Positions 1 to 64,000 of a stretch of DNA of 64,000 nt are shown here, in pieces. The stretch is taken from NCBI GenBank assembly GCA_021372375.1, contig JAJFUN010000062.1, positions 1 through 64,000 on the forward strand. The letters are read 5' to 3'. How positions within the stretch are numbered: the first letter of the stretch is position 1; each line of letters begins with the position of its first letter. The position numbers and the translations under genes were made by a program. Source of the DNA: Pelosinus sp. (GTDB lineage Bacteria; Bacillota; Negativicutes; Propionisporales; Propionisporaceae). The notes below the pieces were generated by a model, which saw nothing but the letters and a program-made list of their open reading frames with translations, was not told where the DNA came from and searched no databases.

Positions 1-18
1 GCTTTTATAAATTATCGC

Positions 19-47
19 TTGCATCTCTATATACCAGCACCTATAAT
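19..47 (+). promoter_or_regulatory. sigmaA-type promoter of the YjfB-like gene
   Basis: A -35 box TTGCAT at 19-24 and a -10 box TATAAT at 42-47 are separated by 17 bases, 25 bases ahead of the start codon of the YjfB-like gene. Confidence 0.6.
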
Positions 48-72
48 GGAAATAAAAAGGGGGGTGTGACAT

Positions 73-246
73 ATGGACATTCCAGCTCTGTCTGTAGTTT
101 CCTCACAGCTTTCAACCCAGCAAGCTGTAGGGATTTGTGTATTAAAGAAGGCCATGGCTGCAGTAGATACTAGTACTACCGCACTTCTAAACATTATGGT
201 TGCGCCTTCTGATACCATAGGAACCAATATAGATACTTCTGTATAA
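73..246 (+). CDS. YjfB-like putative motility protein (57 aa)
   Basis: This 57-residue protein starts MDIPALSVVSSQL and continues with QQAVGICVLKKAM, the pattern of the short YjfB family, whose members are called putative motility proteins; their molecular role is not established. The start ATG at 73 follows a strong GGGGGGTG ribosome-binding site. The coding region lies between a good promoter and a perfect hairpin terminator, so it is a one-gene transcript. There is no signal peptide or membrane segment. Flagellin and chemoreceptor genes elsewhere in the window fit a motile cell. Confidence 0.75.
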   Translation: MDIPALSVVSSQLSTQQAVGICVLKKAMAAVDTSTTALLNIMVAPSDTIGTNIDTSV

Positions 247-258
247 TTTATGAAGGAT

Positions 259-293
259 AAACGGCATGCTGCCCATAAGCATGCCGTTTTTTT
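259..293. terminator. hairpin terminator between convergent genes
   Basis: An 11-bp perfect stem, AACGGCATGCT (260-270) with AGCATGCCGTT (278-288), is followed by a T run on the + strand. It ends the YjfB-like gene and may also serve the convergent membrane-protein gene that stops at 292. Confidence 0.85.
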
Positions 294-969
294 ATTCTTT
301 TGCGAATTTTTGAACCGCCTGCTGATACAAATAGCCCAAAACCAAGAGTCCCAGTGGTGTAATATAAGAAACAATGCTAATATGCCAGGAAGCAAGCAGC
401 ATATCTATTAGACTGAGCGGCAGTACAGCAATGACCATGGCTAAAAAAAATAAGATTAAACTCATTGCAACCGGGCAGCTAGAAAGTGACCAGGATTGTT
501 TGATACTAGAAATAATGCCAGCGTTATCCCCCATAATATAAAATGGCACAAAACTAAATTTGATAAACAAGAGTAGAATAGTCAGCAACATAACAATGCC
601 CAGCAGCGCCGCGGTGAGCCCTCTCGAATGGGCCAGCATAAAGCTTAGTACTAACACTAAAGCGGCCGGAATAACGGCAACTACCAGAAACCGTCCTAGT
701 TTATCGGCTCTTAACACGATATCCTTTAATGAATATTCTTGTTTACTGCTTGCCAAAACCGCAATATTAATAACACCAGCATATACTACCAAATCCACAA
801 TCTGAACCAGTATGAGCAAGAACCAGTTTGCACTAATGCCGTCAAACCGCTGCAACAGTCCCGAAAAATTAACCCACACTACATATAATACGCATAATTC
901 CGTCCAGAAGATGGCTCGCTGACCATACTCACTACTGGCAGACTTCAAGGCCGCTCGTATCCTTAACAT
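292..969 (-). CDS. six-TM integral membrane protein, unknown function
   Basis: The 225-residue product is strongly hydrophobic, with about six membrane segments near residues 19-39, 45-73, 93-112, 118-146, 165-192 and 196-219. A short basic N-terminus (MLRIRAALK) suggests a cytoplasmic start. ATG at 969 follows GGGGAGGAGAAAA, a strong ribosome-binding site. I do not recognise a family with certainty; the layout resembles small DUF-type multi-pass proteins of Firmicutes. It stands alone, convergent to the YjfB-like gene and separated from the carbonic anhydrase gene by about 155 bases that include a terminator. Confidence 0.8.
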   Translation of the reverse strand: MLRIRAALKSASSEYGQRAIFWTELCVLYVVWVNFSGLLQRFDGISANWFLLILVQIVDLVVYAGVINIAVLASSKQEYSLKDIVLRADKLGRFLVVAVIPAALVLVLSFMLAHSRGLTAALLGIVMLLTILLLFIKFSFVPFYIMGDNAGIISSIKQSWSLSSCPVAMSLILFFLAMVIAVLPLSLIDMLLASWHISIVSYITPLGLLVLGYLYQQAVQKFAKE

Positions 970-1074
970 TTTTCTCCTCCCCTTCTTTGTATTTACCCCT
1001 GTTTGAATTTACTGTCATTCTTTGTCTAATCCCTTGTGGTATTTCATTTTATTCACTTTAATTTTTAATATGCT

Positions 1075-1113
1075 GGAAAAACAAGGGAGAAGCAGGTTGC
1101 CTGCTTCTCCCCA
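1075..1113 (-). terminator. terminator of the carbonic anhydrase gene
   Basis: A 12-bp stem, GGGAGAAGCAGG (1085-1096) with CCTGCTTCTCCC (1100-1111), is followed on the minus strand by TTGTTTTTCC, just past the carbonic anhydrase stop codon. Confidence 0.85.
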
Positions 1114-1125
1114 CATGGCTGTTAA

Positions 1126-1707
1126 TTAGCAGCCTGACAATTTTTTATAACCATCTACAATAACCTGCAGTTCACCGGTACTCGGCTCGACTACCAAGCC
1201 ATGCACAGGCACGTCAGTCGGAATAAGCGGGTTGTTTCGAATCAGGTCCACTGTATGCCGAAGATTATCAATGGGATGATGGAAATTATCAACCCATTCC
1301 CGCAAATCCTTTTCTACCATTTTGATGGCATCACGTGAAATACCGCGCGCCAGCATTTTGCCGATAAGCCCTTCGGCATTAGAATGCGCCATACCGCAGT
1401 CAAAATGACCAATCACTATAATTTCTTCGACGCCCAGTTCAAAAATGCTGATTACTAAACTACGGATAGTTGCTTCGAACGGGCCGGTTACTGAATTACC
1501 CGCATTTTTTATGACTTTAGCCTCGCCACGTTCAATGCCCATGGCTGGCTCTAAAAAATTCACCAAGCGAGTGTCCATACAAGTAAAAACAGCCAGCTTG
1601 CAAGCGTGACTTTCTTTGCCTTCATCATCCTGGCAAGTAATGTCGACCGAATGAGGCCTTTTAATAAATTCCTGATTAGCCTTTAAAATTCTACTTAATA
1701 CCGTCAT
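1126..1707 (-). CDS. beta-class carbonic anhydrase
   Basis: The 193-residue protein belongs to the beta-carbonic anhydrase family, which interconverts CO2 and bicarbonate in the cytoplasm. The zinc-site pattern is visible: C43-x-D45-x-R47 (FTCMDTRL) and H101-x2-C104 (GHFDCGM). I start it at the internal ATG 1707 because AAGGGGTG lies at proper spacing there; the longer frame from 1737 has no such site. It has its own terminator downstream and no obvious partner genes. Family membership is clear, though some members of this branch have little measured activity. Confidence 0.88.
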   Translation of the reverse strand: MTVLSRILKANQEFIKRPHSVDITCQDDEGKESHACKLAVFTCMDTRLVNFLEPAMGIERGEAKVIKNAGNSVTGPFEATIRSLVISIFELGVEEIIVIGHFDCGMAHSNAEGLIGKMLARGISRDAIKMVEKDLREWVDNFHHPIDNLRHTVDLIRNNPLIPTDVPVHGLVVEPSTGELQVIVDGYKKLSGC

Positions 1708-1824
1708 AATTTCACCCCTTAAGAATCTATCTCGCATCTCCTTGACTGGTTAAAAGAATTCGACAATAAACTATCATAACCTTTAATGTTTGCATCGAAT
1801 ATGGAAGCTTTAGGATACAAATTT

Positions 1825-1896
1825 ATAAAAAGGGAGCTGTGCTATTTATAAAATGTCCTTAAAATAGGGTCCATTTTATTATTGCACAGCTCCTTA
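1825..1896 (-). terminator. terminator after citF
   Basis: AGGGAGCTGTGC (1831-1842) pairs with GCACAGCTCCTT (1884-1895) around a 41-base loop. On the minus strand the stem is followed by a short T run (CCCTTTTTA). It lies just beyond the citF stop and ends the citDEF transcript. Confidence 0.65.
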
Positions 1897-1937
1897 ACTA
1901 TATTACTTGTTTTATGTGCTAATATTACTGTTTCACT

Positions 1938-3476
1938 TTAAACAGGTTTACGAATAACGTCAATGATTGTACCATCGCGGTATTCCACCACGCCGACAAT
2001 CTCATCAGTTACCGGAATATCTTCTGGTTTGCCTGCTAAATCATAAGCAATTTTTTGCAGATCCTCAATATTCATCAGCGGTAGATTAGCACATTTTAAA
2101 TTATCAATAAGATCTTTGCGATTGGGATTAACGGCTACGCCGCGTTCGGTAACAATAACATCAACGGTTTCGCCTGGCGTAACAATTGTTTGTACTTTAT
2201 CAAGCACCATCGGTAGGCGTCCACGTAAGAGCGGCGCCACCACGATTGATACACCAGCCCCGGCTGCTGTATCGCAGTGGCCGCCTGAAGCGCCCATCAT
2301 TACGCCGTTTGAATCGGTAATAACATTGACATTGAAGTTTACGTCCACCTCGGTCGCGCTCAAAATAACAAAGTCGAGATTATTAACAATAGGTCCGCGA
2401 TTATGCGGATTGGCATAATAAGATGCCGACATTTCTATGTGATTAGCATTTTTACGAATAGATTCAATGGAAGGGATATCAAAATCCTGTACGTCATACA
2501 TCATTTTGAATAAGCCTTCTTCCAACATGTTGACAAACGGCGTGGTAATGCCGCCTACACCAAAGCTCCCGGTAATGCCCTCTGCAATCATTTTTTCTTT
2601 CATGAATTGCGCTACAGCAAGAGATGCCCCGCCGCTGCCCAGCTGCGCGGAATAGCCCTCTTTGAACTGACCGGAATACTCAATAACTGCTGCTGCATAT
2701 TCAGCAATTTTAAGTTCACGCGGATCTTTACTGATCCTAAGCGCACCAGAGGCAATGCCTTTGGGATCACCGATGCTATCAACTTCAACAATAAAATCAA
2801 CATTGGTCTGCGGAATGCTGATTGGGAATAACGGATGCGGCACCAAGTTATCAGTAATGGCTACCACTTTGTCTGCATGTTCGGCATCAACAATTGCATA
2901 ACCCATTGAACCGCAGGCTGATTTTCCGCTAATACCGTTGATATTGCCGTAAGTATCGCAGGCCGGAGCACCAATAAAGGCTACATCTATCTTAAGTTCG
3001 CCGCATTCAATCGCGCGGGCCCGTCCACCATGGGAACGAATAATGACAGGTTTTTTGAGTCGTCCTTCGGTAAAGTATTTACCAAGCTTGCCTCTAGCGC
3101 CACTTGTTTCGACAGCAGTAATAACGCCCTCATCCATATAAGGAATAATGGCCTCATGAACATTGGAAAGCGAGCTTGGCGCTAAAGTCAAATCTTTAAT
3201 GCCTTTACGAGCAATTGCTTCCATGACCATGTTTAACACATAGTCACCATTTCTAAAATGATGATGGAATGAAATGGTCATCCCATCTTTAAGACCTGCG
3301 GCATCAATTACCTGGTCAATAGACTTTACCAGCTTTTCGCTGCGAGGTTTATTCAAGGCAATTTTAGGTCCTACCATCCGTCCTGTAGGAATAGTACCAA
3401 ATGCCCCATTATATAATTTCACTTCACCGAGTCCAGGTATCACTGAAGGAATTTCTCTGCCTGCTTTATTAAGCAT
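1938..3476 (-). CDS. citF: citrate lyase alpha subunit (citrate CoA-transferase)
   Basis: The 512-residue protein matches CitF in length and sequence (for example PTGRMVGPKIALNKPRSEK near the start and GVMMGASGGHCDTAAGAG near residue 390). CitF exchanges acetyl for citryl on the acyl-carrier subunit, the first step in cleaving citrate to acetate and oxaloacetate. Its ATG shares one base with the citE stop codon (TAATG), so translation is coupled. The operon order is citD-citE-citF. No citrate transporter, ligase CitC or regulator lies beside it. Confidence 0.95.
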   Translation of the reverse strand: MLNKAGREIPSVIPGLGEVKLYNGAFGTIPTGRMVGPKIALNKPRSEKLVKSIDQVIDAAGLKDGMTISFHHHFRNGDYVLNMVMEAIARKGIKDLTLAPSSLSNVHEAIIPYMDEGVITAVETSGARGKLGKYFTEGRLKKPVIIRSHGGRARAIECGELKIDVAFIGAPACDTYGNINGISGKSACGSMGYAIVDAEHADKVVAITDNLVPHPLFPISIPQTNVDFIVEVDSIGDPKGIASGALRISKDPRELKIAEYAAAVIEYSGQFKEGYSAQLGSGGASLAVAQFMKEKMIAEGITGSFGVGGITTPFVNMLEEGLFKMMYDVQDFDIPSIESIRKNANHIEMSASYYANPHNRGPIVNNLDFVILSATEVDVNFNVNVITDSNGVMMGASGGHCDTAAGAGVSIVVAPLLRGRLPMVLDKVQTIVTPGETVDVIVTERGVAVNPNRKDLIDNLKCANLPLMNIEDLQKIAYDLAGKPEDIPVTDEIVGVVEYRDGTIIDVIRKPV

Positions 3477-4360
3477 TATTTAGCCCCCTTTCTCATGCCT
3501 AATGCATCGGCATAAGCCAAAGCTCTTTCAGCACGCGCTACAATCGGTCCGTCAATCATTTTTCCGTTTAGAGAAATAACGCCTGATCCTTTTGCCAAGG
3601 CCTCTTCATAGGCTTTTAGCACTCTTTCGGCATGATCAATTTCTTTTTGCGTTGGTGCAAATACATCATGGACAATTTTTATCTGCCGCGGATTAATGAC
3701 CGATTTTCCGTCAAAACCTAGTTCTTTAATGCGGGTAATTTCATTACGGAAACCTTCTTCATTGTTAATATCAGAATATACGGTATCAATGGCCTGGATA
3801 CCAGCAGCACGTGCCGCTACTACAATTTGGGACCTGGCAGCAAGAAATTCATCGCCATGTGTCGTACGGCTTGTCCGAAGATCAGCCAAATAATCTTCCC
3901 CGCCAATGGCAAGGGCTTCCATACGCGGGCTGGCTGAAGCAATTTCATATGCATTCATAATGCCTTTACAAGTTTCAATGGCTGCCATCATTTTAATGGA
4001 ACCCGCTTCAAAACCGCATTTTTTTTCAGCTGCGGTAATAATCTCATCAACATCAAGAATATCTGCTGCCGTTTCAGCTTTTGGTAAACGAATCATATCA
4101 GGCTTAGCCGGCAAAATAACAGCTAGGTCATCGCGGCCATATGGTGTGCTGATATGATTGATACGCACAGCTACTTCACAAGGGTATTTAATGTTTCTAA
4201 TTGCATTAGCGACCAATTGACGAGCAGCATCTTTTTCGTAAACAGATACAGCATCTTCTACACAAAAAATAATCGTATCTGCACCGTAAATACCTGCGTT
4301 TATCAGCATGCCTGGATTGTTGCCCGGCACAAACATCATCGATCTTCTCATTCTAGCCAT
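3476..4360 (-). CDS. citE: citrate lyase beta subunit (citryl-ACP lyase)
   Basis: CitE is the aldolase-fold subunit that splits the citryl thioester into oxaloacetate and the acetyl thioester. The start used is ATG 4360 (MARMRRSMMFVPGNN), which overlaps the citD stop as TAATG and follows GGGGAGG at good spacing; the longer frame adds seven unlikely residues. Family motifs include the phosphate/CoA-site RRSMMFVPG, the metal-site stretch AAIETCKGI and IGGEDY. At 294 residues it has the family length. Confidence 0.95.
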   Translation of the reverse strand: MARMRRSMMFVPGNNPGMLINAGIYGADTIIFCVEDAVSVYEKDAARQLVANAIRNIKYPCEVAVRINHISTPYGRDDLAVILPAKPDMIRLPKAETAADILDVDEIITAAEKKCGFEAGSIKMMAAIETCKGIMNAYEIASASPRMEALAIGGEDYLADLRTSRTTHGDEFLAARSQIVVAARAAGIQAIDTVYSDINNEEGFRNEITRIKELGFDGKSVINPRQIKIVHDVFAPTQKEIDHAERVLKAYEEALAKGSGVISLNGKMIDGPIVARAERALAYADALGMRKGAK

Positions 4361-4644
4361 TATTTTGCCTCCCCAGCACATGCGCGGGCGATTGCCGTTT
4401 TCACACGTGCTTCAATTGTACAGTCAAGTGCCCCTTTGTCATTGGCATTCACCAGTGCATCCTGAATGCCACAATCTTTCGCCGTCTTTTCAATCACCGC
4501 ACAAATTTGTTTGCCGTATTTTTTAATCACAGGACTTGTCAGTTCTACTACAATACCGCTGCCGCTTTCAGCAGGCGCTACTGTAACCATGATGTCATTT
4601 GACTCCACCGTGCCCGCCTGAGCAGGTTTTGTAATCTTAACCAT
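4360..4644 (-). CDS. citD: citrate lyase gamma subunit (acyl carrier protein)
   Basis: CitD carries the phosphoribosyl-dephospho-CoA arm of citrate lyase. The motif AGTVESNDIMV holds the serine (residue 15 from this start) to which the prosthetic group is normally attached. ATG 4644 (MVKITKPAQ) is preferred over the frame start at 4662 because GGAGG sits about 7 bases upstream. The 94-residue length is typical. It is the first gene of citDEF. The enzymes that make and attach the arm are encoded as a CitX-CitG fusion at 48417-49787. Confidence 0.93.
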   Translation of the reverse strand: MVKITKPAQAGTVESNDIMVTVAPAESGSGIVVELTSPVIKKYGKQICAVIEKTAKDCGIQDALVNANDKGALDCTIEARVKTAIARACAGEAK

Positions 4645-4813
4645 GAATCCGCCTCCACTCATTTAATCAAATCAGTGCATGCTGACTATCCGTCACATAC
4701 GTTGCCTGATTTATTTGAATTCTCTATGAAAAGTATAGACTATTTAGCTAAAGAAATGAAATTTTATATTCTTATGCTGCTTTATAATAAATTCCGATGG
4801 CACTTTTTGGGCA

Positions 4814-4859
4814 AAGCTAATAAACCAGCCATCATCCTAGATTGCTGGTTTATTAGCTT
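4814..4859. terminator. 16-bp perfect hairpin between ldt and citD
   Basis: AAGCTAATAAACCAGC (4814-4829) pairs perfectly with 4844-4859 around a 14-base loop. Neither side has a clean T run, so it is a weak or Rho-assisted terminator for the L,D-transpeptidase transcript. The rest of 4645-4920 holds no gene I can support. Confidence 0.5.
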
Positions 4860-4920
4860 AGTTTAAAAAGCCCGCTACGAAAGAGCTGCAATAAATTATA
4901 CTTAAATATTCTACGTAGTT

Positions 4921-5622
4921 TTAGAGACCAAGGCGCCTAAGCAGCTTTTCATCGACAACCCCGGTTTCCGAGAGTCCCTGATCTCGCTGAAAGGCCCGTA
5001 CCGCAGCCTCTGTTTCCTTGGCAAAAGTACCATTAGCGCGTCCATAAAAATAGCCAAGCTCAACAAGCCTAAGATGCAGGGTAACTACATCAGGGCCAAT
5101 ACTGTAACGCCGTAAGTCCCGCATTATTTTTTCCCGGGGGCCATCAATAAATACAGGTGTTCCTTCTGGTACCCAGCCATAAAGTTCCTCGACATCCCGG
5201 TTATTCATTCGAATGCAGCCGTGACTGGCAAAACAGCCAATTGACCAAGGCATATTGGTCCCGTGAATGCCATAACTTCCCCATGGAATATCCAGACCAA
5301 ACCAGCGCGTGCCGGTAATCTCGCGTGGACTATAGCATTTATAGGAGATTATCCATTCCCCGGTAGGCGTAGGCGTTTCTTTTTTGCCTACAGCGATTCG
5401 ATAGCGTTTATATAGTTTGCCATCATTATAAAGCTCCAAAATACGGCTGGCAATACTGGCTCTAATTACTAGATTACCAATAGGCGCTGCACTTTCCGTT
5501 TTTATGGCATAGTTAAGCACATATTCATCCACATATTCATACAACCAGATTGAAGTAAACACCAGCAGCATCAGGCCTAAATATACCCCTCGCTTAAACT
5601 TGGCAAAATAAACAAAAAGCAT
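4921..5622 (-). CDS. L,D-transpeptidase (YkuD) with peptidoglycan-binding domain
   Basis: The 233-residue protein has one N-terminal membrane anchor (VYLGLMLLVFTSIWLY), a YkuD L,D-transpeptidase domain with HGT and the catalytic SHGCIRM (Cys about 136), and a C-terminal PG_binding_1 repeat (LRLVELGYFYGR...AVRAFQRDQGL). It should act in the envelope, forming 3-3 cross-links or attaching proteins to peptidoglycan. ATG 5622 is chosen because AAGGGAG is well spaced; the frame start at 5646 lies in the upstream terminator region with no ribosome site. The order of catalytic domain then binding repeat is seen in other Firmicutes. Confidence 0.9.
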   Translation of the reverse strand: MLFVYFAKFKRGVYLGLMLLVFTSIWLYEYVDEYVLNYAIKTESAAPIGNLVIRASIASRILELYNDGKLYKRYRIAVGKKETPTPTGEWIISYKCYSPREITGTRWFGLDIPWGSYGIHGTNMPWSIGCFASHGCIRMNNRDVEELYGWVPEGTPVFIDGPREKIMRDLRRYSIGPDVVTLHLRLVELGYFYGRANGTFAKETEAAVRAFQRDQGLSETGVVDEKLLRRLGL

Positions 5623-5655
5623 TCTGCTTTTCTCCCTTTTTAGCATAATGTATAT

Positions 5656-5690
5656 GAAAAAAAGCAGCTCCCTATGTATAGAGCTGCTAA
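5656..5690 (-). terminator. terminator of the MFS gene
   Basis: AGCAGCTC (5663-5670) pairs with GAGCTGCT (5681-5688), followed on the minus strand by seven Ts. It separates the MFS gene from the transpeptidase gene. Confidence 0.85.
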
Positions 5691-5710
5691 TACTTGATTT
5701 TAAAATAAGT

Positions 5711-6892
5711 TTAATTGCTTACGCGTGCAAAGGAACGTTTGGCTTCTTTTATAAACAAGGTAAAACCAAAACCGACAACCGGCAGCACCACCAGGCAATC
5801 AAACACCACGGTAATTCCCCATACATCGGCAATCCGCCCCAGCACAAGAATCCCCATGGTCCCAACCCCAACGCTGAATCCTAAAGTAAAGCCGGAGGCT
5901 AATGCCACATTATGAGGCATCATCTTTTGCGTCAGCAGTAAACTGCAGGTTGCCGTTGCCGATAAGAGAATACTGGCAAGCACCAAAATTACAAACACCC
6001 ATATGCCGCTTGCAGATAAAAACCAGTACATTAAAAGAGAAATCGGTAAAATGGAATATAGCATAACTGCTTTGCTGCCATAACGGTCACTGAGTAGTCC
6101 CCCGAACATAGTACCTACTGCGCCTGCTGCCAGGAAAACAGTCAGTAAGGAACTAGCATACAGGGCACTGCCGCCCAAATGAGAGACATAGTACAAAGGA
6201 ACAAAGGTACTAATGCCGCCAGAAACAGTGGCCCGCGTCAAAATCATACCTAAGAGCGCCGCCAGCGGCCAATTAATACATTCCTTGAGTGTCCCCAAAC
6301 TGCCCTTGGCCCGTAGCTTAGGATGCGGCATCTTGCCAATCTCGCATAATAAGGCCAAACTGATAATACAGCCCGGCAAAATATACAGCAGTAGTTTAGC
6401 ATCCAGTCCGCCGATTAAAAGTGCGCCAAGCAAGAGTGAACCCAAGGCTACTCCGGCATAACCGCCCAGTGAAAAAAGACTGACAGCCTTGCCTCTTTCG
6501 CGTCCCCCGATAAAATTCACCGTCTTGGCGGCTTCAGGATGAAAGGCAGCATTTCCAAGCCCGCTGAGCGCTGTACAAACCATAACCAAATTATAGCTTG
6601 GCGCCACTAAGGACGCCGCCATAAATACAGCAGTAAAAAAGCATCCTGTCGGCATCAGCCATAAACGGTGCTTTTGATCGCTTAGATAGCCAAACAAGGG
6701 CTGGCTGACCGATGCAGCAATATTCTGCATCAGTACAATAGCGCTAACTTCAGCATAAGACAAGCCAAACTTCGCCTTTAAAAAGGGCAGAGCCACAAAC
6801 AGTGCCCCTGGCGACAAATCTGCCACCAAATGTCCCAGCGCAATCAACCACACCGCCCAAGGCATATTACGAAACATCGCAAACAATAACAT
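5711..6892 (-). CDS. MFS transporter, fosmidomycin-resistance-like
   Basis: The protein of about 393 residues has the twelve-helix profile of major facilitator transporters. The segments LGHLVADLSPGALFVALP and GLGNAAFHPEAAKTV match the Fsr (fosmidomycin resistance) branch, which exports drugs or small metabolites at the inner membrane. The start is uncertain: GTG 6895, ATG 6892, TTG 6886 and ATG 6874 are in frame, and TAGGAG lies only two bases from 6892 but eight from the TTG. It has its own terminator. The true substrate cannot be read from the sequence. Confidence 0.85.
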   Translation of the reverse strand: MLLFAMFRNMPWAVWLIALGHLVADLSPGALFVALPFLKAKFGLSYAEVSAIVLMQNIAASVSQPLFGYLSDQKHRLWLMPTGCFFTAVFMAASLVAPSYNLVMVCTALSGLGNAAFHPEAAKTVNFIGGRERGKAVSLFSLGGYAGVALGSLLLGALLIGGLDAKLLLYILPGCIISLALLCEIGKMPHPKLRAKGSLGTLKECINWPLAALLGMILTRATVSGGISTFVPLYYVSHLGGSALYASSLLTVFLAAGAVGTMFGGLLSDRYGSKAVMLYSILPISLLMYWFLSASGIWVFVILVLASILLSATATCSLLLTQKMMPHNVALASGFTLGFSVGVGTMGILVLGRIADVWGITVVFDCLVVLPVVGFGFTLFIKEAKRSFARVSN

Positions 6893-6955
6893 CACTCCTA
6901 CCGCAAAATGGGAAAGGCTCCATTCCGATTAGAATGAAGCCCTATCGTTAATTTC

Positions 6956-8116
6956 TTACTTGGCAGTTGCCTGCTGATGCGCATCAACCACATTACCCTT
7001 TATAAGCTTTTTCTCACTGACAGCTATCTTTAATACTCGCTCAAACTTTTTAAGTCTTAACGCCTCGACTTTTGTTACCAGCGATATTGCTGTCCCGCTC
7101 TGCCCAAGGCGTCCTGTCCGGCCGACCCGATGCTGATATATTTCATGGTCTTCCGGAAAATCCAAATTAAGTACATGGGTCACGCCTTGTATATCAAGGC
7201 CGCGTGCTGCAATATCTGAGGCCACCAGCAGCGATATTTTTCCGCTGCGAAAATCATCAAGCGCCTTTTTGCGCTCATTTTTCATTGCACCCCCATGTAA
7301 ACCGGCGGCCTTTAGTCCATGGTAATTTAGCTTTTCAGTCATTTCAAGGATATTTTCACTCTTATTAATAAAGACAAGCGCGCGTTTTATCCCCATATGA
7401 TAGGAGAGCTTGCGCAGCATTTCAATTTTATCCCGGTGCTCGACCACAAAATATAGATGCGCAATATCTTTAGGAACCTCAGCCTCGCCAGCGGCCTTCA
7501 GTACTGCGGGCTCTTTCATAATCGCTTTGGCCTTCTCAATGATAGCAGGCGGGAAAGTCGCGGAAAAGAGCATTAGCTGCCGATCACGCAAGGTAGTCTT
7601 GATGACCTCCTGAACACTGTGTAAATTGCTTTCATCAAATAACCGGTCTGCTTCATCAAGTACAATGGTTTTTACGGTCTGGGCCACAATTTTCTTCTTT
7701 TTAATAAGCTCTAAAATTCGTCCGCTTGAACCAACAATAATATGCGGTTTTTCCTTTAGCTTGTCTATCTGGCGCGCAATATTGACATTACCAATAATCG
7801 GCGTAGCGGTAATCGGCAGGCCTGAATTTTTGGCCAGCTCTATAATTTCCCGCTCAATTTGTATCGCCAGTTCATGGGTAGGCGCCAAAATAAAACATTG
7901 TGTTTCCCGCTTGCCTGTATCAATTCGCTGCATAATTGGCAGCAAATAAGCAAGTGTCTTCCCCGTGCCTGTAGCCGACTGCCCAATCACATCTTTACCT
8001 TGAAGTGCGGCAGGAATAACCTCAATCTGTATCTGAGTCGGTACTGTAATCGCTGTTTTTTTTAGTCCCTCTATTAATGCCTCTTGTAAACCAAGGCTTG
8101 TAAACGATCCACTCAT
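6956..8116 (-). CDS. DEAD-box ATP-dependent RNA helicase
   Basis: The 386-residue core helicase shows all main motifs: the Q-motif region with PTQIQ, Walker A SATGTGKT, DEAD (VLDEADRLFD), SAT (LFSATFP), RGLDIQGV and HRVGRTGRLGQ. It should unwind short RNA duplexes, as in ribosome assembly or mRNA turnover. ATG 8116 is eight bases from GGAG; the frame also has TTG at 8119. It has only a short C-terminal tail, so no extra RNA-binding domain is present. It is closest in kind to CshA/CshB-like proteins, but I would not assign a symbol. Confidence 0.93.
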   Translation of the reverse strand: MSGSFTSLGLQEALIEGLKKTAITVPTQIQIEVIPAALQGKDVIGQSATGTGKTLAYLLPIMQRIDTGKRETQCFILAPTHELAIQIEREIIELAKNSGLPITATPIIGNVNIARQIDKLKEKPHIIVGSSGRILELIKKKKIVAQTVKTIVLDEADRLFDESNLHSVQEVIKTTLRDRQLMLFSATFPPAIIEKAKAIMKEPAVLKAAGEAEVPKDIAHLYFVVEHRDKIEMLRKLSYHMGIKRALVFINKSENILEMTEKLNYHGLKAAGLHGGAMKNERKKALDDFRSGKISLLVASDIAARGLDIQGVTHVLNLDFPEDHEIYQHRVGRTGRLGQSGTAISLVTKVEALRLKKFERVLKIAVSEKKLIKGNVVDAHQQATAK

Positions 8117-8284
8117 CAATTTCTCTCCTACTCTTATAAATGTTTACTTATTATACCACAAAATACTCTCTGGCACTAAAAAGCCTGCGTATTTTCAAAT
8201 TTGCTATATCTACTATATTCTTACACGTATTGACAAAAGTATAACAACAAGATAGCAAATGTAAGAATTATTAGTTGCAGTTAT

Positions 8285-8324
8285 AAAAAAAGACTAACCC
8301 CATCGATTAGTTCGTGGTGTTAGC
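8285..8324 (-). terminator. terminator overlapping the 3' end of the 137-aa gene
   Basis: CTAACCCC (8294-8301) pairs with GGTGTTAG (8316-8323) with one mismatch and is followed on the minus strand by a run of seven Ts. The right arm lies inside the end of the coding region. Confidence 0.7.
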
Positions 8325-8720
8325 CCTGTCTTTTATGAATTTTTTCAATACTCTAGAAAAAGTATCTTCAATTCTATCCCAAAGGGATTTGCTTTGCTTT
8401 TGCTGTATACAATCACGTATTTTCTGATCAGCTACAGAAAAATGAGTTCTCATCTCTGCCTTCTTTGCCATAAAGTCTACTACTTGGCAGGCTCCTTGCG
8501 ACGCAGCCGCCTCAGCCTCAGAAAAACTGTTGTCTAGCAAAATCGTCATACTCCACTGGTTACAAACACTATGATTCTCCAAGCCTTCGCTGCGCAATTT
8601 TGTATGACAATCAATCATATCCAAAATCTGCGCAATTTCCTTTTCCGTAATATACACCTTACGATACGCAGATAAATTAGCAACCTGGCTATCATAGGCT
8701 CTGTGGCCCTTCAGATCCAT
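8307..8720 (-). CDS. hypothetical protein (137 aa)
   Basis: I do not recognise this 137-residue soluble protein. It has no membrane segment or signal peptide. It contains several cysteines (DCHTKL, VCNQW, GACQVV, RDCIQQ) and a basic C-terminal helix (RVLKKFIKDRANTTN), and looks mostly helical. The helical stretch with spaced His/Cys could suggest a small metal- or four-helix sensor fold, but that is a guess. AGGTAGGGA stands about ten bases before the ATG, and it has its own terminator, so it is probably a real monocistronic gene. Confidence 0.65.
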   Translation of the reverse strand: MDLKGHRAYDSQVANLSAYRKVYITEKEIAQILDMIDCHTKLRSEGLENHSVCNQWSMTILLDNSFSEAEAAASQGACQVVDFMAKKAEMRTHFSVADQKIRDCIQQKQSKSLWDRIEDTFSRVLKKFIKDRANTTN

Positions 8721-9036
8721 GGTTTTGCGTCCCTACCTTTCGATAAGTTTGCCGAATCGTTCATATTTACGCTTAATCTTACACTACGCTACATATACTG
8801 TCAAGAAATTATTAGGCTATATGTCCTATAAAATTAATACTATAGTCCTATTGTTTTATTGTCTCTGCAATTGTATTTATTGCCAATTTGCTGTATAATG
8901 AATTTATAGATAATTCGGACTTTGCCATAAAAAGGAATCAATGTAATATGTTAACTTAGCACTAGGATTTTTACCCGTATCACATATTTGTCACATTTCC
9001 CCCTTATAATAATAATAAGGAAGAAGGTGAACCCCA

Positions 9037-9105
9037 ATGACAAGTACCATTATTATCATTGCCCTGTTTGTTTTCGCTATAGGATTAATAGACTTTCGAT
9101 GTTAG
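9037..9105 (+). CDS. very small hydrophobic peptide (22 aa)
   Basis: ATG 9037 follows AAGGTG at good spacing and opens a 22-residue frame, MTSTIIIIALFVFAIGLIDF plus RC, almost all of it one membrane helix. It could be a small membrane peptide of the kind often missed in annotation. No homologue is recognised. It lies in the 8721-9296 gap, where I see no other gene. Confidence 0.4.
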   Translation: MTSTIIIIALFVFAIGLIDFRC

Positions 9106-9296
9106 CAGTCAGCCTAAAAAAGCCCTAGATAATACATAGCTAATGTGCTTCTACCATTTAAATACAAGCCACAGTGATACAGTAAATTTCGTTGTATCCC
9201 TGTGGCTTGTATTTGCATTGCTGCTCTTTTCTCGTCCGCTAGAATACCATTTATATAATAATTTAAGCGGCGCCTATGCGCGCCACATTAGTATGG

Positions 9297-9602
9297 CTAA
9301 GTATCATGTTCATTCTTTTGTTCTGCCGCCGCCCCCTGTCTAGCTTCAACTTTCCCCCATCTTTCTGCATGCCGAACTAACCGCGTTAATAAATGAACTT
9401 GTTTTGCGCCGACAACCGCATTAACAGCTAACAGCAACAGTTGTAAATCGTTTTCTATATCAAGCAGGAACTCCCCAATTGCCGGCGGGTGAGTTATTCG
9501 CAGCCCGGCAATAAAGATTAGCGAAGCCCAGAAAAACCACATATTGCCGGTTATTTCTGAAACAAAATGTGCCGTCGAGTTATTGAATTCTTTCATTGTC
9601 AA
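9297..9602 (-). CDS. small membrane protein (about 101 aa)
   Basis: The protein has two membrane segments, MWFFWASLIFIAGLRI and DLQLLLLAVNAVVGAKQ, joined by a PPAIGEFLLDIEN loop, then a basic/acidic soluble tail. The pattern resembles small DUF1003 or low-affinity iron-permease-like proteins, but I cannot settle which. The likely start is TTG 9602, seven bases from AGGGGG; an ATG two codons later (9596) is the alternative. It stands alone between the small peptide region and the CZB chemoreceptor. Confidence 0.65.
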   Translation of the reverse strand: MTMKEFNNSTAHFVSEITGNMWFFWASLIFIAGLRITHPPAIGEFLLDIENDLQLLLLAVNAVVGAKQVHLLTRLVRHAERWGKVEARQGAAAEQKNEHDT

Positions 9603-9737
9603 GCTAGCACCCCCTCTTCTTACTAATTGTATGTGCGTAGCTTAGATATTAAAACTGCTATAACCATTTACTTTATTATCGTTTGAGATAATAAAAATAT
9701 CCTCCATAATTTTTCTCCTTGCCTTTTGCCAATATTC

Positions 9738-11210
9738 TTAGATTGCTTTTAAAACCTCGTTTCCTAAATTAGACTGTTTATCGATAGCCTCAATGGTTTC
9801 ATCAATGTAGGCAAAAATCTCTTTTGATAGTTGTTCAGCCTCAGAATAAAGCTTCTGGGTCTCCGCCGCATTTTGTGCTTTAATGGTTTCAATTACCTTA
9901 GCTCCAGTATTATGCAGTTGATGATGTACCTTGTCAATAGCTTTCCAACTGCTCTCTATATCAGGATGTGGTATGGTAATAGAGTGATAAAAATGCCCGA
10001 AAGCGCAGCGCCGTGAGCTTACTTGGGTTGGATATATTTTCATCTCATCAACCATGCGTTTTAAATTTTTCATCCAATTACCGTGTGCTGTTTTAGCCAT
10101 TACGAGTTTCTCTACTAACTCAGTATTGCTCATGGCGTGTGAGCCGCCAGTTAAAGCAGACAGCATTTCCCGCATAATATCGCTAAGCTCCTCATCTATC
10201 TGGGAGATTTTTTTAGATTGCTGGGCACTTTCCTGCGCATCTTCATGAATAACCTGGGTCATACTATTAAGCTTTTCTGCATCCTGTGCTGATAAAATCA
10301 TAGCTTGGTTTACCTGACTTACAGATTCCTTTATATTATCCATTGACCCTGCCATACTATCTACCTCTGTCAATGTTTCGTTTAAAATATCGGTATTTTC
10401 TTTAATTGTAGCTGTAATTGTTTCTAATTTTGCATTCATATTGCTAGTAGATTGAATGGTATTTTGCATACTTTCTCGGCCGCCAGACGCTGCTTGATGA
10501 ATATTATTTACAAAAATCCGCATATCATCTAAACTGGATCTGGTGCTATCTGCTAATTTGCGAATCTCGTTGGCAACAACCGCAAAGCCTCTACCAAACT
10601 CTCCTGCCCGGGCAGCTTCAATAGAGGCATTAAGCGCGAGTAAATTTGTTTCTTCTGCGATTGCTTGTACGCCGTTAACAATTTCATTCACCTTTACAGC
10701 CATTTCTACTAATTGCTGTATTTGATCGCTCATTATATCAGTATCCTTAACAACACTTTCTTTTAATACAGTCACTTCGTCTAATTGTTTCATGCTCTCA
10801 TTATTTTTTTGAATCAAGGCCTGCGAAGACTGCGCTAAATGCTTCATAACTCCTGAAGTACTTTCGATTGTCCCATTAACTTCATTCATACTTGCCGTAA
10901 TCTCTTCTACAATTGACAGATTAGATTCACTCACCGCAGCCATTTCACCGGCGAAATCAATAAGCTTATTAGCAGACATCGTCATCTTTACATCAAATTC
11001 ACTTAAAGAGGAAACGGTGTTTAACATTTTTTTGGAGCCATTTGCCATTTTATTTTCATTTTCAAAAAGTTTGTCAAAATGTTTAAATAACTTTTTATGT
11101 ATTGGATAATCAATAACGGGTCTTTCCGTTGTACGCCCCTGAAGCCGATCTTCAACATTTTTAATAATACAAAGCGCTTCCTGGCAGGGTGCCTTTTTAA
11201 AAAAGTTCAT
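9738..11210 (-). CDS. cytoplasmic methyl-accepting chemotaxis protein with CZB domain
   Basis: The 490-residue receptor has no membrane segment and no extracellular sensor. A long helical methylation/signalling region contains the hallmark hairpin tip [21 protein letters not shown]. The C-terminal 120 residues form a chemoreceptor zinc-binding (CZB) domain, with an early His (AHGNWM), [11 protein letters not shown] and a late HHQLH. CZB domains bind zinc and can report redox or pH stress to CheA. ATG 11210 follows GGGGGAGG; the frame start at 11240 is upstream of that site. No chemotaxis kinase genes are nearby, so it must feed a system encoded elsewhere. Confidence 0.92.
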
Positions 11211-11367
11211 AAAAATTCTTCCTCCCCCTATTAAGCCCAATTCGATTTCATTACATATTCAAAAAAAAACACAAAATTCCTGCCATAACTTGTCGAATTT
11301 TTAAGCACAATAATTTAATAAACTCCTAATAATCTATGTTTTACCAACCTTGGTGGCACTTAAATTC

Positions 11368-11751
11368 CTATAGAAAACAAGATGTAATGCCTTCTATTTC
11401 TACACCTTTTTTCTTTAGATTAGCAACACACTCCTGCAGATATCTTTCGTCATGCTCCTGATACTTGTCAAGCACCTTCCCAGAGGTTTCATAAGCAGTA
11501 TAGCCCAAGAGCTTTCCTCGATACTTAGGATCCAGCCATAATTTATCGACATGATACCCTCGACGCTTCATTTCTTTGATTACTGCCATATGATACTGGT
11601 ATAACATAAGTGGATCATAACTAAAGACGTAGTTAACGGTAGCATGCCGCTTGCCCCATCCTTTCCCCCTCAAGGCACAGCATTCCCTATGCTGCCCTAG
11701 CAGCTGCTGTCTAGGCAAGTGCTCAATCAAAGAAATGTGCCATAACCGCAT
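11368..11751 (-). CDS. TIGR02328-type protein, T4 endonuclease V-like fold
   Basis: The 127-residue protein begins MRLWHISLIEHLPRQQLLGQ and continues with RECCALRGKGWGKRHATVNY, matching a bacterial family related to pyrimidine-dimer DNA glycosylase (Pyr_excise). In phage T4 endonuclease V the catalytic residues are the threonine after the start Met and Glu23. Here Glu23 is kept (HRE) but residue 2 is Arg, so glycosylase activity may be changed or lost. AAGGGG precedes the ATG. It lies immediately outside the integrated elements. Confidence 0.8.
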   Translation of the reverse strand: MRLWHISLIEHLPRQQLLGQHRECCALRGKGWGKRHATVNYVFSYDPLMLYQYHMAVIKEMKRRGYHVDKLWLDPKYRGKLLGYTAYETSGKVLDKYQEHDERYLQECVANLKKKGVEIEGITSCFL

Positions 11752-11897
11752 TAATTATTCCCCTTCCTCGGCGAACATCATTATAATAGTGATTCTCCAC
11801 CGCTAACCTTACAAGTTGTAGGCTTTTAAGTATGATGCGATTTACTTTTTCTTATTCATCGCCAAATAGAAGTTTCCTCCCGGCAAACAAGGACATC

Positions 11898-12110
11898 AAA
11901 ATAAAAAGCCACACAGAAATCTTAGAAACCCGCATGCCCTCTAGACTTATTATGGAGCTGGTGATGGGACTTAAGCCAGCAATTTTGATGAGTTTTCTAG
12001 TTTCCATTTTTATCCATTAAATATGGTTTTGCAGAGTGTGTTAGAAAAATGTTAGAATATTTTCAAGTTAAATTCGGCGTTCAGTTACATGACCGCCACA
12101 TAAATATTCC
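11898..12110. repeat. diverged third attachment-site copy (end of element A)
   Basis: From 11898 the sequence follows the same order as 15774-16040: AAATAAAAAGCCACACA, TGGAGCTGGTGATGGGACT (the 3' end of tRNA-Thr), then ATGGTTTTGCAGAG and repeated GTTAGAA motifs at 12040-12056. It is less conserved than the 101-bp pair (the tRNA part decays after GGGACT). I read it as the far end of an older, related insertion. The interval 11752-12162 contains no gene I can support. Confidence 0.7.
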
Positions 12111-12162
12111 CAGACAATCAGTGGAACCCTTCTATTCAATTAATTCGAAACATAGCCCTAGT

Positions 12163-13437
12163 TCATGCTTTAACACTTCCCATTAACTCTACTAAAATCG
12201 ATTCCAAATCAACTAGGGCCTTCTTCTTATCTTCATATGTAATCGAAGATATAATCAACTCTTTTTCTTTCTGATTTTCCAAATGGTAGCACTCCAGAAT
12301 ACCACCAGACGCACCCAATCCTTCATGATGGGGATAGAGTAATACTGTGGCCCTCACTTTCGAATCACGCGTTAAATAAGCGTACATTTGAAAATAATCT
12401 TCACGGGAAACACCATGACGACGAGCTGATTCGCGAATCCATTTCCATTTGGTATCAATAATAAGTTTTTCACCATCTTCGAACTCAATAATTATATCAG
12501 GACGGAGAGAAAACGCACCTCGTCCCGTCTTTTTATGCACCCATAATTTATTTATTCCTGCTTGAATTTTCGTCCGATATGGCAAATATCGAGCACATAA
12601 ATGCCCTACATAAGCCTCAAAAAGATCATTCATGGCAAACAGAATCGAAAAAGCTTCCGTTTTTCCCTGGGTCATGGTCATTACTTGCTTCTGATAGAAT
12701 AGCTTTGCGAGTAGCAGAGCTGGTTCAAAACGCCGGCTCAAACGATCTACGTTAATTTGCGAAGCCTCGGCTACCTGAAAATCTACATCTTCAACCCCCT
12801 CAAAGCGCAGCAAACAGCCTGCCAATAACTCTACTGTATACAAATTTCGTACTCTTGATAATAATAACCGCGTCACTCGCTTCAAAAACTGGTTCAAGCG
12901 TTGATTTACACTAAATTCATCATAGCCGCAAAAAGCCTTGGATAAGCCTCGCATCCGATTGCTAATTTGCTTGGCTACCAACAGCTTGCCGCGTAATAAA
13001 CTCAAATTCTCCTCTTGATAGATATAGCCAGCACATAACCCGCGGCGCAGCTCTTTTATTAACATTTCTGCAAATAATCGTCCAAAAATTTCAAGTAGAC
13101 TGCCTCCAGTCAATTGCTGGAGAGATAAGGTAGAATAAGTAACCTGCAAATAACCGCTTTCTTGCAGCAGCATTAATAAGGCTTGCCGCGATGATTCCTC
13201 TGCATCTACTGCAGATACTTTGGGCAGTATTTCGATTGCCACAGTAGATAACTGAATATAACCTACATAATTAACAATCTTTAACGAGTGCAGTTCCCAC
13301 AGAAAATGGCTTGTCTTGAGCTTATTTTGCCCAATATATCGTTGCAGTTCATCAGCTTCTTGCATTGTAATACCAGCTACCTCATCCTGGCCAATAGGAA
13401 TTGCGGTAGTGGCTTCATAAACAATCAGTCGCTTCAT
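12163..13437 (-). CDS. mcrC: McrC-like component of a modification-dependent restriction system
   Basis: The 424-residue protein matches McrC, the nuclease partner of McrB. The C-terminal half carries a PD-(D/E)XK site: LRPDIIIEFEDGEKLIIDTKWKWI (Asp, then Asp-Thr-Lys). The N-terminal half has the McrC-type beta domain (YVGYIQLSTVAIEILPK). It starts five bases after the McrB stop and so is translated with it. The complex would cut DNA carrying modified cytosines. It sits in the small island between two attachment-site copies. Confidence 0.9.
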   Translation of the reverse strand: MKRLIVYEATTAIPIGQDEVAGITMQEADELQRYIGQNKLKTSHFLWELHSLKIVNYVGYIQLSTVAIEILPKVSAVDAEESSRQALLMLLQESGYLQVTYSTLSLQQLTGGSLLEIFGRLFAEMLIKELRRGLCAGYIYQEENLSLLRGKLLVAKQISNRMRGLSKAFCGYDEFSVNQRLNQFLKRVTRLLLSRVRNLYTVELLAGCLLRFEGVEDVDFQVAEASQINVDRLSRRFEPALLLAKLFYQKQVMTMTQGKTEAFSILFAMNDLFEAYVGHLCARYLPYRTKIQAGINKLWVHKKTGRGAFSLRPDIIIEFEDGEKLIIDTKWKWIRESARRHGVSREDYFQMYAYLTRDSKVRATVLLYPHHEGLGASGGILECYHLENQKEKELIISSITYEDKKKALVDLESILVELMGSVKA

Positions 13438-13442
13438 CTACC

Positions 13443-15377
13443 TCACGGCTCCATACGGCTATATATTCGCTGTACGGCCTTTACAGTAGGTTCTAATACC
13501 ACTTCATAACGTATTTTTTCGCCCATATTTAGCATTTCATCTACATCGACAAATAACTGATCGGGCTTAACCAGATTTTTTGTAATAAAGAAGGATTCTG
13601 CATCACTAGCCCCAGTTTTACCAGCTCCGCCTAAAATAAGCGCAATTTTCTCCCAATCCTCATAAAAATATTCTTGTAATAACGGAATTACTTTTTTGTG
13701 AGTGACCTGAATTAGTTCACTTGCCGTTTGCATTCCGATAAAATAAGCATGTCCTATCATATGATCTCGATCAAATAAATACTCAATGCGCTCATTCATC
13801 ACTTGCAATAATTTTCTAACCTGAATCCCTTCAATAGATTCTGGCAATACATCATAACGCGGCATTAATTCTTTAAAACAAAACCTCCGTCTAAGTGCTG
13901 TATCTAACAGTGCAATGGAACGATCCGCCGTATTCATTGTGCCAATGATATATAGGTTTTGTGGTACACCAAAGCTTTCTTGGGAATAAGGCAGCACCAC
14001 TTTTATTTCGTTTGCCCCGCTTAGACGCTTATCAGGTTCAATTAATGTAATTAATTCGCCAAATATTTTCGATATATTCCCCCGATTAATTTCATCAATT
14101 ATAAGTACATAATTGACTGGCATTATGTCTTCATTTTTACTACTTAATAAATTGCGAACATTATCGATAAGTATATCTTTCTTATAAAATTGATAGATAG
14201 CCTGCTGTGAAAGCACCTTGTCCTTTAAAATTTGCTGCACCGGAATATTAGCATCTGTAACCAGCCACTGCACCTTGCGAAAGTGGGAATACTGAATAGG
14301 CGTATTGGGTTGATATTCATAATCTCCGACAATCTTGGCAATAGCCCGAATTTTATGGTTTCCTTCGGAGATAAAGACTATATCCCCCTCTTTCATCCAG
14401 TTTTTAAAGCGTTGTACTGCTTGAGGACCAAAGCTGCTTCCCTCAGGCTTATGTTTTCCATAAAGAGCTTTTATATCTTCAATTGATGTACAGGTTGTGT
14501 AATCAACATCGCCCCCCCAGCCTAGGGCGATTACATTATTCTCTAAACAATAGCTATAAATATCCTGACCCTCATTATCGTAGATATAGCCTACTGACAT
14601 TTTGTAAAATTCTATCATCGCCTCATCAAACTGATACTGCTGCGCCGGAGCTCCCGCGCTAGCTATAGCAGCATTGCAAATCCTTTTAAATACCCCATCT
14701 TGAAGCTCAAAGCCGCCTTCTTTCACGCTCCGCCAGCCTTCTACAAACTCCTCATAGCCAAAAGACTGATGAAACGTGCAAAAACTGATTTGATTTTGTT
14801 CTACCAAAGAGCGAAAAGCCACCTGGGCCTCTTGCCGATTTGCCGGCTGCTCAATCAACTGCTCATATTTCTTTTGATCAATAATCCGCAAGGCCTCATC
14901 TACCACGCTATATGTCTTGCCCGTCCCAGGAGGCCCAAAAAGAATTAGATTTTTTTCTGTCTCTTGCATTTTCATACCCGCCTTTTGTCGAGGAATACTA
15001 ATTGTCTGCCCTTTTTTACGATTTTCTTTAAGATACGCACGAATACGCCTTACTAATAACGTTAATTCTGTAGTTATTTCATCAGCATAATTTACATGCC
15101 GCCCCAGCCACTTGCATAAATCATCAATACTCCACTTGGGTGATTTATACATGATATTCCCATTTGCATCAATTACTTGAATCAGCGAAAAACCGCCATC
15201 AGGCAGATTAATCATCTCAAAAAAGAATAACTGCCCTGATAGTTTAATTTTTAATTTCAGATAAGATTTTGGCAATTTTTCTGCAGCCTTCGAAGGAATA
15301 AAGGTAAATTCCACAATTTCTACAGTATCACCATTTGATAATACCTTTACTTCACTAACCTCACACTCAAAATCCAT
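13443..15377 (-). CDS. mcrB: McrB-like GTPase/AAA+ subunit with embedded EVE-like domain
   Basis: The 644-residue protein has Walker A GPPGTGKT at about 148-155 and a Walker B/signature LIIDEINRGNISKIFGEL at about 425-441, followed by the sensor NTADRS, as in McrB motor proteins. Between them, at about 262-400, is a segment (VGYIYDNEG, ALGWGGDVDY, GDIVFISEGNHKIRAIAKI) typical of EVE/PUA-like domains that read modified bases. The N-terminal 130 residues are an unassigned domain. ATG 15377 follows AGGGTGG. The upstream DNA carries the repeated palindromic sequence shared with fic and rhuM. Confidence 0.9.
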   Translation of the reverse strand: MDFECEVSEVKVLSNGDTVEIVEFTFIPSKAAEKLPKSYLKLKIKLSGQLFFFEMINLPDGGFSLIQVIDANGNIMYKSPKWSIDDLCKWLGRHVNYADEITTELTLLVRRIRAYLKENRKKGQTISIPRQKAGMKMQETEKNLILFGPPGTGKTYSVVDEALRIIDQKKYEQLIEQPANRQEAQVAFRSLVEQNQISFCTFHQSFGYEEFVEGWRSVKEGGFELQDGVFKRICNAAIASAGAPAQQYQFDEAMIEFYKMSVGYIYDNEGQDIYSYCLENNVIALGWGGDVDYTTCTSIEDIKALYGKHKPEGSSFGPQAVQRFKNWMKEGDIVFISEGNHKIRAIAKIVGDYEYQPNTPIQYSHFRKVQWLVTDANIPVQQILKDKVLSQQAIYQFYKKDILIDNVRNLLSSKNEDIMPVNYVLIIDEINRGNISKIFGELITLIEPDKRLSGANEIKVVLPYSQESFGVPQNLYIIGTMNTADRSIALLDTALRRRFCFKELMPRYDVLPESIEGIQVRKLLQVMNERIEYLFDRDHMIGHAYFIGMQTASELIQVTHKKVIPLLQEYFYEDWEKIALILGGAGKTGASDAESFFITKNLVKPDQLFVDVDEMLNMGEKIRYEVVLEPTVKAVQRIYSRMEP

Positions 15378-15539
15378 AAAAATCCACCCTTATCATCCTT
15401 AGTTCTATTCAATGACAAAAAATAAATCTGTCACGCTATTCGTATTTGCGTTTAACCAGACGCAGTTTTTTTAGGATACATGTAGGCAACCTTCTACAAA
15501 CCAGATAAAAATCCCTCCTTCCATTTATAAGCCATCTAG

Positions 15540-15600
15540 CGTGGGTAAAAAATCAAAAAAATTACCCACGTATTAATAACATGAGTAGTTTTTACCTATT
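15540..15600. promoter_or_regulatory. palindromic regulatory repeat, copy 1 (upstream of mcrBC)
   Basis: CGTGGGTAA (15540-15548) pairs with TTACCCACG (15562-15570), followed by ATAACATGAGTAGTTTTTACC. The same block stands at 17294-17350 and 18763-18820. It is 163 bases upstream of the mcrB start. The outer palindrome seen in copies 2 and 3 is absent here. Confidence 0.65.
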
Positions 15601-15773
15601 TTCCTAATCATAGCTGCAAAATCCGTTTCATTTAACTTATGATACCGAAAGAAGACTTTGCAAACCTATTTATCACCCTTAGAAATGCCATTTGTACCAT
15701 AGAAACACTGGCTTCATAATCATTACCTATACGGAACTGTTTATATACTTTTTCACTATACTCCCCTTTGACA

Positions 15774-15874
15774 AAATAAAAAAGCCACACAGGAATCTTA
15801 GAAACCCGCATGACCTCTAGGCTTGTTATGGAGCTGGTGATGGGACTCGAACCCGCGACCTGCTCATTACGAAT
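15774..15874. repeat. 101-bp direct repeat (distal attachment site)
   Basis: This stretch is identical by eye to 40715-40815 and contains the 3' half of tRNA-Thr up to the anticodon loop (15829-15874), then diverges. It is what integration into the 3' part of a tRNA gene leaves at the far end. Adjacent arms at 15980-16000 carry two GTTAGAA motifs, also found at 40673-40700 beside the integrase. A hairpin with T run (about 15910-15945) follows. Apart from regulatory copy 1 and this site, 15378-16159 holds no supported gene. Confidence 0.9.
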
Positions 15875-16159
15875 TGGAATAAAGGCGTTTTATGCTTTAG
15901 TTAGCTTGGGAAGAACCCGTGATTTTACTGGGTTTTTCCCGTTTCTATTTTTATCCATTGAGTATGGTTTTGCAGAGTATGTTAGAAGAATGTTAGAAGA
16001 TTTTCAAGCTAAATTTCACCGTTCAATCACATAACCGTCACATAAAGCTTTCCAGGTAATCAGCGGATTTTCGAGATTTATCATTGGAATATCTTTCGTT
16101 CAGTCACATAACCATCACATAAAACATTACAATAGCTTTGCCAATATTGGCATGATAAA

Positions 16160-17233
16160 TTATAAACCAGCTTTCTCAACGACCTCAAAGAGCCGTTTAT
16201 TAAGATATATCCGTTCTTTACCCAGCTTTTCTGAACTCAGTATTCCTGCATCCTCAAGTGCAGCCAAATACCCAGCCGCAGTTTTCCGCGATACATTTAA
16301 CCCTTCTTCAATATACGTTGTTTTCGTATAAAACTCATAAAACAATAAATCAACTAGATCTTTGGAATAAATTTTAGGAAATGCTGCTTTTATTTGCTCG
16401 GCCGTCTCATCAATTACCTCGTTAATGCTCTTAACAAGCAGCAAGGTTTCTTCCGCCGTCTCTTCAATACCATTCAGAATAAACAGCACCCATTCTTCCC
16501 AATTATTTTTTTCTCGGACTTCCTGCAGCAGCCGATAATAGGCAGTCTTGTTTCTAATGATGTACTTACTTAGATATAAAATAGGGCTATCCAGCAATTC
16601 TTTGAGCACTAAATAAAGTATATTAATAATCCGGCCAGTACGACCATTACCATCATAGAAAGGATGTATTGACTCAAACTGATAATGAATAACCGCCAGT
16701 TTTACTAATGGATCAACATTATCAAAATCATCATTAATATATTTTTCAAGATTAACCATTAAAGAAACGATTTCCCGCTCATCACCCGGCGGTGTATAAA
16801 CCACTTCACCGGTTTGCTGATTTTTGAGCACCGTTCCCGGCAATTTTCTTATTCCTGCCCGATTATTTTCTATAAGCTGCTGTATATCAATGATCGCATT
16901 GGTAGTCAGGAGCTGCCGCTCTTTTACAAACTCGTACCCTCGCCACAAAGCTGTACGGTAATTTACTACTTCTTTAGCAGCCGGATTATTATAGCTCTCC
17001 TGCGACATCGCCTTAAATAATTCATCATGAGTAGTAATAATATTTTCAATTTCAGAGCTATCTTTTGCCTCATTAATGGTTATTGCATTAATTAATATAT
17101 TTTTGTTGGGCATTGTATCAGCAAAACCTTTTAGTTCTGCCAGTGCCCGATGTGTGCCGACAAGCTGCTTCAATACTCTCTTCGTTTCAAAATCCACATC
17201 TGGCGGTAAGCGTTTTAACGTACAATTTTCCAC
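16160..17233 (-). CDS. Fic family protein (AMPylation enzyme) with C-terminal HTH
   Basis: The 357-residue protein carries the full Fic motif HPFYDGNGRTGR (190-201), so it should transfer AMP or another nucleotide part to protein hydroxyls. An N-terminal (S/T)xxxE(G/N) inhibitory helix is visible (S59 to E63-N64), which marks a self-inhibited class II Fic protein. The last 70 residues form a winged helix (YIEEGLNVSRKTAAGYLAAL), suggesting self-regulation. The start is GTG 17233, seven bases from GGAGG. A palindromic repeat lies about 30 bases upstream. Confidence 0.92.
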   Translation of the reverse strand: MENCTLKRLPPDVDFETKRVLKQLVGTHRALAELKGFADTMPNKNILINAITINEAKDSSEIENIITTHDELFKAMSQESYNNPAAKEVVNYRTALWRGYEFVKERQLLTTNAIIDIQQLIENNRAGIRKLPGTVLKNQQTGEVVYTPPGDEREIVSLMVNLEKYINDDFDNVDPLVKLAVIHYQFESIHPFYDGNGRTGRIINILYLVLKELLDSPILYLSKYIIRNKTAYYRLLQEVREKNNWEEWVLFILNGIEETAEETLLLVKSINEVIDETAEQIKAAFPKIYSKDLVDLLFYEFYTKTTYIEEGLNVSRKTAAGYLAALEDAGILSSEKLGKERIYLNKRLFEVVEKAGL

Positions 17234-17264
17234 GTTATAACCTCCTTATGTACAATTCAATTAT

Positions 17265-17370
17265 ATGAGTAATTTTTACTCATATCAAGATAACGTGGGT
17301 AAAAAATCGAAAAAATTACCCACGTTTTTATAACGTGAGTAGTTTTTACCTATATACTATAACATATTAG
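17265..17370. promoter_or_regulatory. palindromic regulatory repeat, copy 2 (upstream of fic)
   Basis: This block has the palindrome TGAGTAATTTTTACTCA (17266-17282), then CGTGGGTAA/TTACCCACG (17294-17302/17316-17324), then GTGAGTAGTTTTTACC and TATATACTATA. It is over 90% identical to copy 3. It lies directly upstream of the fic GTG start and downstream of the rhuM stop. Confidence 0.75.
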
Positions 17371-17479
17371 ATGCGAAGAGGACGGAGTTATTGCCTGCGG
17401 CATCCCCTGTATCATCCACTAATACAAACTCTGTCATCAAATAAAGCCTGTTTAAATCCAATCTCACTTCAAACGAATT

Positions 17480-18541
17480 TTAACTTTTTCCTTTTCGAGT
17501 TAGTTTTTTTACCTCTTTATCAAAATCCGATAAAAAATTTCTATCTTGGATTACTCGAAATTTTTCATATTCTGCTTTTGCAGCTTCATCGGCTAGTTGT
17601 CGTGATATTTTACCTGCATTTTTTAAAACTTGATATTCGTTAAACTGCAAAAAGGCATCCAATTTTTCTATCCAATCTTTCATTTTCATTGGAATATGTC
17701 GCGCTGCTTGATTTTCAGCATAATCTAAGTACATACTAACAATTCGTTCTAACTCCTTAATCTCATTTTGCTGTAAATAATTCTTGGCAACAGTAGTATC
17801 AGATCGCAATATTTTCCCATTAGGAGCATTTTTCCATGTTTGCAAGCCCATATGTTCTTTAGTTGAATCTGCTCTCCCCGAAATAATCTCAGGGGCTGTC
17901 ATTCCTGTAATTGCCCAATGTAGTTTATTTTGTACAGTTTGATAAAATCGAATTGTTATCTCTGAATTAGGTAAATAATCAATGCTACACTGCGCATAAA
18001 TATCGGTTATTTTTTCATAAAATCGTCTTTCAGAAGCGCGAATTTCACGAATGCGCTCCAATAATTCATCAAAGTAATCCTTGCCAAATCTTTTTCCTTG
18101 CTTTAGCCTTTCATCATCTAGGACGAATCCCTTTATGATGAATTCTTTTAATACTTGTGTTGCCCAAATACGGAATTGAGTGGCTTTGCGGCTGTTTACC
18201 CGATAACCAACTGCAATTATCGCGTCGAGATTATAAAAAACTACATTTCGTGATACATCTCTTCCACCCTCATTTTGAACTATTCGAATTTCTCTAATAG
18301 TTGACTTTTCATCTAATTCACCAGACTTAAAGATTTCCTTCAAGTGGTAATTTATAGTCGGAATTTCAACCCCAAATAATTCAGCCATCCTCTTTTGATT
18401 AAGCCAAAAAGTCTCATCTTGAAAAATAACCTCAACTTTTATATTGCCATCAGGGCCAGAATAAAAAATTATATCATTATATAACTCTACGGGAGTGTCT
18501 TCTCCGCCAGGTGTATTGGAATCCAAAAAAAAGAAAAACAT
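17480..18541 (-). CDS. RhuM family protein
   Basis: The 353-residue product matches the RhuM/virulence family: an N-terminal domain (WLNQKRMAELFGVEIPTINYHLKEIF, FYNLDAIIAVGYRVNS) and a long helical C-terminus. The biochemical role is not settled; such genes are common in mobile islands and next to restriction or toxin genes. ATG 18541 (MFFFFLDSN) is chosen since GAGGGGG lies ahead of it; the frame from 18625 lacks a ribosome site. Repeat copy 3 is about 190 bases upstream. Confidence 0.88.
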   Translation of the reverse strand: MFFFFLDSNTPGGEDTPVELYNDIIFYSGPDGNIKVEVIFQDETFWLNQKRMAELFGVEIPTINYHLKEIFKSGELDEKSTIREIRIVQNEGGRDVSRNVVFYNLDAIIAVGYRVNSRKATQFRIWATQVLKEFIIKGFVLDDERLKQGKRFGKDYFDELLERIREIRASERRFYEKITDIYAQCSIDYLPNSEITIRFYQTVQNKLHWAITGMTAPEIISGRADSTKEHMGLQTWKNAPNGKILRSDTTVAKNYLQQNEIKELERIVSMYLDYAENQAARHIPMKMKDWIEKLDAFLQFNEYQVLKNAGKISRQLADEAAKAEYEKFRVIQDRNFLSDFDKEVKKLTRKGKS

Positions 18542-18643
18542 TTTACTTTCCCCCTCTTGCAACTTTACGCTTTTGGTCAATATAATCTCTTCTGCAAAAA
18601 CTAGTAATTCCCTGCCATTCAACAAATATGCTCTATCACTTCA

Positions 18644-18799
18644 TATGGCGGTAGCTCTATCCAATATGAAACGAAGGAACAGTTTGAAAAATACCGGCAA
18701 TTTATGGACGAAACGTCTTGCCACAGGTTTCATTTGAGTAATTTTTACTCACATCAAGATAACGTGGGTAAAAAATCGAAAAAATTACCCACGTTTTAA
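18644..18799 (+). pseudogene. possible gene fragment, partly overlapping the repeat
   Basis: An open frame without its own start reads YGGSSIQYETKEQFEKYRQF and on into repeat copy 3 until TAA. The first 30 residues look protein-like in composition, so this could be the tail of a gene cut by rearrangement. No family is recognised and chance is not excluded. Confidence 0.25.
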
Positions 18800-18838
18800 T
18801 AACGTGAGTAGTTTTTACCTATATACTATAGCATATTA
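18735..18838. promoter_or_regulatory. palindromic regulatory repeat, copy 3 (upstream of rhuM)
   Basis: TGAGTAATTTTTACTCA (18735-18751), CGTGGGTAA/TTACCCACG (18763-18771/18785-18793) and GTGAGTAGTTTTTACC followed by TATATACTATAGCATATTA repeat copy 2 almost base for base. It lies between the rhuM start and the structured RNA block, so it could serve transcription in both directions. Confidence 0.75.
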
Positions 18839-18849
18839 CTCCCTTGATG

Positions 18850-19990
18850 GCAGAAGACAAAAAAGCATGGCTACTTAGATTCCTGCCCTGCTATCTTTTT
18901 GTCTCAAGACGTCCGGTCTAGTTCTCTCCGCTGCCTCACCTTGTTTTAAGGGCGCTATAAGAAAAGACTCTGAACGCGGGAGAGGGAGGCCCTGGAGCGC
19001 CCTTGCGATAGCACCTTGGGGTGTCTATCGCCCGACTCGACAGGACTTTCGTCGCGAAATCAGGCGAGTGATAAGGCTTGGGCAGCGGCTCTAAAAAATC
19101 TCGAGCCTCACGTCTGCAGCCTCTCCGCTTGGTGAGAAAATGAGGCGAGTGCTAAAGAAATCGATAGCGGGTACAAAAGAAAACTCGAGCCGCCTTGCTA
19201 AAGTTTGCCTCGTGGCCGTGGCAGAAGGCTAACTCGTGACTAGGCCGGTAGATAAAAACTAGTGCCGCTTGATTGTCCTCGACCACCGAAGCTAAGAAGC
19301 GGCATAGTGCGTACCCCCAACATTTTGGCGATACCTCTATGGGGGGTTGGGGGTAGCGGTGCCCCCTGCGCGCTTTTTGCAGGGGGATGACACACCCATC
19401 CTTCCCCCAACAGCTTCAAAATCTCCCATCGCATTCCTCTGTGAGGGGTGGAGAGGGGTTTGGGGGGAGGAGGGGTGTGTCATAGCGGGCGCACTATGCT
19501 GCTTCGTCTCTTGCGATAAGACGAAAAAAGGCCTTTTCCTCTTGTGCTACAATCAAGGCTGACTTCGCGTGGACATGGGGCGTAGTATCCCCGTGGAGCC
19601 GTAGGCGAGCTTAGCCCCATGGACGGCGCGGGAGACAGGCAGACTATTTGCGGGTCGAGTTTACGATGACGCTGCCTCCGGAGGACCATAATGTATAGAT
19701 GCCTTGCGACAATCGGAGCAAGACATGTATACCGCTAATCGGAGCAAGCGAATGCGGAGGCGTTTGCTGCCGATCATTCGCGCCGCGACAACCTCTCGCC
19801 ATTTGATGAGTCTATGAGCGTCAGCGAAAGCCTGCAGCTCACTATTTCGGTCGAGCCCCGCGATGACTCTAGAGTGCAGCGCCCGAAGGGCGTAACGGTT
19901 TTCTTTTGATAAAGCCCTGTAAGCAAAAGCGAGACTTGGTACGGATTCCAAGTCCTGCTCTGCACTTTGGCAGGAATTTTATTTTTCCAC
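18850..19990 (+). ncRNA. candidate giant structured non-coding RNA
   Basis: No plausible protein is encoded here, yet the DNA is GC-rich and full of helices. Examples: 18855-18863/18896-18904 (9 bp); GGGCGCT 18950-18956/18996-19002; an 11-bp hairpin with TTGG loop at 19005-19031; 19296-19311/19490-19505, a 16-bp long-range helix with one G-U pair. That helix encloses three hairpins: 19312-19321/19346-19355 (10 bp), 19362-19369/19379-19386 (8 bp) and 19387-19408/19462-19483 (22 bp, one mismatch and one G-U). CATGGGGC 19574-19581 pairs with 19614-19621. ATTCCTGCC near 18880 can pair with GGCAGGAAT near 19970, closing the whole molecule. A + strand terminator ends it. Size and phage-like setting recall the GOLLD and ROOL classes of ornate RNA, but I cannot match it to either. 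Confidence 0.6.
19950..19987 (+). terminator. terminator of the structured RNA
   Basis: TCCTGC (19953-19958) pairs with GCAGGA (19970-19975), followed on the + strand by ATTTTATTTTT. It suggests that the block at 18.85-19.99 kb is transcribed on the + strand, opposite to all neighbouring protein genes. Confidence 0.6.
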
Positions 19991-20011
19991 CATAAAAAAG
20001 TTTCCTGCTTT

Positions 20012-20049
20012 AAAATACAATAAAGGACTTACCGCTTAAGATAAGTCCT
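20012..20049 (-). terminator. hairpin AGGACTTA...TAAGTCCT
   Basis: AGGACTTA (20024-20031) pairs with TAAGTCCT (20042-20049); the minus strand continues TTATTGTATTTT. A near copy of this hairpin lies at 46993-47020. Confidence 0.55.
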
Positions 20050-20059
20050 CTTGATATAT

Positions 20060-20480
20060 AGCTTTTAATACAAGAGCCCGTAATGATCTACGCTACAGCC
20101 AATACCGATTATTACATACCTATACGCAAACTTTCGCCTACCCACAAGCATTACACGACCGATACTGACCTTTGCTCGACTACTGAACATACCTGCCGAA
20201 CCTACTGCAATCGTTAGACTGCAATAGACCCATCATAGCGTTCCCCGGGGTAACTCTCCAGCACCCCCAGCAGTCTTAGCTCGACAGCCATACATCCCTT
20301 TCGACCACACGACAACAGTTGGGCTGCCGTACAGCCTTGGGAGACATATAACCATCTGCCCGCCGACTACTACCGAGCCTTGCGACCCGGCAGTAATCTT
20401 TGGCCGACCAATGCCGAACACCTTGCGATATCCGACACCAGTCTTGGCTCAACCATTACGAACCCTTGTGATGTTATTAT
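20060..20480 (-). repeat. degenerate tandem repeats of about 21 nt
   Basis: Read on the minus strand, units of about 19-25 bases recur around a TCG...CAAGG core (for example GTCGGCCAAAGATTACTGCC, GTCGCAAGGCTCGGTAGTAG, AGCAAAGGTCAGTATCGGTC). Frames are broken by stops, although one 62-codon stretch (20233-20421) is open and rich in Gly and Val. The block lies between the AGGACTTA hairpin and a TTGGTCATAATAACATCACA motif (minus strand). This may be a decayed repeat-protein gene or part of an RNA. I see no supported gene here. Confidence 0.5.
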
Positions 20481-20558
20481 GACCAATATCATCAATATAA
20501 CTCTTGGTAAATCATAGAATTAAATTTTATATCTATTTATGATATCCCGCAAACGATG

Positions 20559-20651
20559 AAAAAAAGTTAACCCCAGGAGCAAAGGAATTCTAAGTACATA
20601 CGTACCTACTCCCATTCGGGAACCCAGCTTTTGTCCTTCGCAGGTTAACTT
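20559..20651 (-). ncRNA. compact four-helix RNA with intrinsic terminator
   Basis: On the minus strand GTTAACC (20649-20643) pairs with GGTTAAC (20572-20566). Inside it GCGAAGG pairs with CCTTTGC, and that helix encloses two hairpins, TCCC-GAAT-GGGA and AGGTAC-GTAT-GTACTT. Seven Ts follow the outer stem at 20565-20559. This could be a small RNA or a structured 3' end of the DUF1659 cassette transcript. Confidence 0.5.
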
Positions 20652-20734
20652 GCTAACTATATTATGCCACACTAATAAAATTCATGCCATACTCTTCAAA
20701 AACTTGGCGACATATATACACCTCATGACTTTTT

Positions 20735-20778
20735 TATCATAAAAACAGCTGCTGCCTCAATCCTGAGACACCAGCTGC
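20735..20778 (-). terminator. terminator after the small-gene cassette
   Basis: A 14-bp stem with two non-Watson-Crick positions (20746-20759 with 20764-20777) is followed on the minus strand by TTTTTATGATAAAAAAG. It comes right after the stop of the 47-aa gene. Confidence 0.75.
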
Positions 20779-20781
20779 TTT

Positions 20782-20925
20782 TCATTTACCGGCCTTTAAT
20801 TCTAAAGCCAGCGCCAATATATTTTTTACCTGGTGGAGTATGTCAATATGCTTACTATCCACCAGCCCTGGAACAACCCCCAAGACTTCTTCAAGAGCCG
20901 TCACGATCTTTACTGCCGTTTCCAT
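20782..20925 (-). CDS. small protein (47 aa), last gene of the cassette
   Basis: ATG 20925 follows AGGGG and opens a 47-residue frame starting METAVKIVTALEEVLGVV and ending LALALELKAGK. It looks like one amphipathic helical protein. No family is recognised. It begins nine bases after the YvrJ-like gene and precedes a terminator, so it belongs to the same transcript. Confidence 0.6.
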   Translation of the reverse strand: METAVKIVTALEEVLGVVPGLVDSKHIDILHQVKNILALALELKAGK

Positions 20926-20934
20926 ATCTGCCCC

Positions 20935-21138
20935 TTACCTCCCATCATGTTTTTCGCAATTATTGCCGCAGATAGCCTTTTGGCATTTCATGCACCAATC
21001 CATGTGCGCTTGAATCTTGGCCGTTAGCTCCCTAGCCGCCCCCTCGGCACTATCAAGGCGAGCCTCGAGCTTGACTAGGAGCCACGCGGCTACTGCAATG
21101 GGAAAGCCCATTTGGCTGATCATTTGAATAATTTCCAT
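20935..21138 (-). CDS. YvrJ family small membrane protein
   Basis: The 67-residue protein begins MEIIQMISQMGFPIAVAAWL and continues LLVKLEARLDS, the pattern of the YvrJ family: one N-terminal membrane helix, then a charged helix. The tail CMKCQKAICGNNC is cysteine-rich and unusual. YvrJ-like genes in Firmicutes often follow DUF1659 and DUF2922 genes, as here. The function is unknown. ATG 21138 follows AGGGTG. Confidence 0.8.
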   Translation of the reverse strand: MEIIQMISQMGFPIAVAAWLLVKLEARLDSAEGAARELTAKIQAHMDWCMKCQKAICGNNCEKHDGR

Positions 21139-21155
21139 TTATATCACCCTAAAAA

Positions 21156-21177
21156 CTAGGGCGCCGTTACGCGCCCT
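21156..21177. terminator. short GC hairpin between small genes
   Basis: GGGCGC pairs with GCGCCC (about 21160-21175) with T-rich sequence on both sides (TTTTC on +, TAGTTTTTAG on -). It may reduce read-through into the YvrJ-like gene. Confidence 0.5.
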
Positions 21178-21283
21178 TTTCTTCTACTGCCAGCCGAGTA
21201 TTGTCAGCCTCTTCGTCATCGATATTGAGGGTTTCTATATTCTTGGCTGGCGGTCCATAGACCACTGTTAAGAGTTCCTGCAT
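21167..21283 (-). CDS. small acidic protein (38 aa)
   Basis: ATG 21283 lies about nine bases from AGGGGG. The 38-residue product starts MQELLTVVYGPPAKNIETL and continues with the acidic stretch NIDDEEADN. No family is recognised. It fits tightly between the DUF2922 and YvrJ genes, which supports it as a real cassette member. Confidence 0.5.
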   Translation of the reverse strand: MQELLTVVYGPPAKNIETLNIDDEEADNTRLAVEEKGA

Positions 21284-21297
21284 AGTGGTAACCCCCC

Positions 21298-21510
21298 TTA
21301 GGTTAAAGTAGCTACATCGAGCTGACGAATCTTGGCATCCACGATCTGCGTCAGGCTGCCGCTTTTGGTAGAGAAGATATTCTTGGCTATGATGGTCTGC
21401 ATGACAGCGCTTACAGTAGCCAAACTCAAATTATCTTTGGGATTGCTTACCGACATCACCACTTCCTTACCCATATCGGTGCGAAAAGTCATTTCGAGCG
21501 TCTTACTCAT
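21298..21510 (-). CDS. DUF2922 family protein
   Basis: This 70-residue protein (MSKTLEMTFRTDMGKEVVMS, NPKDNLSLATVSAVMQTIIA, KNIFSTKSGSLTQIVDAKI) matches the DUF2922 family of short proteins of unknown role. GGGGG lies before the ATG at 21510. It follows a DUF1659 gene, the usual partner. Confidence 0.88.
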   Translation of the reverse strand: MSKTLEMTFRTDMGKEVVMSVSNPKDNLSLATVSAVMQTIIAKNIFSTKSGSLTQIVDAKIRQLDVATLT

Positions 21511-21543
21511 AGGACGACCCCCTTTCTATTTTTTGTAAAATGC

Positions 21544-21768
21544 TTACTGATTGATAATATTAGCGTGGTCGAGACGAGTAACTGCCGACACCGGATAAGT
21601 CTGCAGCGAGCCAATGCCTATTGCGACATCGTATACATCCTGGTCGGTCGCGTCCACTTTGACGTTACTAAAATTGAAGGTTTTGTATACCGCACTGCCG
21701 GCAGCATTGGTCCCGGTTTGCACCTTAATTCCGAGACTACACGACTGAGGAACTTTGCTTGCAGCCAT
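21544..21768 (-). CDS. DUF1659 family protein
   Basis: The 74-residue protein (MAASKVPQSCSLGIKVQTG, YKTFNFSNVKVDATDQDVYDV, IGSLQTYPVSAVTRLD) matches the DUF1659 family. ATG 21768 is used since GGAGG lies seven bases upstream; an ATG four residues earlier would sit on the Shine-Dalgarno sequence. It is the first main gene of the cassette, behind a leader with a terminator-like hairpin. Confidence 0.85.
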   Translation of the reverse strand: MAASKVPQSCSLGIKVQTGTNAAGSAVYKTFNFSNVKVDATDQDVYDVAIGIGSLQTYPVSAVTRLDHANIINQ

Positions 21769-21792
21769 TTTCATTCCTCCTTTCATTTTTAA

Positions 21793-21826
21793 TTGCCAAA
21801 AAGGCCGCGCCCAAAGGCACGACCTC
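21793..21826 (-). terminator. attenuator-like terminator in the leader
   Basis: On the minus strand GGTCGTGCC pairs with GGCGCGGCC (9 bp with two G-U pairs; 21816-21824 with 21803-21811) and is followed by TTTTT. It lies between the promoter at 21933-21962 and the DUF1659 gene, so it must be read through for the cassette to be expressed. Confidence 0.65.
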
Positions 21827-21849
21827 TTGGCGGGAAAAGGACATCTATG

Positions 21850-21915
21850 CTAAAAGCGCCATCGCGCTATCAGCCCATCATGAGTGCCTTTTCCCAGAAG
21901 ACTATGTAGTTTCAT
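21850..21915 (-). CDS. possible leader peptide (21 aa)
   Basis: ATG 21915 follows AGGTG six bases away and opens MKLHSLLGKGTHDGLIARWR plus F before TAG. A small hairpin AGCGC-GATG-GCGCT overlaps its end and the 9-bp terminator follows 24 bases later, an arrangement like a translated attenuator leader. No homologue is recognised. Confidence 0.4.
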   Translation of the reverse strand: MKLHSLLGKGTHDGLIARWRF

Positions 21916-21932
21916 ATTTATCACCTGTCTTT

Positions 21933-21962
21933 ATTATAGGCGAACAGGTGTTTCGAGGTCAA
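21933..21962 (-). promoter_or_regulatory. sigmaA-type promoter of the DUF1659 cassette
   Basis: On the minus strand TTGACC and TATAAT are 18 bases apart, overlapping the end of the amidase gene. An ACACCTGTTCGCC spacer and a downstream ACAGGTG form a possible inverted repeat around the -10 region. Confidence 0.7.
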
Positions 21963-22492
21963 AGACTTTCGGTTCCGATTGACGAAACAATGGCCTCAGC
22001 AATGAGCCTTTGCCCAGCTTCACTTATCAGTACCTCCCTGTCAGCCTCTGATGTAATAAAGCCGCATTCGATGAGCACCGCCGGCATATCGGTCAGTCTG
22101 AGGACAGCAAAGTCGGCTTCTTTGACGCCCCTGTCCAAAGTATAGCCCCCCTGACAAAGCGCAGCCTGAATAGCTTGCGCCAGGCAAAGTCCCTCTGCTG
22201 AGCCGGGATAATGATAGGTTTCCACGCCGCGGGCCTCTAGCCTCTCAGCCGCATTACAATGCACAGAAATAAAGATATCCGCCCCCGCCTCATTGGCAAT
22301 ATCGGCCCGAAAAGCCAGCCCATCATCTTCGATATCCCCACTGCGGGTAAGAATCACCTCATGCCCTTTGCCTCTCAGTAGTTCCCCCAAAACTAAACCA
22401 ATAGCCAAATTGATAGCCGCCTCCGTAAATCCACCAGCACATGCCCCCGGCTCTACTGGCCCACTGTGACCAGGATCGATACAGATTTTCAT
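21959..22492 (-). CDS. N-acetylmuramoyl-L-alanine amidase (Amidase_3)
   Basis: The 177-residue enzyme cleaves the lactyl-amide bond of peptidoglycan. The four zinc/catalytic positions of the Amidase_3 fold are present: H9 (DPGHSG), E24 (FTEAA), H78 (SVHCNA) and E142 (IECGF). There is no signal peptide, as in phage endolysins that depend on a holin; YvrJ-like or other small membrane proteins downstream could be involved, but that is a guess. ATG 22492 follows AAGGAGGAGC. Confidence 0.93.
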   Translation of the reverse strand: MKICIDPGHSGPVEPGACAGGFTEAAINLAIGLVLGELLRGKGHEVILTRSGDIEDDGLAFRADIANEAGADIFISVHCNAAERLEARGVETYHYPGSAEGLCLAQAIQAALCQGGYTLDRGVKEADFAVLRLTDMPAVLIECGFITSEADREVLISEAGQRLIAEAIVSSIGTESL

Positions 22493-22540
22493 AAATTCTG
22501 CTCCTCCTTAATCCGAATGTTTGTTCGCCTTTAGAATAAC

Positions 22541-22566
22541 AGAAAACCCCCGCCAGCGGCAGGGGG
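22541..22566 (-). terminator. terminator of the Druantia-like operon
   Basis: A GC-rich hairpin (CCCCCTGCC-GCT-GGCGGGGG on the minus strand, 22547-22565) is followed by TTTTCTGTTATT. It lies between the DUF3883 gene and the amidase. Confidence 0.75.
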
Positions 22567-22648
22567 AAACGGTTTGGGGAAATGAAAGTCCGCATTTTCT
22601 CAAACTTTACTTGCTTTAAATATCAACATAATTCTCCATTGAGAACAG

Positions 22649-23440
22649 CTATATAGTAAACAACTGTCTACTTTCTACTGCCCAGTTAATAGCTATAGTT
22701 TGATATATCCTTTTTGTAGCCTGCAGTTTTTTATATGGATTAACTATTATTGTTACTATGGGCTCTATATTAATGTTACTGATTAATACAAGTACATATC
22801 GATCTTTAAGCTTTTTAGCAACACTCCACTCTTTGTCTGTAAATATGATTCCTCCTTTTTGTGCTGATATTCCCTTTACTTCAAAAACAATTTGATCTGA
22901 TTCTAGCTCGAAATCATAGCCACAACCATCATTTCTCTTATCTATAATGTGCCCTCTAAGCCCTTTTATTGCACCCGCTTCATATTGACTTAAAAAAATA
23001 TCCTCCGCCTGTTTCCCTGTGATCCCCCTGGTACCATACTCCTTTTGGGATTTAGTAGACTCTCTCCTTTTATCTTCTAAATTCAGTGAATCAATATAAA
23101 TTTGAATATTATCTGATTTATCAGGGTTCTCCAGCTGATTAGACAAAATATCCCGTACAATTTCCGCTAATGCATTTTCGCTCAGGTACTGGTATTTTTC
23201 AACAACCTCCAGACGACTTGGCCGCAGTTCACGCTGATGCCACCCTTTCCTTTTATTGCTATGCAAAGGGTCATATTCATCACGCATGTTCTTAATTGTA
23301 TTGGGATTCATACCCATCTTTTCCCCGATCTTTCCAAACGCCATCGTAAAACTAGCGTACCCTAAAGTTGAAAGAGCATCTCGATCAAATCTTGAAAGAT
23401 AATAGGCTATAATTAACGCCAGTTTATGATTGACTTCCAT
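22649..23440 (-). CDS. DUF3883-domain protein with helical DNA-binding-like head
   Basis: The 263-residue protein has two parts. Residues 1-90 (NHKLALIIAYYLSRFDRDAL, MGMNPNTIKNMRDEYDPL, WHQRELRPSR) resemble a head domain found on restriction-type proteins. Residues 150-263 (GYDFELESDQIVFEVKGIS, FTDKEWSVAKKLKDRYVL) match DUF3883, a PD-(D/E)XK-like fold with Asp and ExK residues (D, then FEVKG). It could be the DNA-cutting or recognition partner of the Druantia-like operon. ATG 23440 follows GGGAGGG. It is the last gene before the terminator. Confidence 0.8.
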   Translation of the reverse strand: MEVNHKLALIIAYYLSRFDRDALSTLGYASFTMAFGKIGEKMGMNPNTIKNMRDEYDPLHSNKRKGWHQRELRPSRLEVVEKYQYLSENALAEIVRDILSNQLENPDKSDNIQIYIDSLNLEDKRRESTKSQKEYGTRGITGKQAEDIFLSQYEAGAIKGLRGHIIDKRNDGCGYDFELESDQIVFEVKGISAQKGGIIFTDKEWSVAKKLKDRYVLVLISNINIEPIVTIIVNPYKKLQATKRIYQTIAINWAVESRQLFTI

Positions 23441-23508
23441 ATAAAACCCTCCCATATATTGAAGAAGCCCTTAAAAGATTTGAATATTAGAGCGTTTTTG
23501 ATACCATT

Positions 23509-24582
23509 TTAATTATGTCCATACCCGACTGTATAATTTGTTGCATAAAAACAACCTGGTACAGTATCTCTACCTAGATTGTATATACTAAATTTTGCTC
23601 CTATCTTAGGAATATCATCAATTGTATTATCCAACCCACGAATGGTGAAAAAGCTATCCATATCCCTAATTTTTAAAGTAAGTTTTCCATTGTTTGAAGG
23701 TTTAATTTCACTAATAAAACCTCTTACATCAATAGGCCAAAGTGGATGCTCCGATTTTGTTTCCCAATATTTATCACAAGCAGGACGAAAGCCACAATAT
23801 CTACATGAGTTTGGCGTAGGATTTGCAAGTGCTTGATTTTGACCTAACAGTAGCTTTTCATTAATATCTCTCAATAATGAGATGGCTTGTTCAATAAGAA
23901 GGATGCATTCATCCGGAATAAAGTCAACATCTTTTTCATAACAATCCAACCCAATAACTGAAGCCCTTGCAGGCCAGACTTTAAATTTTTTATAATATAG
24001 TGCCGCATACATTCTTAATTGAAGTACATATTCTAATTTCACAATGCCCCATTGTTCATCGAATACAGTTCCACTTTTAAAATCAACAATATGAATTCCA
24101 GAAGAAGACTGTCGTACTAAATCAATAAATCCACCAACTTGTTTATCCGGGCTCTCCACCCAAACCTCTGATTTAGTTAAGCCTAATGCCTTCCCTGAGT
24201 ACTGCTTAAATCCGATAAGATTCCTTATAAGGGCAAAGCAACTCTCCTTCTTCACGTCATAATTGTGAGCATGTATTCTTAATGGTATAAATCTATTTTC
24301 TAGAGACGATTTTCGCATAGTATGTTCTATTTCAGATATTTTCATCTCCCATTTTTCAAGCATTTCTTCTTCATTTCTTATAAAGCCCTTTGAGGTATCT
24401 TCTATTAAGTTGTGAATTAGAGTACCAATTTTTGCAGAAGGGGACCCCGGTAAAAGCGGATCCCTTTTACCATTTGCTGTCAATAATTCCCTCAGTGGAC
24501 AGTTTTTCAGTGATAGGAAACGGCTAGGTGATATTCTCGTCAAGGGTTTCGCTATTATTTTAGGTAGAGAAGCTATCATCAT
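23509..24582 (-). CDS. RecB/Cas4-like PD-(D/E)XK nuclease with Fe-S cysteines
   Basis: The protein of 357 residues shows the RecB/Cas4 layout: an N-terminal Cys (LKNCPLREL), IGTLIHNLIED, the catalytic GGFIDLVRQ with IVDFKSG (Asp, Asp-x-Lys), QLRMYAALY, and a Cys triplet CRYCGFRPACDKYW. With the early Cys this makes a 4Fe-4S site as in AddB/Cas4. About 80 further residues form a beta-rich OB-like tail. ATG 24582 overlaps the DruE stop by four bases (ATGA), so it is translationally coupled to the helicase gene. It is not one of the four core Druantia type II genes. Confidence 0.88.
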   Translation of the reverse strand: MMIASLPKIIAKPLTRISPSRFLSLKNCPLRELLTANGKRDPLLPGSPSAKIGTLIHNLIEDTSKGFIRNEEEMLEKWEMKISEIEHTMRKSSLENRFIPLRIHAHNYDVKKESCFALIRNLIGFKQYSGKALGLTKSEVWVESPDKQVGGFIDLVRQSSSGIHIVDFKSGTVFDEQWGIVKLEYVLQLRMYAALYYKKFKVWPARASVIGLDCYEKDVDFIPDECILLIEQAISLLRDINEKLLLGQNQALANPTPNSCRYCGFRPACDKYWETKSEHPLWPIDVRGFISEIKPSNNGKLTLKIRDMDSFFTIRGLDNTIDDIPKIGAKFSIYNLGRDTVPGCFYATNYTVGYGHN

Positions 24583-27500
24583 GGTGCATTTCGGACCATA
24601 AAGCGATGGCAATCACCAGGTCGACGTAATAAATTAAACGTGTCAATAAATTCCGCGTCACCACCTGCCGACACTACTGCTTTTGCGAGTAAGCCTGTAG
24701 GATTTAATATATTCCATAATGGATGGACAACAACAAACCTTCGCTGGCCTGCAATAAATCCAGGTAATTGATCAAAATTTGCTGCCTGATAATTGAAAAA
24801 GGTTGCAAATTTATCCCTTTCTCTGATAGCAATATCTGGCCAGTCACGCAGTTCTGGAACAGTAAAGTTACCATCCAGCCCCACATTATGTTGAGCATCC
24901 AAAAGAATACGTATGTAGGACATTGCCAGTCGCCAATCCAGTAAACCGTGATATGGCATATTTCGATAAACCTTTAAGCAATCGTAACATGCGGAATCAC
25001 ATCTATGATTACTATTAATAATAGTATCTGCGTATGATCCTGCATATGGTTTACACGTTTCCGTAAGCATATCTTTAAAGTGCATCCACAAATATCTTGT
25101 AAACCCAGCCCCATTTGGTAACCGATCGCTTAGTACCATATCAGCAATACCTGGCTGCCCGGGGTTAAACTCTTCTCTAGATATGTTGGCAATTTCAATT
25201 TCGTCAGGATCAATATCTAGTTTCCCCGCGAGTACTCGCCTAAGTAAGAATGCAGCAGAATATACCGCTCCCCGTACACCACCAGGTAAGGAATAACGTA
25301 CATCTGGATCTAACATAACTCCGGCTGGTACTTGAGTAGGAATTATATGAAGGACATCTGTTGTTTTTCCCGCGCCAAGAGCAACCTTTTCGGCATTGTT
25401 ATTATTCCCGTCAGTAAATCGACAAGCTATCCACTGCCTTTCTAATCTTGGTCCGCTTCCTGGAGAGGGCGTTATACGTTGAGTTCCTTCAAATAATTGG
25501 CCAGCATTATCATTTACTCTCCAAACCCTTCCGTCCTGAGCTAGATAAACACTAGCATTTGTACCACTAACGTTTGTTAAAGATAACCCCTGAGAAGTCT
25601 CAACTAAAAGACTAGGTGATCCAAAACTAATCTCATTATCCTCTTTAGCATTAGCTCCTCGTGATAAATCTGTTCTAAAGGCTTGTGGCGTTGCAACTTG
25701 AAATTTTGTAAACATATCTGGGGCGCCGCATTCTGGACATGCATCTTCATTAGGCTCAGAATCATGCGTAGAGGTTTTACCACATTTTTTACAGCGTAAC
25801 ATCCACTTTCGGTACGGGAGAGGATCACCTATTGATACCCAACGATTATTGGCCCACATCAAGGAACCGGTAAAACCAATAGCTGTGTGAATAACTTTAT
25901 CCTTAGTTTTTTGTGCCCCCGGAGCGAATTCACTTATTGCCAACTCTAAGTCCCTATCTATTGTAAAGCCTTTATCTCCTTCTAAACGATGATATAAAAG
26001 ACGAGTCCTAGTTGGCATACCGTACATAGGTAATATAGCCCCCTCTGCTAATCGCTCTGCCATTCCTTGACCTGTTAATTCAGGTGATATAGCAACTTTA
26101 TCTATTTGTGATGGCAGAACTTTAGAAAGCCATTCCAGTGTACCGAGATCTTGCTTGCCCAAGAGAGCTTGAATTACTTGTTTTTGCTCCTGATTCTGCG
26201 TAGCTAACCACTGCAATACAGCTGCTCTATTTTGTGTCCAGCCCGCTACTCCATCAACATCTTCAACAAGACCAAATTCCCCATGACTATCTGGTGGTTT
26301 CGGCCCGTGCCACCATCGCATTCCCGCTGAATGAAAAGCACGGCGTAAGCATTCTTTTGCAATCATGCGTTTTTGAATACGCTCTTGGTCCATGGTCAAA
26401 AACGGAACTGGTGGCGGATCGCCTGTTATCTTTTCAGGTTTGGAAAAGTAATACTCATCATGACTACGACCTCTACATAATGTCAATACAACTGCAAATG
26501 CCTGTCCACGGCGCCCTGCACGGCCCACTCTTTGCTGATAATTAAATCTCATTGGAGGCATATTGGCTAACTGTACCGCCTGCAGGCTTCCAATATCTAC
26601 ACCCACTTCCATGGTTGTAGTAACACTTAGAGCATCTATTTCGTCGACACTTTGATAATAATTTCTTGTCTGATTAGCTAAATTAGTGACAATCCCTCGG
26701 AAATGTCTCTGACGTTCCCCCTGATCATCCGACTGCGCCGTTAATTCCTCACAATGCAGTCGGAGAGGGGGACGACCGGAGACGACTGGATGGGCAATGT
26801 AATTCTTCTTCCATATAAACTCGCAAGTATTATCCGCAGTATGATCCAAAGTACATAAACAATTCGTACATATTCCAGCCGAATAGTGTAAGTGATATCG
26901 CCCACAACGAGGGCAAGTCCACACTGGATCTGCATTAACCGATACCCGAACATCAAGCAATCTTGTAGTTAAAATAGCATTTTGGTGTCCTGCATCGTGT
27001 AACAGATCAAATACTGTCGTGCCTAATAGATTCTCACCAATTCCAACCTTTTTCGAAACAGCTCTAATATATTTTTTTATAGATGCCTTACATGATGAGT
27101 AATTAATACTTCCTTGTATTGTATCATCATATTTTGACGGGCTGTATCTGTAATTATCGCCTAAGATTCGAATAAAAGAATCGCAAATCTGTGTCAGTTC
27201 TTCCTTAGTAATACCTAAATTATTCGATGCATACTGAATATCCATTATAGATGTATGTGCTTTAAGCCATCCTAACCCTGATGATTCTAAACCAAAATAT
27301 AGTCTTCCGAAAAATAAATCGCCAATAGACTTCAACAAAGCATCAGTCACATCATTCTTAGCTTTTTGTGTTGTTATGGGCAGATTTTGATACCATTCTT
27401 GGTTTTGAACATCAAATAATTCGGTCCAATGATGCTCTCTATTATCCCACTCAAAACTCTGGACTTCAAGATCGTTGCCCGCAGGATTTACACCAAGAGA

Positions 27501-30299
27501 TAAAAACCGTTTTATTAATCGTCCACAAGTGTTATTATCGGCTAATACAGAAGCAATACTTATTATTCTTTCGGAGGCGATAGTTCGTATTTCCTGTAAT
27601 CGTTTAACTGCTTCATCCCGTTTCTGGCACAAATCTGCTTCTTGGGCGGGCGGCAATATTCCAGACGGTATTGGGTTATTCTCATATTGTAGGTCTACCG
27701 ATATCTGCTCTTTAGCATCACGATTGGCTTCTAAATATTCTTTAGCATATGGGCCCAAATTAGCCCGGCTATTGGAGATATCATCTAACAATTCCGGTTT
27801 TCCTAAAACAAGTGACCTAATTTCGTGTAGTACAATCTCTCGAGTTAATTCTGAATAATGATTGCGTTCTACGCCATTTGCAATTTGAGCTGCATCCTCA
27901 CGACTATCGGAAAATATAACAAGCTTACGTTTTGCCCAATAAGGAAGCTGGTAAAATAGTTCTTTTGTAAAAACCTGGCTTACTTTCGAAAAACCAGTTC
28001 TAAATCCCCGAATTGGCGATTTACGTTGGCGTCTCGTATGATTGGCTGAGCATGCTGGACACACGCAGGGCAAAGCTCTATGCTGCTGCAAATTTGTATC
28101 ATTAGGTTCATTAATACAAAAAAGATAGCCTCTTACCCAGTTATCAGGATCTATAATAGCCTTGTCATGAGTCAGTTCTACATTACCCGTCAAATTACTA
28201 AGGCTTGCCTCTACCCACTCTGCTTCTGTCGCAGGCGTCCATTTACCGGTAAGATCGTTGCGATGGGCATTTATAGACGGCTGTTGCCAAGTCCCAGTAA
28301 AACCGAATGTTTGATTTTCACTCGGCCAAAAAACAGCATAATCCAAAAAAGTACGACGCTCAACAAACCTAGCAGGCTGTCGATCAGGTATACCCTCAAT
28401 ATCCGGATCTGTAGCAAGCATTTCTATGGAACCATTAGCCTGCTTTAACCGACTCCCCCCCAACATTACTGTGCCACAATGCTCACAGTAAAGGAGTTCT
28501 AGTACTCTATGTCCTGTTGTCCTACAAATTATTTGTGACGAAGGGAAGAGCTCTCCAACTGGACGACCTGTAAGAGGTTTAGTAGAAGCCCAAAGACCTT
28601 CAATATTTCGGAAGAAATAATGAAGTCTAAATGAGGGTAAAGATGTTTTTGCATGTATTGCATCAAATAGTCCTCTCGAAATTAGTAGTCCTCTAACTGC
28701 TTTACGCCACTCCGGATAGTTCCCAAAAATATTCTGCGAAAAATCCCATAGTGAAACTGCTTTTAGTTCTTGACATACTTCACACGCTTTTAACATCCGT
28801 TCATTTATATTAAGTTTTGGATTGTTTAACCATTGTAGATACTTGTCCATACCTATACCAACCATAGCTTGCCCCCCAAGCATTTGGGTTGCTTGTTCAA
28901 AAACCCATTCCGGAATGTTTGGATAATGATCCGCAATAAGAGTAAATGGATCTCCTGGTAAGTACTTATTTCCTGATATATCTTGTAGTGGCGGTGTTTT
29001 TCCCTCAATAACCTCAAAATTTGTCTGTCCAAAAAAATCCTGAAGAAACTGATGACTTTCTGGATTGTTCGCCTGAAGTGAAGCACTAGACGCTAATATC
29101 CGAAGTTGAGGATGACCAGGAGTAAGCCCTAATCTTAATAATAGTAATCTGAGTAAGTAAGCTACCTCCGCACCAGCTGTTCCACGATATAAATGTAACT
29201 CATCAACAACAAGATGGAAAATGCGATCTTTCTTTACCTGTGCACGTTGACCACTAGGTACATCATCGCCTTGGAGCCATTGTCTAGTTTTCTCAAAAAT
29301 ATGCTTATCTTCGTCACGCATAAGCATAATACTTAACATCGAAAAATTTGTAATGAAAATGTCAGGTGGTGCTTCCTGCATGTCCCAGCGACAGCGCATC
29401 TCACTACCGTCTAATCGAGGAAAAAAATAAATTGTATCTGAATCTGATTCGGGGTTGTTCGCATACTGTAACGCCTTTTGCGAAGTATCATCTATTATAG
29501 TTAGTTTTTTAACTAAATTGTCTAAACGCTTCTTGTCAGGATCCACTCCCCCTTTTTTATACTCGTGCCCTGCAATTGGAGTTTCACCATTGTACCGTCC
29601 TAAATAAATCTTATTACCATTGGCATTGGTTGATAGCCATTTCCGAGCACGCTCTGAATCCAGCGCTTTTCTTAATCGTGTTAACTGATCTTCTACTAAA
29701 GCGTTCATAGGATATAAAACTAATGCTCTTACGGCTGCCGGTCTTGTCTCATGTCCTCTTTGAGAAACACGGTAACTCCGTTCAAGATTACTTTCATTTT
29801 TTTTACACGAATTTAGCCAAGATGAATTCTTCCACCAATCATTTATATTCGCCGGTGCTTGTTGAGGCGGCGACCAGCTACAGATTTCCTTTGATAATTG
29901 TGCGAAAAGCGGCATAAGAAAAGATTCCGTTTTACCTGCACCTGTTCCGGCAGTTATAACACAATTTTTTCCATCCATAGCCTTCTGCAACATCTCATAT
30001 TGGTGACTATACAGGGGAAAATCCTCCATTAGTCCGCAATTTACTAACTCTTTAAATACGACTAATTCGGAAGATGTAAGGCCAGGAATATCTTGTACCG
30101 TTAACTGATCAATGTTTTTATTACTACTCTTATACCTAGGAAGAGGCTCTACTAAAGGTTCTCTGCTTAATACCCGATCTTTATAAAGAAGCTTTTCTCT
30201 CTCTTCCTCCAGTAATGGAAAACGAGTTCCAAATGCAGTTTTTATATAAAGAATGAAGTTATCTCGTATTTTATCAAAAGAACCTATCGGATCAATCAT
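24579..30299 (-). CDS. druE: giant DruE-like helicase with DUF1998
   Basis: The 1906-residue protein is an SF2 helicase: Walker A AGTGAGKT near residue 117, VVDELHLYRGTAGAE (motif II, DELH), LASSASL (motif III), EVGVDIGSLQAVQ and QRVGRAGRRGQ (motifs V and VI). Several zinc-ribbon pairs follow (CPRCGRYHLHYS, CKKCGKTSTHD...CPECG). The end has a DUF1998 cysteine cluster (CDSACYDCLKVYRN, LDWRLA). Size and DUF1998 match DruE of Druantia systems; DrmA of DISARM is a less likely alternative given the neighbours. ATG 30299 follows GGAGGGAG and overlaps the upstream gene by eight bases. Confidence 0.85.
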   Translation of the reverse strand: MIDPIGSFDKIRDNFILYIKTAFGTRFPLLEEEREKLLYKDRVLSREPLVEPLPRYKSSNKNIDQLTVQDIPGLTSSELVVFKELVNCGLMEDFPLYSHQYEMLQKAMDGKNCVITAGTGAGKTESFLMPLFAQLSKEICSWSPPQQAPANINDWWKNSSWLNSCKKNESNLERSYRVSQRGHETRPAAVRALVLYPMNALVEDQLTRLRKALDSERARKWLSTNANGNKIYLGRYNGETPIAGHEYKKGGVDPDKKRLDNLVKKLTIIDDTSQKALQYANNPESDSDTIYFFPRLDGSEMRCRWDMQEAPPDIFITNFSMLSIMLMRDEDKHIFEKTRQWLQGDDVPSGQRAQVKKDRIFHLVVDELHLYRGTAGAEVAYLLRLLLLRLGLTPGHPQLRILASSASLQANNPESHQFLQDFFGQTNFEVIEGKTPPLQDISGNKYLPGDPFTLIADHYPNIPEWVFEQATQMLGGQAMVGIGMDKYLQWLNNPKLNINERMLKACEVCQELKAVSLWDFSQNIFGNYPEWRKAVRGLLISRGLFDAIHAKTSLPSFRLHYFFRNIEGLWASTKPLTGRPVGELFPSSQIICRTTGHRVLELLYCEHCGTVMLGGSRLKQANGSIEMLATDPDIEGIPDRQPARFVERRTFLDYAVFWPSENQTFGFTGTWQQPSINAHRNDLTGKWTPATEAEWVEASLSNLTGNVELTHDKAIIDPDNWVRGYLFCINEPNDTNLQQHRALPCVCPACSANHTRRQRKSPIRGFRTGFSKVSQVFTKELFYQLPYWAKRKLVIFSDSREDAAQIANGVERNHYSELTREIVLHEIRSLVLGKPELLDDISNSRANLGPYAKEYLEANRDAKEQISVDLQYENNPIPSGILPPAQEADLCQKRDEAVKRLQEIRTIASERIISIASVLADNNTCGRLIKRFLSLGVNPAGNDLEVQSFEWDNREHHWTELFDVQNQEWYQNLPITTQKAKNDVTDALLKSIGDLFFGRLYFGLESSGLGWLKAHTSIMDIQYASNNLGITKEELTQICDSFIRILGDNYRYSPSKYDDTIQGSINYSSCKASIKKYIRAVSKKVGIGENLLGTTVFDLLHDAGHQNAILTTRLLDVRVSVNADPVWTCPRCGRYHLHYSAGICTNCLCTLDHTADNTCEFIWKKNYIAHPVVSGRPPLRLHCEELTAQSDDQGERQRHFRGIVTNLANQTRNYYQSVDEIDALSVTTTMEVGVDIGSLQAVQLANMPPMRFNYQQRVGRAGRRGQAFAVVLTLCRGRSHDEYYFSKPEKITGDPPPVPFLTMDQERIQKRMIAKECLRRAFHSAGMRWWHGPKPPDSHGEFGLVEDVDGVAGWTQNRAAVLQWLATQNQEQKQVIQALLGKQDLGTLEWLSKVLPSQIDKVAISPELTGQGMAERLAEGAILPMYGMPTRTRLLYHRLEGDKGFTIDRDLELAISEFAPGAQKTKDKVIHTAIGFTGSLMWANNRWVSIGDPLPYRKWMLRCKKCGKTSTHDSEPNEDACPECGAPDMFTKFQVATPQAFRTDLSRGANAKEDNEISFGSPSLLVETSQGLSLTNVSGTNASVYLAQDGRVWRVNDNAGQLFEGTQRITPSPGSGPRLERQWIACRFTDGNNNNAEKVALGAGKTTDVLHIIPTQVPAGVMLDPDVRYSLPGGVRGAVYSAAFLLRRVLAGKLDIDPDEIEIANISREEFNPGQPGIADMVLSDRLPNGAGFTRYLWMHFKDMLTETCKPYAGSYADTIINSNHRCDSACYDCLKVYRNMPYHGLLDWRLAMSYIRILLDAQHNVGLDGNFTVPELRDWPDIAIRERDKFATFFNYQAANFDQLPGFIAGQRRFVVVHPLWNILNPTGLLAKAVVSAGGDAEFIDTFNLLRRPGDCHRFMVRNAP

Positions 30300-31290
30300 T
30301 AATTTCTCCCTCCTCATATGAAGAAAAATCGTATGGTTGTAACTTTTGGCTAATCTTTTCTGCTATACCTGTAGCAATATTTAGAGGTACACCGAAATAT
30401 AAATCCATATTCAATCTGGTCGAAGGCCCCAGAACTCTTCCTTCGATATACCCCTCATTTGCAGCATATCCAGAAGATAATGCCGCAGCCCGAGCCAGTA
30501 ATCGGGGCAAAGGAACAAAACAAGGAACCCCAAGAATATGTCTTACCTTATCATAAAATAAAACGTTGAGCGCAGCCTTTTTTAAAACCATATACCGTCC
30601 CCAATCTCGATCAATTTCTACACTTTTCCCCTCAAAACTCCAGACATGAAACTTCTTTTGCGTATAAGGATCAGTAAATTCTAGTAATCCACTGACATTT
30701 TCACCTCGTCTCACTGATACAAAGTGAAGCCTTTCTAATGAAAACTGTCTACAGCTCCAATTAACACTGCTACTAATGTATCGTTGGAGAGTTGTTTCAT
30801 ATTCTTCCATACTGGATGTAGAGTGCATTATAACCCATGCCGCAGGTACATCAGATTGAATATCCATTCTTAAACTAACTGCTATCCGATTCAATAGAGA
30901 TCGCTCCACTACACTAACACTAATTTTATCTGGTAGTGGAATCCTTGCACGCTGTTGAGGACTCATACTAACTACCATCTGTTCCCGATTGGAACTTTGT
31001 AAATTCATTAAACTACGGATCATCTTAGGAGTTCGAGCCCCTGTCAATATTGCAGTATAGCACCCACGGCCAGGTAATAGCACGAGCTCAGGCCTACAGC
31101 AGTATACCCGTCTTCTGGAATAATCAAATTCACAGTGGGCAAGTTCCTCCATATGACGAGCTATTCGACGTCTGACATTGTTTGCATTTTCCTCACCTAT
31201 AGCATCACTATAAAGATAATCAATTGCTCTATCAAAGTCTGCAAATGAAATATCTCCTCTTGTTGCTAGTATCTCAAGTAATTGACTCAC
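30292..31290 (-). CDS. druG: DruG-like protein, middle gene of the Druantia-like operon
   Basis: The 332-residue protein has an N-terminal winged-helix-like part (ISFADFDRAIDYLYSD, RRRIARHMEELAHCEFDYSR) and a mixed C-terminal region (GVPCFVPLPRLLARAAAL) with no catalytic motif I can name. The identification rests on position: methyltransferase, two unknown proteins, then a giant DUF1998 helicase is the order described for Druantia type II (DruM-DruF-DruG-DruE). It overlaps both neighbours (four bases with DruF, eight with DruE), so the three are one coupled unit. Confidence 0.6.
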   Translation of the reverse strand: MSQLLEILATRGDISFADFDRAIDYLYSDAIGEENANNVRRRIARHMEELAHCEFDYSRRRVYCCRPELVLLPGRGCYTAILTGARTPKMIRSLMNLQSSNREQMVVSMSPQQRARIPLPDKISVSVVERSLLNRIAVSLRMDIQSDVPAAWVIMHSTSSMEEYETTLQRYISSSVNWSCRQFSLERLHFVSVRRGENVSGLLEFTDPYTQKKFHVWSFEGKSVEIDRDWGRYMVLKKAALNVLFYDKVRHILGVPCFVPLPRLLARAAALSSGYAANEGYIEGRVLGPSTRLNMDLYFGVPLNIATGIAEKISQKLQPYDFSSYEEGEIND

Positions 31291-33308
31291 AGCCTTCTCG
31301 CCTCTTTTTTGTAATTATTCCACATCTTAGCAAGAGTTTTCAAGCCAGGAGGAACTACATCGTAAAAAGTAAATATTTTTCTCCACTTCTTCCAATCATA
31401 CGTGATTTTTCTATCACTAAACTTAATATTAGCGATATCATCTAAGTGTCCAACATAATGAGCTTGCCATTTGTCTCTCCTAATTTTGGTAATTGCCCAA
31501 ACCGGATCCCACCCCGAAGGCAGACCTTCACCCGGCCAAAATACTATCTCTCCTGGATTACTGCCTAGAAATATTATTCGATGCGATAAATACGTTGGGA
31601 ACTCAGCATTATAAAGTGGTATATTTCTCAATATTTCTCCACTAACATTTGCTGCAGTAATTGTGCAATAACTGTTACTTATCTCCATTGGCTTTCCAAA
31701 ATGATCTCTCATTAACGGCTCATATTTATCCCTAATTCCCGATTCTTCTAGTTGCATAGTCGCTCTAACTGTCCGATCAGCAATACTAACCTCTATAGGA
31801 ATTGGTTGTGAGACCGGAAGATCACTGGGTAATTCCCATAATCCATCATTACCTAAGCTCAAAGCACATCCCAATGTCATCGGGGTAACATCAACGGGAC
31901 ATCCTTCTATTGCAATTTTCGGTGGCGCGAAATCAAAATATTTATTGCCCCTATCGGACTTGACCCCACCGACAAAATTCATTGATATAGAAATAGGAAG
32001 TCTTAAAACATCGATTCTTGAATGAGATTGTATGACATTTTCTATTTCAAACAATCGCCATCCTATGGGAAGACCATTTATAACATGATTTTCGCGAAAT
32101 ACTTGACATGACTTAGGACCCCATTCTGCAATTTCTTGTACATAATTATTACTACATGCTACAAAATACTTCGTGTTTGTCTGTATCGTATTGGTTTCAA
32201 TAAAACGGGGAAGTTTTTCCCTCATTCCATTTACAAATAATCGAACCTCTCTACCACAGAGGCGAACCCTCCAATTACCCGTTTCATCGCTAAATAATTC
32301 CCCCTCAGTCCAATTGAGATAACCTGCATCCAATATCCCCTTAGTACCTGGATCATAAAACTCAGTGCTCCATGAGTGAATAGAACCCCGACAGGCCCAC
32401 GTCGATTGGTCACGTTCCCTTATAAAAAACATTTCTTCTTCAGGTAAATCACGATTCACTTTAAATCTGATGGAGGATTTTACTGACTGCGAAACACTAT
32501 TATATTCAATGCATAGCCTAGCTGATCCAAAAATTCTAAAACCTTCCGCCGATAAACCTTCATTCTCCGCTCCTACATCACCAGACCAATCTTTTAAGTC
32601 CGCCGCGATTAAATCTATCAAGGCATCCCTCAAATCAGCAGTATCCCTTTCTTCACTTTGAAGTAATCGGCGAGTTCTCATCTGTAATTCAGAATGATTG
32701 CAAATCGCTTTCGATAATACCGATAAGTTGGGCGGACATGTCGGATCAAATCCATATTCTGCAAAAATCCTAGGAAGTGCAGCTCTTTCGTCTGCTGTGA
32801 TCAAGGTCTGTGATAAAGGAAAACCGACATGTACCCAACTCCCTCTAATTCGAGCTGAAAATCGACCTAAAGTCTCAACCATATCGGTCCTACTCCATAC
32901 TTCGAGATCCTGCCATAATTCATACATTCTACGAAATGAAGCAGGCGCTCCAATATCTGCTGGGTTACCTAAGAGTTGATTTAATCTTGGATAATATGCG
33001 TGACTAGAAAATTCTCCCTCTGTACCAGCAGCTAATACAAAGAAAACAAGATAAGCAACATATTGAGGCTTTCCCCAATTACTTCTCCAGTTATAATAAA
33101 TGTCATAGGCCTTTTGGCACAAATATGTCTTATTTGACCAATGCGGTCCTTTCTTAATTGCCGTAATAAAATCATTAAAGTCCGCTCCGGATCTCTCCCC
33201 TATTTTGCTGATTAAGGTTGCATCAGCAAAAAGTATAACTTCTCTTCCAGCCGCGGAAGGATTAAAAAAATAGTCTCGTAAACAGGTATTCCATTCCTGA
33301 TAGTTCAT
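31287..33308 (-). CDS. druF: DruF-like protein, first gene of the coupled Druantia-like unit
   Basis: The 673-residue protein has a helical N-terminus (WNTCLRDYFFNPSAAGREVI, YNWRSNWGKPQYVAYL) and a beta-rich remainder (FKVNRDLPEEEMFFIRERD, YVQEIAEWGPKSCQVF). No catalytic motif is recognised. It starts at ATG 33308 behind GGGGAGAG and ends ATGA-overlapping the next gene. Assigned to DruF only by gene order and size between a cytosine methyltransferase and DruG/DruE-like genes. A role in DNA recognition or complex building is inference. Confidence 0.6.
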   Translation of the reverse strand: MNYQEWNTCLRDYFFNPSAAGREVILFADATLISKIGERSGADFNDFITAIKKGPHWSNKTYLCQKAYDIYYNWRSNWGKPQYVAYLVFFVLAAGTEGEFSSHAYYPRLNQLLGNPADIGAPASFRRMYELWQDLEVWSRTDMVETLGRFSARIRGSWVHVGFPLSQTLITADERAALPRIFAEYGFDPTCPPNLSVLSKAICNHSELQMRTRRLLQSEERDTADLRDALIDLIAADLKDWSGDVGAENEGLSAEGFRIFGSARLCIEYNSVSQSVKSSIRFKVNRDLPEEEMFFIRERDQSTWACRGSIHSWSTEFYDPGTKGILDAGYLNWTEGELFSDETGNWRVRLCGREVRLFVNGMREKLPRFIETNTIQTNTKYFVACSNNYVQEIAEWGPKSCQVFRENHVINGLPIGWRLFEIENVIQSHSRIDVLRLPISISMNFVGGVKSDRGNKYFDFAPPKIAIEGCPVDVTPMTLGCALSLGNDGLWELPSDLPVSQPIPIEVSIADRTVRATMQLEESGIRDKYEPLMRDHFGKPMEISNSYCTITAANVSGEILRNIPLYNAEFPTYLSHRIIFLGSNPGEIVFWPGEGLPSGWDPVWAITKIRRDKWQAHYVGHLDDIANIKFSDRKITYDWKKWRKIFTFYDVVPPGLKTLAKMWNNYKKEARRL

Positions 33309-33403
33309 TTAGCTCTCCCCTTCCGAAGACGCAATAATGAAAAAGCTTCTACACAAAAAATGCTTATTCCTCTACTTTCTTGTATTTTTTTCACACATTC
33401 CAT

Positions 33404-33452
33404 AAAAAATGACAAATGCAACCCTATTATATGGATTGCATTTGTCATTTTT
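33404..33452 (-). terminator. 17-bp terminator between methyltransferase and druF
   Basis: A perfect 17-bp stem (33405-33421 with 33436-33452, core ATGACAAATGCAA) with T-rich flank on the minus strand ends the methyltransferase transcript. The methyltransferase is therefore expressed apart from, or before, the rest of the operon. Confidence 0.85.
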
Positions 33453-33472
33453 ATAAAATTCGATGTCTAAAT

Positions 33473-34630
33473 TCAAATAACATTGGGAGATTTATCCTCC
33501 CTCTTCCCCTCCAGGAAATCCAAAATGGTTTGAGCAATAGCTTTAGCCGCAATATACGGAACACCATTTCCAACAGTCTTAAACATATTGCTTAAAGTCA
33601 TTATTTCAGGCGGTAAAGCAAATTCTTTGGGCAAGGATTGTATAGCCAATGCTTCAGCAACTGATATCCTTCGTGCCTTATAGGGATGTATATGAACTTC
33701 ATTATTACCGTAGCAGGCTGTTGGAGAATATCGCCACCGATGAAGTCGTTTATATGATTTTTTAGAAACATCTCCTTCGTCTATAGTCTTGAATCTTGCA
33801 AGACCTGCCCTCGGAACAAAGCAATGTTTGGCATTAGGGTGTTTCATAACATTATTCAATTCAAACCAGTATTGAACCGTCAATTCTTTAGGTATATTGT
33901 TAGGACAAGCCATTGTTCCATCTTCAACAAAGGTATCAATAGTTGGCCAAGGACATTTACTAATCATTTCAATTGGATATTTAACATAACTTCCCCAAGG
34001 AAAAATTCCTTCCGGTAACATATTATTAATAGACTTTATTGATTTATTTTTTACTATTGATTTTTGAAAACCAATTAAAATAATTCGTTCCCTATCTTGT
34101 GGTACACCATATTCCATAGCATTAATTAAACGTTCAGTTGTAATATAACCTGCGTTATTAAGTTTCTTTTTCATTTCTTCAAAATAAGCACGATGTTTCT
34201 TAGTTCTCCAAAGTCCCTTAACATTTTCAAATACAAAAAAGTCAGGCTTTTGCTGACAAATCAACTTAATATATACATCCGATAACTTACCATTGTTTCC
34301 CTCCCGCCCACGGTTTTTTCCTCCGACTGAAAAATCTGGACAAGGAGGCCCACCAATAAAACCTATAAGATTTCTAGTTTTTCGAGCATCTATAATAAAA
34401 TTGGCAAGAAGTTGTTTATTTTCACCTTTGGTCAATATTGCCACGTCATCTTGATGATAGCCATAAATAGGATCAGGTAAATTTAATAGTTTTCTTGAAT
34501 ATTGGTATGATTCCATGAAAGGTGGATAAATTTCGTTTACTAAGCCAATTCTATATCCACTCATTTGAAAGCCTAGATCCAAGAACCCTGCTCCTGAAAA
34601 AAAAGAAAAAATAATAGGATAGTTAATCAT
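33473..34630 (-). CDS. druM: C5-cytosine DNA methyltransferase, DruM-like
   Basis: The 385-residue enzyme has the C5-cytosine motifs in order: FSFFSGAGFLDLGF (I, SAM binding), GGPPCPDFSVGGKNRG (IV, catalytic Cys), FVFENVKGL (VI, ENV), QDRERIILIG (VIII), SVAEALAIQSLP (IX) and TVGNGVPYIAAKAIA (X). It should methylate the host so that the neighbouring system spares it. ATG 34630 is used: AGGAG is well placed for it, whereas the ATG four codons earlier overlaps the Shine-Dalgarno sequence. It fits DruM of Druantia type II. The target site cannot be read here. Confidence 0.92.
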   Translation of the reverse strand: MINYPIIFSFFSGAGFLDLGFQMSGYRIGLVNEIYPPFMESYQYSRKLLNLPDPIYGYHQDDVAILTKGENKQLLANFIIDARKTRNLIGFIGGPPCPDFSVGGKNRGREGNNGKLSDVYIKLICQQKPDFFVFENVKGLWRTKKHRAYFEEMKKKLNNAGYITTERLINAMEYGVPQDRERIILIGFQKSIVKNKSIKSINNMLPEGIFPWGSYVKYPIEMISKCPWPTIDTFVEDGTMACPNNIPKELTVQYWFELNNVMKHPNAKHCFVPRAGLARFKTIDEGDVSKKSYKRLHRWRYSPTACYGNNEVHIHPYKARRISVAEALAIQSLPKEFALPPEIMTLSNMFKTVGNGVPYIAAKAIAQTILDFLEGKREDKSPNVI

Positions 34631-34642
34631 CATACTCCTCAT

Positions 34643-35070
34643 TCATACGTATTGAATAGTTTTAAATCACATAGTTACTTCTGTAAATTAGAGCTTGATT
34701 CCTTCCGAATAAATAAACTAACCACGACTGTCCACTCTTAATTTATTTTCGAAAAGTCCCCTAGAATATATGATATCATAATCAGCCGTAGTTCTGAAGA
34801 TAGGTTAGCGGTTCGGTACCAGAAAGACAAAGACCAGTGCCAGTGTCACTGTCCCGCATCTTCGCTCATATCTTCCGATTTACCTCCTATACATTATTCC
34901 GCCTAAGAAGTATCCCCTAATGAACGGAGTTGTTGACAACCATTTATGTCAACATAATTCACGGGGACAATTCCACCGATTCAATCCTACCGTATTATTA
35001 TAATTTAAAACTTTCCCAAAAAGCAGAACTCCTCTGTTCAACTAAACTAATCTTAACGCCAAATCATCCC
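34643..35070. other. gene-free spacer between SSB and the methyltransferase
   Basis: I see no gene in this stretch. It contains short repeats such as GTTGACA/TGTCAAC (34932-34953) and ACCAGTGCCAGTGTCACTGT near 34833. It marks the join between the replication genes and the defence cargo and may hold the methyltransferase promoter. Confidence 0.5.
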
Positions 35071-35451
35071 CTAGTACGGGATTTCAACCCCCACATCCCG
35101 CCCAAACTCCGCCGCCAAATCATTTCCCCCTTGCCCGCCTTCCTTCGGCCTATCCAAAAACTCCACCCCCTGCCCCACAACTTCGGCCACTCGCCGCTTT
35201 TCGCCGCCTTCTATCTCATAGCTCCGAATATGCAGCCTGCCCTCGACCAACACCCGCCGCCCCTTCGTAAGATTATTGCCGCAGATTTCAGCGAGCTTCT
35301 CCCACACTACTACCGGAATAAAATCCGCAGCCTCCTCACCATTTACCCGGCGGTTGACGGCCACCGTAAAAGTGGCCACCGCCTTGCCATTTGCCGTATA
35401 CCTTACCTCCGGGTCCTGAGTCAGCCGCCCGACCAGGATTACTTTATTCAT
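35071..35451 (-). CDS. ssb: single-stranded DNA-binding protein
   Basis: The 126-residue SSB has the OB-fold signature MNKVILVGRLTQDPEVRYT and WEKLAEICGNNLTKGRRVLV with EGRLHIRSYE. The C-terminus ends in GVEIPY rather than the usual acidic DDDIPF tip, typical of mobile-element SSBs that may bind host partners weakly. Its ATG overlaps the VRR-NUC stop (TGATG) and follows AAGGGTGAG. Confidence 0.93.
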   Translation of the reverse strand: MNKVILVGRLTQDPEVRYTANGKAVATFTVAVNRRVNGEEAADFIPVVVWEKLAEICGNNLTKGRRVLVEGRLHIRSYEIEGGEKRRVAEVVGQGVEFLDRPKEGGQGGNDLAAEFGRDVGVEIPY

Positions 35452-35762
35452 CAGCTCACCCTTTCTATGCCTTTGGCTACATCTTCTAAGCTCCGTGCCA
35501 GAAGGTATTCTCCGCCATGCCGCCCGATATCGGCCTCAAACTGCAGCTGCACCTCACTTTGCCGCCCCCGTGTGGTCTTGACCTCGATAAACAGCACCCT
35601 TCCCTCTTTGACCGCGATAAAATCACTCACGCCTTTGTAGCTCCCCACGCCCTGCAGGATGTGAAAAACAAACCAGCCGCGGTACTGCAAAAACGCCTTG
35701 ATCTGCCTTTTGATGGCTTTCTCAGACTCCTTTAGCAGCCCGGTACCAAACCACTCAGCCAT
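35451..35762 (-). CDS. VRR-NUC domain nuclease (103 aa)
   Basis: This small protein is a stand-alone VRR-NUC (PD-(D/E)XK) nuclease: GVSDFIAVKEGRVLFIEVKT holds the Asp and the E-x-K, and GRQSEVQLQFEADI completes the fold. Phage members are thought to cut branched DNA or act in recombination. It starts inside the end of the upstream 53-aa gene and overlaps SSB, so it is part of the replication operon. Confidence 0.9.
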   Translation of the reverse strand: MAEWFGTGLLKESEKAIKRQIKAFLQYRGWFVFHILQGVGSYKGVSDFIAVKEGRVLFIEVKTTRGRQSEVQLQFEADIGRHGGEYLLARSLEDVAKGIERVS

Positions 35763-35916
35763 GCTGGATATCTCCTTTTTTCTTTTTCAGCCTGAGCTCG
35801 GTAATGAGCCGCAAACAATATTCCTCAAGCTCGGCTTTACTATCGGCGCTCTGGGCGACCTCACAGAGTTCACGCAGGCAGTTTAGATGTTTATTAAAAT
35901 TTTTTTGATCAATCAT
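35755..35916 (-). CDS. small helical protein (53 aa)
   Basis: ATG 35916 (behind AGGAG) opens a 53-residue frame, MIDQKNFNKHLNCLRELCEV, ending with a lysine run and GDIQHG. It is probably one helical hairpin. It overlaps the VRR-NUC start by eight bases and follows the helicase-loader gene closely. No family is recognised. Confidence 0.6.
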   Translation of the reverse strand: MIDQKNFNKHLNCLRELCEVAQSADSKAELEEYCLRLITELRLKKKKGDIQHG

Positions 35917-35931
35917 TTTGTATTCGCTCCT

Positions 35932-36432
35932 TTATGAAATAGATTTTAGACTGGCACTTTCTAACATGGCGGCCACCTTTTCATTGACCGCCTGTTCTTT
36001 TTCCCGGTTTAACGTAAGGTCATACAGCTTAAAGAAATGCGCTCGCACCGGCACCATATTGTCACACGCACACAAGGCGCGAATTCCACCAAGCTCTTTT
36101 ACAATCCGGCCGACGGCCTCATGAGACCAGCTTGGCACACTGTAAGGGTCAAGATTCTTACACACCTCATTCCAGGCTTCATCCGGTGACGGCAGCCCCG
36201 CAGACTTGAGCCTCAAACTGTCCACTGCTTCCACAAGCTCGGCTATAGTAGGAAAGAACTTGGCGCGAAGCAGCACTTTAGCAAGGCCTGCTTCTACCAT
36301 CGCAAACGGCAGATGTCCCAGCATCTTGTGCCACAAGGCCGCGGTGATTTCTATTCGGATATTTTTATCCTGCATATTCGGCCAATTGGCCATGGCAAGG
36401 GCCACCAAACGGCTGGTTTCCTGCTTATTCAT
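35932..36432 (-). CDS. phage-type replicative helicase loader/inhibitor (G39P-like)
   Basis: The 166-residue protein has the pattern of the G39P loader/inhibitor family (MANWPNMQDKNIRIEITAALW, FFPTIAELVEAVDSL, SPDEAWNEVCK). Such proteins hand the host DnaB-type helicase to the element's origin. It overlaps the upstream HTH gene by eight bases. The context of HTH protein, loader, SSB and ERF supports an autonomous replication module. Confidence 0.7.
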   Translation of the reverse strand: MNKQETSRLVALAMANWPNMQDKNIRIEITAALWHKMLGHLPFAMVEAGLAKVLLRAKFFPTIAELVEAVDSLRLKSAGLPSPDEAWNEVCKNLDPYSVPSWSHEAVGRIVKELGGIRALCACDNMVPVRAHFFKLYDLTLNREKEQAVNEKVAAMLESASLKSIS

Positions 36433-36841
36433 CTATCTCCTCCTCACTATAGCGCAGCAGTCGGTCGATTGCGTTTTCTCTATATGCCTGACCTCTGCCC
36501 TTACGCGGATGCGCCTGGCGAGTATGCCACTTCATCGACTTTCTCACAAATATCACAAACCCGCTAACCCTTCTGTCTAAGCAAATATAGCTGCCTGCCT
36601 CGAGCTGAGCCAGATACCTTCGAATAGTGCGCTCATTGACAAACAGGCTGTCTGCTATGCGCTGAGCTGTCACTGGGTTGCCATACAAAACTTTGCCCCA
36701 GCGTTCATCCCCCTTTACTTCCTCGCTGGTTGTTTTATCAATGAGCCAGAGAAACAGCCATACTGCCTGACCAATGGCCCCAATATGTTTTTCAGTAAAT
36801 AGTCCCGACGATACCGGAAAATACGTTTTGCTCTCACCAAT
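36425..36841 (-). CDS. phage-type winged-helix replication protein with ATT start
   Basis: In the frame of the C-terminal HTH (AQRIADSLFVNERTIRRYLAQ) the reading frame stays open upstream and codes for KTYFPVSSGLFTEKHIGAIG and QAVWLFLWLIDKTT, typical of phage HTH replication proteins. The only start well placed behind AAGGAGG is ATT at 36841-36839; ATG 36688 would remove this conserved part and has no ribosome site. Length from ATT is 138 residues. The basic tail (RQAHPRKGRGQAYRE) suits DNA binding. It likely defines the element's replication start with the repeat array upstream. Confidence 0.65.
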   Translation of the reverse strand: MGESKTYFPVSSGLFTEKHIGAIGQAVWLFLWLIDKTTSEEVKGDERWGKVLYGNPVTAQRIADSLFVNERTIRRYLAQLEAGSYICLDRRVSGFVIFVRKSMKWHTRQAHPRKGRGQAYRENAIDRLLRYSEEEIDE

Positions 36842-36937
36842 TTGGACTGCCTCCTTACCTGTATTGTTATATTGTATTGTTAATGTATTGTAGTAATCCT
36901 GTAAGCCCTATAGGACGTAGCCTCACGGGCTATGCCT

Positions 36938-37020
36938 CGGACAAATTTGTCCGGTAGCGCGGACAATATTGTCTGGTTTCCCCGGCAGAATTGTCCGCTT
37001 TCCTAGACAAAGCTGTCCGC
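36938..37020. promoter_or_regulatory. four inverted repeats at 22-23 nt spacing
   Basis: Four imperfect palindromes of the form CGGACAA-nn-TTGTCCG stand at 36938-36953, 36960-36975, 36983-36998 and 37005-37020. The spacing of 22-23 bases is close to two DNA turns, so bound proteins would lie on one face. The array lies just upstream of the HTH replication gene. It could be an operator set or an origin with iterons. Confidence 0.65.
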
Positions 37021-37034
37021 TCTGTGGATATCTT

Positions 37035-37796
37035 CTAGCCGGCCGCCTCACTGTTTTGCACGGCCTCTTTTAGCTCATCAATCAATCCTGCCGCCTGCTC
37101 CTTGGTGAGCTCGCGGGAGCTGGCTACACAAAACTCTCTGTGGATACGGTCTTTCATATACTCATCAGCAATTCCCGCCCGGCGGCTTAGGACAAAGATG
37201 ATTTTTAGCTGCTCTAGGGTGATTTTACTGTTGCCTTTACGCGGGGGCGGGACACTCTGACTGCTGACAGCTTGCGCTGTATTTGCGAGTGTCTTTTGCC
37301 CTCCGCCTGTATCCTTAGAAACTAATGCGCTCTCTCCAGACGAAGCAGTATTTGGCGTATCCCCTGTACTTACCGCTCTTACATCCACACCGGCATCAGC
37401 CTCCGGATCATCCCCGGTCGAGATATTAAGGCTCATCATATAGCAATATTTTAGGGCGGCTGTCTGCGCCTTCATCACCGCTTTATCCCCTGTATCCTGG
37501 CCGCTCCCAAAGGCGGTCATGGTCATACTTTCCCCGCTGACCGTATCGGTGAGAGTTACTGTCATGGCGATGGTTACCCTTGTTTCTAGATTTCCTTTAT
37601 TGGTCGTTACCGGTTCACTTGATAAAATCTCAGGCTTTGCTTGGGAGATAATGCCCTGTTGGACTAACGCTGCATTGACTTTTTCAAACACGTCGGCAGC
37701 GGTGGCGTATTTATAGCGATAAAAGGTATTCTCCCCCTGCTTTTGCACATAAGCGCAGGCCTTCATCACATTTAGAAACTTCATCCGTAAACTCAT
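37035..37796 (-). CDS. ERF superfamily single-strand annealing protein
   Basis: The 253-residue protein has the ERF recombinase core: FLNVMKACAYVQKQGENTFY, RYKYATAADVFEKVNAAL, SMTMTAFGSGQDTGDKAVM and TAALKYCYMMSLNISTGDDPE. ERF proteins pair single strands during phage recombination. ATG 37796 overlaps the upstream nuclease stop (ATGA) and follows GGAGGG; the long frame from 37859 is not needed. A Ser/Thr/Gly-rich linker leads to a C-terminal helical domain. Confidence 0.88.
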   Translation of the reverse strand: MSLRMKFLNVMKACAYVQKQGENTFYRYKYATAADVFEKVNAALVQQGIISQAKPEILSSEPVTTNKGNLETRVTIAMTVTLTDTVSGESMTMTAFGSGQDTGDKAVMKAQTAALKYCYMMSLNISTGDDPEADAGVDVRAVSTGDTPNTASSGESALVSKDTGGGQKTLANTAQAVSSQSVPPPRKGNSKITLEQLKIIFVLSRRAGIADEYMKDRIHREFCVASSRELTKEQAAGLIDELKEAVQNSEAAG

Positions 37797-38557
37797 ACAG
37801 AAATCCCTCCAAACTTTTGATGGCACCGTTCCCAGTAGCCGCAAGCTTTCGCTGAGCACATAAAGTTTCCGGGATTGGGATAAAAATTCCCGCCCTTGAT
37901 GGCTGTCAGCACACTCTGCATAATAGATAGCAGCCGATCAATATCTGCCTGGGTTCTTTTTGCCTTGAGGAGTACTGCTTTTGGCTGCTTAGTCTGCACC
38001 AGATAATCTAAAGCTACAGCTGTTTCTTCTCTCCCCACCAGCTCCCTAAAAGCATACGCATAAGCTGTAAGCTGCAAACTTTTGGCGGCTTCACTGCCAG
38101 CAGGCGCCTTGCTGGCTGTCTTAATATCGCGAATAATAAACTGATCATCAATGACATCAATATAGCCAAGGAGCGGCACGCCAGCAGCTGTCGGAATGAT
38201 AAATTCATGCTCAATAAAGAGCGGCTGCACCTTGGACGCAATTTCCTGATGATAAAGCGACGCCAGCATTAAAGCCTCATCTTTGGTTCGGCCTTTATCC
38301 TCTTCTTTTTCCCAGGCTGTTCCCTCTGCCTCCTTGTCAAAGGCTGCAGCTGTCACATCTCTTATTTCTTCCAAAGATACATCCTGCTGCGTCTTGGCCT
38401 TCTGCCGATAATTGTGCTCTGCTCCTTTGTGCACAACGCGCCCTTTAGTTAGCGCGCCAGTCGGCGGCAAAATAAGCCCGTCTACATAACGAAAGCCATA
38501 CTGAGCCGGGCATCTGAGATACATATTTAATTGGGTTATGCTGAAATGCTCTAACAT
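37793..38557 (-). CDS. RecB-family PD-(D/E)XK exonuclease, phage type
   Basis: The 254-residue protein shows the RecB/Cas4 fold: FSITQLNMYLRCPAQYGFRY with the first Cys, KGRVVHKGAEH, LLGYIDVIDDQFIIRDIKTA (Asp, Asp-x-Lys) and MCSAKACGYWERC (three late Cys), suggesting a 4Fe-4S site. In phages such a 5'-3' nuclease makes single strands for the annealing protein; here it directly precedes ERF. It is unlike the second nuclease of this class at 23509. Confidence 0.88.
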   Translation of the reverse strand: MLEHFSITQLNMYLRCPAQYGFRYVDGLILPPTGALTKGRVVHKGAEHNYRQKAKTQQDVSLEEIRDVTAAAFDKEAEGTAWEKEEDKGRTKDEALMLASLYHQEIASKVQPLFIEHEFIIPTAAGVPLLGYIDVIDDQFIIRDIKTASKAPAGSEAAKSLQLTAYAYAFRELVGREETAVALDYLVQTKQPKAVLLKAKRTQADIDRLLSIMQSVLTAIKGGNFYPNPGNFMCSAKACGYWERCHQKFGGISV

Positions 38558-38616
38558 TTTCCTCTACCTTCCCCTTTTTTAAAGTAAACTAAAAATTAAT
38601 GTATGGTATTTCTTAC

Positions 38617-38646
38617 CTGCCGAGCGTTGGTGCGCTCGGTTTTTTT
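38617..38646 (+). terminator. orphan + strand terminator
   Basis: CCGAGCG (38620-38626) pairs with CGCTCGG (38633-38639) and is followed by seven Ts on the + strand. All genes around are on the minus strand, so this implies an unmarked short + strand transcript. Confidence 0.65.
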
Positions 38647-38663
38647 GTGTGCGCAAATGCTTT

Positions 38664-38969
38664 TCATTTTGCGCCTGCCTCTCTTGCCGGCACTTCATTT
38701 TTCTTTAGGTAATCCTCAAGCGCCCAGCGGGAAATAACTTTTCGCCCATGCAGCTGGCAGTAGCTTATATTGCCCTGCTTTATTTCTTCATACATAAACC
38801 AGACAGATACCCCCACTGCCGCCGCAGCCTCAGCGGCACTAAAGCCCAGCTTGCTATTTAGGTCAACTGCCTTTTTCACTTTAGGCGGCAAAGGTACTTT
38901 TTTCCCGCACTTAGGACAAAAGCTTGTCCCCTCTGGTAATGCTGTTTGGCATTTCTTGCACGCTGTCAT
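38664..38969 (-). CDS. zinc-ribbon plus excisionase-like HTH protein (101 aa)
   Basis: An N-terminal zinc ribbon (CKKCQTALPEGTSFCPKCG) is joined to a MerR/excisionase-type helix-turn-helix (LGFSAAEAAAAVGVSVWFMY, GRKVISRWALEDYLKK). It may be the element's excisionase or a regulator of early genes. It overlaps the XRE gene by four bases, so both are made together from the promoter near the integrase. Confidence 0.75.
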   Translation of the reverse strand: MTACKKCQTALPEGTSFCPKCGKKVPLPPKVKKAVDLNSKLGFSAAEAAAAVGVSVWFMYEEIKQGNISYCQLHGRKVISRWALEDYLKKNEVPAREAGAK

Positions 38970-39214
38970 CTTGCACCCCCTCGCTTTTTCCCTGCCTTGT
39001 CTTTGGCAGCGCCCATCACTGCATCAAGCTCTTCCCTCAGGAGGCCAAGCGCCTTTAATATCCCGTCAAGCCGCTCCGCTGATAATCCCCTCGCTCCTGA
39101 CTCAATCTGGGAATAGGTCGGCGGACTGACCAGAATGCGCCGGGCAACATAGGCAGCCTTTATCCCTCTTTTAACCCGGATACCTTTAAGAAATGGCCCA
39201 TAAATATTTGGCAT
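38966..39214 (-). CDS. XRE-family transcriptional regulator (82 aa)
   Basis: The 82-residue protein has a Cro/CI-type helix-turn-helix (RRILVSPPTYSQIESGARGL, SAERLDGILKALGL) and a basic tail. It is the first gene of the leftward operon of element B and likely controls the switch between residence and excision. It lacks the peptidase domain of self-cleaving CI repressors, so SOS response would have to act through LexA boxes. Confidence 0.85.
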   Translation of the reverse strand: MPNIYGPFLKGIRVKRGIKAAYVARRILVSPPTYSQIESGARGLSAERLDGILKALGLLREELDAVMGAAKDKAGKKRGGAR

Positions 39215-39262
39215 AACATCTCTCCTCTTCGAAATAGCAGTAGTTTTAATTTACCAACTACA

Positions 39263-39274
39263 AACATATGTTCC
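39263..39274. promoter_or_regulatory. LexA-like box at the leftward promoter
   Basis: AAACATATGTTC differs from the Firmicutes LexA core GAAC-N4-GTTC at one base and lies just downstream of the leftward -10 box. Confidence 0.5.
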
Positions 39275-39286
39275 GTCTGTGACTAT

Positions 39287-39316
39287 ATTATAATCTGGTT
39301 ATATTTTACTTATCAA
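39287..39316 (-). promoter_or_regulatory. leftward sigmaA-type promoter of the element's early operon
   Basis: On the minus strand TTGATA (39316-39311) and TATAAT (39292-39287) are 18 bases apart, about 75 bases ahead of the XRE start. Confidence 0.7.
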
Positions 39317-39362
39317 CCACTATTTGTTTTGAAAAACGATAGATTATTTTTATAAAAACGCT

Positions 39363-39387
39363 TATAATACAACTAGAACGTATGTTC
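39363..39387 (+). promoter_or_regulatory. integrase promoter -10 with LexA-like box
   Basis: TATAAT at 39363-39368 is followed at 39376-39387 by GAACGTATGTTC, a perfect GAAC-N4-GTTC core. No strong -35 is seen. The layout suggests integrase expression is released by DNA damage. Confidence 0.6.
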
Positions 39388-39450
39388 CCACGACTTTTCA
39401 ACTGGGTAAAAATTATTTTTATCTAACGTTATTTTTTAAGGAGGCCTGCT

Positions 39451-40641
39451 ATGCTTGGAAGCCTACACAAAAAAGGAAAAACGTACTATGTAGTTTTTGA
39501 TGAAGGCCGCGATCCTGTGACCAACAAGCGCAAGCAAAAATGGGTAAGTCTCAAAACCAGCGACAAAAAAACAGCCGAGGCCAAATACTCTGATATGGTG
39601 AAAAAAATTAACACCGAGGAATATACTGAACCCACCAAAATGCAGTTAGCCGAGTACCTCGAATATTGGCTCAAGAACTACGCCAAACACAGCGTCCGTC
39701 CATCAACCTATGGCGACTACGAATGCATTGTCCGCCAGCACTTCATTCCCGCCCTCGGCAAATATCCGCTTGCTAAATTATCCCCGCTTCATATCCAGGA
39801 GTTTCTAAACCAAAAACTTGCAACAAAGCTTTCATCCTCTACTGTGCGCAAACTATATGCCGTACTTCGCAAGGCTTTAAACAATGCTCTAAAATGGCAC
39901 CTTATCACAATAAACCCGTGCCTTGCCGTTGATCCGCCCCGCATCGAAAAATATAAAGCTGTCGTCTATTCGCCAGAGCAGCTAGAGGCTCTGTTTGGCG
40001 CCGCCTCAACTGAACAAATCTACCTTCCTGTACTCATTTCCGCCACCTGCGGCCTGCGCCGCGGCGAAGTATGCGGCCTCAGATGGAGCGATATCGACCT
40101 CGAGCGCAGCGTGCTATTTGTCCGAAACTCCCTTGACTGGCAAGACAGCCGCCTAACCTTAGTGCCGCTAAAAACCGCATCCAGCGAGCGAGCCGTCAAA
40201 CTGCCGCAGCTCACCCTGACCGCCCTAAAAACAGAAAAAAGCCGCCAAGCGGAAGATAAACTTCGCGCCGGCGGCATGTATGACGACCAAAACTTTGTCT
40301 GGGCCTGGGATGACGGCAGGCCTCACGATCCATTTTTCCTGTACAAACATTTCATAAAAACCATTCAAGACTACAACGATGCCCTTGATAGCGACATAGA
40401 CCTCACACCAGAACAAAAAACTGCCGCTAAACTGCCGACGATCCGCTTTCACGACCTCAGACACAGCCACGCGACAGCCCTCCTCCTCGCCGGTGTCCCC
40501 GTCAAAGTCATCAGCGAACGCCTCGGCCACTCCAGTATCACCATCACCCAGGACATTTATTCCCACGTATTACCTGAAATGCAGCAGCAAGCCGCTGACG
40601 AAATTGACAAGATGTTTGCCAAGAATCACGGTCAAAAATAA
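39451..40641 (+). CDS. int: tyrosine recombinase (integrase) of element B
   Basis: The 396-residue integrase has an AP2-like arm-binding N-terminus (GKTYYVVFDEGRDPVTNKRK), a SAM-like core-binding domain (QLAEYLEYWLKNYAKHSVRP) and a catalytic domain with R (CGLRRGEVCGLRW), HxxR (FHDLRHSHA), the second His (RLGHSSI) and Tyr (TQDIYSHVL). It follows AAGGAGG and points at tRNA-Thr, ending 128 bases from it. Together with the 101-bp repeat this fixes the target of integration. Confidence 0.95.
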   Translation: MLGSLHKKGKTYYVVFDEGRDPVTNKRKQKWVSLKTSDKKTAEAKYSDMVKKINTEEYTEPTKMQLAEYLEYWLKNYAKHSVRPSTYGDYECIVRQHFIPALGKYPLAKLSPLHIQEFLNQKLATKLSSSTVRKLYAVLRKALNNALKWHLITINPCLAVDPPRIEKYKAVVYSPEQLEALFGAASTEQIYLPVLISATCGLRRGEVCGLRWSDIDLERSVLFVRNSLDWQDSRLTLVPLKTASSERAVKLPQLTLTALKTEKSRQAEDKLRAGGMYDDQNFVWAWDDGRPHDPFFLYKHFIKTIQDYNDALDSDIDLTPEQKTAAKLPTIRFHDLRHSHATALLLAGVPVKVISERLGHSSITITQDIYSHVLPEMQQQAADEIDKMFAKNHGQK

Positions 40642-40714
40642 GATGCTCCAGATTGCCTTCGGTACAGCTTGTTAGAAGAATGTTAGAAAAATGTTAGAAG
40701 CAAGGCAAAAATAC

Positions 40715-40815
40715 AAATAAAAAAGCCACACAGGAATCTTAGAAACCCGCATGACCTCTAGGCTTGTTATGGAGCTGGTGATGGGACTCGAACCCGCGAC
40801 CTGCTCATTACGAAT
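40715..40815. repeat. 101-bp direct repeat (tRNA-side attachment site)
   Basis: Identical by eye to 15774-15874. It spans the 3' half of tRNA-Thr (40770-40815) and 55 bases beyond. Three GTTAGAA motifs (40673-40698) next to it match arms at the other end and may be integrase arm sites. Confidence 0.9.
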
Positions 40816-40845
40816 GAGCTGCTCTACCAACTGAGCTACACCAGC
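40770..40845 (-). tRNA. tRNA-Thr (anticodon CGT)
   Basis: The minus strand folds as a full cloverleaf: acceptor GCTGGTG/CACCAGC, D arm with AGTTGGTA, anticodon stem GCTCA/TGAGC around TTCGTAA, T arm GCGGG-TTCGAGT-CCCAT, discriminator T and an encoded CCA. Anticodon CGT reads ACG (Thr). It is the target gene of both integrated elements. Confidence 0.95.
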
Positions 40846-41049
40846 GTTTAGTACGTATTTATTTTAGCTTACTACTGGCGCTCTGTCAAGAAATAAACCC
40901 GATATTTGCCCGGATTGTCTTTTGTAAATAGTTCTTTAACTGTCATTTTCTCTTTCTACTCTACCTTGAAAGCAATACCTCATAAAAAACGCATAAGTTT
41001 ATAGCATAAAACAAAACCTTAGCGCATTTTTCAACTAGGGATAAACCTG

Positions 41050-41244
41050 TCAATAGCATTTGTTGTGTAAATGACTGTCCGACCATCTGTAGAAAACTTG
41101 AAGATTGAACACATTAGTCAATTGTCTTTGTTCTATTATATACAACATTTTTAAAGTACCATCAAAGTACTCATACTCTCCCTTAGGTAGGTTCCAAAAT
41201 GCTTTTAATCTAGATGGTATTTTGTGAATATTGTCGAAATTTAT
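41050..41244 (-). pseudogene. gene remnant (about 64 codons)
   Basis: A frame between stops reads NFDNIHKIPSRLKAFWNLPK, then GEYEYFDGTLKMLYIIEQRQ, with natural composition but no start codon or ribosome site. It may be the tail of a decayed gene beside the integration hotspot. No family is recognised. The rest of 40846-41340 shows no gene. Confidence 0.35.
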
Positions 41245-41336
41245 TCAGCATATTGGTGTTCTGCACTGCTTTTAGCAATACTGGCATTCAAATACTTACT
41301 TCCTATCATTCAAAAAAGACAACATAATAATAACGT

Positions 41337-41378
41337 CTAAAAAGAAACCCGGCGACGTATAAAAGCAGCGCCGGGTCT
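41337..41378 (-). terminator. terminator of the ADH-NfnAB operon
   Basis: ACCCGGCG (41347-41354) pairs with CGCCGGGT (41369-41376), followed on the minus strand by TTCTTTTT. Confidence 0.85.
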
Positions 41379-41396
41379 CTATTTGTAATAGCTGAC

Positions 41397-42791
41397 TTAC
41401 TTGCCAGCCTTTTTGTTTTGGATATATTCGTGAATTTTAGCCGCTGCCTTTTTACCCGCGCCCATGGCTAAAATAACAGTTGCAGCGCCTGTGACGATAT
41501 CGCCTCCAGCAAATACGCCCTCTTTGGAGGTCATTCCAAAATCATCTGCTGCAATATTGCCGCGCTTATTGGTATCAAGGCCTGGGGTGGTGCCTTGAAT
41601 CAATGGATTGGGGCCTTGTCCGATCGCGATTACCACGGTATTCACTTCAAGATTGAAGTCGGATCCTGGTATAGGGGCTGGAGAACGGCGGCCTGAGGCG
41701 TCAGGCTCGCCAAGCTGCATTTTAATGCACTCAATAGATTGAACCGAACCCTGCTCATCACCGCAAACACGCACCGGCGCACTAAGCAGGCGAAATTCAA
41801 CACCCTCTTCTTTCGCATGTTCCCGCTCTTCTGCCCGAGCTGGAAGTTCTTCCTCAGAACGACGATAAACGATATATACCTTTTCCGCGCCAAGGCGCAG
41901 TGCCGTCCGTGCTGCGTCCATGGCCACATTGCCACCCCCGATAACTGCCACTGCCTTACCTGTCCGCACAGGAGTAGCCGCTTCCGGGAATTTATAGGCT
42001 TTCATCAGATTAACCCTGGTGAGAAATTCATTAGCCGAATAGACCCCGTTAAAATTCTCACCAGGTATGCCCATGAAATGTGGTAATCCCGCGCCTGTAC
42101 CGATAAATACCGCATCGTAGCCGTCTGCCAACAACTCGTCAATGGTAAAGATCTTACCAATCACCGCATTAACCACAAGCTCTACACCGAGTTCCTTTAA
42201 GGTTGCAATCTCCTTTTGCACAATGTCTTTTGGCAAACGAAACTCTGGAATGCCATACATCAAAACTCCGCCTGGGGCGTGCAGAGCTTCGAATACAGTT
42301 ACCTTATAACCAAGTCCCGCCAAATCGCCAGCTGCTGTTAATCCGGCCGGACCGGCGCCAATGATGGCAACCCTGCCCAAGTTATTTGATTTTTTTCCCA
42401 CTTCTTCTTTTTTGTTCTGCTGCATGGCGTAATCAGCAGCAAACCGCTCAAGACGTCCGATCCCTACAGGGTCTCCTTTTCTACCTAGAACACAGTACTT
42501 TTCGCATTGGTCTTCCTGCGGACAAACACGGCCGCACACCGCAGGAAGATTGCTTTTCCTTTTGATTACCTCAATGGCTGCGTCAAAATTCCCTTCCTTG
42601 ATTTCATGTATAAACGCAGGAATTTCGACCTCTACCGGGCAGCCTTTGCGGCACGGGGCGGCTTTACAGTTGAGGCAGCGCGCCGCCTCTGCTTTAGCTA
42701 TATCTGCCGTATATCCAAGGGCAACTTCATTAAAATTGCGGCGGCGTGCTTCAGGGGACTGCTCAGGCATTTTATGTTTTAGCGATGACAT
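41397..42791 (-). CDS. nfnB: NfnB/GltA-like NADPH-dependent flavoprotein subunit
   Basis: The 464-residue protein is of the glutamate-synthase small-subunit type: two N-terminal cysteine clusters (CLNCKAAPCRKGCP; VCGRVCPQEDQCEKYC) for 4Fe-4S centres, an FAD site (IIGAGPAGLTAAGDLAG) and an NADPH site (IGGGNVAMDAARTALRLG). Next to an NfnA-type subunit it most likely forms NfnAB, which couples NADH and ferredoxin oxidation to NADP+ reduction by electron bifurcation. ATG 42791 follows GGAGGG and lies inside the end of the previous gene. Confidence 0.85.
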   Translation of the reverse strand: MSSLKHKMPEQSPEARRRNFNEVALGYTADIAKAEAARCLNCKAAPCRKGCPVEVEIPAFIHEIKEGNFDAAIEVIKRKSNLPAVCGRVCPQEDQCEKYCVLGRKGDPVGIGRLERFAADYAMQQNKKEEVGKKSNNLGRVAIIGAGPAGLTAAGDLAGLGYKVTVFEALHAPGGVLMYGIPEFRLPKDIVQKEIATLKELGVELVVNAVIGKIFTIDELLADGYDAVFIGTGAGLPHFMGIPGENFNGVYSANEFLTRVNLMKAYKFPEAATPVRTGKAVAVIGGGNVAMDAARTALRLGAEKVYIVYRRSEEELPARAEEREHAKEEGVEFRLLSAPVRVCGDEQGSVQSIECIKMQLGEPDASGRRSPAPIPGSDFNLEVNTVVIAIGQGPNPLIQGTTPGLDTNKRGNIAADDFGMTSKEGVFAGGDIVTGAATVILAMGAGKKAAAKIHEYIQNKKAGK

Positions 42792-43615
42792 GAACATCCC
42801 TCCTTTGGGTGATGTTCCATTCTTTCCATGTCACGATACATCCGTTGCCTTATCATCAGTCCGTCAAAGTCTACCTCGTGCGCGTCAAATTCCGGTCCAT
42901 CCACACAGGCAAATTTATTCTCATTCCCCACGCTTACCCGGCAGCCCCCGCACATGCCTGTCCCGTCTACCATTATAGGATTCAGGCTGACAAGCGTATG
43001 GATATTATACTGCCGCGTTACCTCAGCTACGCCGCGCATCATAATAACCGGGCCAATCGCCATTACCTGGGCGATATCCTCGCCTGCCACAATCAAATCC
43101 AGCAGCGGATTGACAACAAGCCCTTTTGCGCCTTTGGAGCCATCGTCAGTGGTAATAAAGAGCGTATCGCTCACCGCCGCCATTTCCCGTTCTAAAATCA
43201 AAAGATTCTTGTTTCTGGCGCCAATAATGGAAATTACTTTGTTGCCCGCCTCTTTGTAAGCTCTGGCAATCGGATACACCGGCGCAACACCGATACCGCC
43301 GCCGATACAAACAACCGTACCGAATTTTTTGATATGGCTTGCCTGGCCTAAAGGCCCTGCTATATCAAGAATACTTTCCCATGTACGAAGTGCTCCCAAA
43401 TGACGGGTAGTACAACCCACTTCCTGAAAAATAAGACTAATCGTTCCTTCCTCGCGGTTAAAATCAGCAATTGTCAGTGGAATACGCTCGCCGTCCTCAT
43501 CAATGCGCAAAATTACAAATTGTCCGGGCTGGCACTTCTCAGCAATAAGCGGCGCCTTGACAATAAAAACCTTGACCCCTGGCGATAACTCCTCTTTTTT
43601 GATAATTGTGTACAT
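42779..43615 (-). CDS. nfnA: NfnA-like FAD/2Fe-2S subunit (ferredoxin-NADP reductase type)
   Basis: The 278-residue protein has an FAD domain (GQFVILRIDEDGERIPLTIA), an NAD(P) domain (VCIGGGIGVAPVYPIARAY) and a C-terminal 2Fe-2S cysteine group (GTGMCGGCRVSV and later FACVDGPEFDAH). This is the dihydroorotate-dehydrogenase-electron-transfer/SudB/NfnA fold. It begins 26 bases after the alcohol dehydrogenase gene and overlaps NfnB, so the three form one operon. A sulfide-dehydrogenase role is an alternative name for the same pair. Confidence 0.87.
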   Translation of the reverse strand: MYTIIKKEELSPGVKVFIVKAPLIAEKCQPGQFVILRIDEDGERIPLTIADFNREEGTISLIFQEVGCTTRHLGALRTWESILDIAGPLGQASHIKKFGTVVCIGGGIGVAPVYPIARAYKEAGNKVISIIGARNKNLLILEREMAAVSDTLFITTDDGSKGAKGLVVNPLLDLIVAGEDIAQVMAIGPVIMMRGVAEVTRQYNIHTLVSLNPIMVDGTGMCGGCRVSVGNENKFACVDGPEFDAHEVDFDGLMIRQRMYRDMERMEHHPKEGCSCHR

Positions 43616-43641
43616 GCTAAGCTCCTTTCCTAAACTAAATA

Positions 43642-44841
43642 TTACATCGAATCCATATATATTGCCCGAATAACCGTCGCAGTAGCTTCAACCGGCGCTA
43701 TACTGAGCAGCGAGCTAAGACTTGGCGTTTCAAACGCCAGCTTAATGAGTTTGTCAACATCGCCTGCCGAAAAACCCTCTTCGGACAGGCCTTCTTTAAT
43801 ACCGGCTTCTTTCAGCCACTTTTTAAGTTCTTCATATACTTTAGCTGCTTCATCCGGAGCGCCTGTAAGACCAGGTACAATCGGCGCGAGAATATCAGCC
43901 AGGATTTTGCCTTTTGCCGGATAGATTTGTTTTACTACCGCCGGAAGTATGATTCCGAGACCAAGGCCATGCGCTAAATCCGGCTTAAGAGCGCTCAGCG
44001 GATGCTCCAGCGCATGGGTCAGATGAAGAAGGCCATTATCAAAAGCTGTTCCGGCAATCATCGAAGCATACAACAAATGATAACGGGCAGTAAGATTGCT
44101 GGGGTTTTGTCTGGCTAGCGGCAGATACTTGGCGATAACAGCAATGGTCTCCTTAGCCAGTGTGATGGCAAAAGGGTTGCCAAGCTTTGTGGTTGCTGCT
44201 TCTATGACATGATTTACAGCATCAATGGAAACATATGATGTCTGATCAGGCGGCAATTTGGTCATGAGCGCCGGATCATCAATGGAGTATAAGGGATATA
44301 AGCAATCAAAAGCCAAGGCTGGTTTAAAATCTTTTTCCGGAATGGTAACTACCGCAAACCGGTCAACTTCAGTACCTGTGCCATGAGTCAGGTTTATCGC
44401 AATAATCGGCACAGCCTTTTCCACCGGAAACTTAAATTCGCACAGTTCCCGGGCCGTTTTCCCTGGATAAGCCAATAAAACAGCCACACTTTTTCCGGCG
44501 TCAATCGGGCTGCCGCCGCCAATGGCGATAACCGCTGTTGCCCCGAACTCTCTAGCCATTTCAGCGGCTTCATCAACATGATCAGCGGTAGGATTGGGTT
44601 TAATTTTACTATACAGAATATAATCGATGTCCTGTTCATCAAGAGCCTTTTTTACAACGTCCCAGGCGCCTGACTTAATATGCGAACCTTTGCCTGTTAC
44701 AATAACCGTCTTTTTGATGCCCTTCTTAATAAGAGCGCTTGCAATATCAGCCATTTTATTAATTGCGCCAACACCTAAATATGTCGTTGTTTTAGTCCGA
44801 ACCTCCACTACCTGATTAATATCAATTTCCTGATCCCACAT
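43642..44841 (-). CDS. iron-containing alcohol dehydrogenase, copy 1
   Basis: The 399-residue enzyme is a group III (Fe-ADH) dehydrogenase: the NAD-site GGGSPIDAGKSVAV, and metal ligands in SIDAVNHVIEAA (Asp, His) and LTHALEHPLSALKPDLAHGLGLGI (two His). It should interconvert an alcohol and an aldehyde with NAD(P). It is the first gene of an operon with NfnA and NfnB, which could recycle the electrons between NADH, ferredoxin and NADPH. A sigma54 promoter lies upstream. Copy 2 at 45380 is nearly the same protein (roughly nine in ten residues). Confidence 0.92.
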   Translation of the reverse strand: MWDQEIDINQVVEVRTKTTTYLGVGAINKMADIASALIKKGIKKTVIVTGKGSHIKSGAWDVVKKALDEQDIDYILYSKIKPNPTADHVDEAAEMAREFGATAVIAIGGGSPIDAGKSVAVLLAYPGKTARELCEFKFPVEKAVPIIAINLTHGTGTEVDRFAVVTIPEKDFKPALAFDCLYPLYSIDDPALMTKLPPDQTSYVSIDAVNHVIEAATTKLGNPFAITLAKETIAVIAKYLPLARQNPSNLTARYHLLYASMIAGTAFDNGLLHLTHALEHPLSALKPDLAHGLGLGIILPAVVKQIYPAKGKILADILAPIVPGLTGAPDEAAKVYEELKKWLKEAGIKEGLSEEGFSAGDVDKLIKLAFETPSLSSLLSIAPVEATATVIRAIYMDSM

Positions 44842-44887
44842 GTTGTTCCCCTGCCTTTATATTTTTTTGCTTGCAGCTTACTATATC

Positions 44888-44903
44888 TGCAAGTATCGTG
44901 CCA
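44888..44903 (-). promoter_or_regulatory. sigma54 promoter of ADH copy 1
   Basis: On the minus strand TGGCACGATACTTGCA matches the -24/-12 consensus TGGCACG-N4-TTGCA exactly, 47 bases ahead of the ADH start. Confidence 0.88.
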
Positions 44904-44999
44904 TTCCTCGATAAACTACTGTGATTTTTTTAGTTTACCGCCACAGCAGGACTGCAGCATTTTCTTTATGTGAATTTTTCCACTAGAGTTTTTGTGAAA

Positions 45000-45028
45000 C
45001 ATGTAACGCTTTTGTCACCTTGGCTACA
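45000..45028 (-). promoter_or_regulatory. enhancer-like site for ADH copy 1
   Basis: On the minus strand TGTAGCCAAGGTGACAAAAG with CGTTACATG matches the site upstream of copy 2 at most positions and forms an imperfect TGTARC...GTTACA inverted repeat. About 100 bases ahead of the sigma54 promoter, it is a likely activator-binding site. Confidence 0.6.
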
Positions 45029-45109
45029 CTCAGGCTACAATAGGAAACAAACGTTACACATATTCCTGAAAATTCATGCAGATATATGCAGTAATTTAGC
45101 GAATTATGC

Positions 45110-45232
45110 ATGAAAGAAAACGAACAGCAGCGCATTTTGGCCATGCTTGCCAAACACGGCGGCAATATCAGCGCAGCAGCCAGAGAACTGGGCATTGCCC
45201 GTAAGACACTGTATCGAAAAATGAATTCGTAA
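45110..45232 (+). CDS. stand-alone Fis-type HTH mini-protein (40 aa)
   Basis: The frame MKENEQQRILAMLAKHGGNI continuing SAAARELGIARKTLYRKMNS is the Fis-type DNA-binding tip normally found at the C-terminus of sigma54 activators. Nothing upstream in frame encodes the AAA+ domain. It has its own + strand terminator directly after it. Either it is the leftover of an activator of the flanking alcohol dehydrogenases or a functional mini-regulator competing for the same sites. No strong ribosome site is visible. Confidence 0.55.
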   Translation: MKENEQQRILAMLAKHGGNISAAARELGIARKTLYRKMNS

Positions 45233-45269
45233 ATTTGAATAGCTTCCTATTCGATATTCAGGTATAAAA

Positions 45270-45307
45270 TTAACCGGACGCCGCACAAAACGGCGCCCGG
45301 TTTTTTG
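45270..45307. terminator. terminator between the Fis peptide and ADH copy 2
   Basis: ACCGGACGCCG (45273-45283) pairs with CGGCGCCCGGT (45291-45301) with one mismatch, followed by TTTTTT on the + strand; the other strand has TTAATTTTATA. Confidence 0.8.
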
Positions 45308-45379
45308 AAGTCACATGTGTCCTTTTATTACACTACACTGTCGATACCACCCGTTACTCGACTACTAAAAATAGCTGCA

Positions 45380-46579
45380 TTACATCGAATCCATATAGAT
45401 TTCCCGGATAACCGCCTCAGTAGCTTCAACCGGCGCTATGCTGAGCAGCGAACTTAGGCTTGGCGTCTCGAACGCCAGTTTAATGAGTTTATCAACATCT
45501 GCTGCCGAAAAGCCTTCTTCGGACAGGCATTCTTTGATGCCGGCTTCTTTCAGCCACTTTTTAAGTTCTTCATAAACTTTAGGAACTTCATCCGGACTTC
45601 CTTTTAGACCAGGCACAATCGGCGAGAGAATATCGGCCAGAATTTTGCCTTTGGCTGGATAGATTTGTTTTACAACAGCCGGCAGTATAATTCCGAGGCC
45701 AAGCCCATGCGCTAAATCGGGCTTCAGCCCGCTTAGCGGATGTTCAAGCGCATGTGTGAGATGTAAGAGACCATTATCAAAGGCCGTACCGGCGATCATC
45801 GAAGCATATAAGAGATAGTAACGGGCAGTCAGATCACTGGGGTTTTGTCTGGCTATCGGCAAATACTTGGCGATAACAGCGATTGTTTCTTTGGCCAGCG
45901 TGATGGCAAAAGGATTACCCAGCTTAGTTGTTGCTGCTTCGATAACGTGATTAACCGCGTCAATGGAAACATATGACGTCTGATCTGGCGGCAATTTGGT
46001 CATAAGCGCCGGATCGTCAATAGAATATAAAGGATATAAACAATCAAAAGCCAAGGCCGGCTTAAAGTCTTTCTCAGGAATAGTAATTACGGCAAATCTG
46101 TCTACTTCAGTACCCGTACCGTGCGTTAAATTTATGGCAATAATGGGCACAGCCTTTTCGACAGGAAACTTAAATTCGCATAATTCGCGAGCTGTTTTAT
46201 CCGGATATGCCAGCAAAACAGCCACACTTTTTCCTGCATCAATCGGACTGCCGCCGCCAATAGCAATAACCGCTGTTGCACCAAACTCTTTGGCCATTTC
46301 TGCCGCTTCATCAACGTGATCAGCTGTAGGATTGGGCGTAATTTTACTATACAGAATATAATCGATTTCCTTTTCGTCAAGCGCCTTTTTTACAACCTCC
46401 CAAGCGCCTGATTTAATATGCGAGCCTTTGCCTGTTACAATAACTGTCTTCTTGATTCCCTTTTGGGCTAGGACATCAGCAATATCAGTCATTTTATTAA
46501 TTGCGCCCACACCCAAGTATGTCGTTGTTTTGGTCCGAATCTCAACTACCTGATTAATGTCAATTTCTTGCTCCCACAT
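45380..46579 (-). CDS. iron-containing alcohol dehydrogenase, copy 2
   Basis: A 399-residue Fe-ADH almost identical to copy 1 (same MW-QEIDINQVVE start, GGGSPIDAGKSVAV and the same metal ligands), from a recent tandem duplication; changes cluster near residues 30-75 and 310-345. It has its own sigma54 promoter and no NfnAB genes behind it, so it can be made without them. ATG 46579 is preceded by a GGGGAAC-like ribosome site as in copy 1. Confidence 0.92.
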   Translation of the reverse strand: MWEQEIDINQVVEIRTKTTTYLGVGAINKMTDIADVLAQKGIKKTVIVTGKGSHIKSGAWEVVKKALDEKEIDYILYSKITPNPTADHVDEAAEMAKEFGATAVIAIGGGSPIDAGKSVAVLLAYPDKTARELCEFKFPVEKAVPIIAINLTHGTGTEVDRFAVITIPEKDFKPALAFDCLYPLYSIDDPALMTKLPPDQTSYVSIDAVNHVIEAATTKLGNPFAITLAKETIAVIAKYLPIARQNPSDLTARYYLLYASMIAGTAFDNGLLHLTHALEHPLSGLKPDLAHGLGLGIILPAVVKQIYPAKGKILADILSPIVPGLKGSPDEVPKVYEELKKWLKEAGIKECLSEEGFSAADVDKLIKLAFETPSLSSLLSIAPVEATEAVIREIYMDSM

Positions 46580-46627
46580 GTTGTTCCCCTGCCTTTTTTA
46601 TTATTTGTCTGCTTATTTACTATGTTT

Positions 46628-46644
46628 TGCAATTAGCATGCCAA
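46628..46644 (-). promoter_or_regulatory. sigma54 promoter of ADH copy 2
   Basis: On the minus strand TTGGCATGCTAATTGCA has GG and GC exactly 12 bases apart and only one departure from the consensus core, 49 bases ahead of the ADH start. Confidence 0.85.
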
Positions 46645-46763
46645 GCTTATGACGAACTGTAACAAAAATTCAGTGGCCCGCATCCCAACCGAATTTTTGC
46701 ATATCGACACCTATTAGTTTTCTTTGGCTGTATGTGAAACTTTCCACTAGTCTCCTTGCAAAA

Positions 46764-46792
46764 CATGTAACATCTTTGTTACTCTAGTTACA
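46764..46792 (-). promoter_or_regulatory. enhancer-like site for ADH copy 2
   Basis: On the minus strand TGTAACTAGAGTAACAAAGA followed by TGTTACATG forms an inverted repeat TGTAAC...GTTACA, in line with the site of copy 1 at 45000-45028, about 120 bases ahead of the sigma54 promoter. Confidence 0.6.
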
Positions 46793-46798
46793 ATTTAT

Positions 46799-46945
46799 AT
46801 GCAATTAGGAAACAAGTATTATACAACATTGCTGTTGTCTGTATTATTTTGGGATTTTGCCCTCATATTAATCACCGGCGGCAGTTTTCTGGCCCTGGCT
46901 AACAATTATCAATACCGCGACTGGCTGCTTGGGATGATTTTCTAA
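46799..46945 (+). CDS. possible small membrane protein (48 aa)
   Basis: ATG 46799 opens a 48-residue frame (MQLGNKYYTTLLLSVLFWDF, ALILITGGSFLALANN) with one or two hydrophobic stretches and a short tail NYQYRDWLLGMIF. The ribosome site is weak. It diverges from ADH copy 2 and abuts the activator-like site. No family is recognised. Confidence 0.4.
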   Translation: MQLGNKYYTTLLLSVLFWDFALILITGGSFLALANNYQYRDWLLGMIF

Positions 46946-46992
46946 ACAACCAACCGTGCAGCCTTAAGCTCAAGCCCACCTTAACATACTAA

Positions 46993-47020
46993 AGGACTCA
47001 CCCTTATAAAAGTAAGTCCT
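46993..47020. repeat. hairpin related to that at 20024-20049
   Basis: AGGACTCAC pairs with GTAAGTCCT with one mismatch. Sixty bases away is TGTGATGTTATTATG followed by GCCAAT, which also occurs near 20470 in element B. No other supported gene lies in 46946-47179. Confidence 0.5.
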
Positions 47021-47179
47021 AGGTAAACTGCAATTTGAAATTAAAAACAAACCTCTGTGATGTTATTATGGCCAATTTTCCTGTGTTAACTCATGGAAAA
47101 CAACGGATTATTAAAAAATTAGCGCATGCCTTAACTACTTACCCTTGAGCAATTGCCACTGCCGACATGCAGCATACCG

Positions 47180-48415
47180 CTATTTACTTAGCCCGCTCGC
47201 CAAATCCACCAACGCATACGCCTCATTCCGGCTTGCGAAAAGTTCGGCAACAATAGCCTTATCAATCTTGCCATTTTTTGCCATACCAAACATTATTTCC
47301 TCAACCTTACTAAGACTTAAGGAATCCCGGTATGGACGATGCTCTGTCAGGGCGACAAAGATATCAGCTACTCCTACAATTCTTGAACCAAGCCGCAAAT
47401 GTTCTTCCCTGATGCCAAACGGATAGCCGCAGCCATCTAAGGTTTCATGATGATAGGCCGCCCATTCGGCAATTAAAGAAAAGCCATTTATTTTTTCCAA
47501 AATCCGATATGTATAATAGGGGTGCTGCTTTATCGTGGCAAATTCAAACTCTGTTAATTGGCCCGGTTTTTCGAGAATATCATTGGGTATAGAGAGTTTC
47601 CCCAAGTCATGCAAAAGTCCCGCAATCTGCATGGTCTTGACCTCTTCCGCACTGTAGCCTTTAGCCTTGGCTAAAAACGAAGCAATGGCCGCGACGCTGC
47701 GCGAGTGCCTGCCTGTAAATCGGCTGGTGCTGTCAATAATCCGCGAGAAAATATCGGCAATATTTAGCGTATCATCGATTGAAAAACGCATGCGGCTATA
47801 CTCATCAATACGATTAAAAAAATCGTCATAGTAGTGCTGGTTAGTTAAATCAAGCCAGAAACTGTCTTGCGAAGAAAAATCTTTGACTACCCGCACTAAT
47901 TCTGGATCAAAGTCAATGCCGCTGAGTTTTTCAATTTCCGCTAAAATAAGAGGACGCTGCTCAAAAATCCAGGTTTTATCCTTAACCTGGACATCAATAC
48001 GATCAGCGAGATTTATAATGCGCGAAAGAAGGGGAATTTTTACTCCCGCAAGCCCTGAAGGACTGGTACCGTCCCATTTATCATGATGATGCCTGATAGG
48101 CTCTGCCAGCATCCCGAGCTGCGGCGAATCTTTTAACAGCCGATAGCCGCGTTCGGCATGCGCATATACCTCACTACCAAGCTTCTGCTCATATAGTTTT
48201 TCCCGTTCATCCCACCTGGCTGCTGCCCCCAAATCATGCAGTAAAGCCGAATAAACCAGCACCTGTCGCTGCCAGTCATCAAGGCCCAGCTCTTCAGCAA
48301 TGCGCTTGGCAATCATCCCGGTCCGCCAGTGATGGCGTGATAACCCCCCTGCCGACAGCTCCAGCGCAATCGAAAGGGCGCGCAGAAGATTTAGCGGCTG
48401 TATATTAAATATCAT
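47180..48415 (-). CDS. HD-domain plus HD-GYP protein
   Basis: The protein of 411 residues has two HD-type phosphohydrolase domains. The first (residues about 20-150) has RHHWRTG, LLHDLGAAARWDE and HHHDKWDG; the second is HD-GYP-like with GRHSRSV, LLHDLGKLSIPNDILEKPG, IKQHPYYTY and HHETLDGCGYP. HD-GYP domains usually break down c-di-GMP, which suits the c-di-GMP riboswitch in this window. ATG 48415 lies one base beyond the citXG stop and follows AGGTGG; the longer frame would run deep into citXG. The two genes are one operon, with no obvious functional link. Confidence 0.85.
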   Translation of the reverse strand: MIFNIQPLNLLRALSIALELSAGGLSRHHWRTGMIAKRIAEELGLDDWQRQVLVYSALLHDLGAAARWDEREKLYEQKLGSEVYAHAERGYRLLKDSPQLGMLAEPIRHHHDKWDGTSPSGLAGVKIPLLSRIINLADRIDVQVKDKTWIFEQRPLILAEIEKLSGIDFDPELVRVVKDFSSQDSFWLDLTNQHYYDDFFNRIDEYSRMRFSIDDTLNIADIFSRIIDSTSRFTGRHSRSVAAIASFLAKAKGYSAEEVKTMQIAGLLHDLGKLSIPNDILEKPGQLTEFEFATIKQHPYYTYRILEKINGFSLIAEWAAYHHETLDGCGYPFGIREEHLRLGSRIVGVADIFVALTEHRPYRDSLSLSKVEEIMFGMAKNGKIDKAIVAELFASRNEAYALVDLASGLSK

Positions 48416-48416
48416 C

Positions 48417-49787
48417 TTATACCACCTGCTCCAATTTATAAATAAACCAGGTCGCAGCAACCATATCAGCTGCCCCGCCAGGACTAACATTACTTGCAAT
48501 AAATTCCGCGTCAAGCGCTTTAACCTCTGCTTGACCAACTTTAGTATACATGCCTCCGGCCTTTAGTACTGCCTCGGCCTTCTGTTTTACAAATACCCTC
48601 ATTTTGTCCGGTGAATGACGATTCATCACCGTCGTATCTTCCACGCAGGCCATCAGGACAAGTAAAGTATGCACCATGGCCGCATTGGTACTAAGTCCGG
48701 CTGCCAAAGCCCTTTTTAAGGCAGGCAGGGCAAACTGGCGAATACCAGGCAGGCCTGCTGCCATTTCACCGCGAATGCCGGTAATGCCAAACCTCCGGTA
48801 AAGTTTCTCGCCAGCCGTCAATTTTTCTATAGGCTTTTCAATATTGCCTAATTCACGCTCAACAATACCCTCTGTAATTTGGGCAACCGCCTCGCAAATG
48901 GTTTCACCAGTTAACCGCATATGCTTAGCTTTAATATAACCAGCCGCTGCCGCAATAACCCCCAGCGAAAATAACAAACCCTTTTGCGTATTCACACCGC
49001 CTGTTGCCTTCAGCATAGCTGCTTCGCCTTCCATACCAATATAGCGCAGCACCGGCAGAATATCAGCACTCTGGCCGTTATGCCTGAGACCTGCCTCAGC
49101 GCAGCGCGTCAAACTAAATTCCAAGGCAGCGCTGCTTGACAAAAAACTGTAATAATTCATATCCTGATGAGCTCCGCTATTGGCGCGGTCCACGAGACCT
49201 GGCGCAGGTGTACAGGCCGCTTCGTACAGCATGGCTTCAACCGCCAATGCCCCTATTTTCTGACCATCTATGCTAATCTCTCTTGTTAAATATGCACAAA
49301 AATTATCTATAAGTATTTGCACAGCTTTTGCCAAGTCTTCCCCGCTATGCCGCCTTGTACGCATACAATCAACAGCCGGCCCGCCGCACACTAAGCACTT
49401 ACGTAATATCCCCTGCTCAGCCCGTGAAAGCTGCGTCCCTTCTGCAGCAAATACATCTAAATCAAGCAGCCGGCCAAAAGGCTGCGCTTCTTCTATTTGC
49501 ACGGTATGACTTTTTATTTCTTGAGCAATACCGCTAACGGCCAACAAACATTCTGGACCTGTGCCCGGATTTATGCGGCGCATGGCAACAATATCCATGT
49601 TTTGGCTAATTTGCCTGACAGCATAGTCAACCAATTGCCGCGTATAAATTGTATCCTTACGGTTCCCTGGCATATTAATAGTAATACTAATTAGCGGCAG
49701 ATTATACTCCGCGCGCATTTCGCCCTGCCGACAAGCCCTTGCTTCTTTAGCTGCTAATATATCACTAAGCTGCAATGCTTTTTCCAT
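48417..49787 (-). CDS. citXG: CitX-CitG fusion for citrate lyase prosthetic group
   Basis: The 456-residue protein joins CitX (about residues 1-170: GRLLDLDVFAAEGTQLSR, RKCLVCGGPA) and CitG (about 185-456: EAMLYEAACTPAPGLVDRANSGAH, TGGVNTQKGLLFSLG, NVSPGGAADMVAATWF). CitG makes triphosphoribosyl-dephospho-CoA from dephospho-CoA and ATP; CitX moves it onto CitD Ser. The fusion would let one enzyme do both steps for the citDEF lyase at 1.9-4.6 kb. ATG 49787 follows GGAG. The citrate lyase ligase CitC is not in this window. Confidence 0.92.
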   Translation of the reverse strand: MEKALQLSDILAAKEARACRQGEMRAEYNLPLISITINMPGNRKDTIYTRQLVDYAVRQISQNMDIVAMRRINPGTGPECLLAVSGIAQEIKSHTVQIEEAQPFGRLLDLDVFAAEGTQLSRAEQGILRKCLVCGGPAVDCMRTRRHSGEDLAKAVQILIDNFCAYLTREISIDGQKIGALAVEAMLYEAACTPAPGLVDRANSGAHQDMNYYSFLSSSAALEFSLTRCAEAGLRHNGQSADILPVLRYIGMEGEAAMLKATGGVNTQKGLLFSLGVIAAAAGYIKAKHMRLTGETICEAVAQITEGIVERELGNIEKPIEKLTAGEKLYRRFGITGIRGEMAAGLPGIRQFALPALKRALAAGLSTNAAMVHTLLVLMACVEDTTVMNRHSPDKMRVFVKQKAEAVLKAGGMYTKVGQAEVKALDAEFIASNVSPGGAADMVAATWFIYKLEQVV

Positions 49788-49813
49788 CTTATCACTCCGG
49801 CTTTTTTGTGTAT

Positions 49814-49843
49814 ATTATAGCATGTCCCGCTAAAATCCGTCAC
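49814..49843 (-). promoter_or_regulatory. promoter of citXG-HD operon
   Basis: On the minus strand GTGACG and TATAAT are 18 bases apart, 27 bases before the citXG start. Confidence 0.55.
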
Positions 49844-49886
49844 AACAAAATTTTTGCAGCAATATGTATTAACACTATAATCCAAA

Positions 49887-51038
49887 TTAATAGGCAGCTG
49901 CTTTATCAACCTTTTGTTGTACTTCATTAGCCAATTTTACGATTGCCTCGGTATCTACGGCGATCTCGGCCACTGCAGCCGAATGATTCTGCACGGTTTG
50001 ATTCACCAAATTGCTATTTGCCACACTTACTTGCGTTGATCCTTTTACCGTCTCCACGGCATTCAGCATTTCATAACCAGTTGTACCCAGTTCGCCAATC
50101 TGTATGGCAATGTTCTCAATTTGCCCATAAAGCGAATCCACCAAAACGTCAATCTGCTTAAACCGCTGGCCGGAAGCACTAATAACCTGTGCTGCCTGTT
50201 CAACTTCCTGCTGGCCCTGCTCCATAAACTTCACGGTATTATCTGTTTCTGTCTGGATTTCCTTAATAATTACAGATATCCTTTGTGCCGCGGCCTGAGA
50301 CTGGTCAGCAAGTTTACGAACTTCATCAGCAACTATGGCAAAGCCGCATCCCTGCTCACCTGCCCGAGCTGCTTCAATCGCCGCGTTTAAAGCAAGCAAG
50401 TTAGTTTGACTGGAAATCCCGGTAATTACCTCGACAATCTCGCCGATTTGTTTCGAACTGCTGCCAAGTAGCTGCACAATTTCAGCTGAATGCTTGACCG
50501 TACTATTAATAACATCCATCTGCTCGGCAGCCTGACTGGCCGCCTGATTTCCCGCTTTAACACTCTCGGCAGCGTCCTTAGATTTTTCCGAAGCCGCGGA
50601 CATGAGCGCAAAAATCTGATCTACAATATTAACTAGTTTATTAGCCAGGGCAATTGCATTTTCAATCACAGTAATTTGCCCTTTAGCACCGGCAGCAATA
50701 CTATTGATACTACTGCCTAGTTCCTGTGATCCGTACACAGATACTTCAGCATGTTTTGCCAGCTGACCGGCTGCCACCGTCAGTGACTTCACCATATCTT
50801 TTACATCCTGGGACAATTTCGAAAATGACGCTGCGGCCTCCTTACTAGCGGCGACTTCCTGGGGACTGATCTGAGATCTGCTTGCCTTCCAAGTAAAGTA
50901 GATGGCTGCCAAAACAGTAAGTATAAAAATACCTGCATTAATAAGTACTGTAGCTTGTATAAAAAGATTGATGACATTTAGAAGTAATGATATTAGTATA
51001 TACGCAAAAACCATACCCTTTCCTACCGCAAATTGCAT
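49887..51038 (-). CDS. membrane chemoreceptor without sensor domain
   Basis: The 383-residue receptor has two close N-terminal membrane helices ([39 protein letters not shown]) with almost no periplasmic loop, then the signalling hairpin with tip [20 protein letters not shown]. Its N-terminus must sense through the membrane or through partners. ATG 51038 lies behind GGGAGGG; TTG 51044 is the alternative. It stands alone downstream of the M16 protease gene region. Confidence 0.9.
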
Positions 51039-51228
51039 AATCAAATCCCTCCCGCTATTCCTAAGCCTTGAATACTAATAAATTACCTGCATGGTACTTT
51101 TTAAGTATTATGCTTATTTCTATTATAAAACATATGTAATTAATTTGAATTTATGTAAAATAAGTCCCTGCTCCATTTCGTTATAATAAAAAAAATTCCT
51201 GCAAGTATTAAAAAATTTATGAACCATA

Positions 51229-51284
51229 AAAACGGGACTGTCGCATTAGTATTATTGCTAATGCAAGCAGCCCCGTTTAACTGT
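51229..51284 (-). terminator. terminator of the M16 gene, with a dispersed 26-nt core
   Basis: An imperfect stem (AACGGG... with CCCGTTT) surrounds GCATTAG/CTAATGC, followed by TTTTTATGG on the minus strand. A 26-base core (51238-51263) is identical to 61801-61826 in the flagellin terminator. Confidence 0.65.
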
Positions 51285-51295
51285 AATCCGATCTA

Positions 51296-51372
51296 AAGGA
51301 ACTCCCTCCGGCGCTTTGCGCCACCTCCCTCTGAGATGGAGGCTCTTAATTTTAGTCTCCCTCTTCGAGGGG
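51296..51372. repeat. short GC hairpin repeat (REP-like)
   Basis: The stretch with CTCCCTCCGGCGCTTTGCG, CACCTCCCTCTGAGATGGAG and CTCCCTCTTCGAGGGGGATG looks like the short intergenic hairpin repeats found in many Firmicutes. It occurs once in this window. Confidence 0.4.
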
Positions 51373-51415
51373 GATGGGCTTTTAAACATGCTTAATGCCA
51401 CAGCCCCTTTTTAGC

Positions 51416-54337
51416 TTATTTCAATACATGTTTTGTCTCTTTAAACACGTCTTTATTCGCAGTTATTTTTTGTTCACTGCCAAAAACACATAGACAATCT
51501 TGCTGCATAACTTTTTCAACCAGCGAGGCAAGCGCCTTAATATCTTTTTGACACGTGGCTAAAACCTCATCGCGCTCTTTTTGTGTCTCTGCCGCAGCAA
51601 TATTTTTGATATAACGAAGTGTTGCCTGCTCGCCTTGCTGCGCCGCCGTGAGCGGAGTATCCAGCCTGCTCATTGTACCGATAATATATTTGGTCATTTC
51701 CCGCTCATCCACCGCAAATTCACGGAGATAAGCGGCTGTTTCATCATAGACAGTTAATGTCTCCTTGAGATTAGGGTCTCGGTACGAACTAAAAACCGCA
51801 CTGCCATTACGCTCAAACCGTGCAGCCGCACCATAGGCACCGCCCTGTACCCGCACCCGTGTCCACAAATAATCATAAGACAAAATAGTCTCAAGCACCT
51901 TTAAACTGCCATGATAATGATACCCTAGCTGATTAAAATCAGCCGCCTTTACAACATACTGCACTTTTCCCGCTGTCATAAGCCCCTCATTGCGCTGCTG
52001 GGGAGTATAGCTGTAAGCAGCAGGCTTAAGCTTAGCAGAAGGAAGCTCGGCGCAAAGGTTCTGAAAGCCTGCCTGAAATCCTTTATAGCCTTGTTCCTCT
52101 GCGGTCACACTAACTAGTAAATTTTGTTTAGTAAAAATTTGCGCTATTACCTTGCCCAGCTGCTCTTTAATTTCTGAAGCCTTGGCAGCATAATTTTTTT
52201 CCAAATCCGCAATAAAGTCATAAAAACTGAGAAGTCCTGCTTCACTATACGCCGCACTTGGTGAAAAGTACGATAAAGCCCGACCGACCGCCAGCTCCTG
52301 CCCACGACGAAACAGACTGACATCCCATTTAGCCTTAATTTCCTGTAGTAATTCCTGCATACGCTTATCTTGGTCAAACCGGCTATGCAGCATAATTTGC
52401 TGCAAAAGCTTAAACAGCTGAGCAAGCTTGCCGGTCAACGCCTTGCTTTTTACGATAAACTTAGGATAAAATTTCTCGACAGTATCCTTTTCGGTAAAGA
52501 CTGTCACAGCATAAGATATCCCGCCTGTATGCAAATTAATTTCGTTAGCAAGCTCAGTATAATCGTATTCGCTGGTTGAAAGTTTTCCTAAGAGTTCTGC
52601 CAGTAAGTGCACATATGGCAAATCAGCTTGCGGCACTGCGCTGGTATCAAAGTATAGGTTGATATAACTAATATCATTGGTTTCATGCTGATGATATAGT
52701 ACCAGCGTATCTTGCTCCTGTTTTTCAAGCAAAGGCAATACTTCCGCCTGTTTTTCGATATCGCTCAAATTAAGCAGCGGGATGCTCTCTAGCGCCTCAA
52801 CCGAATCTGGAGTCTGCTGGCGTAATTTTAACGCTGCAGCCTCTTTTACCAAATCATCTAGTTCTTCCTTGGATAAAGATGCTTTATATTGCTGAAGCTG
52901 GGTACGTACAGCTTCATCTTTCTCTTCGGCTAAGCCTGGCTGGGGAAAAAGTACGACAAGAGCCTGATGGGTATTATTTAGCAAATACTTTTCTATAAGC
53001 TCTTCAAAATAATTGGTCGTCAAAGCTGTTTTGATTTTTTCCAAAGCTGCCGAATATTCAAGATGAATGAGCGGACTATCACCATATAGCCAGCTTTCCA
53101 TACACTTTATGTTATACGCCAGTCCTTTGGGGCGAGAGCCGAAATTGGCTTCACGCAAAGTAAATTCAAACAGATTAATGGTAGCTTCAATTAATTTTTT
53201 ATCAATGCCTTCCGCCACTAGACGCTTAAGCTCCTCATCAACAGCCAGCGTAAACTTTTCTTTTTTATCCTTATTGGTACCGCTAACCACAATTTCAAAA
53301 CACGGCTGGACGACATCGCCCATAAAGCTGCCGCGCACATCTTTACCAAGCTCAGCATCAAGCAGCGCCTTTTTCAGCGGAGCCGCTGGTGTCTCCAGCA
53401 GCAGATATGTCAAAATTTCAAAGGCCAGAGATAGCTCGGCATTATTTTCTTCAATTACAAAGCTCCGGCTCATAAAGCATTTATCCTCAAGGTCTTCACT
53501 ACGTCCGACTGAATAAGGAAAAAGCTTCTCTACCGGCTTTTCAAACCTACTCTGCCGCACAATTTCCGAATTCACCGCAATTTTTTCAAAATGACTTAAG
53601 TATGCTTCATCTAAAAAAGCCAGATTATCTAAAATGTCCATGTCGCCATACAGAAAAATATATGAGTTGGCCGGATGATAATATTCCTTATGGAACGCCA
53701 GAAACTTTTCCTGGGTAAGCTCAGGAATGAACTCCGGATCACCGCCTGACTCAAAACTATATGTCGTATCGGGATATAACGCCGCAAAAACTCGGTTTTC
53801 CAAAATAGCGTCAGGCGAAGACAGCGCCCCTTTCATTTCATTATAGACTACACCCTTATATGTAATATCTCCATCCTTGTCCTCTAGCTCATAATGCCAT
53901 CCTTCCTGCATTAGCGTTTCGGGTGAATCATAAATGTTCGGATAAAATACCGCATCTAAATAGACATCCATTAAATTGCGAAAATCCTTTTGGTTGCGGC
54001 TGGCAACCGGATACATGGTCTTATCAGGAAAAGTCATGGCATTTAGGTAGGTATTTAAAGAACCTTTCACAAGTTCGACAAAAGGTTCGCGCAAGGGAAA
54101 CTTGCGCGAACCGCACAGTACCGAATGTTCTATAATGTGCGGCACACCTGTACTATTGGCGGGCGGCGTGCGAAAGGTAATGGAAAAAACCTTGTTATCA
54201 TCCTTATTCTCCAAAAACAGCAGCTGCGCCCCGCTTTTTTCATGATAAAACAGTCTAGCCATTGATTGAATATCCTTCAGCCTGGTCTCTTCTTGCAGGC
54301 GAAAGCCGTGATATAAATTTCCGATTGTCCAGTCCAT
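51416..54337 (-). CDS. M16C metallopeptidase (presequence protease/insulinase-like)
   Basis: The 973-residue protein is a full-length M16C peptidase: the inverted zinc motif HIIEH (residues 67-71) in GVPHIIEHSVLCGSRKFP, the third ligand Glu in YNEMKGALSSPD, and two halves that close on peptides up to a few tens of residues. It has no signal peptide, so it likely clears peptides in the cytoplasm. ATG 54337 follows AGAGGTAAAG. It is monocistronic. Confidence 0.93.
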   Translation of the reverse strand: MDWTIGNLYHGFRLQEETRLKDIQSMARLFYHEKSGAQLLFLENKDDNKVFSITFRTPPANSTGVPHIIEHSVLCGSRKFPLREPFVELVKGSLNTYLNAMTFPDKTMYPVASRNQKDFRNLMDVYLDAVFYPNIYDSPETLMQEGWHYELEDKDGDITYKGVVYNEMKGALSSPDAILENRVFAALYPDTTYSFESGGDPEFIPELTQEKFLAFHKEYYHPANSYIFLYGDMDILDNLAFLDEAYLSHFEKIAVNSEIVRQSRFEKPVEKLFPYSVGRSEDLEDKCFMSRSFVIEENNAELSLAFEILTYLLLETPAAPLKKALLDAELGKDVRGSFMGDVVQPCFEIVVSGTNKDKKEKFTLAVDEELKRLVAEGIDKKLIEATINLFEFTLREANFGSRPKGLAYNIKCMESWLYGDSPLIHLEYSAALEKIKTALTTNYFEELIEKYLLNNTHQALVVLFPQPGLAEEKDEAVRTQLQQYKASLSKEELDDLVKEAAALKLRQQTPDSVEALESIPLLNLSDIEKQAEVLPLLEKQEQDTLVLYHQHETNDISYINLYFDTSAVPQADLPYVHLLAELLGKLSTSEYDYTELANEINLHTGGISYAVTVFTEKDTVEKFYPKFIVKSKALTGKLAQLFKLLQQIMLHSRFDQDKRMQELLQEIKAKWDVSLFRRGQELAVGRALSYFSPSAAYSEAGLLSFYDFIADLEKNYAAKASEIKEQLGKVIAQIFTKQNLLVSVTAEEQGYKGFQAGFQNLCAELPSAKLKPAAYSYTPQQRNEGLMTAGKVQYVVKAADFNQLGYHYHGSLKVLETILSYDYLWTRVRVQGGAYGAAARFERNGSAVFSSYRDPNLKETLTVYDETAAYLREFAVDEREMTKYIIGTMSRLDTPLTAAQQGEQATLRYIKNIAAAETQKERDEVLATCQKDIKALASLVEKVMQQDCLCVFGSEQKITANKDVFKETKHVLK

Positions 54338-54496
54338 ATCTTTACCTCTTTTATTTTATTATTGTACATTTCAAAAACTACCCTTTATTATATTAGACTA
54401 AACTACAAAATTACCCTGTTCTTGCTGATCTTTTTTATTTTTTCCCGTAATTATGCTTTTATATGCACATAGCCCCCAGCAATCTACAAATTTATG

Positions 54497-54541
54497 CAAA
54501 TGGACTGTGAGCTGGTTATCTAGCTGCACAGTCCATTTGCT
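54497..54541 (-). terminator. 14-bp hairpin after the dCache chemoreceptor
   Basis: GCAAATGGACTGTG pairs with CACAGTCCATTTGC across 54497-54541. The T run behind it is weak, but it lies right after the chemoreceptor stop. Confidence 0.65.
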
Positions 54542-54549
54542 TTATAGTC

Positions 54550-56580
54550 TCATATTTTAAATTTACGAGTTGCTCCCTGTAAATCTTCCGCCAACTTAGC
54601 CAAAGAATGGCTTGACGATGCAATCTCTTCGATTGACGCAGATTGTTCTTGTGTAGCCGCCGCTACCGTTTCGGTTCTCTTAGCTACCTGGCTGCTTTCC
54701 TTATCAATTTCATTGACAGAGCTTACCACTGCTTTACTTCCTGCCGTAACCTCCTGAATGGCTGCTGAGATTTCGCCCAGCTGACCAGAAATCTCCCTAA
54801 TCATCAGCAAAATATCCTGAAAACTCTTGCCCGCTACCCCAACGACCTCGGAACCAAGCGTTACTTCCTTGCGTCCTTCACTCATAAACAGCACGGCATT
54901 GCTCGTTTTTTGCTGAACTTCCTCAATTAAGGAGGCAATCTCCTTGGTCGCTTCCTGTGACTGTTCTGCTAATTTTCTCACTTCTTCTGCTACCACGGCA
55001 AAACCCCGTCCCTGCGCCCCAGCACGGGCTGCTTCAATTGCCGCATTTAACGCTAATAGATTGGTCTGGCCGGCAATACTTGAGATAGCCTCTACAATTT
55101 GTCCAATCTGCCTAGACTTTTCTTCCAGTTCTCCAATTACCTTAGCTGTATTCATTGTTTTTTGTTCGATAATCGCCATTTGATTAACGGCCTTTTCTAT
55201 TGCCTTTTCACCCTCGTTGGCCGCAGTTGATGTTTTCTCTGCCGTAACTGATACCCCTGCTGCATTTTGGGCTACTTGACCAATACTTGCTGAAATTTGT
55301 TCGACAAAACGGGTTGTTGAATTAACCAAATTAAGTTGGTTTTCTGCTCCTTGCGCCACTTCGGTAATCGAAACCGCCACTTGATTAGCTGCCTGCGAAG
55401 ACTGTTCAGCACTAGCTGTCAGCTCTTCACTCGAAGCAGCCACTAGCTCTGCCTGAGACTGAATCTGTGTGACCAAATCGCGTACATTAGCACGCATACT
55501 GCGAAAGCCTTCTGCCAGCTGCCCAATTTCATCGGCCGAAAAGATCTTAGCTTCCTGCTCACGCAAATCTCCGTTAGTCAAAACCAAACATTCATCGCGC
55601 AGCAGCTGGATTGGTTTGGCCAAGCGGTTGCTGAAAATAACAATGAAGATAATAGCAATAGCAATAAATAAGAGTGATACCCATAACATTGCCTGAGTCA
55701 GCATCGCAATTGCTTTAGTAACCTCGGCCTCTGGTGCGGTAACGACCATAACCCAGCGCCCGCCGCCATCCAGCTCAATAGGTGTAAACACGGCAATACC
55801 GGGAACCCCAAATACGGTAGTATAAAGACCTTGTACTGCTTTACCGCCTTCCAACGCTGTTTTAAACAAGTTAATTAGCCGATCGTCAAGCTCTGTCTGC
55901 GAATATTTTAGTTCTGCATTTATTTTTTTTTCTGTTAAGTTTAGTTTTCCAATCATTTCTGGCGCTTTATGGTGGGCAATAACCAAACCTGAACTATCGG
56001 CAAGATAGCCATAGCCAGTTTCTTTAAAATGTAAATCCTTCAGCATAGCAGACAGTTTTTCCAGCGAAACCGTTCCTTCCAGGATACTTGTCATCTGCCC
56101 GGCAGTCATGACAGGCACAGCCAAGGCCACGGACAACTTTCCCGTAGTTTTTGAAATTAGTGGTTTAGAGATACACACCTGCTTAGTTTGCTTAACCTGT
56201 ATAAAATAGTCACGATCGCTATAATTATTTCTTTTCCCATCTGCACCAAGCCCTTGGCCATCCAAGGAAATAAGCACCATGGCATCAAATTCCTTCAGCC
56301 TGCTTTTTGCCGCAGACAAAACCGCCAATTGTTCCTCCTGATTTCCGGCTTGAATCTGCGGGAAACTGGCAATATCCTCTAAGTGCAGAATGTTATCATG
56401 CATTTCCCCGTGAATTTGCGTGGAAAACTTTTCACCGATGGCCATAGCCGTTTCATTCACACTGTTAGTTAAATGGCCTTTTGCCAAATAGTAACTAACC
56501 CCTGACAAAATAACAAAGCTTATAATAAATAAAGGCAACAAACTCATAAGAAACTTAGTTCGAATATTTTTTATTTGCAT
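54550..56580 (-). CDS. transmembrane chemoreceptor with dCache-type sensor
   Basis: The protein of 676 residues has an N-terminal membrane helix ([18 protein letters not shown]), a periplasmic domain of about 250 residues with Cache features ([51 protein letters not shown]), a second helix ([19 protein letters not shown]), HAMP, and an MCP signalling region with tip [20 protein letters not shown]. Such Cache domains bind amino or organic acids. ATG 56580 follows AGAGGGAC; the frame start at 56619 adds a lysine-rich stretch without a ribosome site. Confidence 0.93.
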
Positions 56581-56792
56581 ACCGTCCCTCTTTTTCTCTT
56601 TTTTTATCTTTTTCGACACACTTGTAATTCTTCCTGCATACAGTAAAATTAATAAAAAATACTAAATTTTTGTTTTTCAACCTCTTTTCGCAGGCTAAAT
56701 TTACATGCCTTAATAAACGTGGCATAATATAGCTAGCTGAATTTATAAAAAACAATTTAAAAATTCACTTGATTGGGGAAAGGAAGATTACC

Positions 56793-58358
56793 GTGAACAA
56801 AAAACTGGGACAAGTTCTGCTTATCTTTATATTTACCGCAAGCTTGACAATTACCACTTCCAGCCAACGAGTACATGCTGCAAATGCAGCAGTTGCAACA
56901 CCGCCCCCGCAAGCACAGCACAAAGCCCCGCCTCCGGCAGAAAAAGCACTAACAGATAAACTGGACAGTTTTGTGCTTGCAAGTATTATTACTAAGGAAC
57001 AAGCTGAAAAAACCCTTGAACAGCTGATCGGCCTAACCCCCCCCGAACAGAAGGCTCACTTTATTGGCCTGATTAAAGCAGGCATACTTAATGAGCCCCA
57101 AGCCCTTGCAATTGAAAACACCTTATTTAAAAATTTACCTGAGGGCTTCCCCGAACTGCCTGAAACAACTGCTGTCTACACCATAAAAAACAAAGCAGTA
57201 GACAAAGCAGCACAACAGTACATAGGTTCCCGGCAAAATGAATCTGGGGTCAAAGCAGGGAAAAATGGCATACTAAATTTAACTAAATCAGTCATCCAAA
57301 CAACCGGCAGCGCCTCATCTGACAATCTTAGTAGCTTTTACGGTCTTAACGCCGGCGCATTGGCAGAAGTAGGCGGCATTATTCACCTGGCAGACAGTAC
57401 GATAAATACAGCCGGGGACGGAGCCACTGCCGCCTTTGCAACAGGCAGCGCTTCATTAATTACGTTAGCAAATGTAAAAATTCATACCAGCGGCGATTCT
57501 TCCTGCGGTATAGCAGCAACCGTCAAAGGGGTTATTCAAGCTGAAAACATAGATATCACTACTCTGGGAGACTGTTCCCCTGCCGTCGGGGCTGACCGCG
57601 TAAATGGAACCATTCTTATACATGGCGGTGTCCTAAAAACAGCTGGCAAAAACTCCCCTGCCGCTTATTCCGTAGGAAATATTAGCATAACCGATACGGC
57701 AATTACCGCGTCAGCATCCGAAGCCGCCATCGTCGAAGGAAGAAACTCGCTCACACTTAACAATACTACTGTCTCGGCTGGCAAGCTTTGGGGCATTCTT
57801 TTATTCCAAGACTATACCGGCAATTTAGAACCAGGTCTGGCCAGTTTTACGATGAACGGCGGCGCACTTACCGCTGAAACAGGGCCGGCATTTTACGCGA
57901 CAAATACCGAAGGCAATATCGAGCTGACAGATGCCGCCATTACGGCTCCCTCAAAAAAACTGCTCGAAGTAGCCGCCGGTAAATGGGGCACTAAAGGGGC
58001 CAACGGCGGCAAACTAAACTTTGCCGCTACCAGAGAAAGCCTTGCCGGCAGTATCTTTTGCGACAATATCAGTACCCTGACCATAACCCTGAAAGACCAT
58101 ACCACCCTTGCCAGTACCATCAATGAGGTAAGAACCGCTGGTTCGGTAAATCTGAATCTCGATGACACCAGCGTGTGGAATGTGACAGGAACCTCTTATC
58201 TCTCCAGCCTAACAAGCGCCGATACTACCTTGTCCAATATCCATGATAATGGCTTTACTATTTATTACGATGCCCGCCTGGCTGCCAATAAATGGCTGGG
58301 CAGCAAGACCTATACATTAAAAAACGGCGGAAAATTGACCCCGAGCGAACAATTGTAA
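56793..58358 (+). CDS. secreted beta-helix-like surface protein
   Basis: The 521-residue protein starts at GTG 56793 (NKKLGQVLLIFIFTASLTIT) behind GGAAAGGAAG. A signal peptide ends near VHA-ANA. Residues about 40-125 are Pro/Ala-rich and helical (EKALTDKLDSFVLASIITKE), then comes a long series of beta-solenoid-like turns (GSASLITLANVKIHTSGDSS, NISITDTAITASASEAAIVE) with NNTTV-type ladders, as in polymorphic outer-membrane or adhesin repeats. It has no C-terminal transmembrane barrel or sorting signal, so its way of attachment is unclear. Confidence 0.75.
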   Translation: MNKKLGQVLLIFIFTASLTITTSSQRVHAANAAVATPPPQAQHKAPPPAEKALTDKLDSFVLASIITKEQAEKTLEQLIGLTPPEQKAHFIGLIKAGILNEPQALAIENTLFKNLPEGFPELPETTAVYTIKNKAVDKAAQQYIGSRQNESGVKAGKNGILNLTKSVIQTTGSASSDNLSSFYGLNAGALAEVGGIIHLADSTINTAGDGATAAFATGSASLITLANVKIHTSGDSSCGIAATVKGVIQAENIDITTLGDCSPAVGADRVNGTILIHGGVLKTAGKNSPAAYSVGNISITDTAITASASEAAIVEGRNSLTLNNTTVSAGKLWGILLFQDYTGNLEPGLASFTMNGGALTAETGPAFYATNTEGNIELTDAAITAPSKKLLEVAAGKWGTKGANGGKLNFAATRESLAGSIFCDNISTLTITLKDHTTLASTINEVRTAGSVNLNLDDTSVWNVTGTSYLSSLTSADTTLSNIHDNGFTIYYDARLAANKWLGSKTYTLKNGGKLTPSEQL

Positions 58359-58428
58359 AGCAAGTTAATAAAACCAGGTTACAGCCTGATTATATTGTAA
58401 TTAGTATATATATTTAGGAGGCAAAAGT

Positions 58429-59619
58429 ATGATTGCACAAAAGTACAAAAAAATGTTAGAAGGTAAATCTGTCATTAGGCAGCTCGCTGAGTTTGCTGCC
58501 GATCGCGGCCAAGAAATTGGCTATGAAAATGTATTTGATTACAGCTTGGGAAATCCATCTGTGCCTGTGCCCCCAGAATTTACGCAGGTTATGATTGACA
58601 TGCTTTCAAGCAAAAGTCCGCTAGCGCTTCATGGCTATAGTCAAAGTTTAGGCATTCCCGCGGTTAGAAAAAAGCTGGCAGCGTCGCTCAATCAACGCTT
58701 TACTATGAACTACACGGAAAACCATATCTTTATGACTTCCGGTGCGGCCGGCGCCATAGCCCATGCCGTACGCGCAGTAACCAAACCAGGTGATGAAGTG
58801 TTGACCTTTGCGCCATTTTTCCCTGAATACCATCCTTATATTGATTTAACAGGCGCTACGCTAAAAGTAGTCCCGCCTAATACAGAAGATTTTCAGATTA
58901 ATTTTGCTTTATTTGAAGAAATGCTGACCGAAAAAGTCGCTGCTGTATTAATTAACTCGCCTAACAATCCATCCGGCATCGTTTATTCTACCAATACTAT
59001 TGAAAAACTAGCCAATCTGCTGCGTAAAAAGGAAAAAGAATACGGGCACGAAATATTTATTATCTCCGATGAACCTTACCGGGAGATTGTATTTGCCGGT
59101 GTAGATACTCCCTACGTATCAAAGTATTATGACAACACGCTTTCCTGTTACTCTTATTCTAAATCATTATCACTGCCCGGCGAACGTATTGGTTACGTTG
59201 CCGTAAATCCGGCCGCTGTCGATGCTGACTTGATTACAAGTATGTGCGGCCAGATTTCCAGAGGAATCGGCCATAACTGCCCGGCATCCATTATCCAGCT
59301 GGCTGTTGCGGAAGTGGCGGAACTTACGTCCGATATGTCTGTGTATGAAACCAATATGAACTTACTTTATGAAAAATTACAAAAGCTAGGCTTTACCTGC
59401 GTAAAACCAGGCGGCACCTTCTACATATTCCCGAAAGCGCTAGAGGAAGACGCCAAAGTGTTCTGTCAGAAAGCTTTAAAATATGATTTGATTTTGGTTC
59501 CGGGCGACAGCTTTGGCTGCCCAGGCTATTTTAGAATGGCTTATTGCATTGATACTGAAAAAGTGCAGCGTTCACTTGCCGCCTTTGATAAATTCGTGCA
59601 AAATGAGTATGCAAAATAG
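58429..59619 (+). CDS. PLP-dependent aminotransferase, class I/II
   Basis: The 396-residue enzyme is of the aspartate-aminotransferase fold: VFDYSLGNPSVPVPPEF, SPNNPSGIVYS, IISDEPYREI and the PLP-lysine stretch SYSKSLSLPGERIGY, with FRMAYCID near the end. It moves amino groups between an amino acid and a keto acid; the exact substrate is unknown. ATG 58429 follows AGGAGG. It has its own terminator, 70 bases after the upstream gene. Confidence 0.92.
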   Translation: MIAQKYKKMLEGKSVIRQLAEFAADRGQEIGYENVFDYSLGNPSVPVPPEFTQVMIDMLSSKSPLALHGYSQSLGIPAVRKKLAASLNQRFTMNYTENHIFMTSGAAGAIAHAVRAVTKPGDEVLTFAPFFPEYHPYIDLTGATLKVVPPNTEDFQINFALFEEMLTEKVAAVLINSPNNPSGIVYSTNTIEKLANLLRKKEKEYGHEIFIISDEPYREIVFAGVDTPYVSKYYDNTLSCYSYSKSLSLPGERIGYVAVNPAAVDADLITSMCGQISRGIGHNCPASIIQLAVAEVAELTSDMSVYETNMNLLYEKLQKLGFTCVKPGGTFYIFPKALEEDAKVFCQKALKYDLILVPGDSFGCPGYFRMAYCIDTEKVQRSLAAFDKFVQNEYAK

Positions 59620-59683
59620 GCCTCCTGCTCTTTATTAAAAAAAATATAAAACCGGCAGCTATAAACTGCCGACAACAGCAAAA

Positions 59684-59714
59684 GCTGTCGCTATTAGTGC
59701 GACAGCTTTTCTAG
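59684..59714 (+). terminator. terminator of the aminotransferase gene
   Basis: AAAGCTGTCG pairs with CGACAGCTTT around CTATTAGTG, followed by TTCTAG. The remaining gap to 59971 has no supported gene. Confidence 0.75.
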
Positions 59715-59971
59715 TAATTCGTATCAATGTAGGGGCAACCACGGACAGATTGTCTACCAAGGCAAAGTCGCCTCCCTGGTTCACGCACAGCAATCACCGT
59801 TTCATTATTGATTAATATTAAGGGTATACCACCTGCCTTAGTATCACACTAGTCTGTTATTCTTGAGCAGCCACTGTCCCTTTCTAAAGAATTTTTAGCC
59901 GGTATATGTACATATTAATAAGATACCTTAAAACAGAAGGAACCCAGCCTAAAAATACAGAGGTGAACTAG

Positions 59972-60190
59972 ATGATTCGAATCAGACCAGTACTATTGAT
60001 TATCGCAATGATACTTACCTTACTTTTACTTCTCACTCTCTTATTCGGCCTAATATATAACATACTAGCAATTCCAACCTCAGGCTTCATTAAGACACTA
60101 TCCTACTCTATCAGCAGCTATGGTCTGCCTGCGCTTGGCCTAATATTGCTCTTTATAGTTAAGCTAGAAGGAAAAACGGACAAAAACTAA
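59972..60190 (+). CDS. small two-TM membrane protein (72 aa)
   Basis: The 72-residue protein has two hydrophobic helices (VLLIIAMILTLLLLLTLLFG and SYGLPALGLILLFIVKL) and a charged tail EGKTDKN. GAGGTG lies six bases before the ATG. No family is recognised. Confidence 0.6.
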   Translation: MIRIRPVLLIIAMILTLLLLLTLLFGLIYNILAIPTSGFIKTLSYSISSYGLPALGLILLFIVKLEGKTDKN

Positions 60191-60284
60191 CTTTCCCCTG
60201 CACTCCTAGTTCTCTATGCTCGTGTCAATTTCTCCGAGTTAATCTTTTTTTATACTTCCTAATGTAAAAAAAGATTAGCCAGAA

Positions 60285-60419
60285 ATGTTAGGTAAATATT
60301 TACGTATTATTGAAAAATGTGATCCTTTTATGGAAGAAGCTTATAAATTACCATTCCGTGCCCTTGGTAATGACACCTGCCAATTTTGTACCTTTCAGAG
60401 CTGTAAAAACTCTCCATAG
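60285..60419 (+). CDS. short Cys-containing protein or gene tail (44 aa)
   Basis: A frame from ATG 60285 reads MLGKYLRIIEKCDPFMEEAY and ends with LGNDTCQFCTFQSCKNSP, so four closely spaced cysteines at the C-terminus could bind a metal. There is no good ribosome site, so it may be the end of a decayed gene. Confidence 0.35.
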   Translation: MLGKYLRIIEKCDPFMEEAYKLPFRALGNDTCQFCTFQSCKNSP

Positions 60420-60814
60420 TCTCAATACTCTCATTTTCAGTTTTTTACAAACTCCGCTCATTTCCAATGCCTGCTGGCCATTTCCTCATCATACGATAAG
60501 AACTTGGTGTCACTAAAGCCCCAGATTAACGGTTGCATAACCCCCTCCTTAATACAGTATGCCATGACCGGAGTATTGTTGGAGTTTCCCGCCTGAATTA
60601 CAAGCAGCAAAATTCACATCCAAAACAGTAACATAATTACCACTAGCAACGGAGGCTTGGCACCAAGACCTATCCTCTAAAAGGCGGAGGACAAATATCA
60701 CCATTTTAAATCGACATAAGAGGCTGACTATTTCTAATCAGCCTGCTCTGCTTTTAAAGCTTTAATTTGCTTATTGACAGAATATTTGATAAGATGTAGA
60801 ATAAAATTAATATA

Positions 60815-60940
60815 AAATTTGGCAAACTTATCGAAAGATAAGGACGCAAAGCTATGGGTCTAAGAGCGTGTGCTTATGACTGCCAGGTTGCTTTTATGTT
60901 GAGCTAATCTGGATCAGCGACCCGAGTAGGGTCTTTTTTA
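60815..60940 (+). promoter_or_regulatory. c-di-GMP-I riboswitch (GEMM) with terminator
   Basis: The aptamer has the class I hallmarks: GGCAAACTTATCGAAAGATA, then AGGACGCAAAGC, TATGGGTCTAAG and TGCCAGGTTGC (60821-60892), with a GAAA tetraloop. A terminator follows: GACCC (60919-60923) with GGGTC (60929-60933) and six Ts. It controls the flagellin gene that starts 37 bases later, so c-di-GMP should switch flagellin transcription. Confidence 0.93.
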
Positions 60941-60976
60941 GTTCTACGTAAAATTTTGCTTGAAGGTGGTGTTCAT

Positions 60977-61780
60977 ATGTCAACTATATCATCCTATGCT
61001 CCCTCTACAACTTCCTATAACAAGGCCATTAACAATACTCAGATGGCTATGCTGAAAATAGCCACCGCCAAAAAAATCAATTCCGCTGCCGATGATGCTG
61101 CTACCTTGGCCATTTCCCAGGGCATGCAGGGACAAATTAACGGCTTGGCCCAAGCCTATGACAATACCGGTAGCGCCACATCTTTGTTAAATACAGCAGA
61201 AGGCGCTATGAGTAGTACTACAGATGTTATGCAGCAAATGCGCACCTTAAGTGTGGAGGCCGCTAACGGCACTTTGACTGATACTGACCGGGCTGCTATT
61301 CAGCAGCAAATGACACAATTGTCGGCGCAAGTGAATACAAACGCTGCCAATACCGAATTTAACGGTATGCCGCTCAATAACGGCACTTTTAGCGGCCAGT
61401 TTCAAACAGGAGCCAACAGTGGACAAAACGACAACGTTTCTATTGTCAATACTAGCAGCGCAGCTCTAGGCATTAATAACCCTGATGTTACGACCCAAGC
61501 TGCGGCGGAAAACATGATTAGCGCTATGGACAACTCCATTAATCAAGTATCCTCCAGCCGCGCCTATCTTGGCGCACAGACCAATGGCTTAGACTATACC
61601 GCTTCTGATGTTAACCAAACCGCTGCAAATCTCCAGTCTGCACAAGCCAAATATACTGATACGGATATGACTGCAGCTCTCATTAGTCTGAATCAATCAA
61701 AAATCCAGGCTTATGTCAGCACTATGGCCTTAAAGAATTCATTTGGCCTACAACAAAGCACGATATCACTAGTTGTTTAA
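60977..61780 (+). CDS. short flagellin-like protein
   Basis: The 267-residue protein keeps the flagellin ends: N-terminal KKINSAADDAATLAISQGMQ with LLNTAEGAMSSTTDVMQQMR and LSVEAANGTLTDTDRAAIQQ, and a C-terminal helix (YTDTDMTAALISLNQSKIQA). The surface domain is very small. It starts at ATG 60977 behind GGTGG. It lies alone, without other flagellar genes, directly under a c-di-GMP riboswitch. It may be a minor filament protein or the main one. Confidence 0.9.
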   Translation: MSTISSYAPSTTSYNKAINNTQMAMLKIATAKKINSAADDAATLAISQGMQGQINGLAQAYDNTGSATSLLNTAEGAMSSTTDVMQQMRTLSVEAANGTLTDTDRAAIQQQMTQLSAQVNTNAANTEFNGMPLNNGTFSGQFQTGANSGQNDNVSIVNTSSAALGINNPDVTTQAAAENMISAMDNSINQVSSSRAYLGAQTNGLDYTASDVNQTAANLQSAQAKYTDTDMTAALISLNQSKIQAYVSTMALKNSFGLQQSTISLVV

Positions 61781-61794
61781 GCATATAATGTATT

Positions 61795-61845
61795 AAGGGG
61801 CTGTCGCATTAGTATTATTGCTAATGAGAACAGCCCCTTTTTGTT
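61795..61845 (+). terminator. terminator of the flagellin gene
   Basis: GGGGCTGT pairs with ACAGCCCC around the repeated 26-nt core, followed by TTTTTG. Confidence 0.88.
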
Positions 61846-61916
61846 TGATAAAAAACATCTCATAGAAGAATAACCTGTCCCCCTTCCAGCATTGGAACTA
61901 CCGGCGGGATAATGGA

Positions 61917-61948
61917 AAAAGCAGACTTTGTCAGTCTGCTTTTTTTGC
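61917..61948. terminator. bidirectional terminator
   Basis: AAAAGCAGACT pairs with AGTCTGCTTTT around TTGTC, with T runs on both strands; on the minus strand it ends the Rossmann-MCP gene. Confidence 0.8.
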
Positions 61949-61958
61949 GGGAAAATCT

Positions 61959-62642
61959 TTATCGGCTTGTAATTAAGTCCCCTTTGCTATGTTTGGCTGC
62001 CACCGATGCAGTTTGTTCAATACCTGCAATAATATGCTGCATAGAAAACTCGATATTTCCCAAAATGTCATTGATCTTCTTAGTGGCCTTGGCACTATCC
62101 TCTGATAATTTACGCACTTCTGCAGCAACAACTGCAAAACCCTTACCCTGCTCACCCGCCCGTGCTGCTTCAATGGCGGCATTTAAACCCAGTAGATTGG
62201 TCTGCTGTGATACTTTATCAATAAAACCGATTACTTCATGCGTAGTATTAATGTGCGTTTTGGCCTCGTCTACCAAGCCAGATAATTTTTTCATTTCATC
62301 ATTTAATTCCGCACTCATTAAGGCATGGGCTTTAATTAAATGGTATAACATACTCACAACAAAATCCTCTATAACCGTTACATCATCTGCCTTATGCTGT
62401 TCAATCAAACGGGATACTTCTTTGTTTCCGGTCATATTTAAAACGACATTGATATTTGATACCTTTAGTGCATCCCGCACATCAGAAAATGTGCGAAGCC
62501 CCATTTTCTTGGCCATTTGTATCGCAGCCGCATCAGTCTTCACATCCACAACCCCGACAACTTTCACTTCGCTTAGCTTGCCAATCATCTCAAGTATCCC
62601 AACGCCACCTGTACCGCCGCCTACCAACAACATATGAATCAA
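61959..62642 (-). CDS. Rossmann-domain / MCP signalling-domain fusion
   Basis: The 227-residue protein joins an N-terminal NAD(P)-binding fold ([40 protein letters not shown], residues 4-90) to a short cytoplasmic chemoreceptor signalling hairpin ([36 protein letters not shown]). There is no membrane segment, and the methylation region is short. It may report nucleotide or redox state to the chemotaxis kinase. The likely start is TTG 62642, seven bases from GGGGTG; ATG 62633 is the alternative. Confidence 0.85.
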
Positions 62643-62825
62643 AGAATCACCCCGCTATTTCATAAATACTACTACGTTGACTTAATAAATTATACTATAA
62701 ATCCGTAATTTTTAACAATTAAATGCAACTGTAATAGTTTCCACATCTGCTATATATTTAACTATAGTTTGTTTTTCGCGATATATAGTAATAATCCTTC
62801 CAAATGTGAGTAATTTTTACGTCCA

Positions 62826-62870
62826 AAATGTTAAGGGGACGGAGTGATTAACACTCCGTCCCCTTAACAG
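62826..62870 (-). terminator. 18-bp perfect terminator of the TolC-like gene
   Basis: TGTTAAGGGGACGGAGTG pairs with its exact complement around ATTAA; TTTTGG follows on the minus strand. Confidence 0.88.
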
Positions 62871-62889
62871 GTTATCTCCTTGTATAACA

Positions 62890-64000
62890 TTAATACAGTA
62901 TCCCCATGGCCTTATTGAGCTGCGCCCGGCTGTTGCTGTAATCATAGACTGCCAGAACATAATTGGTTTTAGCTTGGGTCATAGCCACTTCAGCATCCAT
63001 GACATCTAAGTTGGTACCAATGCCGGCAGCATAACGTTCCTGCGCCATTGCGTAATCACGCTGGGATTGATTTACAGCAACCTGATTATTTTTGATGCGT
63101 TCGATTGCTTCGGTAACGTTTAAATAGGCATTGCTGACTTCTAAGGTAATGGCATCCTCAAGCTGACGCTCTTGCTGCGTAGCAACGATGAGCTCTGACT
63201 TAGCTTGTTCCTGCTTACTCTTGGTGATTTGATTATCAAAAACATTAAAGGATACATTTACGCCAACTGTCCAGTCGTTGTTATGCTTGCTGGTAGAAGG
63301 CGCAGTATCGCTGATTTTTTCAACAGCCACGCCGCTTACGGTCGGCAAAGAATCGCTATGAGCGATTTTGATTTTGTCTTTCGCCATCGCTATCTTTAAT
63401 TTGGCTTGTTGTATTTCCGCACGATTTTTAAAGGCTTCAGCCAAACTATCCTCTAAGGTGAGGGTATAAGACGCTGGCGTAGCACTATCCTCTAATTCCG
63501 TTTCATCTGTCAAATTTAGTTCAATAACTTTATTTAGCTTATACCGCGCCATCTTCACAGCATTCTCGGTCTTGATCAAGTTATTACGAGCATTCGCCAG
63601 ACGCACCTCGGTTTGCAGCACATCAGACAGAGCTACATTACCAACGTCATATTGCTGCTGTACATTCGTCAGATGACCGCTAAAATCATCAACAGCCTGC
63701 TTAGCAACATTGCGCAAGCTGGTTGCCTGTAGAACATTATAATAAGAGTTTGTAACCTCCAGCGCCAATCGCTGTTTTGTGACAGTTTGATCCAAAACAA
63801 TAGCCGCTTGGCCGTGACTAGCCATATCAGCTATACTCTCTAATTTTTTCCCAGTATAAAGCGGTACTAACAGCTTTAGCTGATGCTCATAAAAGGTATA
63901 GTTGTTGGACCAGGCCGGATAATCAATCATTTTACCTGTTAGCGGATTGAAAGAAACAGGATATTGTGAAGTCGTATTATTATACCAAGAAGGCGGCTGA
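62890..64000 (-). CDS. TolC-family outer membrane efflux protein (5' end off window)
   Basis: The frame stays open through the window edge (QPPSWYNNTTSQYPVSFNPL upstream of the first Met), so this is the C-terminal 370 residues or so of a longer protein. Repeated coiled-coil halves with LTLEDSLAEAFKNRAEIQQA, YDVGNVALSDVLQTEVRLAN and YAAGIGTNLDVMDAEVAM mark the outer-membrane efflux (OEP/TolC) family. It forms an export duct through periplasm and outer membrane and supports a diderm cell. The pump genes should lie beyond the window. Confidence 0.92.
   Translation of the reverse strand, partial: QPPSWYNNTTSQYPVSFNPLTGKMIDYPAWSNNYTFYEHQLKLLVPLYTGKKLESIADMASHGQAAIVLDQTVTKQRLALEVTNSYYNVLQATSLRNVAKQAVDDFSGHLTNVQQQYDVGNVALSDVLQTEVRLANARNNLIKTENAVKMARYKLNKVIELNLTDETELEDSATPASYTLTLEDSLAEAFKNRAEIQQAKLKIAMAKDKIKIAHSDSLPTVSGVAVEKISDTAPSTSKHNNDWTVGVNVSFNVFDNQITKSKQEQAKSELIVATQQERQLEDAITLEVSNAYLNVTEAIERIKNNQVAVNQSQRDYAMAQERYAAGIGTNLDVMDAEVAMTQAKTNYVLAVYDYSNSRAQLNKAMGILY

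Follow-up and report, generated by a model that had tools for sequence, protein, structure and literature searches.

The plus-strand block at positions 18850-19990 has been read from the sequence alone as a candidate giant non-coding RNA of a phage-satellite-like element, with covariation among homologues proposed as a check. This raises the questions of whether the block is an RNA gene, whether it belongs to a known family such as GOLLD or ROOL, and what surrounds it. The window analysed here is the whole stretch of 64,000 nucleotides from Pelosinus sp. (contig JAJFUN010000062.1). The features of the block are as follows.

18850-19990, plus strand: the block, a gene-free, GC-rich candidate structured RNA without known relative (from fold and homology searches)
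18928-19108, plus strand: 5' domain, multibranch, closed by CGCTGCC/GGCAGCG, with hairpins at 18948-19004 and 19005-19031 (from ensemble defect and z)
19290-19510, plus strand: central four-way junction, a 16-bp helix around hairpins of 10, 8, and about 22 bp (from z and G-U counts)
19711-19748, plus strand: two AATCGGAGCAAG copies, 26 nt apart, in loops or flanks of adjacent hairpins
19959-19987, plus strand: weak terminator-like hairpin and T-run, not clearly above chance

Coding potential, folding, and transcription signals of the block

The GC content of the block is about 0.53 and that of the upstream DNA is about 0.35. The longest stop-to-stop ORF in the block has about 105 amino acids, the two longest ORFs match no Pfam family, and the IMG/VR scans with the block pseudo-translations (three plus-strand frames and the longest ORF) identified no relative. 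These three results bear out the statement of the sequence-only reading that the block holds no credible gene. A protein reading of the block was dropped because its ORFs belong to no family. The neighbours of the block are all on the minus strand, so the block as read on the plus strand does run opposite to them, as had been stated.

The whole block is more stable than its shuffles on both strands (z = -6.0 on plus and -7.4 on minus), so stability alone cannot pick the strand. Most of the whole-block z is contributed by the centre (19290-19510), where z is -9.75 with 100 shuffles and -7.45 with 200 shuffles. The four-way junction in the centre is real and lies beyond shuffles. Its 16-bp helix (19296-19311/19490-19505) consists of 15 Watson-Crick pairs and one G-U pair (19301/19500), and it encloses a first hairpin of 10 bp (19312-19321/19346-19355), a second hairpin of 8 bp (approximately 19365-19372/19380-19387), and a third hairpin in which 22 of 24 positions are paired (19387-19410/19460-19483). 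The helix and the three enclosed hairpins of 10, 8, and 22 bp that had been described are therefore found in the sequence. The fold of the centre has 10 G-U pairs on the plus strand and none on the minus strand, which suits RNA-level selection on the plus strand. Outside the centre, the G-U counts give no preference for the plus strand.

The ensemble defect of the 5' domain is 0.057 on the plus strand, which is lower than in 300 of 300 shuffles (z -2.9), and 0.116 on the minus strand, so the plus strand folds more cleanly. Its stem at 18948-18956/18996-19004 has 9 bp. The individual stems that had been listed at 18950/18996, 19005-19031, and 19933/19948 are present (the last at approximately 19932-19938/19949-19955). 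The listed 19574/19614 stem can pair, but the fold of its segment is poorly determined (ensemble defect 0.72).

The segments 19110-19290 and 19556-19690 fold at the shuffle level, and for about one third of the block the fold does not surpass that of shuffles. Folding beyond shuffles was found for 18928-19108 and 19290-19510 and not for the remaining block; as these domains were picked after viewing the fold, the significance given for them is too high. The block has three perfect helices of 10 bp or more, compared with 0.23 expected from shuffles. Without the centre, it has three helices of at least 9 bp (0.63 expected) and none that reaches 10 bp, so the excess is slight. The many perfect helices that had been noted are thus confirmed as an excess of long helices, but little of it is left outside the centre.

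The signals at the ends of the block are less distinct. The 9-bp helix that would pair the two ends (approximately 18879-18887/19969-19977) exists, as had been proposed, but two alternatives compete with it, a local hairpin of 9 bp at the 5' end and the stem of the terminator. The proposed plus-strand terminator does have a stem and a T-run, but the stem is weak (5 bp), and sites of this kind show no clear enrichment (5 found, 2.9 +/- 2.0 expected). A search for a plus-strand promoter of the block gave no convincing site. A strong hairpin with a T-run is present on the minus strand at 18810-18786.

This minus-strand hairpin, together with the minus-strand z of the whole block and the minus orientation of all neighbours, would fit a block that is transcribed from the minus strand and carries its structure there, for example as the leader or read-through of the RhuM gene. 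However, both the 5' domain and the centre are better or richer in G-U pairs on the plus strand, and R1, an adjacent minus-strand RNA described below, terminates on its own at 20022, which means that any read-through must be weak. We consider a minus-strand transcript improbable, and the most improbable of the explanations that do not invoke a known RNA family.

Relatives of the block and known giant RNAs

The block was compared with Rfam using cmscan and matched no family, including GOLLD, ROOL, and OLE, either at gathering thresholds or when filters were permissive and matches up to E<=5 were allowed. The search by blastn against its own genome recovered the block and otherwise short matches at chance level, and a DNA search at genus level returned no homologue. 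Chance matches of at most 45 bases were obtained from 380 genomes of the class, from about 390-398 other genomes of the phylum, from 50,697 phage records, and from 72,556 plasmids. A single-sequence covariance model of 18928-19108 gave a best non-self score of 16.5 bits among the 380 class genomes, which is at chance level. The IMG/VR scan with an 18-mer of the block gave six matches that share nothing beyond a 19-mer, and the IMG/VR scan with its repeat-motif pattern gave none. The GTDB scan with the doubled ATCGGAGCAAG motif gave 12 matches; their surroundings are unlike the block and they were rejected as relatives. The flanks of four of these 12 matches are near-identical to one another, which is what a single shared coding gene would produce.

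The block is therefore an unproven, orphan candidate RNA with no relative among the genomes, phages, plasmids, and viral contigs searched. Covariation cannot be assessed from one sequence, which is an absence of data and not evidence against an RNA. For the same reason, a new class of giant RNA is neither confirmed nor excluded.

GOLLD is often longer than 800 nt (PMC12286853). The block is similar to GOLLD in being large, multibranch, and non-coding, and in lying on prophage-like DNA, where an integrase, an ERF recombinase, and attachment repeats were found. It differs from GOLLD in three respects: it has no covariance-model match, it lacks homologues, in contrast to the universally conserved 3' half of GOLLD, and it has no tRNA in or beside it whereas GOLLD is near or contains tRNA genes. 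The block also resembles ROOL, a large ornate RNA of phages and prophages, in that its ends possibly pair, and it differs from ROOL in lacking a covariance-model match and a conserved relative. A divergent GOLLD or ROOL RNA would account for the size, the multibranch fold, the prophage-like setting, and the possible pairing of the ends. However, the models of both families return nothing at any threshold tried, and the sole tRNA in the window (40770-40845) is 21 kb from the block. Membership in GOLLD or ROOL, the RNAs that the block had been said to recall, is unsupported, and we regard it as extremely unlikely.

The absence of relatives and of a promoter is also what would be expected if the block were decaying or non-functional foreign GC-rich DNA of the island, with one strong palindrome cluster and a remainder that folds as any sequence of 55% GC. 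The two segments at the shuffle level and the step in GC content relative to the flanks point in the same direction. In contrast, the 5' domain surpasses 300 of 300 shuffles, and the centre nests three hairpins within a 16-bp helix. We consider decaying DNA doubtful, although it is the foremost of the alternatives.

The integrative island around the block

The block sits in an island of about 25 kb that lies at the 3' end of a tRNA-Thr gene and is flanked by identical repeats of 101 bp. The features that delimit and mark this island are as follows.

15774-15874, no strand: far attachment-site repeat, 101 bp, 100% identical to 40715-40815
40715-40815, no strand: attachment-site repeat overlapping the 3' end of tRNA-Thr
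39451-40641, plus strand: tyrosine integrase of the island, adjoining the tRNA
18732-18838, no strand: 107-bp palindromic repeat, with copies at 17263-17369 (96%) and 15509-15615 (70%)

The integrase is followed by genes for an ERF recombinase, a PD-(D/E)XK/Cas4-like (RecB/Cas4-like) nuclease, and a cytosine methylase. SSB-like, VRR-nuclease-like, and HTH-type ORFs were read by eye, and further genes of the island are NOV_C, amidase_3, DUF1659, DUF2922, RhuM, and Fic. No capsid or terminase gene was seen on the island in a search that was not exhaustive for small ORFs. Judged from its gene content and repeats, the island is an integrative, prophage- or satellite-like element of about 25 kb. 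The phage-satellite-like setting that had been proposed is thus supported by the attachment repeats, by the integrase, ERF, and SSB-like genes, and by the lack of a visible capsid or terminase gene.

The island also carries a Druantia-like system at 23509-33308 (DruE, DruF, DruL, and DruK), for which the best models are type IV/II. A third, decayed copy of the attachment repeat is present at 11898-11998. McrBC (12163-15377) lies just outside the island, between the second and third repeat copies, and the interval between 11898 and 15774 holds an older second unit with McrBC. The RhuM, Fic, and McrB genes each have a copy of the 107-bp palindromic repeat upstream, and this repeat has the look of an operator or leader common to defence genes that are unrelated to one another.

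An integrative element that encodes ERF, an SSB-like protein, and nucleases could use the block at the DNA level, as a replication origin, a packaging site, or a transfer site whose cruciform helices are bound as DNA or single-stranded DNA without any RNA product. The stability of the hairpins on both strands (z -6 and -7.4) and the duplication of AATCGGAGCAAG agree with such an element. However, the G-U pairs of the centre occur on the plus strand only, a multibranch fold of 1.1 kb is large for an origin, and no iteron array was found in the block. A DNA-level element is unlikely, and clearly more so than decaying DNA.

We favour, at slightly less than even confidence, the reading that the block is an untranslated functional RNA gene of the mobile island on the plus strand. 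This RNA gene is favoured by the centre far beyond shuffles, the low defect of the 5' domain and its cleaner plus-strand fold, the plus-only G-U pairs of the centre, the excess of helices of at least 10 bp, the absence of any protein by Pfam and pseudo-translation, and the integrative prophage-like setting. It is weakened by the lack of a homologue and hence of covariation, by the third of the block at the shuffle level, by the weak terminator and the absence of a clear promoter, and by a plus strand that is no more stable than the minus strand. The RNA would be produced during activity of the island or of an invading phage. At least its 5' domain and four-way junction would fold stably, and its remainder would be loose or poorly determined. 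By analogy with GOLLD and ROOL, which are thought to serve their phages, it would probably act in trans as a structural RNA encoded by the element. If transcribed, the block would be one more orphan among the few known giant RNAs of phage type.

R1 and R2, two RNAs beside the block

The following minus-strand features lie beyond the 3' end of the block.

20022-20051, minus strand: R1 terminator with a 12-bp stem
20063-20484, minus strand: R1, a covarying RNA of about 400 nt, convergent with the block (from alignment, z, and the lack of an Rfam match)
20558-20652, minus strand: R2, an RNA of about 95 nt that has a terminator of its own; DUF3644 genes are convergent with it elsewhere and absent here

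The stronger feature at this locus, which the sequence-only reading had missed, is R1. It exhibits the covariation that had been proposed as a check for the block, and it matters more than the block. The z of R1 is about -12 to -13 relative to shuffles, and the region 20020-20500 has 55 G-U pairs on the minus strand and 6 on the plus strand. The fold of R1 comprises a ring of long arms, which are rich in invariant G-U pairs, and a closing helix of roughly 15 bp. The arms are joined by repeated purine-rich linkers, such as the conserved GUCGAGCNAAG, of the GUCGAGC-AAG type.

R1 has relatives that are 74-87% identical in 39 of the 380 class genomes, often with two copies each. Weaker relatives (65-75%, often partial) are present in about 40 further Bacillota genomes from many other families. 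The alignment of 41 sequences, three of which are from outside the class, supports 141 pairs with 98.5% of cells paired. Both sides have changed in 87 of the 141 pairs, compared with 39.3 in shuffles and 22-31 with slid partners. A second, overlapping alignment of 60 sequences gives the same picture. Judged by covariation, R1 is a genuine conserved RNA family.

No family of Rfam 15 matches R1 at gathering thresholds or at E<=5. The literature search, whose coverage is incomplete, returned no description of R1, so the term undescribed is provisional. R1 is similar to OLE and raiA in being large, highly conserved in Bacillota, richly structured, and encoded apart from targets, and it differs from them in matching no Rfam family and in its closing helix with a ring of G-U-rich arms. 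The significance of R1 is that an RNA of about 400 nt with 141 well-supported pairs occurs in much of the class and in other Bacillota and is not in Rfam 15. RNAs so strictly conserved tend to belong to cellular machines. The flanking genes, read from sequence as lysA-like, feoA/B-like, and uvrC-like, differ among the R1 loci, so R1 is probably a trans-acting RNA and not a leader.

The spore-coat gene spoIVA is present in 35 of the 39 R1-bearing class genomes and in 51 class genomes overall, so R1 is nearly confined within the class to genomes that carry this gene. The four R1 genomes without spoIVA include the genome of this window and incomplete ones. This co-occurrence is an immediate testable lead on R1, though it is confounded by ancestry: shared ancestry could explain the link within the class. 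The genome of this window has no SpoIVA match though genomes of the same family have one, through either a loss of sporulation or an assembly gap (93% complete).

The tree places the island copy of R1 as sister to the host's own second copy (locus L056, 3528-4055), which suggests that the island captured or shares the host RNA. The host's second copy has an extra arm of 131 nt (L056, 3611-3741), which is a long perfect hairpin inside one arm. One genome has tandem R1 copies about 150 bp apart (locus L058, 3699-4093 and 4245-4643). R1 was rejected as generally plasmid- or phage-borne, given that plasmids gave no match and phages gave R2 and one match at chance level. The block was likewise rejected as a standard neighbour of R1, since no R1 locus of other genomes has it. 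The block and R1 are separate, convergent features that share the island here, and R1 has its own terminator (20051-20022). The block could conceivably be the first of a new class of giant RNA on a satellite-like island, facing a captured R1 of the host family whose nearest relative is the host's second copy, and the pair could form an RNA-based interface between island and host, for example by serving the R1 machinery of the host as decoy or partner. We consider this improbable, about as much so as the DNA-level element.

R2 carries a promoter-like site and a terminator, and it matches no Rfam family. Its relatives (loci L096, L110, and L128-L131) lie beside a gene for a protein with DUF3644 and EC042_2821 domains in all six relatives checked, of which four are in phages or satellites and two are bacterial loci. 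This protein partner gene is missing in the window. AbiF is a HEPN-type protein of phages with a small structured RNA alongside (PMC12373285). R2 differs from AbiF in its partner, which has the Pfam domains DUF3644 and EC042_2821, in being convergent with the gene, and in the lack of an Rfam family. R2 is similar to the AbiF RNA in being a small structured RNA beside a HEPN-type gene on phages, a tie of analogy alone. R2 may be the RNA component of a defence or toxin-antitoxin unit of the HEPN type.

What the first reader, a model, noticed from the sequence alone, without database searches (positions are those of the whole stretch)
22649..34630. Druantia type II-like operon extended by two nuclease-type genes
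Methyltransferase, two unknown proteins and a 1906-aa DUF1998 helicase follow in the DruM-DruF-DruG-DruE order. A Cas4/RecB-like nuclease with Fe-S cysteines is translationally coupled to DruE (ATGA overlap), and a DUF3883 protein follows before the terminator. Core Druantia type II is described as four genes, so the two extra genes could supply a missing cutting activity or form a new subtype.
Basis: partly seen in the sequence, partly recalled or inferred. Interest (0 to 1): 0.78.

Follow-up and report, generated by a model that had tools for sequence, protein, structure and literature searches.

The report
DruL-type Druantia operon with trans nuclease
This is a known kind of bacterial anti-virus gene cluster: one of the two supposedly extra nuclease genes turns out to be a standard, co-evolving part that probably does the DNA cutting, and the other is a rare add-on nuclease-like gene also found inside other defence systems.

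Summary
The operon is real, on the minus strand, 34642 to 22649: DruM, DruF, DruL, DruE, DruK, NOV_C, then a terminator. It is not Druantia type II: the fourth core protein matches DruL (337 bits), not DruG, and DruF fits the type IV profile best. It is a type IV Druantia (PADLOC) that also carries DruM. The two "extra" genes differ. DruK, the Cas4/RecB-like nuclease, is a normal part: it follows DruE in 54 of 88 related loci, 53 of them at -113 to +7 bp; its distances track DruE's (rho 0.89) as closely as DruL's (0.90), and its active-site and Fe-S residues are invariant in 50 of 50. DruE's own C-terminal nuclease-like domain lacks conserved catalytic residues, so DruK plausibly does the cutting. 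The DUF3883/NOV_C gene does not track Druantia: 0 of 88 loci, 0 of 79 type IV genomes. Its five full-length relatives sit in DISARM class 2 (2), Z1/AIPR Mza-like clusters (2) and a methylase/restriction cluster (1). Most likely a helicase-nuclease pair (DruE-DruK) with DruM protecting self; NOV_C is probably an exchangeable accessory nuclease. The cluster rides on a 25-kb prophage-like element in a tRNA-Thr gene.

The parts
33473..34642 (-). druM, DNA C5-cytosine methyltransferase (PPC and ENV motifs present)
   Evidence: PF00145 163.8 bits; PADLOC MTase_II 561 and DruM2 475 bits; motifs
31287..33308 (-). druF, type IV form, unknown function
   Evidence: PADLOC DruF4 796 bits, DruF2 668 bits
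30292..31290 (-). druL, unknown function; predicted fold confident (pLDDT 90.9) but without a convincing solved relative
   Evidence: PADLOC DruL4 337 bits
24579..30299 (-). druE, YprA-family DEAD/DUF1998 helicase with degenerate C-terminal nuclease-like domain (start given at the second ATG, ORF opens at 30317)
   Evidence: PADLOC DruE4 1853 / DruE2 1842 bits; DEAD over cut-off
23509..24582 (-). druK, RecB/Cas4-like PD-(D/E)XK nuclease with four conserved cysteines; ATGA overlap with druE
   Evidence: PDDEXK_1 68.7 bits; DruK models 73/68/40 bits; invariant residues 50/50
22649..23440 (-). NOV_C/DUF3883 protein, candidate accessory PD-(D/E)XK nuclease; start at 23440 preferred because GGGAGG lies just upstream (ORF opens at 23455)
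   Evidence: PF13020 52.4 bits; sequence; D176, E187, K189 invariant in 6 of 6
22547..22565 (-). terminator-like hairpin after the last gene (8 pairs, 7 G-C, T tail)
15774..15874 (.). att-like copy 1: 101-bp exact direct repeat
40715..40815 (.). att-like copy 2, covering the 3' part of tRNA-Thr (40770-40845)
39451..40641 (+). tyrosine integrase of the carrier element
   Evidence: PF00589 80.4 bits

Best explanation
A DruL-type (type IV) Druantia defence operon, DruM-DruF-DruL-DruE-DruK, with one added gene. DruE is a YprA-family translocating helicase whose own C-terminal nuclease fold is degenerate; DruK, made by translational coupling from the next gene, is the working nuclease, so the pair forms a two-subunit helicase-nuclease that unwinds and degrades invading DNA. 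DruF and DruL would recognise the infection or license loading. DruM methylates host cytosines and marks self. NOV_C is an interchangeable accessory nuclease that adds a second cut. Shown: gene order, families, conservation, correlated evolution of DruE and DruK, intact DruK motifs, absence of conserved catalytic residues in DruE's C-terminus. Inferred: complex formation, DNA cutting, role of DruM as self mark, roles of DruF, DruL and NOV_C.
For: PADLOC matches for all five core proteins. DruK directly after DruE in 54 of 88 loci, 53 of the 54 gaps from -113 to +7 bp. DruE-DruK distance correlation 0.889 (n=49; highest of 500 permutations 0.283) against DruL 0.901 (n=40) and nearby DruM 0.487 (n=56). 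In 50 of 50 full-length DruK: C38, G63, H67, G161, D164, D177, K179, Q198, Y202, C270, C273, C279. DruE residues 1826-1912 model like PD-(D/E)XK resolvases (1ob8 Z 5.6, rmsd 3.2, 82 aligned; 3hrl 4.3; 3r3p 4.2; pLDDT 89.7), yet the conserved residues there are HPLW and TFNLLRRP with no ExK (84 sequences). Bell et al. 2025 (PMC12458937, section 4 parts 1-2 and section 26 read) report inactivated Vsr domains in Druantia I and II helicases; Wu et al. 2026 (PMC13192584, abstract and passages) report DruE of type III as a helicase-nuclease. Vsr, HhH-GPD or AspBHI-type genes occur in 47 of 88 loci, all 47 with a C5 methylase, which fits an active DruM.
Against: No experiment. DruK is missing next to DruE in 34 of 88 loci (7 of these have under 3 kb after DruE; 27 of the 72 loci with room lack it), including the two DruE proteins nearest to this one (L012, L051) and the cyanobacterial loci, so DruE can exist without it. 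Z-scores for the dead nuclease domain are under 8. Distance correlation cannot separate a physical pair from mere joint inheritance. NOV_C was seen with Druantia only once.
Confidence: 0.6

Rival explanations
1. NOV_C is not part of the Druantia machine: it is an independent restriction-type gene or prophage cargo that happens to lie behind the operon.
For: 0 of 88 DruE loci and 0 of 79 type IV genomes have it; in L105 a relative lies next to a DUF1659-like protein and a cell-wall hydrolase (read from the sequence, not scanned), the same kind of neighbours as here, and in a methylase plus restriction-enzyme cluster.
Against: Same strand, 68 bp behind DruK with its own ribosome-binding site and no terminator-like site listed in the gap, then a strong terminator. 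In L111 a relative follows DrmB of DISARM by 6 bp, showing operon membership in a related helicase system.
Confidence: 0.45
2. DruM and NOV_C form an ordinary type II restriction-modification pair lying around the Druantia core.
For: Five of the six NOV_C loci (window included) have a C5 methylase in the same cluster.
Against: DruM here is closest to methylases of other Druantia IV loci (L078 61%, L015 58%, L062 57% identical) that lack NOV_C, so the two have no visible shared history; two of the loci are DISARM with its own methylase; Terribacillus (L102) has no methylase annotated within 9 kb.
Confidence: 0.15
3. DruK is an auxiliary repair or end-processing enzyme and the effector cut comes from a host nuclease such as RecBCD/AddAB.
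For: RecB/Cas4-type family; many DruE loci lack DruK; Druantia III depends on host RecD (PMC13192584 abstract).
Against: Immediate coupling to DruE and DruL-like correlated evolution.
Confidence: 0.2

Closest known systems
Druantia type IV (PADLOC; Payne et al. 2021, PMC8565338)
   Same: DruE, DruF and DruL, no DruG; patchy and wide distribution
   Different: Described as lacking DruM; DruK not named in the paper's text. Here DruM and DruK are present, plus NOV_C
Druantia type II
   Same: DruM, DruF-like and DruE-like proteins; DruE scores nearly the same with type II and type IV profiles
   Different: No DruG; DruL and DruK instead
DISARM class 2
   Same: YprA/DUF1998 helicase module, C5 methylase; two DISARM loci carry a NOV_C relative
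   Different: Helicase split in DrmA and DrmB; no DruF/DruL/DruK
Mza-like Z1/AIPR clusters
   Same: Two such loci carry a full-length NOV_C relative; one also has methylase and Vsr
   Different: Different helicase (Z1) and core; no Druantia proteins
Cas4/RecB-type Fe-S nucleases
   Same: DruK has the H, D, DxK, QxxxY residues and four cysteines
   Different: No CRISPR genes were seen beside it; tied to DruE

Membership tests
Druantia type IV | DruE helicase | tested here: met
   DruE4 model 1853 bits over 7-1907
Druantia type IV | DruF | tested here: met
   DruF4 796 bits full length
Druantia type IV | DruL | tested here: met
   DruL4 337 bits full length
Druantia type IV | Absence of DruM and DruG, as worded by Payne et al. 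| tested here: not met
   No DruG match, but a DruM is present; so filed as a DruM-bearing variant. A DruM-like gene lies near the core in 59 of 88 loci
Druantia type II | DruG | tested here: not met
   No DruG model among matches up to E=1 for the six proteins (for DruE and DruM only the best 25 rows were shown)
Druantia type II | DruM, DruF, DruE | tested here: met
   DruM2 475, DruF2 668, DruE2 1842 bits
RecB/Cas4-type PD-(D/E)XK nuclease (DruK) | Catalytic residues and four cysteines | tested here: met
   Invariant in 50 of 50 full-length DruK
RecB/Cas4-type PD-(D/E)XK nuclease (DruK) | Nuclease activity and Fe-S cluster | not testable with these tools
   Needs protein
NOV_C/DUF3883 | Pfam model above cut-off | tested here: met
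   52.4 bits, cut-off 22.1
PD-(D/E)XK nuclease (NOV_C protein) | Acidic and ExK residues of a PD-(D/E)XK site conserved | tested here: met
   D176, E187, K189 in 6 of 6; fold not modelled
Active nuclease domain in DruE | Conserved ExK/acidic triad in the C-terminal domain | tested here: not met
   84-sequence alignment; model PD-(D/E)XK-like, Z 4.2-5.6
DISARM | DrmA and DrmB as best matches | tested here: not met
   DrmA only 40 bits against DruE 1853
Type IV CoCoNuT (synonym of Druantia II in PMC12458937) | CnuB homologue with coiled coil | not tested
   Not examined

The most novel reading that the evidence does not exclude
The small NOV_C/DUF3883 protein is a portable nuclease effector that plugs into several unrelated helicase-plus-cytosine-methylase defence systems (DISARM class 2, Mza-like, Druantia IV), and in Druantia IV the helicase has handed its lost nuclease function to separately encoded subunits (DruK, and here NOV_C as a second cutter).
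Probability: 0.35. Interest if true: 0.62.

Novelty: new variant of a known kind. Interest (0 to 1): 0.45.

Why it matters
I found no mechanism for Druantia type IV in the papers searched. The data turn it into a testable claim: its helicase carries a dead nuclease domain and the cutting is done by DruK. If true, the helicase-nuclease core seen in Druantia III would hold across types, with the nuclease fused in one and separate in the other. The NOV_C contexts give a concrete candidate for an effector shared between DISARM, Mza-like and Druantia systems.

Tried and rejected
Type II assignment: rejected for want of DruG. 'Both extra genes belong together': rejected by the survey. 'NOV_C replaces the DISARM nuclease DrmC': considered because NOV_C follows DrmB in L111, then dropped, since a PLD-family frame lies about 5.5 kb away in that genome; in G249 the only PLD matches are on another contig. 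'NOV_C is the partner of DruM': weakened by DruM kinship. My script label 'MvaI' for a family in 7 of 88 loci was wrong: Pfam and PADLOC call it an AspBHI-type, methyl-directed restriction enzyme. DruL fold: confident model, but no PDB match with Foldseek E under 0.001 and best Z 4.5 (gyrase/topoisomerase IV fragment), which I treat as uninformative. Searches that found nothing: DruE and NOV_C in viral contigs, NOV_C in phages, NOV_C profile in PDB up to E=10, DruK in PDB up to E=0.1, 'Druantia' with 'DruK' in papers. A solved helicase (9wae, 765 bits) is a close relative of this DruE, but its title was not shown to me and I found no paper for it. The viral fold library was not used.

Limits of the survey: 80 best of 471 loci from one genome-contig scan plus 8 of the 69 plasmid records, so it leans to close relatives; 16 of 88 loci have under 3 kb after DruE; five of 89 DruE (window included) were dropped from the tree for being short or split (84 used); Fisher tests and the distance permutations are not corrected for kinship.
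Full report
What is there. The finding's six genes exist on the minus strand, in the order and at the places given. PADLOC profiles name five of them: DruM, DruF4, DruL4, DruE (types IV and II almost tied) and DruK; the sixth matches TmtA profiles through its NOV_C part and little else. Pfam gives DNA_methylase, DEAD, PDDEXK_1 and NOV_C above cut-off and nothing for DruF and DruL. NCBIfam adds only weak Cas4, AddA and RecB echoes for DruK. The ATGA junction between DruE and DruK is exact. The last gene has a GGGAGG just upstream of an ATG at 23440, and a strong hairpin with a T tail stands after it at 22565-22547.

Which Druantia. Payne et al. 2021 (PMC8565338, passages read) define type IV by DruE, DruF and DruL, and say that it lacks the DruM and DruG of type II. 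Here DruL is present and DruG is not found, so type II fails; DruM is present, so the wording for type IV is not fully met either. The survey shows that this is common: among 88 related loci (80 from a genome scan seeded with an alignment of seven DruE proteins; 8 from plasmids) 83 have a DruF match, 81 a DruL match (fused to DruF in 37), 67 a DruM-like gene of which 59 lie near the core, and 54 a DruK next to DruE. I therefore file it as a DruM-bearing variant of type IV. A three-gene form, DruF-DruL-DruE alone, prevails in cyanobacteria.

DruK is core in this lineage. Of the 54 adjacent DruK genes, 53 start between 113 bp before and 7 bp after the end of DruE; one more locus (L069) has a DruK on the other strand. 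Pairwise distances of DruK follow those of DruE (Spearman 0.889, 49 loci, permuted maximum 0.283), like DruL (0.901, 40 loci) and unlike nearby DruM (0.487, 56 loci; 0.552 on the 43 loci shared with DruK). All 50 full-length DruK keep the RecB/Cas4 set of residues and four cysteines. DruK and DruM presence go together (46 both, 8 DruK only, 13 DruM only, 21 neither; Fisher p 7.5e-6, uncorrected for kinship).

The helicase's own nuclease looks dead. The last 240 residues of DruE were modelled from 32 sequences (pLDDT 89.7). Residues 2-134 match the DUF1998 region of MrfA (6znp, Z 8.2, rmsd 3.6, 111 aligned); residues 154-240 match PD-(D/E)XK enzymes weakly (1ob8 Z 5.6, rmsd 3.2, 82 aligned; 3hrl 4.3; 3r3p 4.2). 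In 84 DruE proteins the conserved residues there are HPLW and TFNLLRRP; there is no conserved ExK. This agrees with Bell et al. 2025 (PMC12458937; section 4 parts 1-2 and section 26 read), who report inactivated Vsr domains in Druantia I and II helicases. The words DUF3883, Cas4, DruF and Druantia Type IV do not occur in its main text. For Druantia III, a preprint describes DruE as a helicase-nuclease (PMC13192584; abstract and passages). Together these suggest that DruK provides in trans what other types carry fused. Against this, 34 of 88 loci lack an adjacent DruK, among them the two nearest DruE proteins, L012 and L051, which instead carry DruM, Vsr and an AspBHI-type enzyme.

The methylase side is a changeable kit. 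Vsr occurs in 35 of 88 loci, HhH-GPD glycosylase-like genes in 8, AspBHI-type genes in 7; in all, 47 loci have at least one, and all 47 hold a DruM-like methylase; none of the 21 loci without one has any. Vsr mends T:G mismatches from deaminated 5-methylcytosine, and some HhH enzymes do the same (recalled knowledge), so DruM is probably an active C5 methylase. The window has no such gene in the operon.

NOV_C. In none of the 88 loci did the window's protein find a relative, and none of 79 type IV genomes searched has one at the thresholds used (39, E up to 1e-6; 40, E up to 1e-15; one locus, L039, was not held). Elsewhere it is rare: among 398 genomes of the phylum, 10 with a match including the window's own, of which two others were full-length; 1 of 300 of the class, the window's own; 2 of 296 genomes of the phylum of L030, one full-length; 2 of 378 in the phylum of L018, apparently the same two genomes as before by contig and position; 2 plasmid records; no phage. 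The five distinct full-length relatives lie in: L111, DrmA-DrmB-NOV_C with a DrmMII-type methylase and HhH gene; L104/L113, DrmB, NOV_C, DrmMII-type methylase, HhH-like gene and a 1119-aa frame upstream that by look is DrmA, with transposase- and integrase-like genes between (that last frame was not scanned); L103, Vsr, methylase, a histidine-kinase-type ATPase, NOV_C, Z1 (MzaC), PD-(D/E)XK and AIPR (MzaE); L102, NOV_C, AIPR, Z1 (MzaC) without an annotated methylase; L105, NOV_C, HhH-like gene, methylase and a REase_II match. D176, E187 and K189 are invariant in the six. I read NOV_C as an accessory nuclease that moves between helicase systems mostly coupled to a C5 methylase; that it works with Druantia here is an inference.

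Carrier. A 101-bp exact repeat at 15774-15874 and 40715-40815, the latter over the 3' part of tRNA-Thr, bounds 24.9 kb holding an integrase, HTH proteins, ERF, a RecB-like exonuclease, SSB, replication-type genes, the Druantia operon, an amidase, RhuM and Fic. I saw no capsid or terminase gene among the frames I scanned, but did not run a phage-family scan. A third repeat copy (75%) at 11898-11998 encloses McrBC, which suggests stepwise stacking of islands at this tRNA.

Verdict. The system is known in kind. What is new is the evidence that DruK is a co-evolving core nuclease paired with a degenerate DruE nuclease domain, and the occurrence of NOV_C across DISARM, Mza-like and Druantia clusters. 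Paper searches for 'Druantia type IV', 'Druantia' with 'DruK', 'DISARM' with 'DUF3883', and 'Druantia', 'PADLOC' and 'DruL' found no description of either (the one hit was seen in the listing only). The library lacks most subscription journals.

Noticed in passing
window 15774-15874, 40715-40815, 11898-11998: Three att-like repeats at a tRNA-Thr: a 24.9-kb prophage-like element carrying the Druantia operon, and a 3.9-kb stretch with McrBC beside it, as if islands stacked at one tRNA.
   Followed up: partly
window 12163-15377: McrC (PF10117, 247 bits) and an AAA McrB-like protein, a modification-dependent restriction system, next to a Druantia with a C5 methylase; compatibility of the two is an open question.
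   Followed up: no
window 15509-15615, 17263-17369, 18732-18838: A 107-bp direct repeat in three copies (96 and 70% to the reference) around the Fic and RhuM genes.
   Followed up: no
window 18840-20780: About 2 kb without a convincing ORF and no Rfam match, higher G+C than its left-hand surroundings.
   Followed up: no
L012:17723-18979, and L051, L019, L021, L035, L037, L038: AspBHI-type methyl-directed restriction enzymes beside Druantia loci that also hold a C5 methylase, a seemingly risky pair (one member, from L012, was scanned).
   Followed up: partly
L111:9097-15284, L104: NOV_C protein within DISARM class 2 loci, 6 bp behind DrmB in L111.
   Followed up: partly
L003:19688-20602: An annotated PD-(D/E)XK gene 4 kb after a DruK-less cyanobacterial DruE, not matched by the DruK profile.
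   Followed up: no
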